Assembly (NCBI GenBank): GCA_963402885.1
Contig: OY727103.1
Coordinates: forward strand, 436,501 to 500,500
Source of the DNA: Antedon bifida
Taxonomy: Eukaryota; Echinodermata; Crinoidea; Comatulida; Antedonidae
DNA length: 64,000 nt
Reading direction: 5' to 3'
Positions 1 to 64,000 of this stretch are shown in pieces. A model generated the notes under the pieces. The model ran no database searches. It had not been told where the DNA came from and saw only the letters and a program-made list of their open reading frames with translations. A program made the translations under genes and the position numbers. Positions within the stretch are counted from its first letter, which is position 1; every line of letters begins with the position of its first letter.

Positions 1-333
1 AACTGAAATATAAAATTACTTTTATGAGTAATTGAATGTAAATCTGTCTAAAAAAAGTTGCATAAAGTTTAAATAAATGGTGTTTCGATTTATCTGTGGT
101 CTTTGAAGACCTGGCAATGAATGATTAACAGAATTGATCGTTCCTGACAGGGTTCACGGTTATTAATTATATATCTTTTAACCTCATCATTGGTAGTATA
201 TTAATATTAATCCAATGAAATTGATTTATCTTTTTTACAAATCCTAATAATTCTGGAAGTACTTGTCAATAAGGTTGCCAGATAGTTTAGTATTTTCGAA
301 AGTTTGGCATGTTTAATTAATATGTCCTTCTGA

Positions 334-561
334 TCAGTGAAGTTCTAATCTCTGGAGAATCATCTGAAAACTATCAATTTCCGCTTCTTTTAAAGACACT
401 TGTACCGAAAAAAGCGCCCCCACAACAAAATAAATCCAAAGGCAAATTACTGAAAAAATGACTGTGGGTATCAGTGGCAGAATCTCAATTGGAGATACAA
501 AATAAAATAAGCAAAAAGCTAAATAAAAACAATTAACAAAAACATCCAGAAAAAATAGCAC
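334..561 (-). repeat. Dispersed repeat with a short hydrophobic open frame
   Basis: The minus strand carries a 75-codon open frame that is strongly hydrophobic (two or three possible membrane segments). The part at about 410-560 is clearly related to 32876-33000, near the membrane-protein cluster, where the frame is interrupted by stops. I do not recognise the protein. It may be an exon fragment of a membrane protein carried by a repeat, or a chance frame in a repeat. No splice sites or neighbouring coding exons could be linked to it. Confidence 0.4.
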
Positions 562-904
562 AACAAAATATAGTTATATAGTAAATGAAAAATTAACTTT
601 GACAAAAAGAGATTAAATTAAATATTATTATTATTATTTTACATTTTGTAACAAATAATATGTAAAAAATTGAAAATAAGTAATTAAATTTTATATCATT
701 TACGAGTGTTTTTAAAGAACATTTAAAATGTAAATATTTTACATTAAATATGATAATACTGATAAAATTTAGTAGGCCTATATTTTGTGTATAACCCGTG
801 CCCTCAATGCTTCCTCCCCTTAATTAACTAATTTCTGGTTGATCTAACGAGTGACTCACGGCAACGGCCTTCTACGAATAATTATTAGAAACTTTTAGAA
901 AGGC

Positions 905-1350
905 TGTAAAATTATTTTAATTAAAATGTAGATTTATTAAATTCATATAAAATAATATTAACAAATGTACAGTACCTGTACAATATACTAGTTTTTGTAG
1001 TTGTATTAAGATTTTAATGTAGCTGTACTTAAACATGGACTTCAAGATTAATCTTATTTAATTACCTATTATTTATTTTAAACCTATAAATAAATTTGTG
1101 TAAGGCTTAAAATTATTTAAATAATTAAAATGTAGATTTATCAAATTCAAGAATATTAACAAACAACTTACAGTATCTGTACAATATACTAGCTTTTGTA
1201 GTTGTATTAAGATTTTAAATCTATACTATTTTAGCTGTACTTAAGCAAGACTAACAACATTCTTATTAGTTAAGATTTTAAACCTGTAGCTGTACTTAAG
1301 ATTCTTCTTATTTAATTATCTATTATCTATTCTAAACCTATAACATAAAT
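905..1350. repeat. Local tandem duplication, about 200 bp, 2.5 copies
   Basis: A segment with the words atgtagattta, tgtacaatatactag and agctgtacttaa at 905-1031 is repeated at 1110-1245 and partly again at 1271-1350. It is AT-rich, non-coding and lies upstream of the FGD-like gene. Confidence 0.6.
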
Positions 1351-1985
1351 ATTCATTAGCTAATTTAAATATATTTTATTTTAGTCATCTTGTTATTAAA
1401 TTAGGAACTTACTTTAATACAGATGATACTGTAACCATATAAAACAAAATACTGTACAAATTAAGATTAGTTTATGGTAGTTAAAGTAACATTAAACTTT
1501 AACTTTAAAGATTGTTTATATTTACTTTTATCAAATTATTAATAATTATTCATAAATTATATGACCTTTGACTTGAGCATCAAGGTCATGCTTTTAAATT
1601 TGACCTTGTTGTCTTATCAAAACATAAGTATGTATGTCCTCAAACCAAATGTATGATAACATTAACTACAATTACAACTTATTTCCTCTATTAATATCTT
1701 GAAAATGGCACTGTAGAATTTTAATATATGTGCCTGCTTTGCAAATCATGGGGCTATGTTCAAATCCTGAGTATTACCACAAATTTGAAACATGGTCACT
1801 ACCTACATGCCAACTCCCACGCATACAGGAGTCTCACACATGAGGACCGACTTTTTATTTCTCACGCATCCATAAAATGTCATACCTAGGCCTACTAACG
1901 AAGAAAGCAAAATTTTATTTGATGTTAAATAAAAACAATAAATATATTCATTTATCCTCATCACGGAGAACTAACTTATTTCTCC

Positions 1986-4900
1986 ATGTCGTCATTAGAT
2001 TTATTAAAAAGAGGCATACGAGCGTCAATCGTATCCATCGGCCCGGAACGCAACATTTTTTTCGAAATTCCTGACAAGGGAGGAGGTCAGGAGCTGCGCA
2101 TTTATGATGAAGTTCTGAGAATTTCGAGAAAACCAGAAGAAATTGAAATGAAAGTATTTAAGATGTCCGGCGGTGATTTGAGTTTTGAATCTGAAGATTC
2201 TGATTCGGATGATTATGTTGAAATTGATACTTGGATTACACCACAACAGAGACGGGGTAGGCTCTTGCATCTGATTGGTCAAAACTTTTGGACATTATAT
2301 GCATGACTGATTTCAAGCTCTTTTTGAATGCATCTTTTGAATTTGTAGTTGACTTGTTCCTAACAAAATATTAATGGCCTAAAACCAAGAAATTTCCAGA
2401 AAGCGAATGCATTAGATCCGTATATCTACTAAACAAATATTTCTTTACAGTATATTTCATTAATTTTAAGAAATATATTTAAAGAACAAACTTTCCTAAT
2501 TCAATTATTATCTGAAGGACAATTGGATGAATTTTTATGGTTGAAGGATTTTGCAGCGTCCAAGTTTTACTAGGTAGGTTACCGTGGGTAACAAGTAGGT
2601 GGTGCTGTTCATGTAGTCACGGTGATTATATAACTTGGCGTCCATTCAGAAACTTGTCAAATAGATTTAGCAAAGAAGAGTTTAAAGTGTAATAAAATAT
2701 TAAAGGCTTTGAACGACTTGGAAAGTTTTCTTTTCCTAACAGGATTTAATAATAGATATGATGATCTGATGAGTGATGAACAAGTGTACTGTTGATATTT
2801 CATCTACTTGAGTGCCATTATAGATTTTGGCGGCGATAGATGGGTAGTGGCAGTGTCAATACACTATAATAGTTTCAGGTTTTTTCTTCTAATTATATTT
2901 AAACTAAAAAGCATTGGAAATGTTTTATTCTGTACAAGAAATGACACTAACATCCTGTTTATCACACCTTACAAATATTGTACTTTTATACTTTATTGAT
3001 ATACACTTTGATTTTGTGTGACAAAAAAAACTAATAGGACTCTTTTTTTTAGGAAAAAACAAAAATTATATGATTGACGTATTCCCCAGATCAAAAACAT
3101 GTACACATAGAGATAAAAAATTAATTAAAGACTATTTTCTTGTACTTTTGTTGACGCAGAATTTGGTTAACCCAGGCGTTCCCCAAATTAGGAGAGAGAA
3201 ATATGCATTTTTGTGTTTTTTTGTTGATGAATAGATGATAATTATGATCAGTGTTGCACTTTGGGTTTCCCTACAGTTTACCCTGTCTTACAAAACATTC
3301 TTAGAAGCGTACATACATATTTTTACCGCACAATATACAGTGTATTTTTACTTTACTTTGAAACATTTGATATGTTTACTTTTGTTATCAGCTGTCAATA
3401 GACAAAAAGGCGACAAGAAAACAAAGTTTTATTGATTTTGTATAAAAAAAACAGAACTGAAACCATGGTTTGTTTAAATACAAAACTTTACATATCAATT
3501 CATGGAAAATGTATTTATAGTTATTTCCTTATATTAAGTAGATGTAGATGAAATTTTATCAAAAAAACTTTTAATGTATTTTTTATGGGGCTTTCCCTAA
3601 ATCCTTAATAACGGTATCAATTACAGTACTCCTATAGCAGGAGGAAAAGATGCTCCACCAAAACGGCGATTACAATTTACTTGTCACCTAAAAATGGTTT
3701 AATTGCACAAACCACTTACCTGGATAAACCGACATTAGCCCTTCTCCAGAGCAATACAGAAACAATAATTCAACACCCCTGAAAATAGGAGAGTACATAA
3801 TGATCTTTAGTTTTGAACATACCAACGTACTACCACCATAATTTCTTTTCTATCATGGATAAGTTCTTAAGTTCTACTTAAGATTAGAATCAGTACAAAC
3901 TATACAATCTTAATTGATTTGTATTTACTTATTACTTATACTTCTGTCTAAGTGGATGATTTTTTACTATTGTGTGTGACGTAAAATAAATAATATTTCC
4001 ACTCCTATCGTGTTTAAGATACATAAAATAAACGGTTGCTAACTTGTTGGACTGATTTTGTAATCTTTTTCGCCGTTCCTCTGTTGTCATGTTTTGTTGG
4101 AGGTCATGAGTGTAGGTACTGTAGGATGTAGTACACTTATTTATATATGTTTCTGAGTCATTTCTCATGCATGGGTTGTAGTAGTGTCGTCTGATAAGCC
4201 ACATAAGACTCAACCGGTCTGTTTCAAACAGCCTCCTCGATGCGGTGATATTGAACAGTTTTAAAATTTGGAAATCATGGAATTTTTCAGGAATTTTACT
4301 AGTGAGTAATAATAATACTATTGACAATATATATAGTTGTTAAAAGAATTATGTTAAATTTCCGTAGTTTCAAATTCAATTTACGTTGGACTAGAATTTA
4401 TTCAAAGTAAATATTTTATCAGCTGTTTTTTGTTAGTATCAGAATATTATTAGAAACTAAAGTTTCCCTTTAAATCTACACAAAATTTAATAATAAACAT
4501 TTCATGGCTTATCCATTTCATTGTAACGATATAAAGGTCTCTACTAAGAAGTACATACAGTACTGTAGTACTAGAATAGAATACATATAGTAGTCTAGAA
4601 AATAAATATGAAATAAAGATAGAAAGCTTTAATTTGTTTATAATTGTTAATATTAGAATGTATTTTTTTTTAAATTTTCATTTAGTTAGTTCAGTACTGT
4701 ATACAGTAGTCAGAATATCCAAAATTTTATTATGAATTTGAAATATTAGATGTTTAAAAATGAATAGTTTTATGAATATTTATAGTTGATTTTGAATAAA
4801 CATTTTGTGATGTTCACTTGAAGAATTGACCTCAAATGAAAAGAGATGATAGAGCACATGTTATTAAAGTGTTTTACTTTCATTTTAAGGTTTTTTAATC

Positions 4901-7900
4901 AATTTTTTGACAATTATTTCAATACACTTTCATTAGGAAGTAGGATCTTTGATACATTTTTTGTCAACATTAACCTAACCCTATTGAAATATATAATGAC
5001 AATGATCAGTATAAATGTTTCTTTTAAAAAAAAGGAATAAATATTTATTTTTTAGTACTTAATTACCTTTTAAACAATTAGTCAAAACTAAAGTAAAGAC
5101 ACCATTCAAATATCTATAAATTATCTACTGGTAGTCTGTATCTAGTATTATCAACACAAAATTAAAATCATAATATAATAATTCTTGATAATTTTGAAGT
5201 TGAATCTGCAAATTTATATTCTGCACAAACAGTGGAAGCTTAATAGGAGAGCAAAACATTTTGCACTCGACCAAATTTTGTTATTCATAAAATTTGTTTT
5301 ATTCACCTAATTATAAAATTATAAATACACATTTCCACAGTATTTATAGACAATTTTATCCAGACCTCTGAAGTTATTTTTAGAATCTAAATCTATACCT
5401 CAAGACATCTTGATCGAATATGCAGATAATTTAACTTTGACTGAAAGCAGTGGTGATTCCCCGCGCTTCCAAATGGGATGTTCCGTTAAATTACGGTAGA
5501 CTATCGACAGGAAACAAATCAAACAATACAGTGCCAATACAAAGCAATAGACGATCCATAAATGAGTTAAATGTCATTGTACACAATGGGAGCAAAACAG
5601 TTTAAGTAAATTCGGAGGAAGAAAGATTTTAGTCATTGTCCCTAGACCAACAAAGATTATGAAAAACAATTTTTTCTTTTTTTTTTTACTGTATTGCACA
5701 TGGTATAGTACTAATTTCAAAGTTCAATAAATGTCCATAATTTATTAATAATTATAATATAATTAAAAGATATCCTTTTTTAAAGAAATGTTTAAGATCT
5801 AAATTGAATTTGTATAAAAAATGTCACTCTGAATGTTATCAAAATTTGTGGAAAATTTTATATTTTATGCTGACTCACTATACAGAATGAAAACCAAATT
5901 GCGTTAAAAGTTTGTTGGTCGGGCAAGAATTCAATCTTGACCTTAATCAATACAATTCAGATATTCAGGTCAATATAAGAGAGTTACCGTTGGTCATTGG
6001 TCATTTTAGGTCAACAGTAAAAATTGAAGTAGAAAGTACAGTACAAAAAGAAAAAAGGAATACCTAGAATTGAAAGAAAAAATGAAAGACAAGGAAATTC
6101 AATAGGTAGATTTTAAAGGGTAAGAGGGTCTGTGCGAGAAAAATCTGGGGCCTGGTTTTTCAGGGAAAAAAAACTATTTAACATAATACATCAGATTCAT
6201 TTCACTATGTACTATTTTTATGCACCCACCCGCCTCAGTTTGAAAGTTAATCTTTCATGCGATTGAAAGATAATGAGAAAATAAAAGTAAAACACTTCTC
6301 AAAACATGTGCTCATTCAGAAATGTACTAGGACTAGTCCAACAAGGTTTAACACTAGGAGATTCAAATAGATTTTTTTATACAATATAACTGAATCCTTC
6401 TGCTTTGATTGCTATCCAATCAAAAGGTTCCCGAGAGCGTAGCTCAGTGACGCGGATCCATCGAAGCTCCGGTACGATGATCATAAGAAAGAAAGACAAC
6501 CAACGTTTGTCGGATTCAGTGACCACATCTTCACCGTCCAGTTTTAGGTCAAAGTTAGGTAAACGTCTCACACTCGGACCATCGATAAGCAAACGGTCAA
6601 AATCCGTAGAGCATCTACCAGGTACTGTTTTACTATATTTCAAAGTTTGAATTTCTTTCTTAAATAATATTAAATTAACTTGATTTATGCCGATCTAGTC
6701 TGTAATTTACAGTATAATCAAATTATTTTTTTCAAGTGGCAAATTTGTATTATCTTGATGTATAAAGCAGATTAGAAGTCATAGTGTTTTTTATTAAATC
6801 TCAATCGGTACCTTTGTGAATATGCTGTATACATAGATTTAAATAAAACTGACATAAAACATGTGCATGAAAGCATCGTGAATTTAACATTTTTAGTTTT
6901 TGGTAATTGTCAAATTTTCAAACAATTACTAACCAATACAAAATCTAAAATACAATATTGTTGTTTAAAAAGTTGATAGTTAAAAAAAAGACAAGGAATA
7001 ATCTTTTTTTAAAAAAGGGTTCCCATTCACAGAGAAAAGGACACATAGCCTCTTCAGTAGAAGGTTGTTACAATTATCTTTACATGCTATTTATAACACA
7101 CTGGTACACCTGGTTGTCTATATTGTCATTTATAGATAATCTTGTTTAGTCACTTTAGTTTTGTCACAAATGATTTTGTCATCATTGTCACCTTGGTATA
7201 AATGAGTGACAATAGATCAAAGGCAGGTGACATGACTGACCACTAATAAAATAGGACAATATAAAGAACATAAAATGTGTTTTTTTGCCAGTCACAACAT
7301 ATGTTTTGTTCCATCATCTGTTTGCACGTCTAAGCCTACTTCAGTAGGTACTATTTAGCTTTAAAAAAAGAGTTGATGCTTTAAAAGAGTTGATACTTCA
7401 AATTTAGTACAGCATGTGAATAAAGTGATAAGGTAATAATATGTGCATTAATTAAGTTTATTTTTTGAAAATAATTTATAAATTACAAAGTCTGAATAAA
7501 CTAATGTAATTTTTAAAATAGAATTATGTTGCTTCAAGCATACAAACATCTTGTTATTCATATAGTAAATACCTGATTGAATTAATTATGTTTTAGACAT
7601 TTCCAAACAAACTTTCAAATCTTGACTCATTTTCAAAATCCAGGCACCAAAATGATGTGCAGTGTCGTTGATAAGACATTATCTCTACCGTCAATTATAC
7701 ACAAGGTATAAGGTAGTGAGATTATAATTTAACTAGTAAACAAATTGAATTAATTTCACGTGTTAGGTTTGACCCGATCACGTCCTAATTTCAACGAGCT
7801 GATATGCCATCTTACCTTGCAGCATTTCTTGTTAATTAATCAGGTAACGCCTGAACTTAAAGGATTACAACCAATCGCATCGTCATTCTAGCCGACCCTT

Positions 7901-10900
7901 AGTTCAGGTTTACTTGGAATCTTAAGAGTTAGGTATCGTACCCCTGCATCTTGTGTTATCTCACGGTTCAACACACACACGCTATCAAACCACCTATATA
8001 GGGCAATTTGCAACGCATGGTGGTAGATAAGTCCCATACGAGTCCTTTTGTGTCCATCATTAGGGAAATCTTGACGTTCTCCCTTGAGGATCATGTGGGT
8101 TACATTCTGTGTTTGATAAAGGTCAGGTTTCAGTTGGTGTCTTGATAGTTTGCCTTAGCTCTTGGACGAGGCAACATTTCTGGAAATTTTAGCTGTCGAC
8201 TTAGTGAAGAGCAGGTAGGTTTATTGGCTATCCTGTTGTTTTTTTTTTTTGGTTTGGTGCAATTTGAAATTTATTAGTTAGGCCTATACCATTACTTCAC
8301 TGTTGGTCTCTCGAAAAGAGAAATGTTCCACTAGTCTGAACAGTTTCAAGACCAATCTATTCGCTGGTGTAATCGCACGTTGCTAATGCACAAAGCGCCA
8401 TGAGCTCCACATGGGTGGGGGACACCGGAGCTATACAAGTTTTCATTTATTATTATTATTATTAAGAGCACTTCATCCGAACTATGACCTTGTACAGGGA
8501 CTGTTACATTAAGAACTGTGATTTAAACTTTTGCATGTATATACTAAAGTGTTTGCTGAGGCTAACCTCTTAAATTTATCTTATCTTGTCTTATTTTACT
8601 AATATTATCTAATAAGATGGTTGAAGCATTTTCGTCATAACCTTTAGCTTAGAGAACTTTTTAAACTTATAAAGATACTGTTCAATAAATACAGCGCATT
8701 TTTCTGATTAATGCACTCAAGCATGACTTCTTGGAAGTGAGTTTTAACCACAGAGCAACTTTTATAGAATGAGTTCGATCATGCGTTAGTTATTTTGACA
8801 TAATCATAAAACACACGCACGGCACGTTTGAACTTTCGTAAAAAAAACCTGAACCAACCAATGTTTTTTAATTCCACCTAAAGAGCTCTTTCAGAAGTCA
8901 AATAGTCTGACACGAGATACCATGACAATTGATAACCGAGTCCACGAGCGTGGTTCTCGTAGACGCAACCTGTCTGGTCCAGGTTACCTAGAGTTATTGA
9001 ACACACCTGTCGACGAAAACACGGAAAGTAAAGAAAAAGCCAATATGGACTTAATAGCACTGTCGCAAGAAGTAACAAACTGGACGACAGAAAAAACCCA
9101 TAATTCTGATCTTCAAAGTAAGACACAGCATGCTTCAATGCACAAAACGAAAGTTTATTTAACTTTCCCAAAGATAAGAGTGGAAATTATTTGTATTTAA
9201 GCTTTAAATTATTTTTAGAAATGATGAGCAAGATAGGGGGACGAATTTGAACATTATTTGTTTTCAATTTTATCATAATCCGTGATAAACGTTATCATCA
9301 TAACATTCTACTTTTTTATGTCCTCTAGTGCTTTTTCAAATTATGTTATCTGCTAATAATATTTCACCTACTTTTTACGTGACTTTTTAAAATTATGTTG
9401 ATTATTTAATTTAAGCCAAATATGATTTGCAAGGCTATGTCATCCACAGTTGATAACATTTTGAAAAAAAAACTAGTTTCGTTCTGTCTTCTGTACATAG
9501 TGTTATGAGTTTTATATCTGAACCATTCTTGCACATTGTATCATTAAGGAATTGATCTTGAGATAAATATTCCGTCACCGACGTCGCCATTATCACCGAA
9601 TACGAGTCGTCCAAAGTCGCCGTCAACTCCAAAGTCGCAACGTATGAAAGACGATTTCAAATGGTTTTCCAAGAAAAGATTAGCAAGAGTTGGGAACATC
9701 TTGGACACAGCTCAGTTTAATCTTCCAGTCTGGTTTCCGTCTTCTCCTAAGAGCAAGTTACCGCCAAAAAGTCCTTTTAATAATCGAGGTAGGAAACTCG
9801 CATGCCCTCCTTCGGAATGTGCAGTCTTCTTTGCATGGGTTGTTAAACAAGAGTAAAATTTCTTCTGTAAAAAAAAGTCATTTTAGGTATTTTCGAAATG
9901 TAATTGTTTTAGTTGTATATGTTCTATTACTGTTTACATACTTGTTTTAGTTAATTAAAATGAACCAAAGTGATACTTTGTTCTGATTGGCTTAATATTT
10001 TGTCATGTGATCATAGTTGTCATGCATGACTGGTTCAGTCTATCAATCTGTGTAGTTACTGTATCGTAGTAGTTTTTATTTTTTGTTGTACATTTGTTAT
10101 TGAATTGTTTCAGTGTTTGCTTGGAATTACCTTCAAAGTCCGACACAAGAGGAAATTAAGAACTTTCGCAATGAAAATGATTTGAACCAGGAACTTACGA
10201 CGGAAAAACGAACGGTAGAAGAAATTAGCAGTTGTAAAAAATCGCCACCTTGTTGCGAAGAAGCATTGTACGAGTCCATCAGTCCCGCGGGATCTCCAAA
10301 TCATATTGTTGACGAGCCGGAATTTTTGCCAACAATACCAAAAATAAATGTTGTTCCAGCAACGACAATTTCAAGTATACAAATGCACCCAACCAAGAAA
10401 ATCTACCGACGCGATCGGAAAATAATAGCCAAGCCCAAGAAACACCCTCCCCCACCACCTCTTAATCTGAAACCTGCAGGTGCGGACTGCATGCTGCATG
10501 CCTCTGTTCTGTTTGTTTGTTTTAATTTCCATCTTTTTCTTTTAGGAATTCTGTATTAATAATGTTATGTTCTCTTTTTATAAACATGTTAAACATTAAA
10601 GTGAAACATAATTCATTTGTAATTGTGATGTAATAAATATTTTGTACTTTTATTTTATTCCGTTCACTTTCTCTTTTTTAAAAATTCACATTACTTAATC
10701 CATACAGCTGCTTTATCATTTCTGATTATATATTTTCAATTCTTATTTGATAATATAAAAAACTTATTTGACCTTTGCCATTACTTTTTTCTTCCACCCA
10801 CCTAATTCCTTCCCTTTTCTTTTTATTCATTAATATTTTACTTCCGTTATTCTTTATCTCTTTACACATGCACTTCTAATTTCTGTACAGTGTTTTCCTT

Positions 10901-13900
10901 ATTTTTACAAGAAGAAAAAAATTAGTAATTCAATACATTAAGTCGGACAAACATGAATGTTGAAACCACTATGAGCTAAATTTACATCACATAAGGAAAT
11001 ACTTCAGACAGTAATGTTGTATCACATTATAATGTACTGACATTCTTATGAGTTCAGGGACCGATAACATTAACAAAAATTCTTATTATTTTACAAAATC
11101 AAGTTCAAATTCTGAAATCAAATGTTTTTAATTTAGGCACAACATTATTGTGCTTTGTACATAATTTATGAATTGAGGTCTCAATAAAAACTACTCATTT
11201 GTCAAATTCAGGAAACTTTATTACACAGCGTAGTTAACTGATAAATTAACAAATCATGTGACTCATAATATGACTTGCTGTTTGTTACAACATTGAGGGC
11301 AGCACAACTAAAGATTAAAAGATAAACAGTATTCGTGTGTCTTTGTAAATAAGATTTTAATTACTTTTACTGTAAAATATCATGTTTTAATCGCACTCCA
11401 AAATTTAGAGGCTAAATTATACTTTGGTAAATCAATTGCTAATGCAAGCGCCTCTTATAATCCCACACCCAAAATTCCGTACAATCTGGCAGCCTGGGAA
11501 AATTTGACATGAAATTGAATTGTTAAAATCAAAATATGTGATTATGAAAAAAGCAAGGTTACAATAAAAATGCATGCATTAAAACAAAAAGTTAAATTTT
11601 AACTTGAAAATGTGTTTTTAATTTACTTTAGTACCAAAGAAGCCATCGTTCTTGAAGAACCTAGCAACGAAAAAGCAGCAAAATGGCAGCCCAAGCACCA
11701 CCCCAAGCACCACCCCAACTGGAAGTTGTTCACCAACAAACGTACAACAAATTGCTAAAAAATATGAGGATAAACCTAGCCCTGTAACACCAACCTCCAA
11801 GAAACAAAATCGGCCCTCAAACGTAAAAAGTATTCGTGGAATGTTTGAAACGGGCAACTTTAGTTCTCCGCCGGTTGTCAAAAAACAGACGTCATTACAA
11901 AAAAGTTCGACAACAGACAATAATAATGTACCTGAAGTTGCGCCAAAACCTAAAACGGAACCAGTTTACGACGATCCAACTAGCGTACAGAAACCAAGCT
12001 GTAATGACACTACCGACGGGTACTGTGAACCGTCGCACCATGTACCGTATGATTCGGTACCGACAGAAAACATTGGACCATATGCCGTTGTGAACCTTGA
12101 CCCGACCAATAGCACTGAATCCGTCGCAGTAAAACGAAAAAAAATCTCTCGTAGTAGCAAAGATCGAAGGAAAATATACGAGAACATTGCTGCAAATAAA
12201 AATGCAGGAGAAATCACAGATGGATCAAATACAAGCGGTGATTCGGGCTATAGTCCACGAGATTCTAAAAACTCTTATTCCGCAGAGGAATCGGACGACG
12301 ATGATCCGATTGCGGGAGATTCAGATTTTTCTGATGATGAATTATTGAGTGATCAAGAGAAAGATGAAACAAAAGTAAGTACTAGCCAAAATAAATTATT
12401 ATTTAAAATCAAAATTTCTTTTCAAAAGTTCCATTCTTCCATAACTTTACTTATCTCTGCTTTTCTACAGTAAGTATACTGACTAAAAACTATTTAAAAC
12501 CCAGTCATAACAGACAGTTTATGTTATTTTTTTATATTATAATAAAAATGATATTAAATGAATTGCATTGCATAATACATAATATATCAATATCAATTAA
12601 ATAAACAATTATTTTATAAAACACAATTTGCAAAAGATTAAATGGCTACACAAAAAGATACAACCAGTACAATTATACAAATCAGAAAAGTTATAAATTA
12701 TTATTTAATTTTAAAAAAACTAAAAAAACACCTGATATTTAAATTACATAGACCAGGAACACTGACCTATACATACATAAGACTATATTTTAGTTTCAAA
12801 CAAAAAATAACACCAAAAAGGCTAGGCTGCCAAAGGCTGTGAGCTCAGTAGTGGTAGTGTGGTGGTAAGCTAACCAGTGAGCATCCAAAGCATTAGTTCA
12901 GAGGGCTTAGCACACCCTCAGACAGTCTTGTAAACAAATTTATTATTAAGAACATTATTCATACAACTTCTTACTAATTAAAATAATAGTTTAACTCACC
13001 AAAGATTGTAATAATTCCAAAAATATCCAAATACTGTAATTCCAGTAAAAAATAATGCACATTATATCCACATAGTAAATCTAGGCCTGTGGTACTAGCT
13101 AGCCTGTGTAGTCAGTCTGCTTGACTAAGCAATAGCAACAACAACTTTTCACCTGATATGCAAATTGGTTGTGACCTTACTTAAGACTAATGAATATTCA
13201 GGAACTTTTAATGGGTCTTCAATAAATATAAACTAAATAAATCAAACAAATTAAATGTTCTTAATAAATTAAAAAATTTAAAAAAAATTAAACTAAATTA
13301 AGAAATCAAGTTAAAGGAGACCATGGTTAAAAAAATTTTTTTTTAAATTTGTGATTTCATATATATGTATAATGGTCTAATGTAGGACATCTGCATATCA
13401 AGCATTATGGGTTCGAATCTAGGTTGAGCTACTTTTTTTTAATCACCATTAAATTAATTAATTTCTCTATGCCTATAGATTTATATAATATCAGTGGCAT
13501 CCATATTAATTAAAATGTGATATAGTATCATTATTTTGCCCAGATCTTACTTTTTACTAGTAAAAGTCAATGTAATAAAATTGCATAAATTAAGAAAACC
13601 AATGTGTCCATATTTAAACTTATCATAGTTATGGTAAATTAAAACTATAGCTATATTTCTGCTATAAACATTAAATTTTAAAAATAGTAATCGCATCATC
13701 GCTTTGTTTAATCCGAGTCGTTTAATTTAAGTCTGATCTGACCTTGTAAACTGAGTAGAGACTATCAATTCAAGGAAATGTATAGTGTTTTATACATTCA
13801 TAACAGTTCCTGTGTGCTAACCACCAACAGTGTATGATGTGTCTTGGTCCAGTGCTTCTAGACCGTGCTTAAAAATGTTGCTTAAGTAAAGGGTTTTAAG

Positions 13901-16900
13901 TGTCGTTGGATTCTGGGTTTAATCCACTTTTGATGAGAAAGTGTAAATAATGGATTGGATGAGGGATAGTGCTTTTTGGTCAGATAGCGAAAGCAGCCAT
14001 TTTGAATTGGAATCTGATTTTGATATTAAGGTAATGTTAGGAGATAAGAATGTCTTATACACCTAATAACTGTACAATACGCCTACACATTCATATTGCT
14101 TACATGATGTGGTGTACAGTTAATAATATACAGTTTAATTTGCTTCTATGGGTTAGATCATTCAATGAACCAGTACTACATTTTATACAAGATATCCCGG
14201 AAAAATATTTCAAAACTTATTAGGTAATTCCCTGACATGAATAGTGTAGCGTCTTGGTTAATTGTAGGCCTATAGTAATTAATCAAAATATTAAACATAT
14301 TTTATTAATTAATAAACCAAATTTATGTTTATTTAGGTTAAAACCCTTTTGAGAAATTAATGTACAGCAATGCTCTGATAATATCTTTAACATTGATGTC
14401 CAGTATAATCTATCAATTATATGAATGTTACATTAGATGTTGTTATCACATGTTTTCAAATCATTCTTGAAAATAAATGGTTAATTTTTGTTTTGGTATT
14501 TATATCCAATCAATAAGCGAATAAAATTACATTCAATTAAAATATATTCAACCAAGTTTTCAATTTATGAGTTTCAAATTCTTATGAGGAATATGGTGAC
14601 ACATAAAGGCATACCATGGGTGCAATAATTTATATAATTGCTACCATTTACATAATTTATTAAATGATAATGCTTCGTTGAGCCAGCGTTATCGAACCAA
14701 CGTCAATAATCTCTGTAATCTATTTGGTTTCGTCGAGGGATAATAATTTCTCTACTACTCATGTTTAGAATTATGATTATTCATTTTTCAGTTCGTTATT
14801 AACAATTAAAAAGAAAGTTCATTTAATTTAAATTTTAAAACATTATATTTTAGTGTGATTTTCCATTTTGTATTAGTTTTTGTTGTATGGAATATTTATT
14901 CTAAAATAAAGTGATCAATTCAATTCAATATTGAGATCTTCAATTCTTCAATGGGAGTATTTATATAATTTGTTCAGTCCTTGAAGACATATTGTGTTGT
15001 TAATTCAGTTAATATTCCAGCGGTTGTTATTGACATTTTTAATTAAATAGAGAGAAACTTAAATTTAATATTATGTCGTTTTTATTTATTTTTTTAAAGT
15101 AGAAAGTAAACATTTTCTGAGTTACAAAAGGTTTTTTTTTAAATGTGAATTTGAAATCACAAACTATGTAGATTTGTATTTAATAAAATTAGTTGTTTAT
15201 TTTATGGTAATGTACCCAAGATCATTAAAGGCTATACTACACGTTTAAAAATCTGAATAAATGTCAAAATTAATTTATTTCGAATCAAGTACAAAGACTT
15301 AACGTCAAAAGTCATCGTCGTTTAATCAAAGATGAGTCAGATATGATAATTCTACCGATTTATAATGTTTAAATATGTACCTCATCTCAATACAAATTTA
15401 TTCATTATAATAGTATAGTATATTGTTTGAAGGTTTGCATGGCGAGCAGTTCTTTTCAGAACTAATATATGGGGTGTACCGCAAAATTTATGTGATCAAC
15501 AATAGTAGAGTTAGTACACAAGCCAGTGATAGTGTTGCTGCTTACTATACCCTTTTCACACCAAAACTCCGGAGTGATTTCCGGAGTTTTGCTTTTGGTG
15601 TGAAAGGGGTACTATACAAGAAGCCTTGCCACAACTATCTCTTATATTATTGGGGTTTTTTTTCTATGCCAAAATGATTTTGTTTCTTTGTCTTTACTTT
15701 ATTATGTTTCTTATGATATTTCCAATTACTGTACCACTTTGAAAATCAGTGCACTTGTACTGAAAGTGCCTGCAGAATAAAAAAAGAATAAATAAATAAA
15801 CCTACACTAATATAACACACACTATAATTAATATAAATAATAAATGAAAACTTGTGTGGCGCCGGTGTCCCCCGCCCATGTGAAGCTCATAGCGCTTTGT
15901 GCATTAACAAAATGCTAGTAGTACATAAGCAAATAGCGACGTCTTCATGTTGGACTATGACAAGATCTTTTGCTCAACGTTAGACTTTAAAAACACAACA
16001 CATTGATAAATCACATGATGTGTTTATTATAATACTAAGACATCTTGTAAGCTGTCAATATCAGGGATCATGTCACCTAATCCTATAGAAAACTGTTACT
16101 GGTTTATATCACTGAGATATAACAGGATTATAAATAGACAATACAGAATTTAAGGTGGAGTTTAGGAGTGGTGTTACTAATTTGTCCTTAATAACTAAGT
16201 GCTATTAATCTTTTAATAGATTTTTCATTTTCAGGTCAGGAAAAACAAAAGGGAGCTATGACTCAGTGAGTCAGTAATTCCTTCATACAATATAAAAATA
16301 TATAAATTTGAATGATTATGAAAATCACTAGTAAAGCTTCATTCAATCATAAACAACATTATCAATATTTTCGTTATCTAAATTCATGTTGTGTGTTTCA
16401 AATACTGTATTTTATCCACAAATTTTGTGGGGAAAATATATACGGAAAATACCATGTTATACACAGTATATATTTATTTTGCAGAAACATACCCTTACTC
16501 TATCCCTACCATGTCACCTTTACCTTACTTAAGCCAGAGAATAATGACTTAATAATAGCTTCTAACCTCATTCCTCCACGCTTAACTTGAATGTCATGAC
16601 TTTTATTTGTTTTTTCAGCAGACACAAGTAAATGATTTAACCACGTTTACAAGCGACTACCAGAAAGTAGCCTATGAAGTATTAACCTCTGAGAGGACGT
16701 ATATTGAAAAATTACATCTGCTGGATCAGGTAGGAATCTCAGTAACATCATCAGAATAATCATCATTATCATTGAAATCATCTGATTTACTGTATATTTA
16801 GAAATTACATCTGCTGGATCAGGTAGGAATCTCAGTAACATCATCATTAGAATAATCGTCATTATCATTGAAATCATCTGATTTACTGTATATTTAGAAA

Positions 16901-19900
16901 TTACATCTGCTGGATCAGGTAGGAATCTCAGTAACATCATCATTAGAATAATCGTCATTATCATTGAAATCATCTGATTTACTGTATATTTAGAAATTAC
17001 ATCTGCTGGATCAGGTAGGAATCTCAGTAACATAATCATTTAAATAATCATCATTATCATTGAAATCATCTGATTTATATTTAAAAATTATGAAGGATGA
17101 AAGTTTATAAATTGTATATGACATTAAAATTGCTTATTCCAAAAGAAAATATTTTAAAAATTCATATATTTTTTCAGGGAGACAATATAATTTTAAATCT
17201 TTAAGAGAGACCAGTCTTTTTGACTGATTGGGCCACCCTGGTTAAATATTGTGAATAAATAAATAAAGATTTTAAGTATGGTATGGTAGATTTGACAATA
17301 CATTTAAATTGATTCATATTTAAGTATGACAGATTAAATATGACAGATTAAACATGTTGAACTATTAAACTATAAACATCTCACTTGCTGCTTTCATTCA
17401 TAATTCCAATGCTCAATTCCATTGGATGAGTAAAGGAAAACACTGTAATATCCTGTTAATACAGCCACTCCTTATTTCAATCATAAAAGTACAATATGAG
17501 TGTCACAATTAAGGACGTTTTGATATAAATTGGGTTGAGTTTCTCTCTTTACATTGACTTTTATTAAATATGGTATAATATATATATTTATCATATTTAT
17601 ATTTACTTAATTTGGTTATCTTTCTATTTCTATACTACTTATAAACTAAAAGAAATGTGTTTTCCTTAAAGGCCAGGTGCGGGCACAAAATTTCTATTGA
17701 TCATACATTCCAATAATTATCGATCTATAGTTTCCCCTATGTTTCATAATTTTTGGGATTTTATTTGTGTTACACGAGCTTGTTGAAAATAAGCACTTTC
17801 TTATCAGTGGGGGGATAGTTCAAATTACACAGTAAAATCTATATTCTTTTGTACACAAATTTTGTAAATAGAGAGGCATTTTAAATAGCTATGAAAAATA
17901 AACGGTGTGGTAAAAAATGTTATCAGATGACTAAATATAGGTAATATAACTTGAATTTTACATTTCTGGTATTTTTATTCAACTTCTGATTTTTATTTTC
18001 ATGCTATAGCAAAAATTATCCACCATATATCTACCATCTTTTTTCACCTTCTAGGGAGTCACCAGACATGTTATTACATTAGGTTAAACTACCTAACTAC
18101 TGAAAAATAGTCTTCCTGGTTTTTATGGCAGAATTTTGCCAAATTTTGTATTTGACCATATTAAGGGAAATTCATGTTCTTTCATCTTGATTTCTGTTAC
18201 AAATATTTGATTTATGTACAATTAACCAGATATTATATTTAAAATTCATGCCTGTACCTGAGCTTTAAGCTCTGTCTACACTATCAAACTTTATGTGACA
18301 AAAAATGTGATGTGCCCAAATATGGACATGATGATGTCATATCACTACCATATTTGTGTATATCACTACCATATTTGTGTATATCACTACCATATTTGTG
18401 TATATCACTACCATATTTGTGTATATCACTACCATATTTGGGCACATCACATTCTTTTTGTCAAACTAGTTTGATAGTGTAGATGCTTAGATTAAACAAG
18501 AGAGCTGGTCTGGTATTTTACAACCATCTAATTTATCTTTGTTCATTTTTAGGTGTTTCGTCACAGAATTGAAAATGAAAATCGTGAAAAACAGTTCTTC
18601 CCGCCAGAAGTAATAAACCTGGTGTTTTCAAATATCTCCAGTATTTACAGCTTCCACAAAGAATTCCTACTGCCTCAGTTAGAAGAGAGAATGATACAAT
18701 GGTAACCAAAACAAATTAACAACTTTTTGACATTTTTATTCAAAAGAAATAAATGCATGGTCTAGTCTAGGTTGTAAACAACAATCCTGCTTAATAGTGG
18801 TACAAGAGAATAAGAATATATAAGAGCTGGAATCTAATTACAGACAAAATTCGCAGGAATAATGACAACATAGAAAAGACAATAAACAAACTTGGAGCTA
18901 GTCTAGACATGGTTGAATTTACTACAAATAAAGAAATCATTAAAACCTGTAAAAAACTTGATGAAAACTTTTGTGTTTTGACAGGGAAAGTAAACCAAGA
19001 ATCGGGGATATTATGAAATTACTGGCGCCGTTCTTACGAATGTATTCCGATTATGTCGGAAACTTTGAAAACGCAGTGAAACAACTACAAACTTGGACGT
19101 CAAAGTCGTCCAAGTTTGCAACACTTATACATGAAATTCAGGTAAGAAGGTTTTTGAGCTACATCTGGCTACAACTTATTATGGCATGTTATAGTATTGC
19201 ACATTGTTGTATAAATTTTTTTATTTATTTCATAAAACCTCCAGAAGGAGAAGCAGTCAATAAATCAATATAAACATATTTAAAATGGCAATAATAATCT
19301 GTAAATGCTATCTAAATCGTTATTAAATAATAACACACTGTCACAAATACCGTGGTCAATACGAAAATTATTTTTAAAATGCGACTTAACTTTCTTACAA
19401 TAATAAACATCAAAAATAGACTTAATAAGTGAAAAATTGTCGGTGCAAACAGAATTAATAACACAAGAAATTAGTAGGCCTATCATTAAGGTAGATTTAA
19501 GTAGAACTCATCAAGGGTACTAAATTACAATACAGTCCTCAAATTAATTTCAGGAGCACTGTACATGCATCCTTCATTTATTATCAATCACCAATAATCA
19601 TTTTTTTACCAACTTAATTGGCAATCATTCTGATTCTGATAAGAAGAGGACAGTTATACAAGGAAGTTTCAACATTAATTGTTCCAAAAACTTTTTTTTA
19701 TAAAAAGAAAAAGAGAATCGGTTTAGTTTTCGAGAGAATAATATGCGTCAGTTTTGATTAATACTTGTGTACTTTGATTTAGTTTCATAGAAAATTATGT
19801 GAATCATATATTTTTTCTGGCCAGTTGTCTGACGCAGATGACACGCAAATGTGCAATGACTTAAGTCCTTTCTTAACCCAAATAACATTATAACAGGCGT

Positions 19901-22900
19901 TGATGATTGACTGATTGACATATCCGAATGTGTCATTAACCCATTAGTGGTTGCAAGCATGTGCTTAATAAATTGATTTGGCAGCCGATATTTAATAAAA
20001 ACTGAAAGCTATTAAGAAGAAGAACTGCAGAGACATGAAGACTGGCTTAATCAGCAGATAATGTTTAATGTTGCAACCTTGAAATTAAGCTTCGTGCAGA
20101 CATGGTCAACAGAAACAGAATTTGCGGCCAATTGGCGATTGATCAGTCGTCAGTACCTATCTCTGATAACTCATGCAACAGATAACCCATATACAGCTAC
20201 TAACCAACATTTGTTTTTTTATCTTCTTTTCTCGCCCATGCGTCTAAAGAATGTGACTAATAACTTGTTTTGAGATCGCAAGCTTATTTAAATGAGTGAG
20301 TGGCCGAGCAGTTAAGACAGTGGAACCGTAATTACGTAGCCATAACATCAGCATGGTTCTGGTGGTAGAACAAGTCTTCTCGTATAATGACTAAAAACCG
20401 TAGGTCCAATGTGTACACATCTAGCTCATGTGCACTAGGACCTAGAACCTAGTACATTTTTCGAGACGAGTAGGGGGTTACCCCGGTGTACTAGTACATC
20501 ACAGCCACTGATCATAACTGGGCCCTTTGGGAGACCAATCTTTGACTGAAGAGGTCGCCTAGTATAAATAAAATATTTCAATAAATATAATACAATGTAT
20601 AATGTTGCATGCAGGGCCCCAATGAAAACCAGTTTTCAGTTTGGGCTACCCTCGGTAAAGAAATATAATAAAAATAATTATTCGTAATATTTCTTGTTTT
20701 GTCTTAAACAGGCGGATCCATTATGTCATCACCTGTCTCTACAACATCATATGTTAGAACCTGTACAGAGAGTACCACGATACCAATTGTTATTAAGAGG
20801 TCAGTGCCCTCAGTTATGTAATAATAATAATAATATCCTGGATTTATATAGCGAACTAAAGTTGTGAAACCTCTGAGCGCTGAACATTATTACCCCAGTC
20901 ATTTTTTGGATCAAACACGTATGGAAACATACTCCCATAATGCAGCTAGTAATCAGCGCAAAGTTTTGTCTTGATCTAACCGGTACCCATTTATACACCT
21001 GGGTGGAGAGAGGCATATTAGGCCTATGAATAAAAGGAGTAGACCCCACTGAAAGCTGCACAAGGTTGACATGAAACAGTTTAAGAAAGTTTAACTGGTT
21101 TAAAGAAAATATAGATTTTTAAATTTTTTTTTCAGATTACCTTAAAAAACTTCCAGAAGACTCAGAGGATAAAACAGATGCCTGTAGTAAGTGCTAGTTA
21201 TATACACTACAATTAATCAACATTATCATAAATATTAAAATGACTGATACTTAATGGTAAAAGTACACTACTTTAAGTACTTGCTTTAAATAACAATAAT
21301 GTAACCTTATACACTACAATGATTAGACCTCTAACATTATCCTAACTATTAATTAATGTTGAGTGGTAAAAGTACACTTCTTTAATGTAACCTTACATTG
21401 TCTTTTCTTAAAACAGAAGCGCTTGACTTAATCTCAGCAGCAGCCCAACATTCCAATGATTTCATGAAAAGCATGGTAAGTAATACCCTTAAGTATCCTA
21501 GTAGTTTTGACTTAAGTCAATTGTTTCCTCATAAACTAATTTATAACTGTCTACATTTTTTTTTTCAGGATAAATTTCAGAAACTTTTAAAGATTAATGA
21601 AATGATTGACGGTGAGGACATCATTGACCCCACAAGAGAGTTTTTGAAAGAAGGAAAGATCACAAAGATAGCAGCAAGAAGTGGTGACCAACAGGAACGA
21701 TATCTGTTCCTGGTAAGTGGTACTTAAGTTTGCTAGTTCGCACCATCTCTACAAACCCACAAACACGTAACAGTGAGCAAAAAGCTTGCAATGAAAACCA
21801 TACCATGGAATTAAACATGGCCTCTTGAACCATGGAGCTACAATCCATCTCACAACGAGTGACGCCGCGATGTAAACAACTAACAAATCTTTGTTGAGGT
21901 GTATAGTGCGCATGCCCAAATACCGAATGACGCACTTGTTGGAAAAGATGATTGTTCAAAGGGATTTATTTTGTTGTTACTCCTTCTAATTATAGCTCTA
22001 TGCTTGAACTAACCAATTGGTTTTAATTTCAGTTTAATGATGTCCTGTTCTGTACTCAGAATCGAAAACTAATCACAGGAGGAACGTCGAGTTACAAAGT
22101 CAAGGCTAGGTTAGACATCGATGGAATGAAGGTATTTATTTATTTATTTTATTTCAACAATATTTTATGAGGGTGGTCCATCCAGAAGCTGATCATTAGG
22201 GACCCTCACAGAAATACATCATGACAAGACATAAACATGTAACAATAAAAATTAAATTAAAATAAATATAATTTATAAAGATAAAACAAAGCACAAACAA
22301 TTTAAAATCAAAAATTAAATAAATTAAATTAGGTATGGTATCGCCCATGGGTAGCTTCTCCTTTTCATGTTTCCCTTTCTTCCGCCTAAAGTCTAAAAAA
22401 AAGTTATAAAATCTGTTTAGGATGGTCTGTTATCCTCATAAAATATTAAACAATAATAATAAGTTAATGACTTAACTTTTTTGATCCACCGACCCTCATT
22501 AGAGACAGGATATACTCCAGTTTCAATTTATAATTTCTTTTTCAAAATGCCATTATTATGGGAAAAATAAAATGTTGTATTTTTAATATGTTATACTTTT
22601 CTTCAAAAACATAAACATTATAAAACAAACTGTACAGTATAAGTATATACATATAATATATAGTACTGTATAACTTTAATAATTTAACTGTACAATATTT
22701 CTAGATTTTTGATGGAGAAAACAGCAAATATGACCATACATTTAGACTTGAGAGCAAACAAAAGACGTTGGAGTTACAAGGGAGTTCAGATGATGAGAAA
22801 GAATCATGGATGAGGGTAAGATCTCATTATACAACCTGTCATTTGGGGACCCCCTATTCAGGGAATACCCCTATTCAGGGGACAACAGTACTATTGTTTC

Positions 22901-25900
22901 AACACTATCAGACCAACACTTATTCAAAGGACACGCCTAAGTGACTCTTTATTGTGTCCTGAAGGTGTCCCCTTAATACTGTAATTAAAACTTGACCTAT
23001 TAAATAAATTTGCTTCTCATCACCAATGCGAGACAAGTTTTAACTTCTAGAAGGGATCCATGATAATAATGACTACCAATTACTGCTTTATCTATGTTCA
23101 CTTTAATATCTTTTTTCTATTTTGTATATGTTCATTCATTATTATCTGAATAAATGTTGCCAATAGCTTAACTGTATTTACAACGTGATAATATTTAATT
23201 TCAGGCAATACTCGGTGCAATACAAGAATTGTTAAGAAGAAAAGAGACATTTAAAGCGTTATCAGTCGATAAAGATGAAGTAAGTTTGATTTATTTCTTC
23301 AACAATGTAGAATTGTTCAAAATCTATTTGTTTTACAATTTTAAAATACATGATGATAATAATTTTGGTTGTGTTTATAGAGCACTTTATTTGATGTGTT
23401 TAAAAAATAATTAGTAAGAAAAAAAAAAAAGTTTTTTATTATTTTTTTTTTTTTTTCTTTAAGACGGACAGTCGGCCAGTAACTGAATCGGGTGAGGATA
23501 GTTTTCATCTTGGTTTGCGTGCGCCTCGATGGATACGTGATGACGAAGCAACTATGTGTATGCGGTGTGCCCTTGATTTTGGGCTGACACGCCGTAGACA
23601 CCATTGTAGAGCATGTGGAGTGGTAAGTCACTTACTTAGTTTTATACCAATGGAGTTAGATTGGCAGATACAGAAGGACCCATGATAACGGGACACCTTT
23701 GAAACCACAACCACAAGTGTAAAGAGGTGTCCCCTGAATAGGAGTTGGCCCTAGTGTTAAAACATATATTACCCATTGTTTAATTAACCAGAAATGCCCT
23801 CTTAATAGAGGTGTACCTTGAATAAGTGTGTCCCAAAGAGGGGTCCTACAGTAGATAGTTTGTTTTAGTGGTATTCAAATGTCTATTTAAAGTATTATTA
23901 TTTAAAATGTTTTTATTTTATAAGGTGGTATGCTCAAGATGTTCAAATCAGCAAGCTGAGCTCGCATATGACAGCAACAAACCTGGTCGAGTTTGTCGCA
24001 AATGCTATGTCAAGTTGAAAGGTATCGATGCTGAAAGTCCTTTGTCACCGGAAGAAAAGAAAGTAAGTATCTACCAAATGTCAATAAGTTCATTGTAACT
24101 GGGTGATCAAAAACATATCGCTGGATAAAAATGTGTGTGAACACAAAATGAACCACTGGACTGTCTAAAGCTCTGTTCACACTATCAAACTTTATGTGAC
24201 AAACAAATGTGATGTGCCCATATATGGACAAGATGATGTCATATCACTACCATACTTGTGCATATCACTACCATATTTTGGCACATCGAACATTTATTGT
24301 CAAACTAGTTTGATAGTGAAGACAGAGCTTAATGATAGTGAAACTATTCTGGATATAAGATAACACAACAGGGACTTGACTACAAAAAAGAGATTCCAGA
24401 TAAAACAACTAGTTTATCTAAATAAATGGCCCTAATACTATTAATATTTTCTTTTAGTTATCTTTTACGGAGGAAGACACTCTGTTTGGGTCTACAATGT
24501 TTATACAACAAAAAAGTGGATGGAACAAACTGTGGGCTGTAGCGACTGCTGAGGATCTACACTTGGTTCGCGCACCCAAGGTAAGTTCGCGCACTCAAGG
24601 TAAATTTTACAATAGAAAAAATAATTCTACCAATATTAAGATAAGTGACAACCGGTACTTTAAAAAAAAATTTATTCTGGTTTGTTAAAACAAAGACATG
24701 GCAGTACAAAACTGAATTGCGTCCAGTAACAATAACATAAAAAATATACCAAAAACAAGCAAAATTACACAAACATCCAATATAAAAATATATATATATA
24801 CAAAATGCATTCAAAAAAATAAAGAATATACAATTACAAATTTACAAACTGCGAGCAAAATTATTAATCATCCATGATCCAACAGAATATAATATTCTTG
24901 GAGTAATAAATGAATTGCTATTTTCACTAGGAGGGCACTCAGAGAGCGCAAACCTCCACCTAGGCATATGAAAGTGTAATCACATGTTCCCATAAAGCTA
25001 TGAAACCATCCTTTAAAATCATATGACAATCGGGCAATGACTTTTTGAGGAATATAGAAAGAAACACACACACCCGATTGACCTCGTAACCTCTCGCCAT
25101 TCCGGCGGATGTAATGATTGAAAATTACAAGTAAACTATGCGTGAATATGTTCGGTGCCCATTTACTCTCCTTAACATACAATTTATTTTCGTCAATTAA
25201 TTTATATTGTTATTTTCACAGGATGTCCGTGCCGTTGTATCTATTCCGTTATCATTTTATAATATATCTGACATCGATAGCGGTGACGTCATTGACAGAC
25301 CATTTGCATTTAAATTTGTTGAGAAATCTGGTAAAAATATTTACTACTTATCGACAGAATGTAAAGAACTTAAAAAGAAGTAAGTAGATATGTTTCCTTT
25401 TATTTTTCTTGAAAAAATTATCACAAATTTTTATACAAAATATCAAAAAGTGTGTTACTAATGCTTGGTCCAACTAGAGACACAAGGGATCTAACCAATC
25501 ACAAGCGATGGATTATTATGACTGTAACTTGTCATTGGTAAACTCGCTTGAGTTGTGTCTACGTTCATGCATTGCGTCATAGTGGGAACAAAGCTTTACG
25601 ACAATCTGCTGTAAAACATCTATGATTTTTAAACAATAATGAAAAATTATTCTCTTTTTAGGTGGATGGCGTATTTACAGGAGGGTATCCCAGATGACAG
25701 TGGCAGAGCATGTACGTTATAACACAAGCCTAACTTATTTCCTTCTAGGACCAAAGCAGGATTTTGGAATTAAGGTTATTAATAACTACAACTGAGATAC
25801 ACACAATGTAATCCATTGTAATTATATACACTATATATGTTTTTAAGTACAAACAATTAAACATGCAATTGATTTTAGCTTAGACTTATTTTCAGTAAGT

Positions 25901-27104
25901 CACACAGCCTAGAAATGTACACTCTGTTTTTTTCTAATTGCCAAATGTCATTTAAATGTTTTGATATTTATAAAAATATATGTTAAAAAATATCATGTTA
26001 AGAATCTGTTTGAATTAAAATGACAAACACACTTCCAAATGAAACTTCCAATTTCAAATGCAAACAATAAGACGTCGTCACGGATACAAGTACTATAAAT
26101 AGATTACAATACAAATTATCAACTATGTTTTATTTAAATGTAATTGGTCTGTTTACAAGTAAGCTTTCAATATGTGACGACCTACGACCTATGTTAATTC
26201 ATTGTGCGCATGCATGGAAAAATGCTTTCTCGCTCCCCAACACAAATTTGGTGGTTTCTAGGTCCACACGACGACCGATGACATATGAATTGACCTCACT
26301 TGTCTCTAGGTCGGGGCATATCAAAAGCTAATCCCAGACCGTAATACTCAGCCTGGTACAACAAGTATTAAATAATAGCAGTGATTGATAAAGAGGTACA
26401 ATATGGTGCTAACTAAAGCTCTGTTCACATTACCAAACTAGTCTAACAAAAAAAGTGGCCAAATATGGTAGTGATATGACATCATCATGTCCATACACAT
26501 GGGCACATCACATTTGTTGTCACTTAAAGTTTAGTAGTGTAGACAGAACTTAAGATCAATTTTGTATTTAGTTTTAACAAACTAGTAGTAGAGATGTATA
26601 TTATTTAAAATGTGAATATTAAAGAGAACATTATAAAATAATAATTAAATTACAATAATATTTTAATTCTATACAGCATCAATAACATGTAAACTTAAGT
26701 TATTTGAGGAAAATGTCTTTTTGTATAAAACATGGAAATATATAAAAATAATACAACTTTTAGATGGTTTTAAGAACATGCATGTTTATAGTGTACAGTT
26801 TAGGACATTTTTTTTTTTCCTTCAAATTCTCTTTATAAAATTGTTTTTTTTCTTTAAAAACAAAATTACCACTGCGTGAACATTTGGGGGAGAGTTAATT
26901 TCATAAATCAACAGTTTTTATAATGTTTATAGTGTATTATATGTTTTAGCATGAAATGTACATATTTTCTTTTTTTCTTATTTTCTTTTTTTTTTATTAT
27001 TGTTTTGTTTTGTAGCTACAATTCCTTGCATTTTAAGGGAAAACTTGAGTAAACTCGGACGTTTTACACCTGATGTTTCATATAGAAATAATCTGGTCGT
27101 GTAA
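1986..27104 (+). CDS. FYVE, RhoGEF and PH domain protein, FGD1-4 type (Cdc42 GEF)
   Basis: Twenty-two exons: 1986-2256, 6427-6621, 8884-9117, 9549-9788, 10114-10479, 11632-12374, 16619-16729, 18553-18701, 18985-19141, 20712-20799, 21136-21186, 21417-21475, 21569-21712, 22033-22131, 22705-22815, 23205-23279, 23464-23622, 23925-24062, 24458-24580, 25222-25379, 25662-25711, 27016-27104. They sum to 3810 nt (1269 residues) with matching phases. Residues 1-683 are Ser/Pro-rich and disordered, with a proline run (exon 5) and an acidic stretch (exon 6). DH is about 698-885 ([18 protein letters not shown]), PH1 about 908-1018, FYVE about 1047-1115 with [21 protein letters not shown] and all eight zinc cysteines, and PH2 about 1137-1236. 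By family, it should activate Cdc42 and bind phosphoinositides. The DH sequence (RLHLLDQVF-like, MCMRC) is closer to FGD1-4 than FGD5/6. An in-frame TAA at 1926 supports the start; the first two acceptors are the least certain. Confidence 0.92.
2257..6426 (+). other. First intron of the FGD-like gene
   Basis: A 4.2 kb AT-rich intron. A 131-codon minus-strand open frame at 3932-4327 resembles no family I know and has no codon signal. I see no other gene or clear transposon here. Confidence 0.5.
6622..8883 (+). other. Intron 2 of the FGD-like gene
   Basis: Mostly AT-rich. The stretch 7740-8110 is noticeably less AT-rich and holds a 68-codon minus frame of unknown meaning; it could be an old repeat or a regulatory block. 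A SINE-type tail occurs near 8360-8465. Confidence 0.4.
8360..8465 (+). mobile_element. SINE 3' tail fragment
   Basis: The block with gcacaaagcgccatgagctc and gggggacaccgg, ending in an (ATT)n run, recurs in inverted orientation at 15845-15915. The short low-complexity 3' end and shared core are typical of a SINE tail. It lies in an intron of the FGD-like gene. Confidence 0.55.
12725..13605 (+). mobile_element. Dispersed repeat R1, copy 1, with tRNA-like module
   Basis: About 880 bp of clear similarity to 27245-28100. Both copies share the order: aggctaggctgccaaaggct, a run with gtggtggtaagct, then a tRNA-like module at about 13370-13432 with an A-box-like tggtctaatgtagg and a B-box gggttcgaatct, followed by a T run. 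This suggests a composite element containing a tRNA-derived SINE. It sits in the FGD intron before the alternative first exon. Confidence 0.65.
13950..14030 (+). CDS. Probable alternative first coding exon of the FGD-like gene
   Basis: ATG at 13950 opens 27 codons (starts [10 protein letters not shown], acidic, ends FDIK) and stops exactly at AAG|GTAATG, phase 0. The next exon, the DH exon at 16619, begins in phase 0, so splicing gives an in-frame short protein of about 613 residues holding only DH-PH-FYVE-PH. A TAA lies two codons upstream in frame and no good acceptor precedes it, as expected for a first exon. By its phases it could not replace an internal exon without its own promoter. Confidence 0.6.
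15543..15614. repeat. Short foldback hairpin element
   Basis: Two arms of about 33 bp, containing cttttcacaccaaaactccgg and its complement, meet at a very short loop near 15573-15580. It is a compact palindrome, probably a miniature foldback transposon. It lies in the FGD intron between the alternative first exon and the DH exon. Confidence 0.6.
15845..15915 (-). mobile_element. SINE 3' tail fragment, inverted
   Basis: Reverse-complement relative of 8360-8465 (ggtgtcccccgcccatgtg, agcgctttgtgcatta). Confidence 0.55.
16700..17085 (+). repeat. 96-bp tandem repeat spanning a DH exon end and its splice donor
   Basis: Four copies (first period 93 bp, then 96 and 96). Each contains the last 21 nt of the DH exon, encoding KLHLLDQ, followed by a perfect GTAGGAATC donor. 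Copies of the 21-nt block are at 16709-16729 (the real exon end), 16802-16822, 16898-16918 and 16994-17014. The three extra copies are each preceded by a pyrimidine-leaning tract ending in TTTAG. Confidence 0.95.
18266..18490. mobile_element. Palindromic MITE-1 with internal 21-bp tandem array
   Basis: The terminal inverted repeats read agctctgtctacactatcaa and its complement. The interior carries five 21-bp copies (18340-18444) of the unit starting tatcactaccatatttg. Most family members have only one or two such units, so this copy has expanded. Confidence 0.85.
20292..20575 (+). mobile_element. tRNA-derived SINE-A, degenerate copy
   Basis: Begins with a tRNA-Ser/Leu-like head (gagtggccgagcagttaag) and shares the words ggttctggtggtag, gtaggtcca and tttcgagacgagtaggggg with 37737-38115 and, inverted, 50935-51192. 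It lies within an intron of the FGD-like gene. Confidence 0.7.
20818..21066 (-). mobile_element. SINE-B, reverse orientation
   Basis: Contains tggatttatatagcg at one end and ggtacccatttatacacctg with ggtggagagaggca at the other, a layout typical of SINEs in marine invertebrates. A related end occurs at 36583-36725. It is intronic. Confidence 0.6.
22835..22975. repeat. Degenerate repeat, gtccc-rich family
   Basis: Reiterated words such as cctattcaggg and ggtgtcccc are shared with 23665-23850 and 48838-48925. The copy is diverged, with palindromic tendencies. It lies between FGD PH1 exons. Confidence 0.45.
23665..23850. repeat. Degenerate repeat, gtccc-rich family
   Basis: Same family as 22835-22975; it contains ggtgtcccctgaatagga and lies in the intron that splits the FYVE domain. 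Confidence 0.45.
24166..24331. mobile_element. Palindromic MITE-1
   Basis: Terminal inverted repeats (aagctctgttcacactatc and complement) flank the family core gacatgatgatgtcat-like palindrome. Located in an FGD intron after the FYVE exons. Confidence 0.85.
24925..25060 (-). repeat. Dispersed repeat, gcgctctctga family, copy 1
   Basis: Reverse complement of a repeat also present at 56360-56552. Shared blocks include tcatatgcctaggtgaaggt-type sequence and acatgtgattacattttcat-type sequence. The copy is intronic. Confidence 0.6.
25461..25596. mobile_element. Palindromic MITE-2, diverged copy
   Basis: Ends read gcttggtccaactagagac and cgtcatagtgggaacaaagc; the interior has accaatcacaagcgatg. 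It is a diverged relative of the better preserved element at 48645-48783. Confidence 0.55.
26414..26553. mobile_element. Palindromic MITE-1, opposite orientation
   Basis: Family ends aagctctgttcacattacc and tagacagaacttaag, interior gtgatatgacatcatcatg. It lies in the last intron of the FGD-like gene. Confidence 0.8.
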
Positions 27105-27244
27105 AAGCCAATTTACACAGACGATCGGTAACTGTAAGCGGAAAAAAAAACATGTAGCTTGTCCCACATCGAATCTGTATCTACCCTGAGCGAAAAACCG
27201 CCTGTCTACTCCGCGTTTCGTGTAAAAATGGTTTAATTTTTACC

Positions 27245-28100
27245 TAAAAAACCACCTAATATTTAAATTATATAGACCGAGAACACTGACCCATACATAC
27301 ATATAAGACTATATTTTAGATTAGAACAAAAATAAGACCAAGAAGGCTAGGCTGCCAAAGGCTGTGAGCTTAGTAGTGGATGGTGGTAGTGTGGTGGTAA
27401 GCTAGCAGTGAGCAACCAAAGCATGAGCTCAGGCTAAGCACACCCTCAGACAGTCTTGTAAACAATGATAATTTATTATAAAGAACATTATTTTTACAAC
27501 TTCATAATAATTAAAATAATAGATTGACTCACCTAAGATTATGATAATTCTAAAAATATCCATAATTCCAGTAAAAAATAATGCATAATTATTATATCCA
27601 GTAAAGCTATGCCTGTGGTACTTAGCTGCCTGTAGTATGCTTGACTAAGCAGTAGCAACAACAACTTTTCACCTGATATGCAAATTAGTTGTGACCTTAC
27701 TTAAGACTAATAAATATTCAAGAACTTTTAATGGGTCGTAAGATAAATTAAATATTCTTAAAAATGTAATTTTAGTTTAAAATAATGAGAAAATAAATCC
27801 TAGTGAAGTAAATTAACTAAATTGTGTTAAAAGTGACTGTGGTTTAAAACAATTTTGATTTTTTTGTTAAATTTGTGATTTCATATGTATGATAATGGTC
27901 TAATAGTAGGACATCTGCATATCAAGCATTCCGGGTTCGAATCTTGGTGGAGCTACTTTTTCTCAATCACTGTTAACTTAATTAATTTCGCTATGCATAT
28001 AAATTGATATATGTTAATGGTATCCATATTACTTAAAATGTAATATAGCAACCAAAAAAAGTCAATGTAATAAAATTACATATAAATTAAGAAAATCCGT
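27245..28100 (+). mobile_element. Dispersed repeat R1, copy 2
   Basis: Second copy of the element at 12725-13605, in the same orientation, with the tRNA-like module at about 27888-27952. It begins roughly 140 bp after the FGD stop codon, so it may be part of that gene's 3' UTR. Confidence 0.65.
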
Positions 28101-28533
28101 ATTTTGACATTGCGAAAGGATTTGTTAGCCTTATTAAGCTAATTCACACTGCGTCTTGTTGTTAAATAAAACATCATATAAAGAATTAAAAGGCTTGCTG
28201 TCTTCCGTTCCGTGAAACAGAACAAGTGTGATTGAATATAGCTTTATCAAGTCATTTTAATTTGTTGTGTTTTTTTTTAACGAATGGTAGCTCCTTTTTT
28301 TTAAACAAGCAACTAACTTATTTATTACAATAAAATCCTAGTTCTTTCATTTTTATGTTCTTTTTTTTTAATAATAATTTTTTATTAATTATTTAAATAA
28401 TTATAATTAACTGTTTGTATACCTTGTTGTTTGTAAAGTGTGTATTATGTAAATAAAAAATTACACTGAAATTGATTGTAGTTTCAATTGTATTGTACTC
28501 AGATAAGTATTTTTACATAGACATGTATTGTTC

Positions 28534-28676
28534 AAGCTCTGTCTACACTATCAAAGTTTATGTGACAAAAATGTTATGTGCCCATATATGGACATGATGA
28601 TGTCATATCACTACCATATTTGGGCACATCACTCTTTTTTTGTCAAACTAGTTTGACAGTGTAGACAGAGAGCTTT
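28534..28676. mobile_element. Palindromic MITE-1
   Basis: A well preserved copy about 143 bp long; both arms pair almost over the whole length, with gacatgatgatgtca at the centre. Located downstream of the FGD-like gene. Confidence 0.9.
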
Positions 28677-29090
28677 AGTACACTTTTGTAAAATTATTAT
28701 TAATAAACTGTGGTGGCGTCTTTAAATTTAAGGTAGAAATATATTTGTAAGAGTTTTATTGTTGAAATTTTCTTTAAGATTTGCTAAATAAATTAAGAGT
28801 ATACATATACGTATCAAATATCAGATTTATTATAATTTGTGACAGAGATGTATAGCTTTTTATCTTGACTATTTTGTATTGCTTAATCCCTGGTTGGGTA
28901 TGCTATATGCATTGTTTTTGTTAGATTAGTAACAACACAATTGTCTGTAATTATGTTGTCACTATCATGACAATTACTAAAGAACACTTTTCATTACGCA
29001 TCCTCTGATCATTTTGTACAAAGCACACTGCTGGATGGACTCATCCACAAGATACAAGTATAGGCCTATTAGCTCCAGTACGATAATTTA
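28677..29090. other. Spacer with no recognisable gene
   Basis: AT-rich sequence between the FGD-like gene and the membrane-protein cluster. No coding frame or repeat stands out. Confidence 0.5.
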
Positions 29091-29094
29091 TGTT

Positions 29095-29340
29095 CACACT
29101 CGTTCTGGCACGGTTCCGCTCCGTCGCAGCAAATCAAACCGAACATCAATGTTTTGTTTTCACGTGGCTCTGTGCTGAAACAGTTGTAAAAGACCCTTAA
29201 TACAGATGGTTTAAACACGGTTATGTTCATAATGACAATGCTAAAATATCAAAACTATATTTTTGTCTTGCAACATTTTTACGAAAGTTGACTGATGGAA
29301 TATAAATGTACAAATACTCAATTGTAAAACAATAAAAACG
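29095..29340. repeat. Duplicated 3' flank of the membrane-protein genes, copy A side
   Basis: Nearly the same sequence as 32535-32785 (start gttcacactcgttctggc). Its inner part matches the complement of about 39640-39775 beyond gene C. The block travelled with the genes when they were duplicated. Confidence 0.85.
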
Positions 29341-29780
29341 ATTTATGAAAATAGTGGTTTTGCGTAAGAAATTTTAATAACTTTGTTAATGATATGGTAT
29401 ACAAAATAATATGTCAAAGCAAGAAAAGCATGTAGATATAGAAAACATACAAGATATAAAAAACACCTGGAAATAGCATTATTATTACTAGGCTAGACTA
29501 TGGCTGTAGGGCCTATAATCTTTTATACCGTATTATACATTTGTTTAGCACTACGGCGCAGATCCTGGGAAGCCTGATGGGAGATAGGCAAACAAAGACA
29601 GTAGGCTGCAGTGGGTACGCGGAGGGCCTAACCCAAATTTCCTCAGTTTGCAGTTAAGCTTGAGAACCAGAATAATTATTTTACCTTTACCATAAAAATT
29701 CTATTCTATACATCTTTTTAAGAAAGTGCAGTATGATATTCGTTATTTATAGAGGTTAACTGCCAAGAGATGTCTTGAAT

Positions 29781-31513
29781 TTACAGAGTACAAACTACGC
29801 AAGTTAGCTCAAGATTCGCATATGGTTTACAAAATACTCCGCCACCTGAAGAACATCCTGCTTCAACGACGAACAATGTACTTGCATCCTTTAGTGGAGC
29901 TGCCAGTTTTGTACCAGGTAAAACAGATGGGTCACCATCCACGCATATGTACTCTGTACGCTTAAGCTCGTCTCGATTAGCCATCAAATATCCATCATAT
30001 TCTTTAGTCCAACCGTTTGGACAATCTGTAACCGCTGGCATCATAAGTGTGACACTTCGTGCTGCTTGACAAACGGCACAAGGAACGTCATGGTTGTGAT
30101 TGTTTGCTAGTGGAGTGATCTTTTGTCCATACCTATATTCTGTAGGGAAAATTGACCCCCTTAACATTTGATGATCTGGTACCGTAAAGTTCAATTGTCG
30201 TTTGTCAGTCACACAGAGATAGTTTGACCCACTTCCATTTGCACCATCAGGTGCGCCAAGTGTCCTACCTAAGATGTAAAGATTACAATAATCCTTAGTT
30301 TAAAGTTTTCAATTTGGTTTACTTTAAAATGTATTATTATTAAACGGGAACATGGAAGCAACAAAAATAGGTCTAAAAACAAAGAGCAAAATAAAAATGA
30401 TCAATCATAAAATGGCGAAGGAAATAAAACAAAAGGAAAATCATGGACGGTTAAACAACTGCGTATAATTCAATAAAACTCTTTACCTTTGTAGACCAAT
30501 TCCGCAGTATTAGGACAGTCTTCACGCCCCCAACGAGTGAATAGAGTAATTTTAGTAGACTCTGTGGAACAATAACATGTACTGAATACTAAATACACAA
30601 TTTATCATTTAATTTTTATTTAGGGCTCTGAATGATATAAAGCCTTTGCTTGCCTCTGTGCTGTACCACAAAGCAAAACATGCTAACCCAAACTAATAAT
30701 CTCATGTTATGATATTATAAGAATAATTCAAGACTAAACAAAGCAGCAATAGTTACTTTGTTTGAAAAACCCTGCTATAAAGCTTACCTTTAAGTTTTGA
30801 ATTTAACATGTTTTCCTAAATTAAAAGAAAAAAAAATTATAATAAAATAATATTCGAATGAAAGTTCATGTGCTGGTAAAAATATTTGAAAATGTAACGT
30901 GTCTAAAATTCAAGGTATGTTGAATTATGTGCTGTAAATTCGTTTCAAAAACATTTTATAATAAAATATTAATTATGCAAATTAATTAGCATTCAATTTT
31001 ACACTGCTTTACATTGGCCATTCAGTAAACTTTTAACAATCATCATACATTTTTCATCATCATTACACTATGCTGTTTTTAGCTTAGTAGCTTTAATTCA
31101 AATTACCGTTTGGAATCGAGTGAGGAAACTTGTTATAATGTCTGTATGCGCAAAATGAATTAACATAATTAAACTTTTAAATCGAAAGTTCTCTATCTAT
31201 TATTGTCTCAGCTGATCACACCTATACTTACATCAATTCTTGTAAGATGCTCGATGAAGGATTTCTGTGACTTGATAGTCATGATACTGAAAACTGCTAC
31301 TACAATACATACAAGAATGACACATCCAACGGCAATACCAAGTTTAACATGGTGTTGCTTCGGTGGAACCGGCAAAAGTCTACCATGATGTTTACTGTGC
31401 GTCACTTGTTTTCCAGAAGAAACGTCAATATTACTATCTTGCCACTCGGCCATCCCTTTCTCTGTACTCTTAGTCGGTAGACTGTTCATATACACATTAT
31501 CCACCTCTGCCAT
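29781..31513 (-). CDS. Type II membrane protein with short-chain-collagen-C4-like Cys-rich ectodomain, copy A
   Basis: Four exons on the minus strand: 31513-31232, 30815-30788, 30561-30487, 30268-29781 (873 nt, 290 residues); phases 0,1,1 close correctly. Residues 1-57 are polar and should be cytosolic, about 58-80 form one membrane segment (LGIAVGCVILVCIVV), and no signal peptide precedes it. The ectodomain has the pattern TRWGR..CP..AELVYKG, GSGSNYLCV, PCAVCQA, CPNGWTKEYDGYLM, YICVD and a final CVVCTL. This cysteine and tryptophan arrangement is that of proteins annotated in cnidarians, sponges and other invertebrates as short-chain collagen C4-like. There are no Gly-X-Y repeats here, so it is not a collagen itself. 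Function is unknown; an extracellular recognition or matrix role is only inference. Confidence 0.85.
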
Positions 31514-31959
31514 ACTCTGATTCTTTCTGTTGTTTGACCGCCTTTAAAAGCAGTTTTCCAAACCAAAAAAACCGCATGTTGAGGAAACTTTACATATTTA
31601 GCCGCTTCCTTCTAGGTAATGTATCAAATTATTTATTGTACATAGTTTTATTTTCGTTTCGTTTATTTATTTGACCAGCATAAAATCAATACAATAAAAA
31701 AAAAAAGGCTGGGTAGGGGCAGCTTAATCAAAATACATCACTGTAACTCAAATGAGTCATCTACATCTCAAAAAAACATTAAAAAAAATAAAAAATGAAA
31801 ACATATAAAACTAAAGTTAAATAAAGTTAAATAAATAAATTTCACAAACTTTGTACACAGAAGTTTTCTTCATTAAAGCCATTATTTCCTTATTGTTGCA
31901 AATTGTATGCCCTACTAAATAATAACCACAACACAAGGCTTTGTTTAAAGATGTACAAG

Positions 31960-32210
31960 TGTTATATTAATAAGATTAAATTACAAGTATTGGCATATAT
32001 CCGTAAATCAATACTGGCCTATATACTACACAAATTGAAACAAATTCTTAAATTTCAATATAGTAATATCAGTTTTCGTTTGTTTTCTAAAAAACATAAT
32101 TTTGAAGTGGTTATGGGTAACGATTTGTTTTGATATAAAGTTTGCGGTACAATATATATAAAACTGGAGGACGATCAAAGCAATGGCGTAACGGCTATGA
32201 GCTTATGAGG
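31960..32210 (-). promoter_or_regulatory. Duplicated upstream region of gene A
   Basis: The reverse complement of this block matches about 36700-36890, which lies the same way upstream of gene C. Shared words include gaacaaattcttaa-type, ttgatataaagtttgcgg-type and gcaatggcgtaacggctatg. It was therefore duplicated with the genes and may include shared control elements. This is inferred from position only. Confidence 0.45.
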
Positions 32211-32324
32211 GCCCTGAGGAAAAATCAGGCATTCAAATATTTTATTTCGGAATTTACGGTCCATAGAAAGTAAAATTACATTTATGGAATTAAAAATAAA
32301 CAAGACTGTACTAATTACTACTAC

Positions 32325-32373
32325 TCATCACACTTTTTTGTCAAACTAGTTTCATAGTGTAGACAGAGCTTTC
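32325..32373. mobile_element. MITE-1, one end only
   Basis: Only the right arm remains (cacacttttttgtcaaac through gtagacagagcttt). Confidence 0.7.
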
Positions 32374-32374
32374 T

Positions 32375-32535
32375 GATGAATCCGGGACAATTCGGCCCAC
32401 TTTTGGTGAGACGAAACGTCTCACTTTAGACCAATTTTTTTGTAGTATTTATCAAGTTTTTAAAGGTGTTTAACTATCCATATTTTATTGATATTGGAAA
32501 TGTTGATATATATCAAATAAATTACTAAAAAAACG
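32375..32535. mobile_element. Truncated copy of the gattcggccc foldback element
   Basis: Matches the left part of the element at 35445-36059 (cgggacaattcggcccac, cgtctcactttagacc, attactaaaaaaacgt). It stops abruptly where the duplicated gene flank at 32535 starts. Confidence 0.75.
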
Positions 32536-32785
32536 TTCACACTCGTTCTGGCATGGTTCCGCTCCGGCGCTGGCAAATCAAACCGAACGTCAATGTTTTG
32601 TTTTCACATGGCTCTGTGCTGAAACAGTTGTAAAAGACCCTTAATACAGATGGTTTAAACACGGTTATGTTCATAATGACAATGCTAAAATATCAAAACT
32701 ATATTTTTGTCTTGCAACATTTTTACGAAAGTTGACTGATGGAATATAAATGTACAAATACTCAATTGTAAAACAATAAAAACAA
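32535..32785. repeat. Duplicated 3' flank of the membrane-protein genes, copy B side
   Basis: Near-identical to 29095-29340. It now lies about 700 bp past the end of copy B, versus about 440 bp for copy A, because extra sequence was inserted between. Confidence 0.85.
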
Positions 32786-33485
32786 TTTATGAGATAAAAA
32801 TACTTGTTTTTGTGTCAGAAATGCTTTATTATATTTGTTATTATAGAACAAAATAAATTATATAAAATTATATAAATCCAAAGGCAAATTACTGAAAAAA
32901 TGACAATGCTGTGGGTATCAGTAGTTAGATCTCAATGGAGATACAAAAAAAAATAAGGAAAAAGCTAAATCAAAACAATAAAGTAAAACAGCCAGAAACA
33001 TTAGCAGAGCTCTCGGGCAACACTAGCCCTTATAAGTGGAAGTGCAAAATAACTATATATACAGTATATATATCAAAACATTGACTGGAAAGCATGACGT
33101 TGTTGTCTAGGTATAAACAAAAATCATACAAAATAGATTAGAAAAAAGAATCGTTTAGTTTGTTTTCAAGGATTTTTTTCACACAAAGAATTCCAAAAGA
33201 AGATGGAGGTCCAAAAAAAAAATTTTTTTTTCTCATGGATAGTGTACATGAATTTAAAAACAAATCATTATTAATTTAAGTTTTGTTTGTTATGGTTTTT
33301 TTAACTTTGCTTTTGTAAACACCTTTCAACTTTTGTATTTTTTTAGTTACATTCTACTTCTTTTATTTCTTTAATTGTTATTATTATTAGTACTAAGCTA
33401 TGTGCATATATTTCAAAAGCAATTTATGTTTCCTTCTACATATCTTTTAAAGAAAGTTAATATTGGCTTCGGAGTGGTCTTGAGT

Positions 33486-36307
33486 TTACAGAGTACAAAC
33501 CACGCAAGATAGCTCAAGACTATCTTCATACACCGAACAATTCAATCCACCACCAGATTGATTGCATTTTCCCTCAACGAGGAACAACGTACTGGCTTTA
33601 TTATTAATTTGACGGGTGCTATTACTATCAAAAACAGACTGGTTTTCATCAACGCATATGAACTCTGTACGCTTACGGTCGTCCCGAGAGGTCATTAAAT
33701 ATCCATCATATTCTTTAGTCCAACCGTTTGGACATTCTGTAACAGCTGGAATCATAAGTGTGACACTTCGTGGGGCTTGACAAACGGCACGTGATTGTCC
33801 TTCAGTGGAGCAAACTTCATATCTCCGTACCTGTATTCTGTACCATAAACTGACCCTCTTTGCTCTTGAGATAATCCTACCGTAAACCTGTATTGTGGTT
33901 TGTCAGTCAGACAGAGATAGTTTGCGCCACTCCCAGTTGAACCATATGGTGGCCCTGCTGTCCTACCTAGGATTGTTAAAAGTTTACCACCAATTAGGTT
34001 TATTTTTTAAATGTAGTAAATGGGATCATAGATAATGACAATAACAAATAAACAACAACAATACCGAAATTATAAATAAGGTTTAATTTAATTTATTAAA
34101 GATGTATTGTCCCCCAAAAACATGAAAAATGAAGATTAACTAAATCAGACTTTGAATAGGTTATTTAGTAGTTTTTTTTTTTCTTCCATGAAAAAAACCC
34201 CCCAAAAAAACAAATAAATGGTCAAATTCAACCAAAAACCTATTGGCTCGCAGCCAATTTGACTATATTTTGCTTTGAATTACAGTTTTTCAGGTAAATA
34301 CATTTTTTTTCGATTCAATTTTTTTTTAAAGTGGATAACTATTATGTGACAATAAAATGGCATATTCAACAAGAAAAATGTAAACTAGATTTGAACTCGT
34401 CACTACGGACGAGTTAGGACTACTAGGTCCCTAGATAAGTTATTTACCACAATTTAGCGCATAGTTAAATTACACACACAGTAAAATAGCCAATCAGTAC
34501 TTAGTCTTATTTGGCCTGCTACATTATAGGAATAGGTAGGAAATAAATGATTTGGGCTATACCAAATGCCGTTACAGTATATACAGTATAAACAGTATAA
34601 TCTTTATACATACTATATACAGTTCAGAATAGATGAAAATAAGTGACCAAAGTTATTGACGCTTTTGAACATGATGACGTCATCACAATTTTTAAAATAG
34701 TAAATCATGCGAAGGATAATTGATGGACCTAGACAATATACAAAATTGGAGGGAAATGGAATACGGATAAGTGGAGATGTGTTCTATTAAATGTGATGAG
34801 CTATGACGAATAAGACAAAAATCCAACGTTTTATATTCGAGTGGCCATACAATGACTTCTCAATGTGTCCGGTTAGCCATATTAATGCATGATTCGATAA
34901 ATACTCCTCATCAACTTCCAGAATATGTAAATTAAAACACGTCACTGACAATAACAAAGGGTTATCCGCCAAGTGCGGATAACCAAAAATTATTTTTTCA
35001 GGGGGGGGGCAATACATCTTTAAAACTTGTTTAAAGAGGGTAACCCTAAACAGCATATGCTGACAATCAAGGGGCCTTCATAGAAACATATATTAAGACA
35101 ATCATATATGAAAAAAAAACAAAGAACTAAACAATTTACCTTTGTAGATCAATTCCGCAGTATTAGGACAGTCAGTACGCCCCCAACGAGTGAATAGAGT
35201 AATTTTAGTAGACTCAGGAACTGTTGAACAAAGTAACAAAAACATGTAAATGTTGTACTGAATACTAAATACACAATATTATGATTTAACTTTTATTGAG
35301 GGCTTTGAATGATATAAAGCCTGTGCTTGCCTGTGCTGTACCACAAAGCAAAACATCTGAACATGCTAACCAAAACTTTCCCTATTGTATAAACTAATTT
35401 AAGACTAAACAAACCAGATATAGGCTATTTTACTTCATTTTAAAGGTTCAGGGACGATTCGGCCCTGAGACGATTCGGCCCGGGACTATTCGGCCCACTT
35501 TTGGTGGGACGATTCGGCCCACTTTTGGGCCGAAACATCCCACTTTGTGGGCCGAAACGTCTCACTTTAGACCAAATTCATATTCATTTTTTTTTTATTT
35601 ATCAAGTTTTTAAAGGTGTTTAACAATCCGTATTTTATTGATATTGACAAAGTTGATATAATATATATAATAAATTACTAAAAAAACGTAATTTTATATT
35701 CAATTTATTACTTCGAAAACCTTGTTTATTTCGTGCATTCGCCAAGCGGCCAACAGGTAACTGGTAACTGGTTTACATCGTTCGCGTGACTAAAAAATGA
35801 TTATTTTCGACAATGTTTTCAAAATGTTTGCTTTATTGCATCTTTATCCCTAGTAGTGCTACCCCATAGTCTCTCTGAAAATAAAGTTTGGGGAAAAAAG
35901 CTTATTTTATGCTTATAAATGCTTATCAAAGCCGATAAATGTAAGTGTGCCGAATCGTCTCAGGGCCGAATCGTCCCGGGCCGAATAGTCCCGGGCCGAA
36001 TCGTCCCAGGGCCGAATCGTCCCGGGCCGAATCGTCTCAGGGCCGAATCGTCCCGTTACCATTTTAAAAACCCTACTGTTTTAAGAGTATAAAAAAACCT
36101 ACCTTTCTGTGACTGGATAGTCATGATACTGAAAACTGCTACTACAATACATACAAGAATGACACATGCAACAGCAATACCAAGTGAAACATGGTGTTGC
36201 TTCTGTACAACCACCACTTGTTTTCCAGGAGGAACTGCATCAACATCACTATCTTGGCACTTGCCTATTCCTTTCTCTGTATTCTCCTCACCGGCTATTA
36301 CTTCCAT
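33486..36307 (-). pseudogene. Decayed copy B of the Cys-rich membrane-protein gene
   Basis: Recognisable exons on the minus strand: 36307-36103, 35220-35140, 33966-33486. Compared with A and C it has three lesions. The ancestral start region keeps no ATG; the frame upstream runs to TAA, so the first usable Met is at 36307. The small second exon is gone and the first exon ends directly in CAGAAAG|GTAGG. A deletion of 16 nt relative to copy A, near 33790, shifts the frame just before the PCAVC motif and leads to a stop 12 codons later. The rest (AVCQAPRSV through CVVCTL, stop at 33486) survives in the shifted frame. The membrane segment and splice sites look intact, so a truncated protein is still possible. 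Confidence 0.8.
35445..36059. mobile_element. Foldback element with gattcggccc subterminal repeats and 9-bp target duplication
   Basis: Both ends consist of reiterated 13-15 bp units containing acgattcggccc, in inverted orientation. The element is flanked by CATTTTAAA on both sides (35444 and before; 36060-36068). A 9-bp duplication with long reiterated ends fits Mutator-like non-autonomous elements. It carries no gene and sits in the first intron of copy B, about 43 bp from the splice donor. Confidence 0.8.
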
Positions 36308-36582
36308 ATACACATTTTCCTCCTGTGTCTTTTTAAATCCTTATGTTGTTTGTCCTTAATACTAAAGCAGTACAGACGTAGCTCTACAAACGGCAAAGTA
36401 GCAGGTTGAACAAATGTTTTAATCGTAAAACAACAATCTATTAATAATCATACTGTAATACAATTATATTTGAAATATTAACAATTAATTATTATTTAAA
36501 TATTATATTAACCTCATCCTTCTAAGAAATTAATTATTGATTTTTAATGTACTACTGTTAGTATTGTACTACATAAATAATG

Positions 36583-36725
36583 ATAATAATAATATCCTGG
36601 ATTTATATAGCGCCTAATGTTGTGAAACCTCTAAGCGCTGTACATAATCTAATACGATAAAAGGGAGTCCAACCATGCCCAAAAAAAACCCAAACCGAAG
36701 CTCATAGCCGTTACGCCATTGCTTT
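36583..36725 (-). mobile_element. SINE-B fragment
   Basis: Shares aatatcctggatttatatagcg and gtgaaacctct.agcgctg with 20818-20885. It lies between divergent genes B and C. Confidence 0.55.
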
Positions 36726-37182
36726 GATCGTTCTCCTGTTTTATATATACTGTACCGCAAACTTTATATCAAAACAAGTCAAGACCCATAGAAGAACCAC
36801 TTCAAAATTATGTTTCATAGAAAACGAACGAAAACTGATGTTACTGTATTGAAATTAAGAATTTGTTTCAAGTATATCCGATCGGAAATTAATTTACGGA
36901 TGTACAGTATGCCAACTTGTAATTTAATCTTGATATATAACACATTTTAATGTGTTATTAAAACTCTTTAAAAAAGATGTGTTGTGGTCATTTTAGTAGA
37001 AGTGAGGAAATAATTGTTTTAATGTAGTATAAACAAAAAATCTATGTACAATAAGTAATTACACATTATTACCTAGTAATTAAGCTAAATAGTTTGAAGT
37101 TCCTCAATGTGCGGTTTTGCTGTTGGTATAAAATACTGTTAGTGTTAGGGACAGACAGACAAACAACAAGAAGAATCAAAGA

Positions 37183-39079
37183 ATGGCAGAGATGGATAAT
37201 AATATGTATATGGAAGTAATGAGCAATGAGGGGACCCACAGTAAAGAGAAAGGAATAGGCGAGTGCCAAGATAGTGATGTTGATGCAGTTCCTCCTGGAA
37301 AACAAGTGGTGGTTGTACAGCAGAAGCAACACCATGTTTCACTTGGTATTGCTGTTGGATGTGTCATTCTTGTGTGTATTGTAGTAGCAGTTTTCAGTAT
37401 CATGACTATCCAGTCACATAACGTAAGTAGATGCAATTATGACAAACATTACAATACCTGTAGTAGTATTGACAGCATGTTGTTGACAAAAACAGATTAC
37501 CTATGTAAAGTACATAATTGGCTAGATATAATAGAAATAACTTAAACCGAATTTCAACATCTTGGTAATGAATATTTTTTCGGCTTTAATTTAGGAAAAC
37601 ATATGTTCACAAACTAAAGGTAGGCTTTTTTTCTACCCTTTAAACACAATATTAAATAAGGAAAATAAAGGTTCGGCCCCTAGAATATGACAGCTTTTAA
37701 ACAGTTTTAATGAACATTTTGTTTTCCTCTTCAATAATATGAATGTGAGTGTCCGAGCGATTAAGACAGTGGAACCGTAACTCAGGCACAACATCAGAAA
37801 GGGTTTGAGGCTCACTCAGTCCATGGTTCTGGTGGTAGTCTTCTCGGATAAGAACTATAAACCGTAGGTCCAGTGTACACACATTGCTTGTGTGCACTTT
37901 AAAAAACCTAGTACATCTTTCGAGACGAGTAGGGGGTAAACCCCAGTGTACTAGTTCACACTCAGCTACTGTGTCGTGGACAGAAGAGAGAGCTGCGCAA
38001 GTGGCTGCAGGATATGACAAGACCCTTAGGGGAGAAGTATCTTATTGAACATCTAGTCCACAGCGCCTTGAGCACTTTAGTGGATATGTGCGCTTTACAA
38101 ATCTTTACAAATTATTAATTTACTTGTTGGGTATAATAGAAGGCTGCTTAGAAGGCTGCTATGAATGCACCTAAAAAAAAGTGGAAGACCAGGCTCATAT
38201 GCTGGGTTGTAAATGGGACTAAAATTTGCTTTGCAAATTGTCTCAGCTTAGGTGGAAAAACTGAATAATTGGTTGATTTGAAATCAATTAAAAAAAATGT
38301 GGGGATCAAAACCCAGAATCGCAAATAATCTTGTATTAAAATTTAATTTTTTAAAATTTACAGTTTATAGTTTATACACACGTTGGGGGCGCACGGATTG
38401 TCCAAGTACTGCTGAATTAATATACAAAGGTATTTAAATAAAATGTTTTATAAAGTAATGAAGATGATATGTCTTTGCAGAACATACTGTAAATGATGAA
38501 CTTACCTATCAATGTTTTGAGGTAGTAATACTATAGCCCAATATTTAGGGCATATTTATATTTCTAGGTGTGATGTCTGGTGCACCACATAGTGATACTG
38601 GGAGTGGTACAAACTATCTTTGTTTACCTCACCAACCACGATACAATTTCACAATGGCGGGCTATCAATCCACGAGAGGATCAATCACTGCTGTGGAATT
38701 CAGGGAATCAACAAAAAAGTTTGATCCAACAAAAGATCTCCATGGTTTAAACTTTCCTTGCGCCGTTTGTCAAGCCCCACGAAGTGTCTCGTTACTTTTA
38801 CCAGCAGAAACCGAATGCCCAATTGGTTGGATTACAGAGTTTAGGGGATACATGATGGCTTCTAGAAAGGACGAAAAACGTGCAGAATTCGTCTGCGTAG
38901 ATGAAAGTCCATCTTACATAAAGGGTTCAGATAAACCTGATGGTGATGCGGACTGGGAAATGGCAAGCAGGCTATTTCCTGTTGAGGGCAGATGCAATGC
39001 AGAAGCTGCAGTTGGAGGGTTGCCTTGTCCACCCTACGTTGATGGTTACGAGTTGACTTGTGCAATTTGTACACAGTAA
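37183..39079 (+). CDS. Type II membrane protein with short-chain-collagen-C4-like Cys-rich ectodomain, copy C
   Basis: Four exons: 37183-37422, 37595-37619, 38364-38429, 38568-39079 (843 nt, 280 residues), with the same intron phases as copy A. The cytosolic head is residues 1-53, the membrane segment about 54-76 (LGIAVGCVILVCIVV, nearly identical to A and B). The ectodomain keeps YTRWGRTDCP, GSGTNYLCL, PCAVCQAPRSV, CPIGWITEFRGYMM, FVCVD and ends in CAICTQ. It is the most diverged ectodomain of the three, while the cytosolic/membrane exon is the most conserved region. It is inverted relative to A and B, so B and C are divergently arranged. Role unknown; same family reservations as copy A. Confidence 0.87.
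37737..38115 (+). mobile_element. tRNA-derived SINE-A, near full length
   Basis: A tRNA-Ser/Leu-like head (gagtgtccgagcgattaag, B-box-like gggtttgaggctc) is followed by a body with tttcgagacgagtaggggg and a 3' tail tgcgctttacaaatc. It lies in the second intron of gene C, which is expanded accordingly. Confidence 0.8.
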
Positions 39080-39184
39080 TTTACTTTACTTTGACACTGT
39101 AATGGCGATACAGGTGTCATAGGGTCTTGCATGCTAATTTGTATCCTTCCTTTTTATTAGTTCGTTGCAAGGGGTCTTGCGCAA

Positions 39185-39780
39185 ACTTGCCAAGTTTGTA
39201 CTCTGTAAATTCAACACATCTCTTGGCAGTTAACCTCTATGGATAACCAATCCCATACTGCACCTTCTTAGAAAGATGTATAGAATAGATTTTTTATGGT
39301 AAAGGTAAAATATTTACTCTGGTTCTCAAGCTACTGAGGAAATTTGGGTTAGGTCCTCCAGGTACCCACAGCAGCCTACTGTCTTTGTTTGCCTATCTCT
39401 GATCATCATGAGGCTTCCCAGTGCTAAACAAATGTTTAATACAGTATATAAAAGATTATAGGCCCTACAGGCATAGTCTAGCCTAGTAATAATAATGTTA
39501 TTTCCAGGTGCACTAGACTGCTATGAATTATTTAAAATGTTTTCTATATCTACGCGACCACATGCTTTTCTTGCTTTGACATAATATTTTGTATACTATA
39601 GCATTAACAAAGTTATTAACATTTCTGACTCAAAACTACTATTTTCGTAAATCGTTTTTATTGTTTTACATTGAGTATTTGTACATTTATATTCCATCAG
39701 TCAACTTTTGAAAAAATGTTGCAAGACAAAAATATAGTTTCTGATATTTTAGCATTTAGCATTCTACCATAATCTTTTAT
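39185..39780 (+). pseudogene. 3'-end relic (copy D) of the Cys-rich membrane-protein gene
   Basis: Positions 39185-39208 read T-C-Q-V-C-T-L-stop, the terminal motif of copies A and B, and the following roughly 570 bp match the 3' flank of copy A in reverse complement (for example tctcttggcagttaacctct and gtttgcctatctctgat-type words). It begins 106 bp after the stop of gene C and has no upstream coding part. Either a fourth gene was deleted, or an A-type 3' end was joined behind C. Confidence 0.8.
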
Positions 39781-40298
39781 TCACAACATAATATTAGTAG
39801 GCCGCCTACAATACAATATCTTGCATGAAACGGATATTTAAAAATACACTATAATGAATTACAATTCTAATGTAAAAGATTAACAAAATAAAAATTGAAC
39901 AGTGTTGTGTGTTGATCGCGAATAACTAACAATACCATCTTTCCCACAGCACATGTGCACACTCATTTGCATAACAAACGCACGGCATACCAAACTATAC
40001 GATGAGATATTAATTCTCTTCTAAACACGTAACGAAGAGAATTTTTTTTACATTAAAATAAATTGAGGGCGCTAAACATAACATTTTAACCATCAAAGCA
40101 GTTGGCGAGAGCCAAAAAAAAAGATGGTAAATGTGCTCTCCCTGCCTCAGCACTAAGGCCCTGCCACAGCCTTTTGGGGTCGTTTCCACCACATCACCAG
40201 ATGCATTGATGTTGTCGCCTCATGATGTGTGGTGGAAAGGGGGACGTATGATCTGTGAACCCCAAACACAGTGGCCGCATGCCTTTAACTCTATTCCA

Positions 40299-40371
40299 CC
40301 GACCAGCGTGGGAATCGAACCCACGACATACGTGTGTTAACACGACGCTCAGACGACTGAGCTAACTGATC
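40299..40371 (-). mobile_element. tRNA-like SINE head
   Basis: Read on the minus strand: A-box-like tagctcagtcgtctgagcg and B-box gggttcgattcccac, followed by a SINE body running to about 40125. The A-to-B spacing is tRNA-like, but the acceptor ends do not pair fully, so it is not called a tRNA gene. Confidence 0.7.
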
Positions 40372-40471
40372 ATTTTGGTTTTAGAAAAGTTAATAGGATA
40401 TTTATGACGTAATGATGAATTACGTAATACACGTATAAATAGACTATTATCAGCTGTTCAGTCATGTTTCA

Positions 40472-40540
40472 GTTTGTGGTGCAACGGGTAATGCTCAGTT
40501 TTGGGTGCTATCAGATGGGGTTCGAACCTCTACGGATATT
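40472..40540 (+). mobile_element. tRNA-like module
   Basis: A-box-like tggtgcaacgggtaatg and B-box ggttcgaacct with tRNA-like spacing, followed by a long T-rich run near 40540-40570 that could end Pol III transcription. It opposes the SINE head 100 bp away. Confidence 0.55.
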
Positions 40541-40996
40541 TTTTTTATGAATATTGTTTTTTTTTTTTTTATTTTGTATGGCATTCACTTTTCCATTAAA
40601 TAGACACCATAAAACCTCGAAAAGAGCCCATGTGTTCCTCATTTTTTAGTACTCTTGGGTACGGTGGGCTTCTTTTCAACGGGTAAGCTTCTTTTCCGCA
40701 TGGGGTTCTTTTCAAGATTACTTTTGCAAACTAAAGGAGGGGCGCTTCTAGGTTCCCGCCCGGAAAATTGTATCTTTACATGATTTGAATTTCTAATAAA
40801 GATTAGCAAAATCAAAATTTTACTTTTAAATTTAATTTTATGGCGTGTTCACCGCGAATGACTAACAATGCCATCTTCCCCATTACACCTGCACAAACTC
40901 ATTTGCATAACAACGCACGGCATACCAAACTGTTTAAAATAACTACAAGGTCCCCAGAAATGACACCTAAGTATTTTGAAACATGATATATAAGAG

Positions 40997-41464
40997 TCTT
41001 CACTACCCCACCATGATTGGGGCTGAGCAAAGACAATTTTGAAAAAATATTTATTGAAATATGAAATTAAATATTAAGTCTCCAGTTAAGCTCACCATGG
41101 TTAGGGCAGAGCTAAGAATGAAAGCTTATTCCCCGGAAATTATGAAACGAAATATATAAGTCTTCAGGACCAGCCATACAATGGTGGGTGTTTCCCAAGT
41201 GTGAGACATGCAATGCACGCGGCCGTGACGGTAATTCAACAAAACAAAATTATGAAATACAAACAGAGCGAGCACACAAAACCTACTTACTAATCTTATA
41301 TTTCTATAATTTAGAAAACAATTACAATTATCACCTTTGATAATTATAATGTTAAATTTCAACTATCCAGATGCGAATTTTAGGTTGGGTTTTAAAAAAC
41401 TTGACTTCATATGCTTCAATTTCGAAGATCTGCTTAAAACATATTTATTTATTTATTCTACCAT
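40997..41464. other. Spacer between the two large direct repeats
   Basis: About 470 bp, AT-rich, without a recognisable gene. Confidence 0.5.
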
Positions 41465-42092
41465 AAACTTTTATTCACAACATAATATTAGTAGGCCTAC
41501 AATACAATATCTTGCATGAAACGGATATTTAAAAATACACTATAATGTAATAAATCTGCGAAAAACGCCGAACGTTTTACAATTCTTTAAGAAATTGATA
41601 TCCGCGTCTGCTTTTGCGACCTTCTTGTGTAACGGTAGAATTACAATTCTAATGTAAAAGATTAACAAAATAAAAATTGAACAGTGTTGTGTGTTGATCG
41701 CGAATGACTAACAATACCATCCTGCCCACAGCACATGTGCACACTCATTTGCATAACAAACGCACGGCATACCAAACTACGATGAGATAAAATTAATTCT
41801 CTTCTAAACACGTAACGAAGAGAATTAATTCCCTTTGTTTTACATTAAAATAAATTGAGGGCGCTAAACATAATATTTAAATCATCAAAGCAGTTGGCGA
41901 GAGCCAAAAAAAAAAGATGGTAAATGTGCTCTCCCTGCCTCAGCACTAAGGCCCTGCCACAGCCTTTTGGGGTCGTTTCCACCACATCACCAGATGCATT
42001 GATGTTGTCGCCTCATGATGTGTGGTGGAAAGGGGGACGTATGATCTGTGAACCCCAAACACAGTGGCCGCATGCCTTTAACTCTATTCCAC

Positions 42093-42164
42093 CGACCAGC
42101 GTGGGAATCGAACCCACGACATACGTGTGTTAACACGACGCTCAGACGACTGAGCTAACTGATC
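42093..42164 (-). mobile_element. tRNA-like SINE head, second copy
   Basis: Same as 40299-40371, no differences seen in the A- and B-box-like parts. Confidence 0.7.
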
Positions 42165-42260
42165 ATTTTGGTTTTAGAAAGGTTAATAGGATATTTATGA
42201 CGTAATGATGAATTACGTAATACACGTATAAATAGACTATTATCAGCTGTTCCGTCATGT

Positions 42261-42330
42261 ACTTTGTGGCTTAACGGGTAATGCTCAGGTTTGAGTGCTA
42301 TCAGATGGGGTTCGAACCTCTACGGATATT
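42261..42330 (+). mobile_element. tRNA-like module, second copy
   Basis: Same as 40472-40540, with small changes in the A-box part (ggcttaacgggtaatg). Confidence 0.55.
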
Positions 42331-43341
42331 TTTTTTATGAATATTGTTTTTTTTTTTTTATTTTGTATGGCATTCACTTTTCCATTAAATAGACACCATA
42401 AAACCTCGAAAAGAGCCCATGTGTTCCTCATTTTTTAGTACTCTTGGGTACGGTGGGCTTCTTTTCAACGGGTAAGCTTCTTTTCTGCATGGGGTTCTTT
42501 TAGAGATTACTTTTGCAAACTAAAGGAGGGGCGCTTCTAGGTTCCCGCCCGGAAAATTGTATCTTTACATGATTTGAATTTCTAATAAAGATTAGCAAAA
42601 TCAAAATTTAACTTTTAAATTTAAATTTTGTGGCGTGTTCACCGCGAATGACTAACAATGCCATCTTCCCCATTACACCTGCACAAACTCATTTGCATAA
42701 CAACGCACGGCATACCAAACTGTTTAAAATAACTACAAGGTCCCCAGAAATGACACCTATAGTATTTTGAAACATGATATATAAGAGTCTTATATATTTT
42801 GTTTCATATTTCAACAAATTATGTCGTAACATCATTAGGAAACAAACCAAGATAATCTTTTGTAAAATGTAAATGTGAGGAAGCAACGTTGGTTCTCACT
42901 AGGATCATAGTCAATAGAAACTTTCTATTCGTACATAAGTTGGGAACCCTCATGAAACGTCACAAAATAAACATGAATATTCATTAGTCATATCCATAAG
43001 ATGTGACGTAAGAATTGAGCCACCAGTAGAATTTTAAACAAGATTAAGAACCACACATATAAAACAAGTATATTTAAAATATTTAGCACTTATAGACAGA
43101 AATTTACTTTCTAAATATTAATAATTAAATTGATATATCGTAAGTTCTTATGTGCTTTTAGAATATCTATACGCCGATGATGTTCATGACCTATTTTTGC
43201 GTTTAAGTACCTATTTGCCGACGAGTATTAAACGCATTTTGGTGAAGCAGCGCAGTCTCTATTTTTTCTCTCCAAAATAAATCCTGTTGAAAGTTGAAAA
43301 GCGAAATAAAAACAAAACATAAAAAGCAGAAAAGTGGTGAA

Positions 43342-45356
43342 ATGGGTGGCGGTAGCAGTAGAACAATTACTTTGGAAGAAGAAAGAGACGGTGCAATAAC
43401 GGTAATATTAATGTTAGAAATGATTAACAGGATCTTAGCGAAATTAATATTTTAAGCTAGGCCCTAGCTTAATTAGCAGAATCTAAAACCTGCACCGACA
43501 CTAGCCTAACCTCTCTGTTCTCCTGAGCAGCATAATACGTAGGCCTAGGTAGTAGGTGTCAGAATCTGCCATAATAATAGGCCTGCAAGAAACACTAAAA
43601 ATCGGAATTTACACATTTTCTCATTTATTGTACGCTTTGCAATGCAAGCTAGGCCTACATATAATTTAAATTAATTACAGTACTAGGCTAGGCCTAGCTA
43701 GCTAGCTAGGCCTAGCCTATATAATAAATAAAGGTTTAGGTTGGGCCTACAGCAAAGTAGCTTACAAAACATCATATTCATAGTATATCCTAGCTAGGCT
43801 ACTCACTTAGACCTGAATTTAATAATAAATATATATTAATAATTATTATTTTATTTATTTAAGATATCAGAAAATGTTCTGAAATTAATGATACAGTCTT
43901 CTCAAGTACAAGGTAAAACTTTATTGTTGTTTCATTGATTTGAAAAACATATTTGAAGATAGAAATACAAAATTTTTTATTTTATACCATGTTGGGGAAG
44001 GGGGTAATTATTTAGAAAGAAGTAAGGATTGTGTTCAAAAGATGTTTGATTTGTAATTTATATAATATAATTTTAATTTTTTGCCTAAAATTAAATTGTG
44101 TTCTCTTTCACAGATGAACATGGCAACATGACAGACTTTAGCCAACAGGTATTTTTGTGTAAATTTGAAAACAAGTTACATACTGTATTAAAATAGACCA
44201 AAATAATTCAAAACATTTTAGAGTTAAAACTTGACCTGAAACCACAAGTTAACCCGATTGCAATTATGGAGAATAAGAATAAAAAAATATAAACATTTTT
44301 CTCCTTAAATAAATATTTATCTTATTCTATTGTACCAAACAGATAGAATATTTCATAATACTGCAGAGGATTCTAAACTTTATGTGACAAAAAAATGTGA
44401 TGTGCCCATATATGGACATGATGATGTCACATCACTACCATGTTTGGGCATACCACTACCATATTTGGACACATTACACTTTTATTAACAGGATGAGCAA
44501 CACACCCACAGTGACAGAGTGTGGCAAGAAAGATTACGACAAATTGAAGATCACTGGAGTGAGAGGCTAAGAAAGGCTGAGGAAAAGGTGAGGGCAGTAG
44601 AATAAACTATAAATCCAACAAAATTATTGAATATGGAATAAATGTAGCTTGCTTACCAATGTTGGGGTCAAGGGTCATCCTATAACCAACCTCAGAAAGC
44701 ACAGGACGTGTCCACAAACGTTGGTTTGTTCCCAGTCTTTATATATAACTGTACAGTACACCCTTCTTTTGTGAAAACCAGATTTTAAATCGGCATAATT
44801 TTATTTTTAGAACTCCAACTTAGCACAAATAACATCTGAACAGTTCAATCAAGCAGCCGAAAAAGTAGAAGCAAAATTTATGTAAGTTTAAACAAGAAAC
44901 AAAAATAGTTTTTTTACAATGATTGAAATGTACAAAACATATTCTTGTAGCAAAGTAAAGCCAGTGTTTAGTAAATACAGTATAATGTTTTTGTTAATGA
45001 CAGGAAAGATAAGTTTGTTTGCATATGTGAGAACCTCCAGCAAGCCGTGTTAGACTGTTACCAAGCCAACCCTAAGCAAGTACTCAAATGTTCAGATGAA
45101 GTGAAAGCATTTAATGCATGTGTTCAACAAACACAAAATGTACGTACTTTATTTAGCGTAGCTTTTAAGTTTAAGTGCTTAATACATTTTGCTTAGCAGC
45201 TTCTATAGCAAGTGCTTAGTGAATTTCAGCATTTACAGATTTGTTACTTCATCTGCTCAAGTTGTTCTTTAATTCTAAACACAGATATTTATCTATTATG
45301 CTCTATTTTTTTTCCAGAGTATTTTGACAAAAAAAGGGATGCCCCTTTCAAGTTAG
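43342..45356 (+). CDS. CHCHD3: MICOS complex subunit MIC19/MIC25-like (CHCHD3/6 family)
   Basis: Seven exons: 43342-43401, 43864-43912, 44114-44148, 44492-44587, 44811-44881, 45004-45139, 45318-45356 (486 nt, 161 residues). The N-terminus is MGGGSSR, a likely N-myristoylation signal, followed by the family's ISENVLKLM segment. A charged helical middle part (about residues 50-100) is a probable coiled coil. The C-terminus holds a CHCH domain with twin CX9C motifs, C112-C122 and C133-C143. Family members sit on the inner mitochondrial membrane facing the intermembrane space, are oxidised through the MIA40 route, and link MIC60 to the outer membrane to hold cristae junctions. At 161 residues it is shorter than the roughly 230-residue human proteins, mainly in the helical region. 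An AATAAA at 45528 fits as polyadenylation signal. CHCHD3 versus CHCHD6 cannot be decided. Confidence 0.92.
43540..43800. repeat. AGGCCTA/CTAG-rich low-complexity stretch
   Basis: First intron of the MIC19 gene. Many aggccta, tagcctag and ctagctag words occur, with a strong palindromic run at about 43680-43725. Confidence 0.6.
44372..44489. mobile_element. MITE-1 remnant at a splice acceptor
   Basis: Family core (ttatgtgacaaaaaaatgtg, gacatgatgatgtca) is clear, but both terminal arms are eroded. Its right side runs directly into the acceptor of MIC19 exon 4. Confidence 0.8.
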
Positions 45357-45571
45357 CCAACAATATTCTAAAAGTTGAAACAATAATCTATGAAAGGATA
45401 CTAAGTAAAGAGACGCCACTTTTAAGTTCTGAAAGAACATCAAGTAGCGACACCAACAGTATTTTCTAAAATCTGTGAATAGACGATCAAAAATGGCCAA
45501 GGAGTGTTGGAGTTAAATATACTTACAAATAAAAAACAAAATGCAAATTATTAGTGTTTGTTGTCAATCCA

Positions 45572-46205
45572 TTAAAGCCCACTTCCCTACGTTTTTTAGA
45601 TCTAATTTAAGATCACAAACTATATTTAATGTAAAAATAATACTATATGGTCCTATTGCGATAACTTTTTTCGTCTTTAAACGGTTAAAAATGTGAAAAA
45701 TAAGTCGATTCTAATAATTATAGTGGCCCGCTATAAATCCCAAAATGCATTGCGCGCGGATTGATATTTTTGTTTTTCACCTGTAATTCGCCCACTTTTC
45801 GATCGATCGTGAGGCCAAAACAAATGGAAGACTCCTAACTTTTCAGCGAAAATACCGGGTTTTCCCCATTTTGTATCAACGGAGTCTGGCAAAAATAGAA
45901 AGACAATTAATGCAGCAACTATACAACATCAGGCTAGGTATATAGCTAGCGTACGATGTTTGTACGTTACCGATGTTTACCAGCTAGGCCTACAAAACTA
46001 AGCCTAGCTAGGCTAGGCCTAAGACCGTCCACGAGAGGTCGATCGCCACGAGCTACTTAGGTAGTGCATTGTTTCTCACTTTTTATCATAATTTACCATA
46101 AAACGTACATTTAAGACAAGGAATGACATGGTTTAATGTTTTTAAAGTGATATATATGTATTATTTTCCAAAAAACGTCCAAAATTGCAGGGAAGGGGTC
46201 TTTAA
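45572..46205. mobile_element. Possible TTAA-flanked non-autonomous element
   Basis: The ends read agcccacttccctacg and (complement) agaccccttccctgca, flanked by TTAA at 45572-45575 and 46202-46205. The interior is richer in CpG than its surroundings (gcattgcgcgcgg, cgatcgatcg). TTAA targets fit piggyBac-type elements; the imperfect ends keep confidence low. Confidence 0.4.
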
Positions 46206-46240
46206 ATTGGAATTGTTATCCAAAATAATTCCTGAATGGT

Positions 46241-46408
46241 AAAGCTCTGTCTACACTATCAAATAAGTTTGACAAAAGAGTGTGATGTGCCCAAATATGG
46301 TAGTGATATGGTCAAATATAGTATTGATGACATTATCATGTCCATATATGGGCACATCACATTTGTTTTGTCACATAGTCAAGTTTGATAGTGTAGACAG
46401 AGCTTTAA
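46241..46408. mobile_element. Palindromic MITE-1, opposite orientation
   Basis: Arms aaagctctgtctacactatc and gatagtgtagacagagcttt with one extra internal tatggtagtgatatgg-type unit. Confidence 0.9.
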
Positions 46409-46409
46409 A

Positions 46410-47199
46410 CAAGTTTTATAAGTATGCTATTGACTAGAAATATGCTGTTTGGAAAGTTTAAAATAATGACATCTATTAAAAAAGTATGAAAAATAATTAA
46501 ATTATATATTGTGGTTTAATCTTTCTGTCTTCTTCAATAAATGCTATTGCACAAACAAAGACAAAAGTACAAATAATTATTAATATCACATGAAACGGCT
46601 TTGAAACAAAGCCAAAAAAATTAAAATAAACTTGACAAAAGAGTGTACAATTCATTCTGTAGCACCATGGGTTGGGAGGGGAGGTTAAATCAAAGTCCCA
46701 TGTATGCAATCTAGTGGTTTACATGTATATATGACATTCAATTAATAAACACTTAAATAATAATATAGTACAGTAATATAGTTTCAGCGTAAATAAAAAA
46801 AATTGGCAAAATCCATTGGGGACTAGTGAATATTGTTTGTGAGTATTAAGTGGAGTGTTTGTGTTGGGGTATATTCTACATGTCATAGTGACCATCCCCG
46901 ATCTCTTCAGTGGCATACCCCAAAATTAAGTTAGTACTCAATGACAAGGGCTTGCATTAAATATGTGTACTTTAAGGCTACAAGACTTTGACTTATGAGA
47001 ACAATACCGTCTGTCTGGAGAGCTTAAGATTTGCTAGGACTGAGTTAGATCAGGTCATGTTAATGTGTCATCAGTCATTGCCTCCTGGACCTAGAAACTA
47101 TAAAACTATTTTGAGGTGGGAAGCAACAAGAAATCATGTCATGACTTTCGCAAATGTGCAAAATGAATTAATATGACGTAGTTAAGTCGTCGGAAATCA
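46410..47199. other. Intergenic stretch
   Basis: Between MIC19 and TBC1D30 (convergent genes). Several 60-70 codon frames occur but none has homology I recognise. Confidence 0.5.
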
Positions 47200-47350
47200 A
47201 GGCCTTGTCTACACTATCAAACTTGATGTGACAAAAAAATGTGATGTTCTCATATATGGACATGATACAATATTTGGGCATATGATATCACTACCATATT
47301 TGAGCACATTAAACTTGGTCAAACTAGTTTGATAGTGTAGACAGAGCTTT
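47200..47350. mobile_element. Palindromic MITE-1
   Basis: Left arm ccttgtctacactatcaaac (changed first bases), right arm gatagtgtagacagagcttt, intact core. Confidence 0.85.
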
Positions 47351-48217
47351 ATAGCATCTACATGTTATTTATTATCATTATACATGAATCTTAAGTACTA
47401 CACACTCAGGAGCTGGATCTGACGTACAACTATAAACTAAACTGTTCATGAATAACTTAATAATAACTTACAGTTTACATATTTTTCAAAGAAGAAGCCT
47501 CTACAATAAAAACATACAAGAACCGAAACAGTAAAATATTATCAACTTCTCATTGGTTTTCATCCTAATTGTCACACACTAACGAACAGGTTTTAAGGAG
47601 AGTGAATGCATATGAATACTGATTCTCATTTATGGAACCACAAACAATTTTAAATTTAAACTTCTTATTTTTCATAAATTAATATTTATAATTTAATATT
47701 TCACATCTATACTTTACACATGTAAATTAGTAAAATTAAAATCTGAAGATAAGAGAGCAGGGTACTGGTTTGTGAAAAAACGCAAAATTGTAAATACCCC
47801 CGAATTTACTGCCAATTCAAAATAATTCTATAAAAAATTAAAAACTTAACTACAAATTAAATTTACCTTGAATTAAAATGTTTTTCATTATAAAATCAAT
47901 TTATCAAAAAAAAGAAGAAGAAAAACAACCAAAATTGGACAACGAAGAAGGTGGGTTTAGTGTGTAAGTGTAAATAATAAATATGGTTGTATTTACAGTA
48001 TTATTATTGTAATTTACTTAATGACCTAGTTATAAGCCCTGGGTGGGCTTACAGACACACAGTATGATATCTAACTAATCCCTAATACCAATAAATTCAA
48101 ATTCATCTAAATCTACAAAATCCTGATTTGTTCCTTTGTTCGTGTCATAAATTTCAAAATCCAAATCAGATGATCTTGTATCAAGTGATTAGGGGGAAAA
48201 GCAGATCTTTGGTTGTA

Positions 48218-48492
48218 GATACTGTAGCTGACCTGGATAGGGGTGCAACCAAATGTAGCTGACCTGGATAGGGCTGCAACCAAATGTAGCCGACTTGGAT
48301 AGGGGTGCAACCAAATGTAGCCGACCCGGATAGGGGTGCAACATGGTGTGCAACCAAATTTAGCTGACCTGGATAGGGGTGCAACCAAATGTAGCTGACC
48401 CGGATAGGGGTGCAACAGAGTGTGCAACCAAATGTAGCCGACCTGGATAGGGGTGTGTAGTTGACCTGTATAGGGGTGCAACCAAATGGAGT
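48218..48492. repeat. 31-bp minisatellite, about eight copies
   Basis: The unit starts gtagctgacctggatagggg and continues tgcaaccaaat. Because 31 is not a multiple of three and the unit lacks stops on the minus strand, it creates overlapping minus-strand open frames (up to 146 codons) that I judge not to be genes. Confidence 0.9.
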
Positions 48493-48644
48493 GGGTTGCA
48501 AATGAGCCACCAGTGTATATTTTGTTGCGGAGTATTAACAAATTAACAACCAATCAAATATCTGCATGTTGCTTGCTCAACTAATCTAGATTCAGTGAAA
48601 GCCTTCACAAATTCTACCTTTAAATGTTATAAAATATATTACCT

Positions 48645-48783
48645 TAAGCTTGGTTCCCACATAGAGACGCAAGGACGTAAACGCAATGTAACCGTGTTGA
48701 CCAATCACAAGCGACAGTTTGAATAATTCATCGCTTGTGATTGGTCAACTCACTTACGTTGCGTCTCAGTGGGAACCAAGCAT
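48645..48783. mobile_element. Palindromic MITE-2
   Basis: Long imperfect arms: gcttggttcccac...gacgc on the left and gcgtctcagtgggaaccaag on the right, with ccaatcacaagcga and tcgcttgtgattggt near the centre. Confidence 0.85.
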
Positions 48784-48837
48784 TACAGTTAAATATCATT
48801 ATTCATTCAGCAGATCTGATTTACTATACATCTTATA

Positions 48838-48925
48838 TATTGCCCCGTGGAAAGTATCCCTTTAATAGGTGTGTCCCTTTAATAGGCGTGTCCCCTGAAC
48901 AGGTGTGTCCCAAAGGAGGGGTTTG
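48838..48925. repeat. Degenerate repeat, gtccc-rich family
   Basis: Reiterated aataggtgtgtcccttta-type words, related to 22835-22975 and 23665-23850. Confidence 0.5.
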
Positions 48926-49372
48926 ACTATAATCCCATAATTCTTGGAGGTAATGTCTGGGACCATCAGGAAACAAGCATTCAATTCATTGCACAAAAAT
49001 GGAATGATTATGGAATAGTAAAATAATTAACACCTTAAATAGATTAAAATATAAATTCAATAATTTAAATTGCTTTTGAATAAAACGTAATAAAAATGAA
49101 AAAAAAAATAGTTCATTCATAGACATCTAAAATTATTTAATTAAAGTATAATTATTTTTTTTTAAAAGTCTTTCATAAATAAATATTTATCTTAATAATC
49201 CCTATGTATGTAATGTATTAGAAGAACAAAAACTATTTTAGAAGGCCAATAAAAATTTATATTATCCCACATAAAATAAATACAGTAATTGCTTTTATAA
49301 TTTAAATCTATTCAAATATAATTAACCTTCGAATGTAGATAAAAATTAGAAGAAGGTTTCATGATCGAACTT

Positions 49373-49536
49373 AAGTTTGGAATGCGTCTCAGTTTGAGGC
49401 CTCCTCACGTTTTAAGTTTGGAATGCGTCTCAGTTTGAGGCCTCCTCACGTTTTAAGTTTGGAATGCGTCTCAGTTTGAGGCCTCCTCACGTTTTAAGTT
49501 TGGAATACCTCTGAGTTTGAGGCCTCCTCACGTTTT
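49373..49536. repeat. 41-bp tandem repeat, four copies, next to the TBC1D30 stop codon
   Basis: The unit begins aagtttggaatgcgtctcag and ends ctcctcacgtttt. The first three copies are the same; the fourth (gene-proximal) carries several changes. It lies 11 bp past the stop codon, thus in the 3' UTR. Confidence 0.95.
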
Positions 49537-49547
49537 ATTGCCAACAC

Positions 49548-52500
49548 TTAACTTTTTGATCCTACAATGTGTCTTAAGTGCGCGTTCAACTCTCGCGATA
49601 AACACTTATTTACTTGAGATTTTTTTGGTGCATTTTTGTCATGAACAGGAGGGTACAACCCAACTTTTAAGCCATTTTTAGTTCTTTGGACATCATGTTT
49701 AGTTTTTCTTGTTGGAAACGGATAAAATTCTGGAGACTTTTGGACAAAAGGGTCGCCGTCTAAACTATCACCACTATGACTGCTACAGTTTGAGGAGGAT
49801 CTTGGACGCATGCGATGCGACTTATGCGCCTGAGGTGTGTCAACGAGTTGAGGCTGGAAACCCATTGTAGAAACATTAAAAGTACTCCCATCTGGCGTTA
49901 CAGGTGTAGTAGGACGATCAAGACTACTTGTCCGTGATAATGGCGGTTTACTTGTCACTTTTGCTTCATACAAACTACTGGCAGTTGCCAGGTTACCAGC
50001 AGTTGCCAGGTTACTGGGAGTTGTCTGGTTACCGGCAGTTTCCAGGTTACAGGCAGTTGCCAGGTTACGATGTTTTGATTCTATGTTACAGTTGTTCATA
50101 TTGTGATTTGTATCTAACTTAGTTTTTGATTTTTCATTAGAATTATTCAAACTAGTGTCTTTCTCAATAGCAGACATTGTATTTTGCTGTTCAGAATTCA
50201 TTGCGCTTTCTTCGCATTTACTTTCACTATCTATTTTCTTGGAATCTTCTACACAATTATTTTCTGTTTCTTTATCATTCACTTTCTCTTCGTCCTTGTT
50301 TTCATACTTTTCTTTCTGTTTCATCTCTTCGTTTTCATCTCCATTTTCTTCAGATGTTTTAATCTCATTCTTATTTTCCACGGACACACCATCAGGACTG
50401 TTTTCGTCTTCATTTTTCTCACCACTTTCAAACCCAAAATCAATCAACCACTCTGTGACCTGGTCACAAACAGACTCCTCTTCTGTGCTGCTCCTCAGAA
50501 CCTCTCCAATAATCTCCTCTGCTTCTGCCATCATCGTCTCCGTGCTCAGGTCAGAGTTCATGGACGTGTTACAATCTAACGACGATCCTGACGTGGTGAT
50601 TGACAACCTATCGTCATCATTCAAAGAGGTCAGTGTACTGCCGCTACCGAAATCTTGACCCGAGGACTGCTGTGAAAGACTGCCAGTACTTCTGCCTCTG
50701 CCTAGTCTTCTATCCAGACCCTTGAATGTTTTTACCTTTCTTGCTGGATGATGTAGGCTACTCATTACTTCATCTATATCAACAACGGGAGATATATGTG
50801 GTCCAACTGTAACTTTGATGTTTTTAGCTCCCAGACCTATAGAAAAAAAAAAGTGTAAAAGGATATCCAAAATAAATTTGTTCGTGTTATATATTAATTA
50901 ACCATTCATTTAAAAATAAATGTAAATGGGAATAACCTGTGACTTGCAGCCTACTGGGCTGAACTGCACACAGGTGTGGACAACACATACCACACCTTTC
51001 CTAAGGGTCTCTTCATGTCGAGTGCTGCCACTAAACGGCGCCCGTTCGTCTGTCCACAACGATCGTGGCTGAATGGACCAGTACACCGGGGTAACCCCTA
51101 CTCTTCCGAAAGATGTACTGGGTTCTTTAAAGTGCACACGAGCCAGATGTGCACACTGGACCTCCAGTTTTAAGTCCTTATCCGAGAAGACTTCTTACCT
51201 TGATTATCAACAAACAGGTGATTCATTGCGGCTGGAGACTCAATCTTAGCCGTCAGGCCTCTCTTGGAACCAAAATTTCTACCTGTTAACATATAATGTA
51301 TTGATATAATTTTACTCTCCAGAAAATGATATTCATAAATACAAGTATCTTAGGCCTGGGATGTAAATAGGCCATCAATAACTAGGCTCTGGGCTATTAA
51401 CAGTCGATATACACTTTATATAGAGTTGATATAGATGACAGTTTAAGTGGAACTTAGGGCTAAGTAGACAACCAGGAACAAACTAAGGTGAAGATTTGTG
51501 CATTGGTGGTATCAAATTATGCCATATTAAGATCCCATCAAACTTGAATAAAAAGACGTTATAAAACAAAGCATTTCGTTTCAGAGATGTTAACAGCTGT
51601 ATTTGTTTTATGTTATACTGTAACCAGGGAGGAGAGGAGTTATTATTTATGTATCTAATTAAAACTCCATGGTTATAATAGTAAAACTAATATAATAAGC
51701 ACTGTATACTATTTACGCTTTTAGGAGTCTACAACAACTTTGATTGTCAAATAACTAATTTACACACATGACAAAATAATTAACAAAACAATATATTCAG
51801 TATACATATGCTAAAACATATAAAACTATGTACTGTATAGTGAACATACTGTACAGTATACAAATAACTAAACTAATAACTAATTATTACAAAGAATTTG
51901 TATTTTAGTTCTAGTTTCAATTATATATGTTTCAATATAATAATCTTTAGAGATATATTGTCCCCCTAAAATTGTCTGTCAGACAATGGTTTTTGGTTAA
52001 CATTAACTGTTTCTTTTGTATTTTTATAGGTCAAATAATTATTTTGTTGTTTTTTTTTTTACATAAGTGAATAACATTATTAAAACTGCAAAAATGACCT
52101 ATTAAAAGTCTGATTGTATTAATCTTCATTTTTCATGTTTTTGGGGAAAATACATCTTTATTATAACACTAATTACTACCTGTAACTATATGCCTTCAAT
52201 GAAACACTCCATTTTATTCAGAAGAAAAATTAAGTTTAAATTCTTTAAATGGAGGGAAGCGTGTAAACAAATATTACTAAACTATAAAATAACACAACAA
52301 CAACAATAACACAACAACAACAATAACACAACAACAATAACACAACAACAATAACACAACAACAACAATAACACAACAACAACAATAACACAACAACAAC
52401 AATAACACAACAACAACAATAACACAAATTAGGAAAATCAAATATAATTTAAAAAACAAATTATTAAAAACCAGCAAAATCTAAATGAATTAAAACTAGT

Positions 52501-55500
52501 ACCACTTACAAACCTCTCTTTTATATTTAGTTATTTACAAAGATTCTGTATCCCTTTATAAAACGGTTCTCAAGAATGAGACTCCACATTTATTGAGTTT
52601 CTTGGAACCCTACAGCAGAACTATATTTACCACACCTGTGGCTGTATTCATCAATCACACATAAGTCAGATATTTAGGAGAATTAGTTAGTGTTTTACTT
52701 AGCCCAAGTGTGATTGGTAAATACGTCCACTGTTCTTTAGGACCCCAAATGTGTCATATAACCTTGTAAAATATAACTTATAATAAATGAGAGATTTGAT
52801 TACACCATTATATAAATATTATACTCAACTATAATAAGTGAGAACATGCACAGTTGACTGGTTATACCATATAACATGATGATCCACTAAAAGCTATCAA
52901 ATCAATAAGCTTAATTGGTGGAGTATTGTAATGAACTCAACTGGAAAAATCACAATTGGTTGTCATTCAGACAAAAAAAATTAAAAGCGTTCAGACTAAA
53001 TTTTGTTTTTCTGACCGAGATTGAACTCCCATTAAAAAAAAAATTATAATTGATGATTTGTCTTCTACAAATAAACTTTATTAAATAAATATTTTTTGAA
53101 ATTTTATAAGCAAAATGTGTTTCTTCCATTCCAAACATAAATTTTAGTGGATCTAGTTTAGTAACCAGCCTACTTTTAAAACGCAACCTACCGTCCGATT
53201 TGTCAACCACAGTAACGTGGCGTTCTTCTGACGCATCAGCTACATAAATGATTAAAAGCACCACCAAAAGAAAGCAAAGTGAAGAAAAAAGAAAAATGTG
53301 ACCATAACCAGCCCAAAAATGATGGAATGATCAATAAAAGGTGATAAGAAAGGTGATGAGAAAGTGATGCAATATTAGAACACACAAATGGTTGATAAAA
53401 TGTTGTTGTTGACTGATAACAAAGAAAAGATTAAACACATCACATAATGATAATTAAAGATGATAATTTTGATAGTGTTGTGATTATAATTTATTTACAA
53501 TACATACAGTACAGTGATAATTTTGATACTATGCAGTTTGGTATCTGCTATAATCAATAGACCAAAATAAAAGTATATTTTTGGTAGTTGATGTGAAAAT
53601 AAACTAAATAGTGACATATCAAACAATTTACACAGATACTTTCTACTAAAGATATATTTGAATATCTTAATTTGTTTGGATTTTCACAAAAGTTTTCCCA
53701 CAAAAATATAAATGGTAGGACTAAATAAAACATGCAAAATTTAAAAATATAATTATAATATAATAATGACCTTGAAAAAACTTAAATTCATTAAAATAAG
53801 GTCAATTTGTGACTAGACCTATAAACGGTAGTTAATCTGACCCTATCACAAAAAAAAGAAAAGGGTAAAAATTTAGTTTTCAATCATTAAGTGGTGGAAT
53901 GTGTACCGACACCAAAGAAGTACCACCCACTCAAATCTGGTATAACTCTTAAGCACTGTCTACACTATCAAACTTTATGTGACAAAAAAATGTGATGTGC
54001 CCATATATGGACATGATGATGTCATATCACCACCATATTTGGACATATCACTACCATATTTGGGCACCACACTTTTTTCGTCAAACTAGGTTGATAGTGT
54101 AGACAAAGCTTTAAAAAGCTAATCTAATATTCTCAAAATGAAAAATGTATAATTAAAAGGAAAAAGTAGGTAAGTGGTTAAGTGTTGGCCTCACCTCGTT
54201 GCTGTGTATTGAGCCTAGAGCCAGGGCCATAGATAACATGTGCTTGTTGTTGTCTCCTTTGTATACGTCCATACTGTCTTTTCAATGCTTGTATGTCAAC
54301 GGTCATTCTCTCCAACATGGCTACTGAGAACTGGTTAGTCTGGTACTCGCTGTTGGCGCCAAACGCACCAGGACTCGCGCGAGTTATATCGTTGCTGTCG
54401 GCTGACTGGTTTACATTTTCACCTTAAAAATATTAGAAATTAAAGGATTCTTTGTCATCACTTTACTTAAATTGTTGAAACAACATTTCATTATCCTTTA
54501 CTTTAATTCATTTTCTAAGTTCTAACTAAGTTCTTGGTTCACTTAAACTTAAAAATAAAGTTTAGTCTCAAATCAGGAAGTATAATTTAACATTGATTCT
54601 GTTGATTATGATACAAGGATATACAAAATACACTTAATGTTCAATAGTATATGTCTATTGAACATCATGTGACCCACAATCCTCCAATCAAATGACAACT
54701 TACCCTGCTCAATGCTATACTTGGGAGGTGTAATGGGCACTGGAAAGATACTTAAAAATACTATTGCAGTTCAATAGTATTTGTCTATTGAACATCATGT
54801 GATCCACAATCCTCCAATCAAATGACAACTTACCCTGCTCAATGCTATACTTGGGAGGTGTAATGGGTACTGGAAAGATACTGGTAAAACATGTTATATT
54901 AATGTCCTCCTCGTCCTTGTCAGCCTCTTCATCACTGTGTGACGTAGGCTTGCCTTTCTCTTTCTCATCTTCTGATGACTTAGCTAGCGAACCCACAGGT
55001 GAGAAAGGCGTAATGCTGAACATGTACTTCTCTCGTATCTCACTCAGGTGGGGAAAAGGAAATGGAGCTATTGAATATATTGTCTACAAAAAAAAAGAAA
55101 ATATGTCAAAATTAATTTGTATGTATATGTCGGTGGTTGTTCTACCTAGTGCTATCATGGAGGAAAACAATTTTTTTTTGTTCTATGGTTCTATTCAGCA
55201 CACCCAATAGCTTAAACTCACTAATTCTAAGATAAGAAATAAACTTGTATGGGGCTTAGGTGATGGCGCTGTTTTTGGTACGAGACAAATCCTGAGGATT
55301 CTGGGATTGTTAAGCATACCAAGCAACAGTTGCACTAAGTGTTGTTCTTAAACTTACTTGGATGAGATCATCAGCATTGATGTAGTGTTCATGTAACATC
55401 TTTTGTGACATCATCCCCATTGTTGTGTAGAATTCATCTGCTGTACTGTTCTCTTCAATTTGTCTACAAATAATTGAAAAATATAATAATAATAAAAAGA

Positions 55501-58500
55501 AACCTATAATACGCTACATTAACATGTATAATAATGTAATAATGTTAGCTGTTTTTTTTTAAATGACAAACTTTTTTTTCGTGGAACGTTTATGTCTGTT
55601 TTCTTTATGTTCATGTAATGTATTATGAAAGCTATACATACAAAAATGTATAACAAAAACATAGAAAGAACAAAAACTTACGGTCCTAATTTAGCCCAAA
55701 TGGCAAGGGCAACACGCAGAAGCACCTCGGACCCTTCTAGGAAGATACAGTCCCAGATTCTAAGCACAAGGGACTGAGGTAGACAAGTTGCAAACAACGT
55801 CAGGAACCACTGCATTGTGAAGACATTAGTTAAAGGAGGCTCATAACAACCTGTATAGAAATGAAAGGAATGTTATTCTGATCTATAACTAAATAAATTC
55901 CTGTCATTTGATTGGACGATTGTAGGTCACATGGTGTGCAATAGAACATACTATTGCACGATCGTGAAATTTATATGTACTATTAATAGACCAATAATAA
56001 ATTCATTTAAAATTTATCTACAATATGTGTATATTTTCTTAAAAGCTTGAAACCAGATATGTGCTTATAAAGTAATGATACGTCAATTGTCCTTAAATGT
56101 AACAAATACCAGTAACTTAGATGATTCTTAGACATTCAAGTACTACAAGTTCATTCTTAAGTGCACACAAGAGATGAGTCTACCGTTAACATTCTAAGAA
56201 ATAGTCTTGGAAATTAAAAATAAGAACAGTCTAACAAATCTAAATGGTAAGCCATTATTTATAATGCTGTAAATGTTCAAAATTCACATACATGCATTTT
56301 CGCTTGTGTAAATTATGATTACATTGTAGTAACTCCAGTCAAATTTTGTTTAGTTACCTACGACAAGGAGGTTATGTTTTCATGTGTGTGTGTGTGTTAC
56401 CTTCTATATTTGTTAGTTAGCAGGATTTCTCAAAAAGTCATTTCCCGATTTTCCTAAGATTTTAAAGGATGGTTTCATAGCTGTATGGGAACATGTGATT
56501 ACATTTTCATATGCCTAGGTGAAGGTTTGCGCTCTCTGTGTACCCTTCTAGTTTTGTCTTCTTTTTGTTTGTTAGAATTCTTTTGTAATACTTACCAGTT
56601 GCCGGGTCATGATCAGCTTTCTGTAGTTGGTCCAAATGACGAGAAAGCTCTGGCAGTTTGAAACGAAGCAGTTCGCGGAAAACCGCCATGTCAACGGACA
56701 GCGCCCTCAAGTTATTTGCGAAATAACTATCTGGTAACACATGGTCTATCAGAAAAATCATAACCTAAAAAAACAACAACAATGTGATTACCTTTGTTCA
56801 CAAAGACCAGTCTGTGATTCCAGAATAGATAAATTAAAACCTAAAATTTAGAAGCAGAAAGTACTGAAAACTAAGAATAAAAAATTCTAACATCAGTTTA
56901 AAATTTGTTGATGATTAACTTACTTTTAGTGCATCATCTTCAGCCCGGTCAACGACCCCTAGTATCAAAGCAGCTATAACATTAAAGCCTTGGCAGTACC
57001 CAACAGACTTGTTCCAACGTGCATAGGCCAACAATACGCGCTTTAACACCACTCTGTCTTCCTCTGCTTCCTGGCCACAGAACCCACTGCAGCCAGTCCT
57101 ATGAAGATCCTGCAAATACATCAAATAAACTATCAATAAAATGACAAAGGATACTGTATATATCCTCTGGTATAGTCTCACCCCACCAGAACACAAAATT
57201 GGGCAGACTTTGAGGGTGGGACTATACCAGAGGAAACCCTGGTTCACTCAAAAAAGATTGGTAAGCATTTCTTGTAAAAGAACTCATCTGAACTGGATAG
57301 AGGGAGGCCTACATCAAGACCAAAAATCAATACTGGGACTATATGTGGGGATGGGGTGGGATTAGACCAGAAGTGGTATTAAACTATTATACCAGAGGAT
57401 ATACGGTAATCTAGGCTCCGTGGGAATACACTCACTATACAGGTTAGTTACTATCTTACAACAATTCAATAAAAAACAAAAGGTTGCTAAAAGTTCACCT
57501 TTAAATTGTACAAACAAAACCAATCAGAGCACATTTATTATTTACTTATCACATCCTGTTTGTGGGAACTATTGTAAGGTATTGACAGAACATTCTAATC
57601 CATTTGTGAGAGCTTAGCTCTGAGATTAAAAGTACACCTAATAAGTACACAGTGTACTAGCAGATAATAATCTAATATAATGATAACAATAATAATAATG
57701 AAAGAAATACAACAATGAGTCTGGGAAAAATTTGTCAGTGGTGGTCACCTGACGTATGATTTGTCTGATGATTATAATGGACAAATTTCAAGTGCCGTTG
57801 AAAATTTTGAAATATTTCATAGAATAATTCATCATTGTAGTAAAACAATATGCAGTGCTTTAGTAAAAATGCCAATATAAATAATACAGTCCAGTAGGCT
57901 TAACTATTGAGACAAGTTAACTCTAATAATCAGAGATATTCTTATTCTATAATTCAACATAGTCTGGTCAGTAAACACAATAAAGTACTTATGTCAATCC
58001 ATAGGTCAAAGTGTGACCTTCCAATAATCCTATATTATGACTTGAGAACACCACTTATTTAGAATTAAATTTAAGTATAAAAGAAGTCAATTTATTTCTT
58101 CAGTAAAATATATAATTGTTGTGCCCGTGGACCATAAAAAAGTCTAACCTTACTAAAATAATCAGCGTCACTGCTGTATATAACAATATAGTTAATAAAC
58201 TGCAAAAATATATAATAAAAATAATAATTGAACTTTTGAGAATTTCTAAGTCAATCTACTTAAGTCTAATTCCTGGTACTTGTGGCATTCATATCAATGG
58301 TTCATAGACGTCAGGTTAATTGTATTCTGTTCTACTTAATATTCACTAACAATGAGTTTTACAGTGTTTTCATAACTCTAAAGCTCTGTCTACACTTTCA
58401 AACTAGCTTTAAAAAAAATTGTGATTTGCCCAAAAAACATTTTTGGATAGTGTAGACAGATCTTAAAGCTCTCTGTCTACACTATCAAACTTTATGTAAC

Positions 58501-61500
58501 AAAAAAATTTGATGTGCCCATATATGGACATGATGATGTCACATCACTACCATATTTGGGCACATCATACTTATTTTGTCAAACTTGTTTGATAGTGTAG
58601 ACAGAGCTTTAGGATATAAATTTAATATAGTTTTAAAATATCACTGCAACACATTTTTAATTGCTTTAATAATATAGTACCTTGCTGTGAGTGGGTGTAT
58701 TCAATTCAAGTTCACATTTATTTAGCAAAAGCATGGATCTTAAGCTTTGTCTACACTATCAAACTAGTTTGACAAAACAAGTGTAATAATATGGTAGTGA
58801 TATGACCAAATATGGTAGTGATATGACATCATCATGTCCATATTATGGGCACATCACATTTTTTTGCCGCATAAATTTGATACAGTGCTTTACAGAAGCA
58901 AAAATCGCTTTCTGTGTTCAATAAAATGTTACCTTAACAATCTGCACGCCAAGAGTATCGTCGTCAGGGTTACTGTGGTCGTTGAATGCGAATCTTACAG
59001 TCTTTTTCCAATCAATCTTGAGATGGCTGATGTGTCTATCTGCTAGGCTTAGCCACACTTCCTTACGGATGTTGTGAGGAATGCCGTTGGGAAGACGTGA
59101 AACAGCTCTCAGGGCGTCATACCACTATAAAGATATTAACATGTTAATATAAATAATACATGTATTGTATGTCAGTATTGTATCTCCCAATACAATAATA
59201 CCAAGTATACATTCTATTCTAATACTGTACATATTGTTATTGTGTGAATGAATTATGAATATATGAAATAAACAGTAAGATGAATTATTAAAAACCAGAA
59301 TTTTTAAGAAACCAGAATTGTAGGTGTCCGCTGCTCTCCTATTCTGGAATATCATCAAATAACATTTACAATATTGCGGTTTGCTTTAATCATAGCAAAA
59401 CATGGTTAATTTTTAATGCTAATTCTCACTTGAGCGATAACTATTGACGTACGGCCATTTTGTTTACGCCTTAACGGGCAGACACATAAAAACTTGTCAC
59501 CTGTTATTGTAAACAGGTTACTATCTGTATATTAATATTTACTAGTATGTGTAAAACAAAGCCCTGTCCTTGACTGCGACTGGATTGATGTGGTCACATG
59601 GTTCTTTTAATCTGATTTGTAATCCACTTGTAGTACAGTGTTGGGAACTGATTTGTTGGTACGCAATTTATTATAGGATTTTATTACTTGCCAAAAAATC
59701 AATTTGTTCTAGGACTGTAACAGGTACATACAGTAGCTACAGTTCAGTATGTATTAATGGTTTCTGGTAAATAGTATACAGAAAATATGACAAAAATGAT
59801 GACAATCAGGCGCGGATTTAGGCGGGGGCTAAAATTTAACAGCCATGTCTTTTTTAATAAAATAATGACTGTTTTTATTTTTCTGCAAACTGACGGATCG
59901 TTTTTATCATTTATGAAATATTTAGCCTCCCCTAATCTATAACGCTAGATCCACGCCCGACAATGATATGACATGATTTGAAACCTTCTAGTAGGTACAA
60001 TACACAGTCATTTTTACTCGTTACCTCGCACTATTAAAAAATATTCTCTGATTAATCATTAAATAACTAATTGCAGCTAATTACAAATATCCAATGCAAA
60101 TAAGGTGTTCTCCTTAAATACAATTGTACATATGGGAATACTCAAGTAGATTTCTACTTAGGGACTCTAGGCTGTTTTTGCTGGTTGGTTGATATAATAA
60201 TGGTAAACTTTGATCAAATAATATGGTAGATTGTTAATGTTTGTTTTTACTAAAAACATGATACTTTATATTCTCTAATAAGGAAAATGAACAATTTACA
60301 CAATTAAAAAATGGATGCATACAGTATACACAGATAGATTAACAGTTACATAAGAAGTGATTATCAGATTTTAAAATTATAATTCAAATATTTTGCAAAG
60401 GCATTCATTACTTTTATTCTAACAGCAGATGGTAATCAAAATAATATCCTTATGTTGTGTTTATTATTCAATGACTCAAATCACATAATAGATTAAATCT
60501 ACTCACATCACTATAACTACACAACAACATGCATTACTGACATATTACATAATGACAAGATGTTTCTAGACTGAAATACTATGAAAAAAACAATATAAAA
60601 TACAACTCAATATTCATCGATCTATTGACCTCAAATTAAAGTTGACATTAAAACTACTTTAATGGATTGAATTGATCATTTTTAAAAATTATTAAAATAG
60701 TTCAAGTCATCCAACAAATGAACTAACCAAAGGCAGTTAATTATTAGATGAATATTATTACTTCTAAAGTTCTGTCTACACTATCAAACTTATGTGACAA
60801 AAAAATGTGATGTGCCCATGGACATGATGATATCACTACTACCATATTTGGGCACAAACTAGTTTGATAGTGTAGACAGAGCTTTAACTAAGCTAATATT
60901 AAAAAATTATCTTTGTTTGTTGTTATACATACCTGTCTGAATGCTCTCTTTCCAGATCTTGGTCTGATACTGAAGCGAATCCGTGTGTCAACTCCTGCGA
61001 AGTTAAAATGAAATTAATGCTTATAATTTAGTGTCTACTTATTTTTATATACTTAAGGTATTAAAAATAATCTTTATTATTATGTTATTAGTGCATATTC
61101 GGAAAATTATAAACGTAATTAGATCTCAAGTAACGTTTTTGACAAAAAAAAACAAATTGACATTTGCTTTTTTTTTAAAACTTACTTCGTTTTTGTGACA
61201 CGGCTTGAAGGATAGCCGTTATGACATCCTGGTTCTTTGTTAACTTAGCTAGGTTTTTATCCCTTCGTTTTAATTGTTTTATTAATCGACCTGACATGAC
61301 CCCAACTCTGTTTTTTAACTGCTGCAGCATCTCACGAAGCTCATCTACATCTGAAAATTAAAATAATTAAATTTTGAAAATGTAAATATTTACAGAAGTT
61401 GAAGCAAACAAGATAAATTAATTTACCAATAATTCTTAAAATAATAAAATCGAATAAGTCGGCACAATTGAATTCGTTAAATCATGGATTGTTTGTAGAA

Positions 61501-62520
61501 AGTTAAGATGGAAAATGTATTCAATTCATACTTTGACAAAAAAAAAAAAAATAAGGATAAAAATATATTTTACAATAATTATGCACTTGTCAATTGTATG
61601 ACCCACTATACGACCCCCGGGAGAGGTGCGTCATTTGTCCGATGTGTGTCATACCTTATGAATACCATGACGCACCCATGCGTCAATAATGTGACTTACT
61701 TTAGGTGACCATGACGTACCCATTTTGACGCACTGTGACCATGTTTTTTATGGTATTTTAGGTGGTAAAGTGACGGACATTGACACACCATTGGTCATTG
61801 ATTTGACGTACCATCTAGGTTTTTTGACGCACCCCTGCGTCAGTAATTATTTGTAAATGACGCACCCATGACGCACTTCTCCCGGGGGTCATATAGTGGG
61901 TCATACAATTGACAAGTGCATTATATTCGTATTTTAAAATTACCTTTGTTAGCAAGAGCAGCTCGGCTTAACCGAGGTGTACTGCTACCAAACCCATCGC
62001 CTCTACTACTATGGTATGCACCCTCTGATGTACTTGAATATTCAGTATATCCATCACTATCAACTGTATATTTTGACGGCTGACACCGATCATAAATTTC
62101 AGACAACAAATCATCAACAATTGAAGATTCTTTACGAATTTTACTAAATCTATTTTCTCTAACTATAGATGATAAATGTTCATCAAAAGAAGAATCTTCT
62201 TCATCAATTTCATCGGTAATTTCATCAAAAATACTGTCATCATCATCAAGATCTAGAACCACCATTTGGCTGGCATCTGCACTGTGTAGAAAAGGGGTTG
62301 CGACTGGTCTGTTTGCTTCTAAACTTTGATGATGATGAGGTGGCCTAGCGCGCAAGTCGTTCGCTCCAAAATGATTGGGCGTTGAAGTATTACGAGTCCA
62401 TTCTGATTTATTAAAATTCCTTTCTGAACCGAAAGGTGTTTTTATGTAATCTTCGTCTTCTAATTCTGAGCTTTCTTCTGGTGAAAATTCATCCAAACTC
62501 CTACGCCTAAGATTTGCCAT
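49548..62520 (-). CDS. TBC1D30: TBC1 domain family member 30-like Rab GTPase-activating protein
   Basis: Thirteen exons on the minus strand: 62520-61944, 61350-61186, 60994-60933, 59124-58933, 57109-56924, 56764-56596, 55850-55682, 55463-55358, 55083-54834, 54422-54195, 53239-53192, 51282-51199, 50836-49548 (3525 nt, 1174 residues; all phases agree). Residues 1-192 are acidic and disordered. About 193-247 is the TBC1D30-specific helix (DVDELREMLQQLKNRVGVMS). The TBC domain is about 285-505, with the arginine finger in IVKDLHRT and the glutamine finger in GYCQGFN. The ERMTVDIQALKRQY helix (about 660) is also diagnostic. The C-terminal 430 residues are Ser/Glu-rich and disordered, with an NLATAGN-type repeat. 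The human protein is a RAB8A GAP that restrains primary cilium formation; the same role is inferred here. CRE-like sites and a uORF lie at the 5' end. Confidence 0.93.
50935..51192 (-). mobile_element. tRNA-derived SINE-A body, reverse orientation
   Basis: Reverse-complement relative of 37737-38115 (ccggggtaacccctactc, agtgcacacgagccagatgtg). The tRNA head is missing. It directly abuts the donor of TBC1D30 exon 12. Confidence 0.8.
52285..52428. repeat. (ACAACAACAATA)n-type microsatellite
   Basis: About nine units of 12-15 bp, alternating acaacaac and aataac, in a TBC1D30 intron. Confidence 0.95.
53950..54114. mobile_element. Palindromic MITE-1
   Basis: Arms aagcactgtctacactatc and gatagtgtagacaaagcttt; one extra catatttggacatatcac unit. 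Located in a TBC1D30 intron. Confidence 0.88.
54640..54900. repeat. 130-bp tandem duplication covering the end of TBC1D30 exon 9 and its donor
   Basis: Two copies in tandem. The gene-proximal copy is the real exon end (donor at 54828-54833); the downstream copy repeats the last 48 exon bases and the GTAAGT donor at 54698-54703, plus intron sequence (ttgaacatcatgtgacccac). Some intronic words recur near 55906-55960, so the intron part may itself be a repeat. Confidence 0.95.
56360..56552 (+). repeat. Dispersed repeat, gcgctctctga family, copy 2
   Basis: Starts cgacaaggaggttatgtttt, has gttagttagcaggatttctc and ends ggtttgcgctctctgtg. The matching inverted copy is at 24925-25060. Lies in a TBC1D30 intron. 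Confidence 0.65.
57154..57407. mobile_element. Foldback element, tatcctctggtata ends
   Basis: Left end tatatcctctggtatag and right end tataccagaggatatac form inverted repeats, with a further internal pair (ggtgggactataccagagga). It starts 45 bp upstream of the acceptor of TBC1D30 exon 5. Confidence 0.8.
58380..58456. mobile_element. MITE-1, internally deleted copy
   Basis: Both ends are present but only about 77 bp long; the central palindrome is lost. It is joined head to tail with the next, full copy. Confidence 0.8.
58457..58612. mobile_element. Palindromic MITE-1
   Basis: Full copy with intact arms and core, in the same intron as two further copies. Confidence 0.9.
58740..58892. mobile_element. 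Palindromic MITE-1, opposite orientation, degenerate right end
   Basis: Left arm aagctttgtctacactatc; core in opposite orientation (gtgatatgacatcatcatg); right arm eroded (aaatttgatacagtgcttt). It lies about 40 bp past the donor of TBC1D30 exon 4. Confidence 0.82.
59160..60760 (-). other. Intron 3 of TBC1D30
   Basis: AT-rich, with no exon that would fit the phases and no clear repeat except the MITE at its far end. Confidence 0.5.
60765..60886. mobile_element. Palindromic MITE-1, shortened core
   Basis: Arms agttctgtctacactatc and gatagtgtagacagagcttt; the core has lost the catatatgg block. It is 47 bp from the donor of exon 3 of TBC1D30. Confidence 0.88.
61582..61920. mobile_element. Foldback MITE-3 with TTA flanks
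   Basis: Long inverted ends beginning tgcacttgtcaattgtatga and continuing through cccccgggaga; flanked by TTA on both sides (61579-61581, 61921-61923), as in Harbinger-type elements. Subterminal gacgcaccnatg-type words are repeated in the interior. It ends 23 bp from the donor of TBC1D30 exon 1. Confidence 0.85.
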
Positions 62521-62530
62521 CTTTTGCCAT
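62507..62530 (-). other. Upstream ORF overlapping the TBC1D30 start
   Basis: An ATG ten bases upstream of the chosen start, in good context (A at -3, G at +4), opens seven codons (MAKDGKS) and stops at a TAG inside the main frame. It could lower translation from the main start. Confidence 0.5.
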
Positions 62531-62595
62531 GTTGGCCACCCGACAGTCAGCTGCAGAGATACCGTCTGTTATGATTCGTGAAATCGACCGATTCC

Positions 62596-62633
62596 TGACG
62601 TAAAGAGGGCGTTTTTAGTAAACATTTACGTCA
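62596..62633. promoter_or_regulatory. Two inverted CRE-like sites upstream of TBC1D30
   Basis: TGACGTAA at 62596-62603 and TTACGTCA at 62626-62633, 76 and 106 bp upstream of the start codon. They are CREB/ATF-type half-variants by sequence; use is not shown. They could also be chance. Confidence 0.4.
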
Positions 62634-62639
62634 TCACAG

Positions 62640-63334
62640 AAGTTCAACAGAGGGCAGCAGACATTAATATCATAAGAAATAATCAAATATTTTGGCACAG
62701 AAATTATTTATTGAAAGTTCCCAACCACCAAAAAATAGCAATTTAAAAAAATATATTCAAATAAAAATTTATTTAAAAACATATCATAAAAAATGTTCAG
62801 AATCCATTTTTGGATGTCCATATGATTTTGTAAAATAAAAAATTATTTTGATAGTCCAAACTAAAAACTAAGTAAATCAAAAAAGTAAGTCAGTATAGTA
62901 TCAACCTCCACCAGCAGAACACGACAAATTCTTGAAAGACTATCAGATTTATAAAAAGAAAACGTTGTTTAAAAAAAGCGACAATTTTTACACTTTTATA
63001 CAGAGGAATTCTGTATGCTAATTCACGTGAATAAATAAACAGTTTGGTCTCGTACATAAACAATACTTTATACGTATTATACAAAACTTTAAACAAATAC
63101 ATTTTTTTCATAAAATATATCTATTATTTATAAGGCACATTTTTTTTTATTAAACCATGTATATTTTTCAGTCAAGGCAAATGAAATTAGCAACACAATT
63201 GACAAGACAGGCAAGCTAACACAACTGCTTTGAAACCAATGTTAACTATAATATGAACACTGTTTCTTCTTCTTTGCAACATATTTATTCCTTCTTGTCA
63301 TTTTTTCTTCTTTTTGACGTAAATTCATTCATCT
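62640..63334. other. Spacer between porcupine 3' end and TBC1D30 promoter
   Basis: AT-rich. Its right part probably is the porcupine 3' UTR. No coding signal is seen. Confidence 0.5.
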
Positions 63335-63907
63335 TCATTTTATCAACCAGTAGAAAATATAAGTTGCTATGGCAACATAGTGACTAGCAAAACCCAATTC
63401 TGACCATTTATCAAGGGTGTGGCTCATGTCGTATCCCTACAAGAAAACAAGTCACATGAGTATAATACAGTAACTGCACATTGAAAGGCAAATAAACTTA
63501 TAGATAAAATAAATATATTTTTTTTAAATACATCTGTACTGTTTCAAACCTCCATGTTTAAGTATAGAGGCTTATTTTAAGTAAGAACGGTCCTAATATT
63601 TAGTACGTTAGGAATCATGTACTAATTAATTTCCTGCAGTTACTGCAGTAACTGCATTTTTACTTTTTATGAAGAAGTCACTGCAATAAGCAGTACAGTG
63701 TGTTTATAAAAAAAAATGATTAAATTATTGATTAAGCAGGTTTTAAAGAGAAATCTAGTTACTGCAGTAAGTGCAGTAAAATAAACTCTAATTTCTCACC
63801 TCTTCCTCTTTCTCAGGATCACTGTCGAACATAACACCAAGATAAGCAAGATGAAACATAGCGAGGGCGCCAAACAGTATATTTATTAATATGACAAATA
63901 CATTTGA
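63335..63907 (-). CDS. PORCN: Protein-serine O-palmitoleoyltransferase porcupine, C-terminal part
   Basis: Two exons on the minus strand, 63907-63800 and 63436-63335, both phase 0, give the last 69 residues and the stop. The text includes NVFVILINILFGALAMFHLAYLG, a membrane helix, then an acidic DSDPEKEEEG loop, then MSHTLDKWSELGFASHYVA and the end IFYWLIK. This matches the conserved end of porcupine (HKWSELSWASHWV in vertebrates). Porcupine is an ER multi-pass MBOAT enzyme that attaches palmitoleate to Wnt proteins before secretion. The catalytic His and Asn lie upstream, outside the window. Upstream exons continue past position 64000. Confidence 0.9.
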
Positions 63908-63944
63908 CTGCAAAAAGAAATAATACATTTACTTATTACAATAC

Positions 63945-64000
63945 TATCAAACTAGTGCCCAAATATGGTAGTGATATGATTAAATATGGTAGTGATATGA
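63945..64000. mobile_element. MITE-1, cut by the window end
   Basis: Begins tactatcaaactagtgccca and continues into two tatggtagtgatatga units. It lies in a porcupine intron. Confidence 0.75.

Follow-up and report, generated by a model that had tools for sequence, protein, structure and literature searches.

The window analyzed here, a 64,000-nucleotide stretch of contig OY727103.1 from the crinoid Antedon bifida (assembly GCA_963402885.1), carries on its plus strand a gene for which a model of 14 exons was assembled, spanning 16622 to 25379 and giving a product of 539 amino acids. The model rests on homology and splice consensus, and no exon was modelled upstream of 16622. In Pfam searches the product matches RhoGEF (PF00621, 5.2e-48), PH (PF00169, 2.5e-16) and FYVE (PF01363, 1.6e-20), and among its solved relatives FGD5 scores best (3mpx, E 1.6e-53, residues 16–432); these domain figures and the FGD5 match come from the final 14-exon model. 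A RhoGEF (DH) domain, then PH, then FYVE within one protein is the arrangement that defines the FGD family, and the gene is an FGD-family Rho-GEF. The family has a second, C-terminal PH domain, for which there was no Pfam match at E 0.001, the model stopping at 25379 inside that region. The end of the first DH exon, here called the parent exon, lies within a tandem array, and the features needed for the argument are as follows.

16622–16729, plus strand: parent exon, the first DH exon (RhoGEF PF00621), with an alternative start at 16619
16699–17077, plus strand: tandem array of four copies, with a unit of 91–96 bp that crosses the exon end and the donor
16700–16715, plus strand: exonic side of a 16-bp homeology, TATATTGAAAAATTAC, the left endpoint of the duplicated block
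16709–16729, plus strand: parental 21 nt, encoding KLHLLDQ, the real exon end
16730–16735, plus strand: donor GTAGGA of the parent exon (2.24 bits), present again at 16823–16828, 16919–16924 and 17015–17020
16793–16801, plus strand: junction TATATTTAG with a new acceptor-like AG (−0.13 bits), present again at 16889–16897 and 16985–16993
16802–16822, plus strand: mini-exon candidate 1, encoding KLHLLDQ, phase 0 at both ends
16898–16918, plus strand: mini-exon candidate 2, placed by 21-mer position, frame and AG..GT scan
16994–17014, plus strand: mini-exon candidate 3, placed by 21-mer position, frame and AG..GT scan
17076–17091, plus strand: intronic side of the homeology, TATATTTAAAAATTAT, the right endpoint, where the last copy ends
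18553–18701, plus strand: next DH exon, acceptor TTTTTAG/GTG, the presumed partner of the donor at 16729
18985–25379, plus strand: remaining 12 modelled exons, covering the rest of DH, PH, FYVE and the start of the C-terminal part

Several other features were recorded. The parent exon has a tandem CAGCAG acceptor (16616–16621), whose two starts, 16619 and 16622, lie three bases apart and score 6.56 and 6.68 bits, respectively. The intron that holds the array also holds a palindromic MITE-like element at 18275–18483, which contains 4.9 copies of a 21-bp unit and has related pieces at, for example, 24168–24332, 28531–28665, 46250–46408, 53949–54103 and 58459–58567. Elsewhere there are a high-identity tandem duplication at 54639–54882 (130 bp, 1.9 copies, 97% matches) and an 18-bp repeat of 5.2 copies at 49976–50068, within a minus-strand ORF (49548–50897, 449 aa) that has no Pfam match. 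A RabGAP-TBC exon lies at 56915–57247 on the minus strand. CAVCQAPRSV-like motifs occur in three ORFs, distributed over both strands (29781–30299; 33486–33902, minus; 38549–39079, plus), that look like a small local gene family; the first and third of these were scanned and have no Pfam match. An Rfam scan of the window returned two tRNAs only, both away from the array.

Tandem Repeats Finder describes the array with a period of 96, 4.0 copies, 96% matches and a score of 688, the highest among 37 partly overlapping rows for the window, where by the same program tandem repeats are common, so that an array per se is not unusual there. The 21-mer AAATTACATCTGCTGGATCAG starts at 16709, 16802, 16898 and 16994, at spacings of 93, 96 and 96; no reverse-complement copy of it occurs within the window, and the array unit has no match elsewhere in the window (blastn, E 1e-4). 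The 21 nt, which end in CAG/GTAGGA, are the same in all four copies, with GTAGGA directly 3' in each of the four and TATATTTAG directly 5' in each of the three extra copies. An earlier, sequence-only reading of this DNA had described three extra copies of the last 21 nt of the exon and its donor, nearly identical, repeated at a 96-bp period and bounded by TTTAG on the left and GTAGGA on the right. The three copies, their flanks and their near identity are confirmed by the 21-mer positions and by Tandem Repeats Finder; the period holds for the second and third spacings but not for the first (93), and the copied part of the exon is longer than the identical 21 nt, amounting to about 31 nt (16699–16729 against 16792–16822, 93.5% match), of which 21 nt stand 3' of the new AG.

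Compared with copies 2 and 3, which show no difference over 96 bp, copy 1 has one substitution and a 3-nt indel, and copy 4 has four substitutions 5' of the junction (columns 41, 48, 49 and 57) and further differences at the end of homology. No difference falls inside the 21 nt in any of the six copy pairs; with 5 or 6 random changes over 96 positions the chance of this is 0.29 or 0.23, so the unchanged 21 nt give no sign of selection on the mini-exons. A decayed fifth copy 3' of 17077 was considered and is not supported, as the best local alignment of the unit with 17070–17140 is the 15-bp TATATTTAAAAATTA alone, in a comparison by one alignment scheme that does not exclude a decayed copy. A minus-strand ORF of 130 aa (16647–17039) runs through the array, and it is open because the 96-bp repeat unit keeps a frame.

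The endpoints of the duplicated block can still be recognized. The exonic and intronic stretches at 16700–16715 and 17076–17091 match in 14 of 16 letters, while the best match at the other intron positions of the gene (n = 6564) is 12 of 16, at two positions, and the local alignment score of the pair is reached by 0 of 585 other intron windows. Homeologous stretches at both ends of the block are as expected if their misalignment made the first duplication, and together with the array they uphold the proposal that the copies originated by tandem duplication. The order and mechanism that we infer for the DNA events begin with the exon stretch misaligning with its near-copy in the intron (now 17076–17091), upon which misaligned recombination or replication slippage would have duplicated a segment of about 91 bp over the 3' end of the DH exon and its donor, and the duplicated unit would then have amplified to four. 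A mosaic junction, 5 extra nt and an A-to-G change would have made TTTAG by accident before the copied exon end, and the new TTTAG would have passed to every extra copy.

The junction of the copies, TATATTTAGAAATTAC, is intron-like at position 7 and exon-like at position 16 and has at position 9 a G found in neither parent; it is consistent with a mosaic in which exon and intron letters are combined with one new G. Measured to the letter aligned with the G of the new AG, copy 4 has 91 nt and copies 2 and 3 have 96, the latter carrying 5 extra nt (ACTGT or its shift; 5 gap columns) before TATATT. These may be junction filler that was gained, or may have been lost later from the last copy, or may be partly exon-derived. 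The copies' ACTGTATATT is one T away from the exon's ACGTATATT, so that this end of the junction may derive from the exon, a reading that may involve two substitutions and one inserted T. Under each reading of the junction the G of the AG is new, and since the parent exon reads TATATTGAA, with GAA at the AG site, the acceptor AG was not part of the copied sequence. An independent origin of the three acceptors is rejected, one junction being common to all extra copies; one event explains it, and the three "acceptors" are thus one coincidence rather than three, their shared AG most simply having a single origin followed by copying. Each of the three bounded mini-exons that had been postulated does have its AG and GT, but their acceptors go back to one copied event and are absent from the parent exon.

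Functional micro-exons are cassettes of 3–27 nt, and the candidates have 21 nt, a multiple of three, with no stop and with AG and GT at their borders. Whichever of the eight inclusion combinations is taken, the reading frame is preserved and free of stops, and the gain is 0, 7, 14 or 21 residues, so that the additions of 7, 14 or 21 residues through phase-0 symmetric exons that had been predicted are available on paper in full. The candidates lack stops because they were copied from coding sequence, and their phase on the right would come from the real donor, that on the left being probably a 1-in-3 outcome. If donors 2, 3 and 4 were used without the new acceptors, each would run into one shared stop, 9 codons beyond the end of the exon, and the other route that had been suggested, a choice among four donors with intron retained, is thereby nearly closed as a way to make protein.

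Within the RhoGEF match the copied exon end is reached after 21 residues; it belongs to the DH domain's first conserved stretch, which we take to be helix 1. No gap occurs at the insertion point in the five alignments shown of 51 matched sequences, which represent four distinct proteins (FARP2 appears twice) and for which the query was a provisional peptide in which a few residues from an intron preceded exon 3 and from which exon 5 onwards was missing; the site is thus in the DH domain and at a conserved position, as had been stated. The RhoGEF profile score is 167.2, 160.3 and 156.0 bits with 0, 1 and 2 inserts, a fall that would reflect a family without inserts there and is uninformative on folding. 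Seven residues correspond to about two helical turns, so helix 1 would retain its face with a shifted register.

The strength of the splice signals was compared within the gene. The scores were trained on one gene (14 acceptors, 13 to 14 donors, pooled tract positions), with real sites scored leave-one-out and decoys and copies scored with the full model, and they rank sites without predicting inclusion. At −0.13 bits the copies' acceptor is exceeded by 13 of the 14 real acceptors, and 20 of 334 decoy AGs from the 13 introns of the gene equal or exceed it; the remaining real acceptor, 22705, scores −5.35 bits, so use is compatible with a weak score. Among the decoy AGs of the array's intron the highest score, 6.04 bits, is that of 17176–17177; this AG belongs to TTCATATATTTTTTCAG (17161–17177), just 3' of the array, and in the gene's phase is followed by a stop after 8 codons. 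The copies' donor, at 2.24 bits, is matched by only 3 of 343 decoy GTs, and at least 7 of the gene's other donors score above it. The mini-introns would be 72, 75 and 75 nt long, and all 13 modelled introns are longer (93–1823 nt). Branch-like motifs, CTGAT (A at −17) and TTTAC (A at −13), precede the candidate acceptor. Exons of 21 nt usually need help to be recognized by the spliceosome.

A scan of the 13 modelled introns for symmetric open AG..GT pairs of 9–63 nt, which left out pairs near either intron end, gave 105 pairs, and none but the three array copies scores as high as they do at both acceptor and donor; looser cut-offs (−3 and 0 bits) add one candidate, 24641–24679. RNA structure steering the mini-exons in or out was also considered and rejected: the fold of 16690–17110 is less stable than its shuffles (z +2.66, with none of 100 shuffles less stable), and thus no structure was found that favors inclusion or skipping.

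On the observed array, homeology, frame and gene identity, we infer for the splicing outcome, with a probability of about two in three, that a recent unequal duplication has left the normal joining of 16729 to 18553 in place and that the mini-exons are skipped or rare. The spliceosome would most likely keep joining 16729 to 18553, the three extra copies leaving as intron, and the copied exon ends would be weak mini-exons, either skipped or giving low-level in-frame additions of 7 residues. The DNA duplication itself is clear and of an ordinary kind, and the features of the copies suggest that the mini-exons are mostly skipped. For this account of duplication and skipping as a whole count the homeology, the one shared junction, the weak acceptor, the short mini-introns and the falling RhoGEF score; against it count the standing of the copies as the sole symmetric open candidates at their own strength, the weaker real acceptor at 22705, the branch-like motifs and the other ways of reading the junction. 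Taken as a whole, the interpretation offered by the sequence-only reading stands as to the tandem duplication, the identity of the copies, the symmetric candidates and the DH site, but has to be tempered by an acceptor that is weak and was made once, and by very short mini-introns.

If the mini-exons were instead alternative exons, the gene would yield a set of GEFs in which the first DH helix is extended by zero to three KLHLLDQ heptads, each of about two turns, the number of heptads perhaps varying with array length between individuals. The candidates are symmetric and open, have intact donors, are the only ones of that strength in 13 introns, and agree in all four copies over the exonic 21 nt; yet the weak acceptor and very short mini-introns, the ungapped insertion point in the alignments described above and the RhoGEF score that drops with each insert all weigh against this reading, which we regard as unlikely. 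A functional role of the mini-exons is possible but not favored, and their regular use would be correspondingly unlikely. Somewhat more doubtful is a competition of the extra donors as 5' splice sites, in which products ending at 16822, 16918 or 17014 would retain intron, run into a stop and be degraded, so that array length would tune expression. Four identical 2.24-bit donors of a strength that few decoys attain, the stop 9 codons on in all three distal products and, by analogy, the repeat units that serve as donors in IFI6 (PMC4526556) are in line with such competition, but the first donor adjoins the real exon, and with 7 or more other donors of the gene scoring higher nothing marks the array donor as specially competitive. 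It is improbable that the array is a length-variable minisatellite in which each unit forms a complete 7-residue in-frame cassette exon in the catalytic helix bundle of a Rho-family GEF; if it were, repeat number and splicing would determine, in two-turn steps, how long helix 1 is, and with it exchange activity. An assembly error, or a collapsed or expanded copy number, might be read from the identity of copies 2 and 3, which makes the exact copy count uncertain, but is very improbable given the substitutions and 3-nt indel that separate copies 1, 2 and 4 and a junction sequence absent from the parent.

Tandem copies over an exon–intron boundary with an identifiable source place the array, by analogy, in a known kind, the duplicated splice junction, here with the donor side copied and the acceptor new and weak. 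Among related systems, IFI6 (6-16) contains a minisatellite that holds several splice donors (Turri et al. 1995, as cited in PMC4526556), two downstream repeat units of which work as donors (PMC4526556). A tandem repeat thus provides repeated splice donors in both cases; the IFI6 units give donors, however, whereas the units described here also carry an acceptor-like AG that makes separate mini-exons possible, and use is reported for IFI6, whereas the mini-exons here are candidates. An intron of a potato RdRp gene was gained via tandem duplication across an intron–exon boundary, and 106 RNA reads span its junction. There too a tandem duplication over an exon–intron boundary brought splice signals along, but it was the acceptor side that was copied, in contrast to the donor side, the new weak acceptor and the four copies seen here at the DNA level. 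In Drosophila, introns have been attributed to tandem duplication, with a premature stop in 18 of 18 individual intron sequences of the class (PMC2891723); new splice options likewise arise by duplication, although what was duplicated is coding sequence with a proto-splice site AG/GY, rather than exon plus intron (PMC2891723). Schistosome micro-exon genes, which encode secreted proteins, have 10 to 20 short exons and introns of 100 to almost 5000 bp (PMC10526429) and resemble the array in that many tiny exons follow one another, most with a length divisible by three, but they are not described in PMC10526429 as copies of a single unit at the end of an exon. The duplication in PMC7605655 exceeds 10 kb and is not comparable with the array. 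Among the titles listed for duplication-born micro-exons, repeat exonization and FGD splicing, the same arrangement was not recognized, which is no proof that it is unpublished.

The locus presents a splice junction caught soon after its tandem duplication, at a stage when both endpoints, and the way in which a candidate acceptor arose, can still be read from the sequence. If inclusion occurs in RNA, this FGD-family gene would be a clean case of repeat-borne mini-exons; if it does not, the gene would provide a measured example of good-looking exon copies being ignored.
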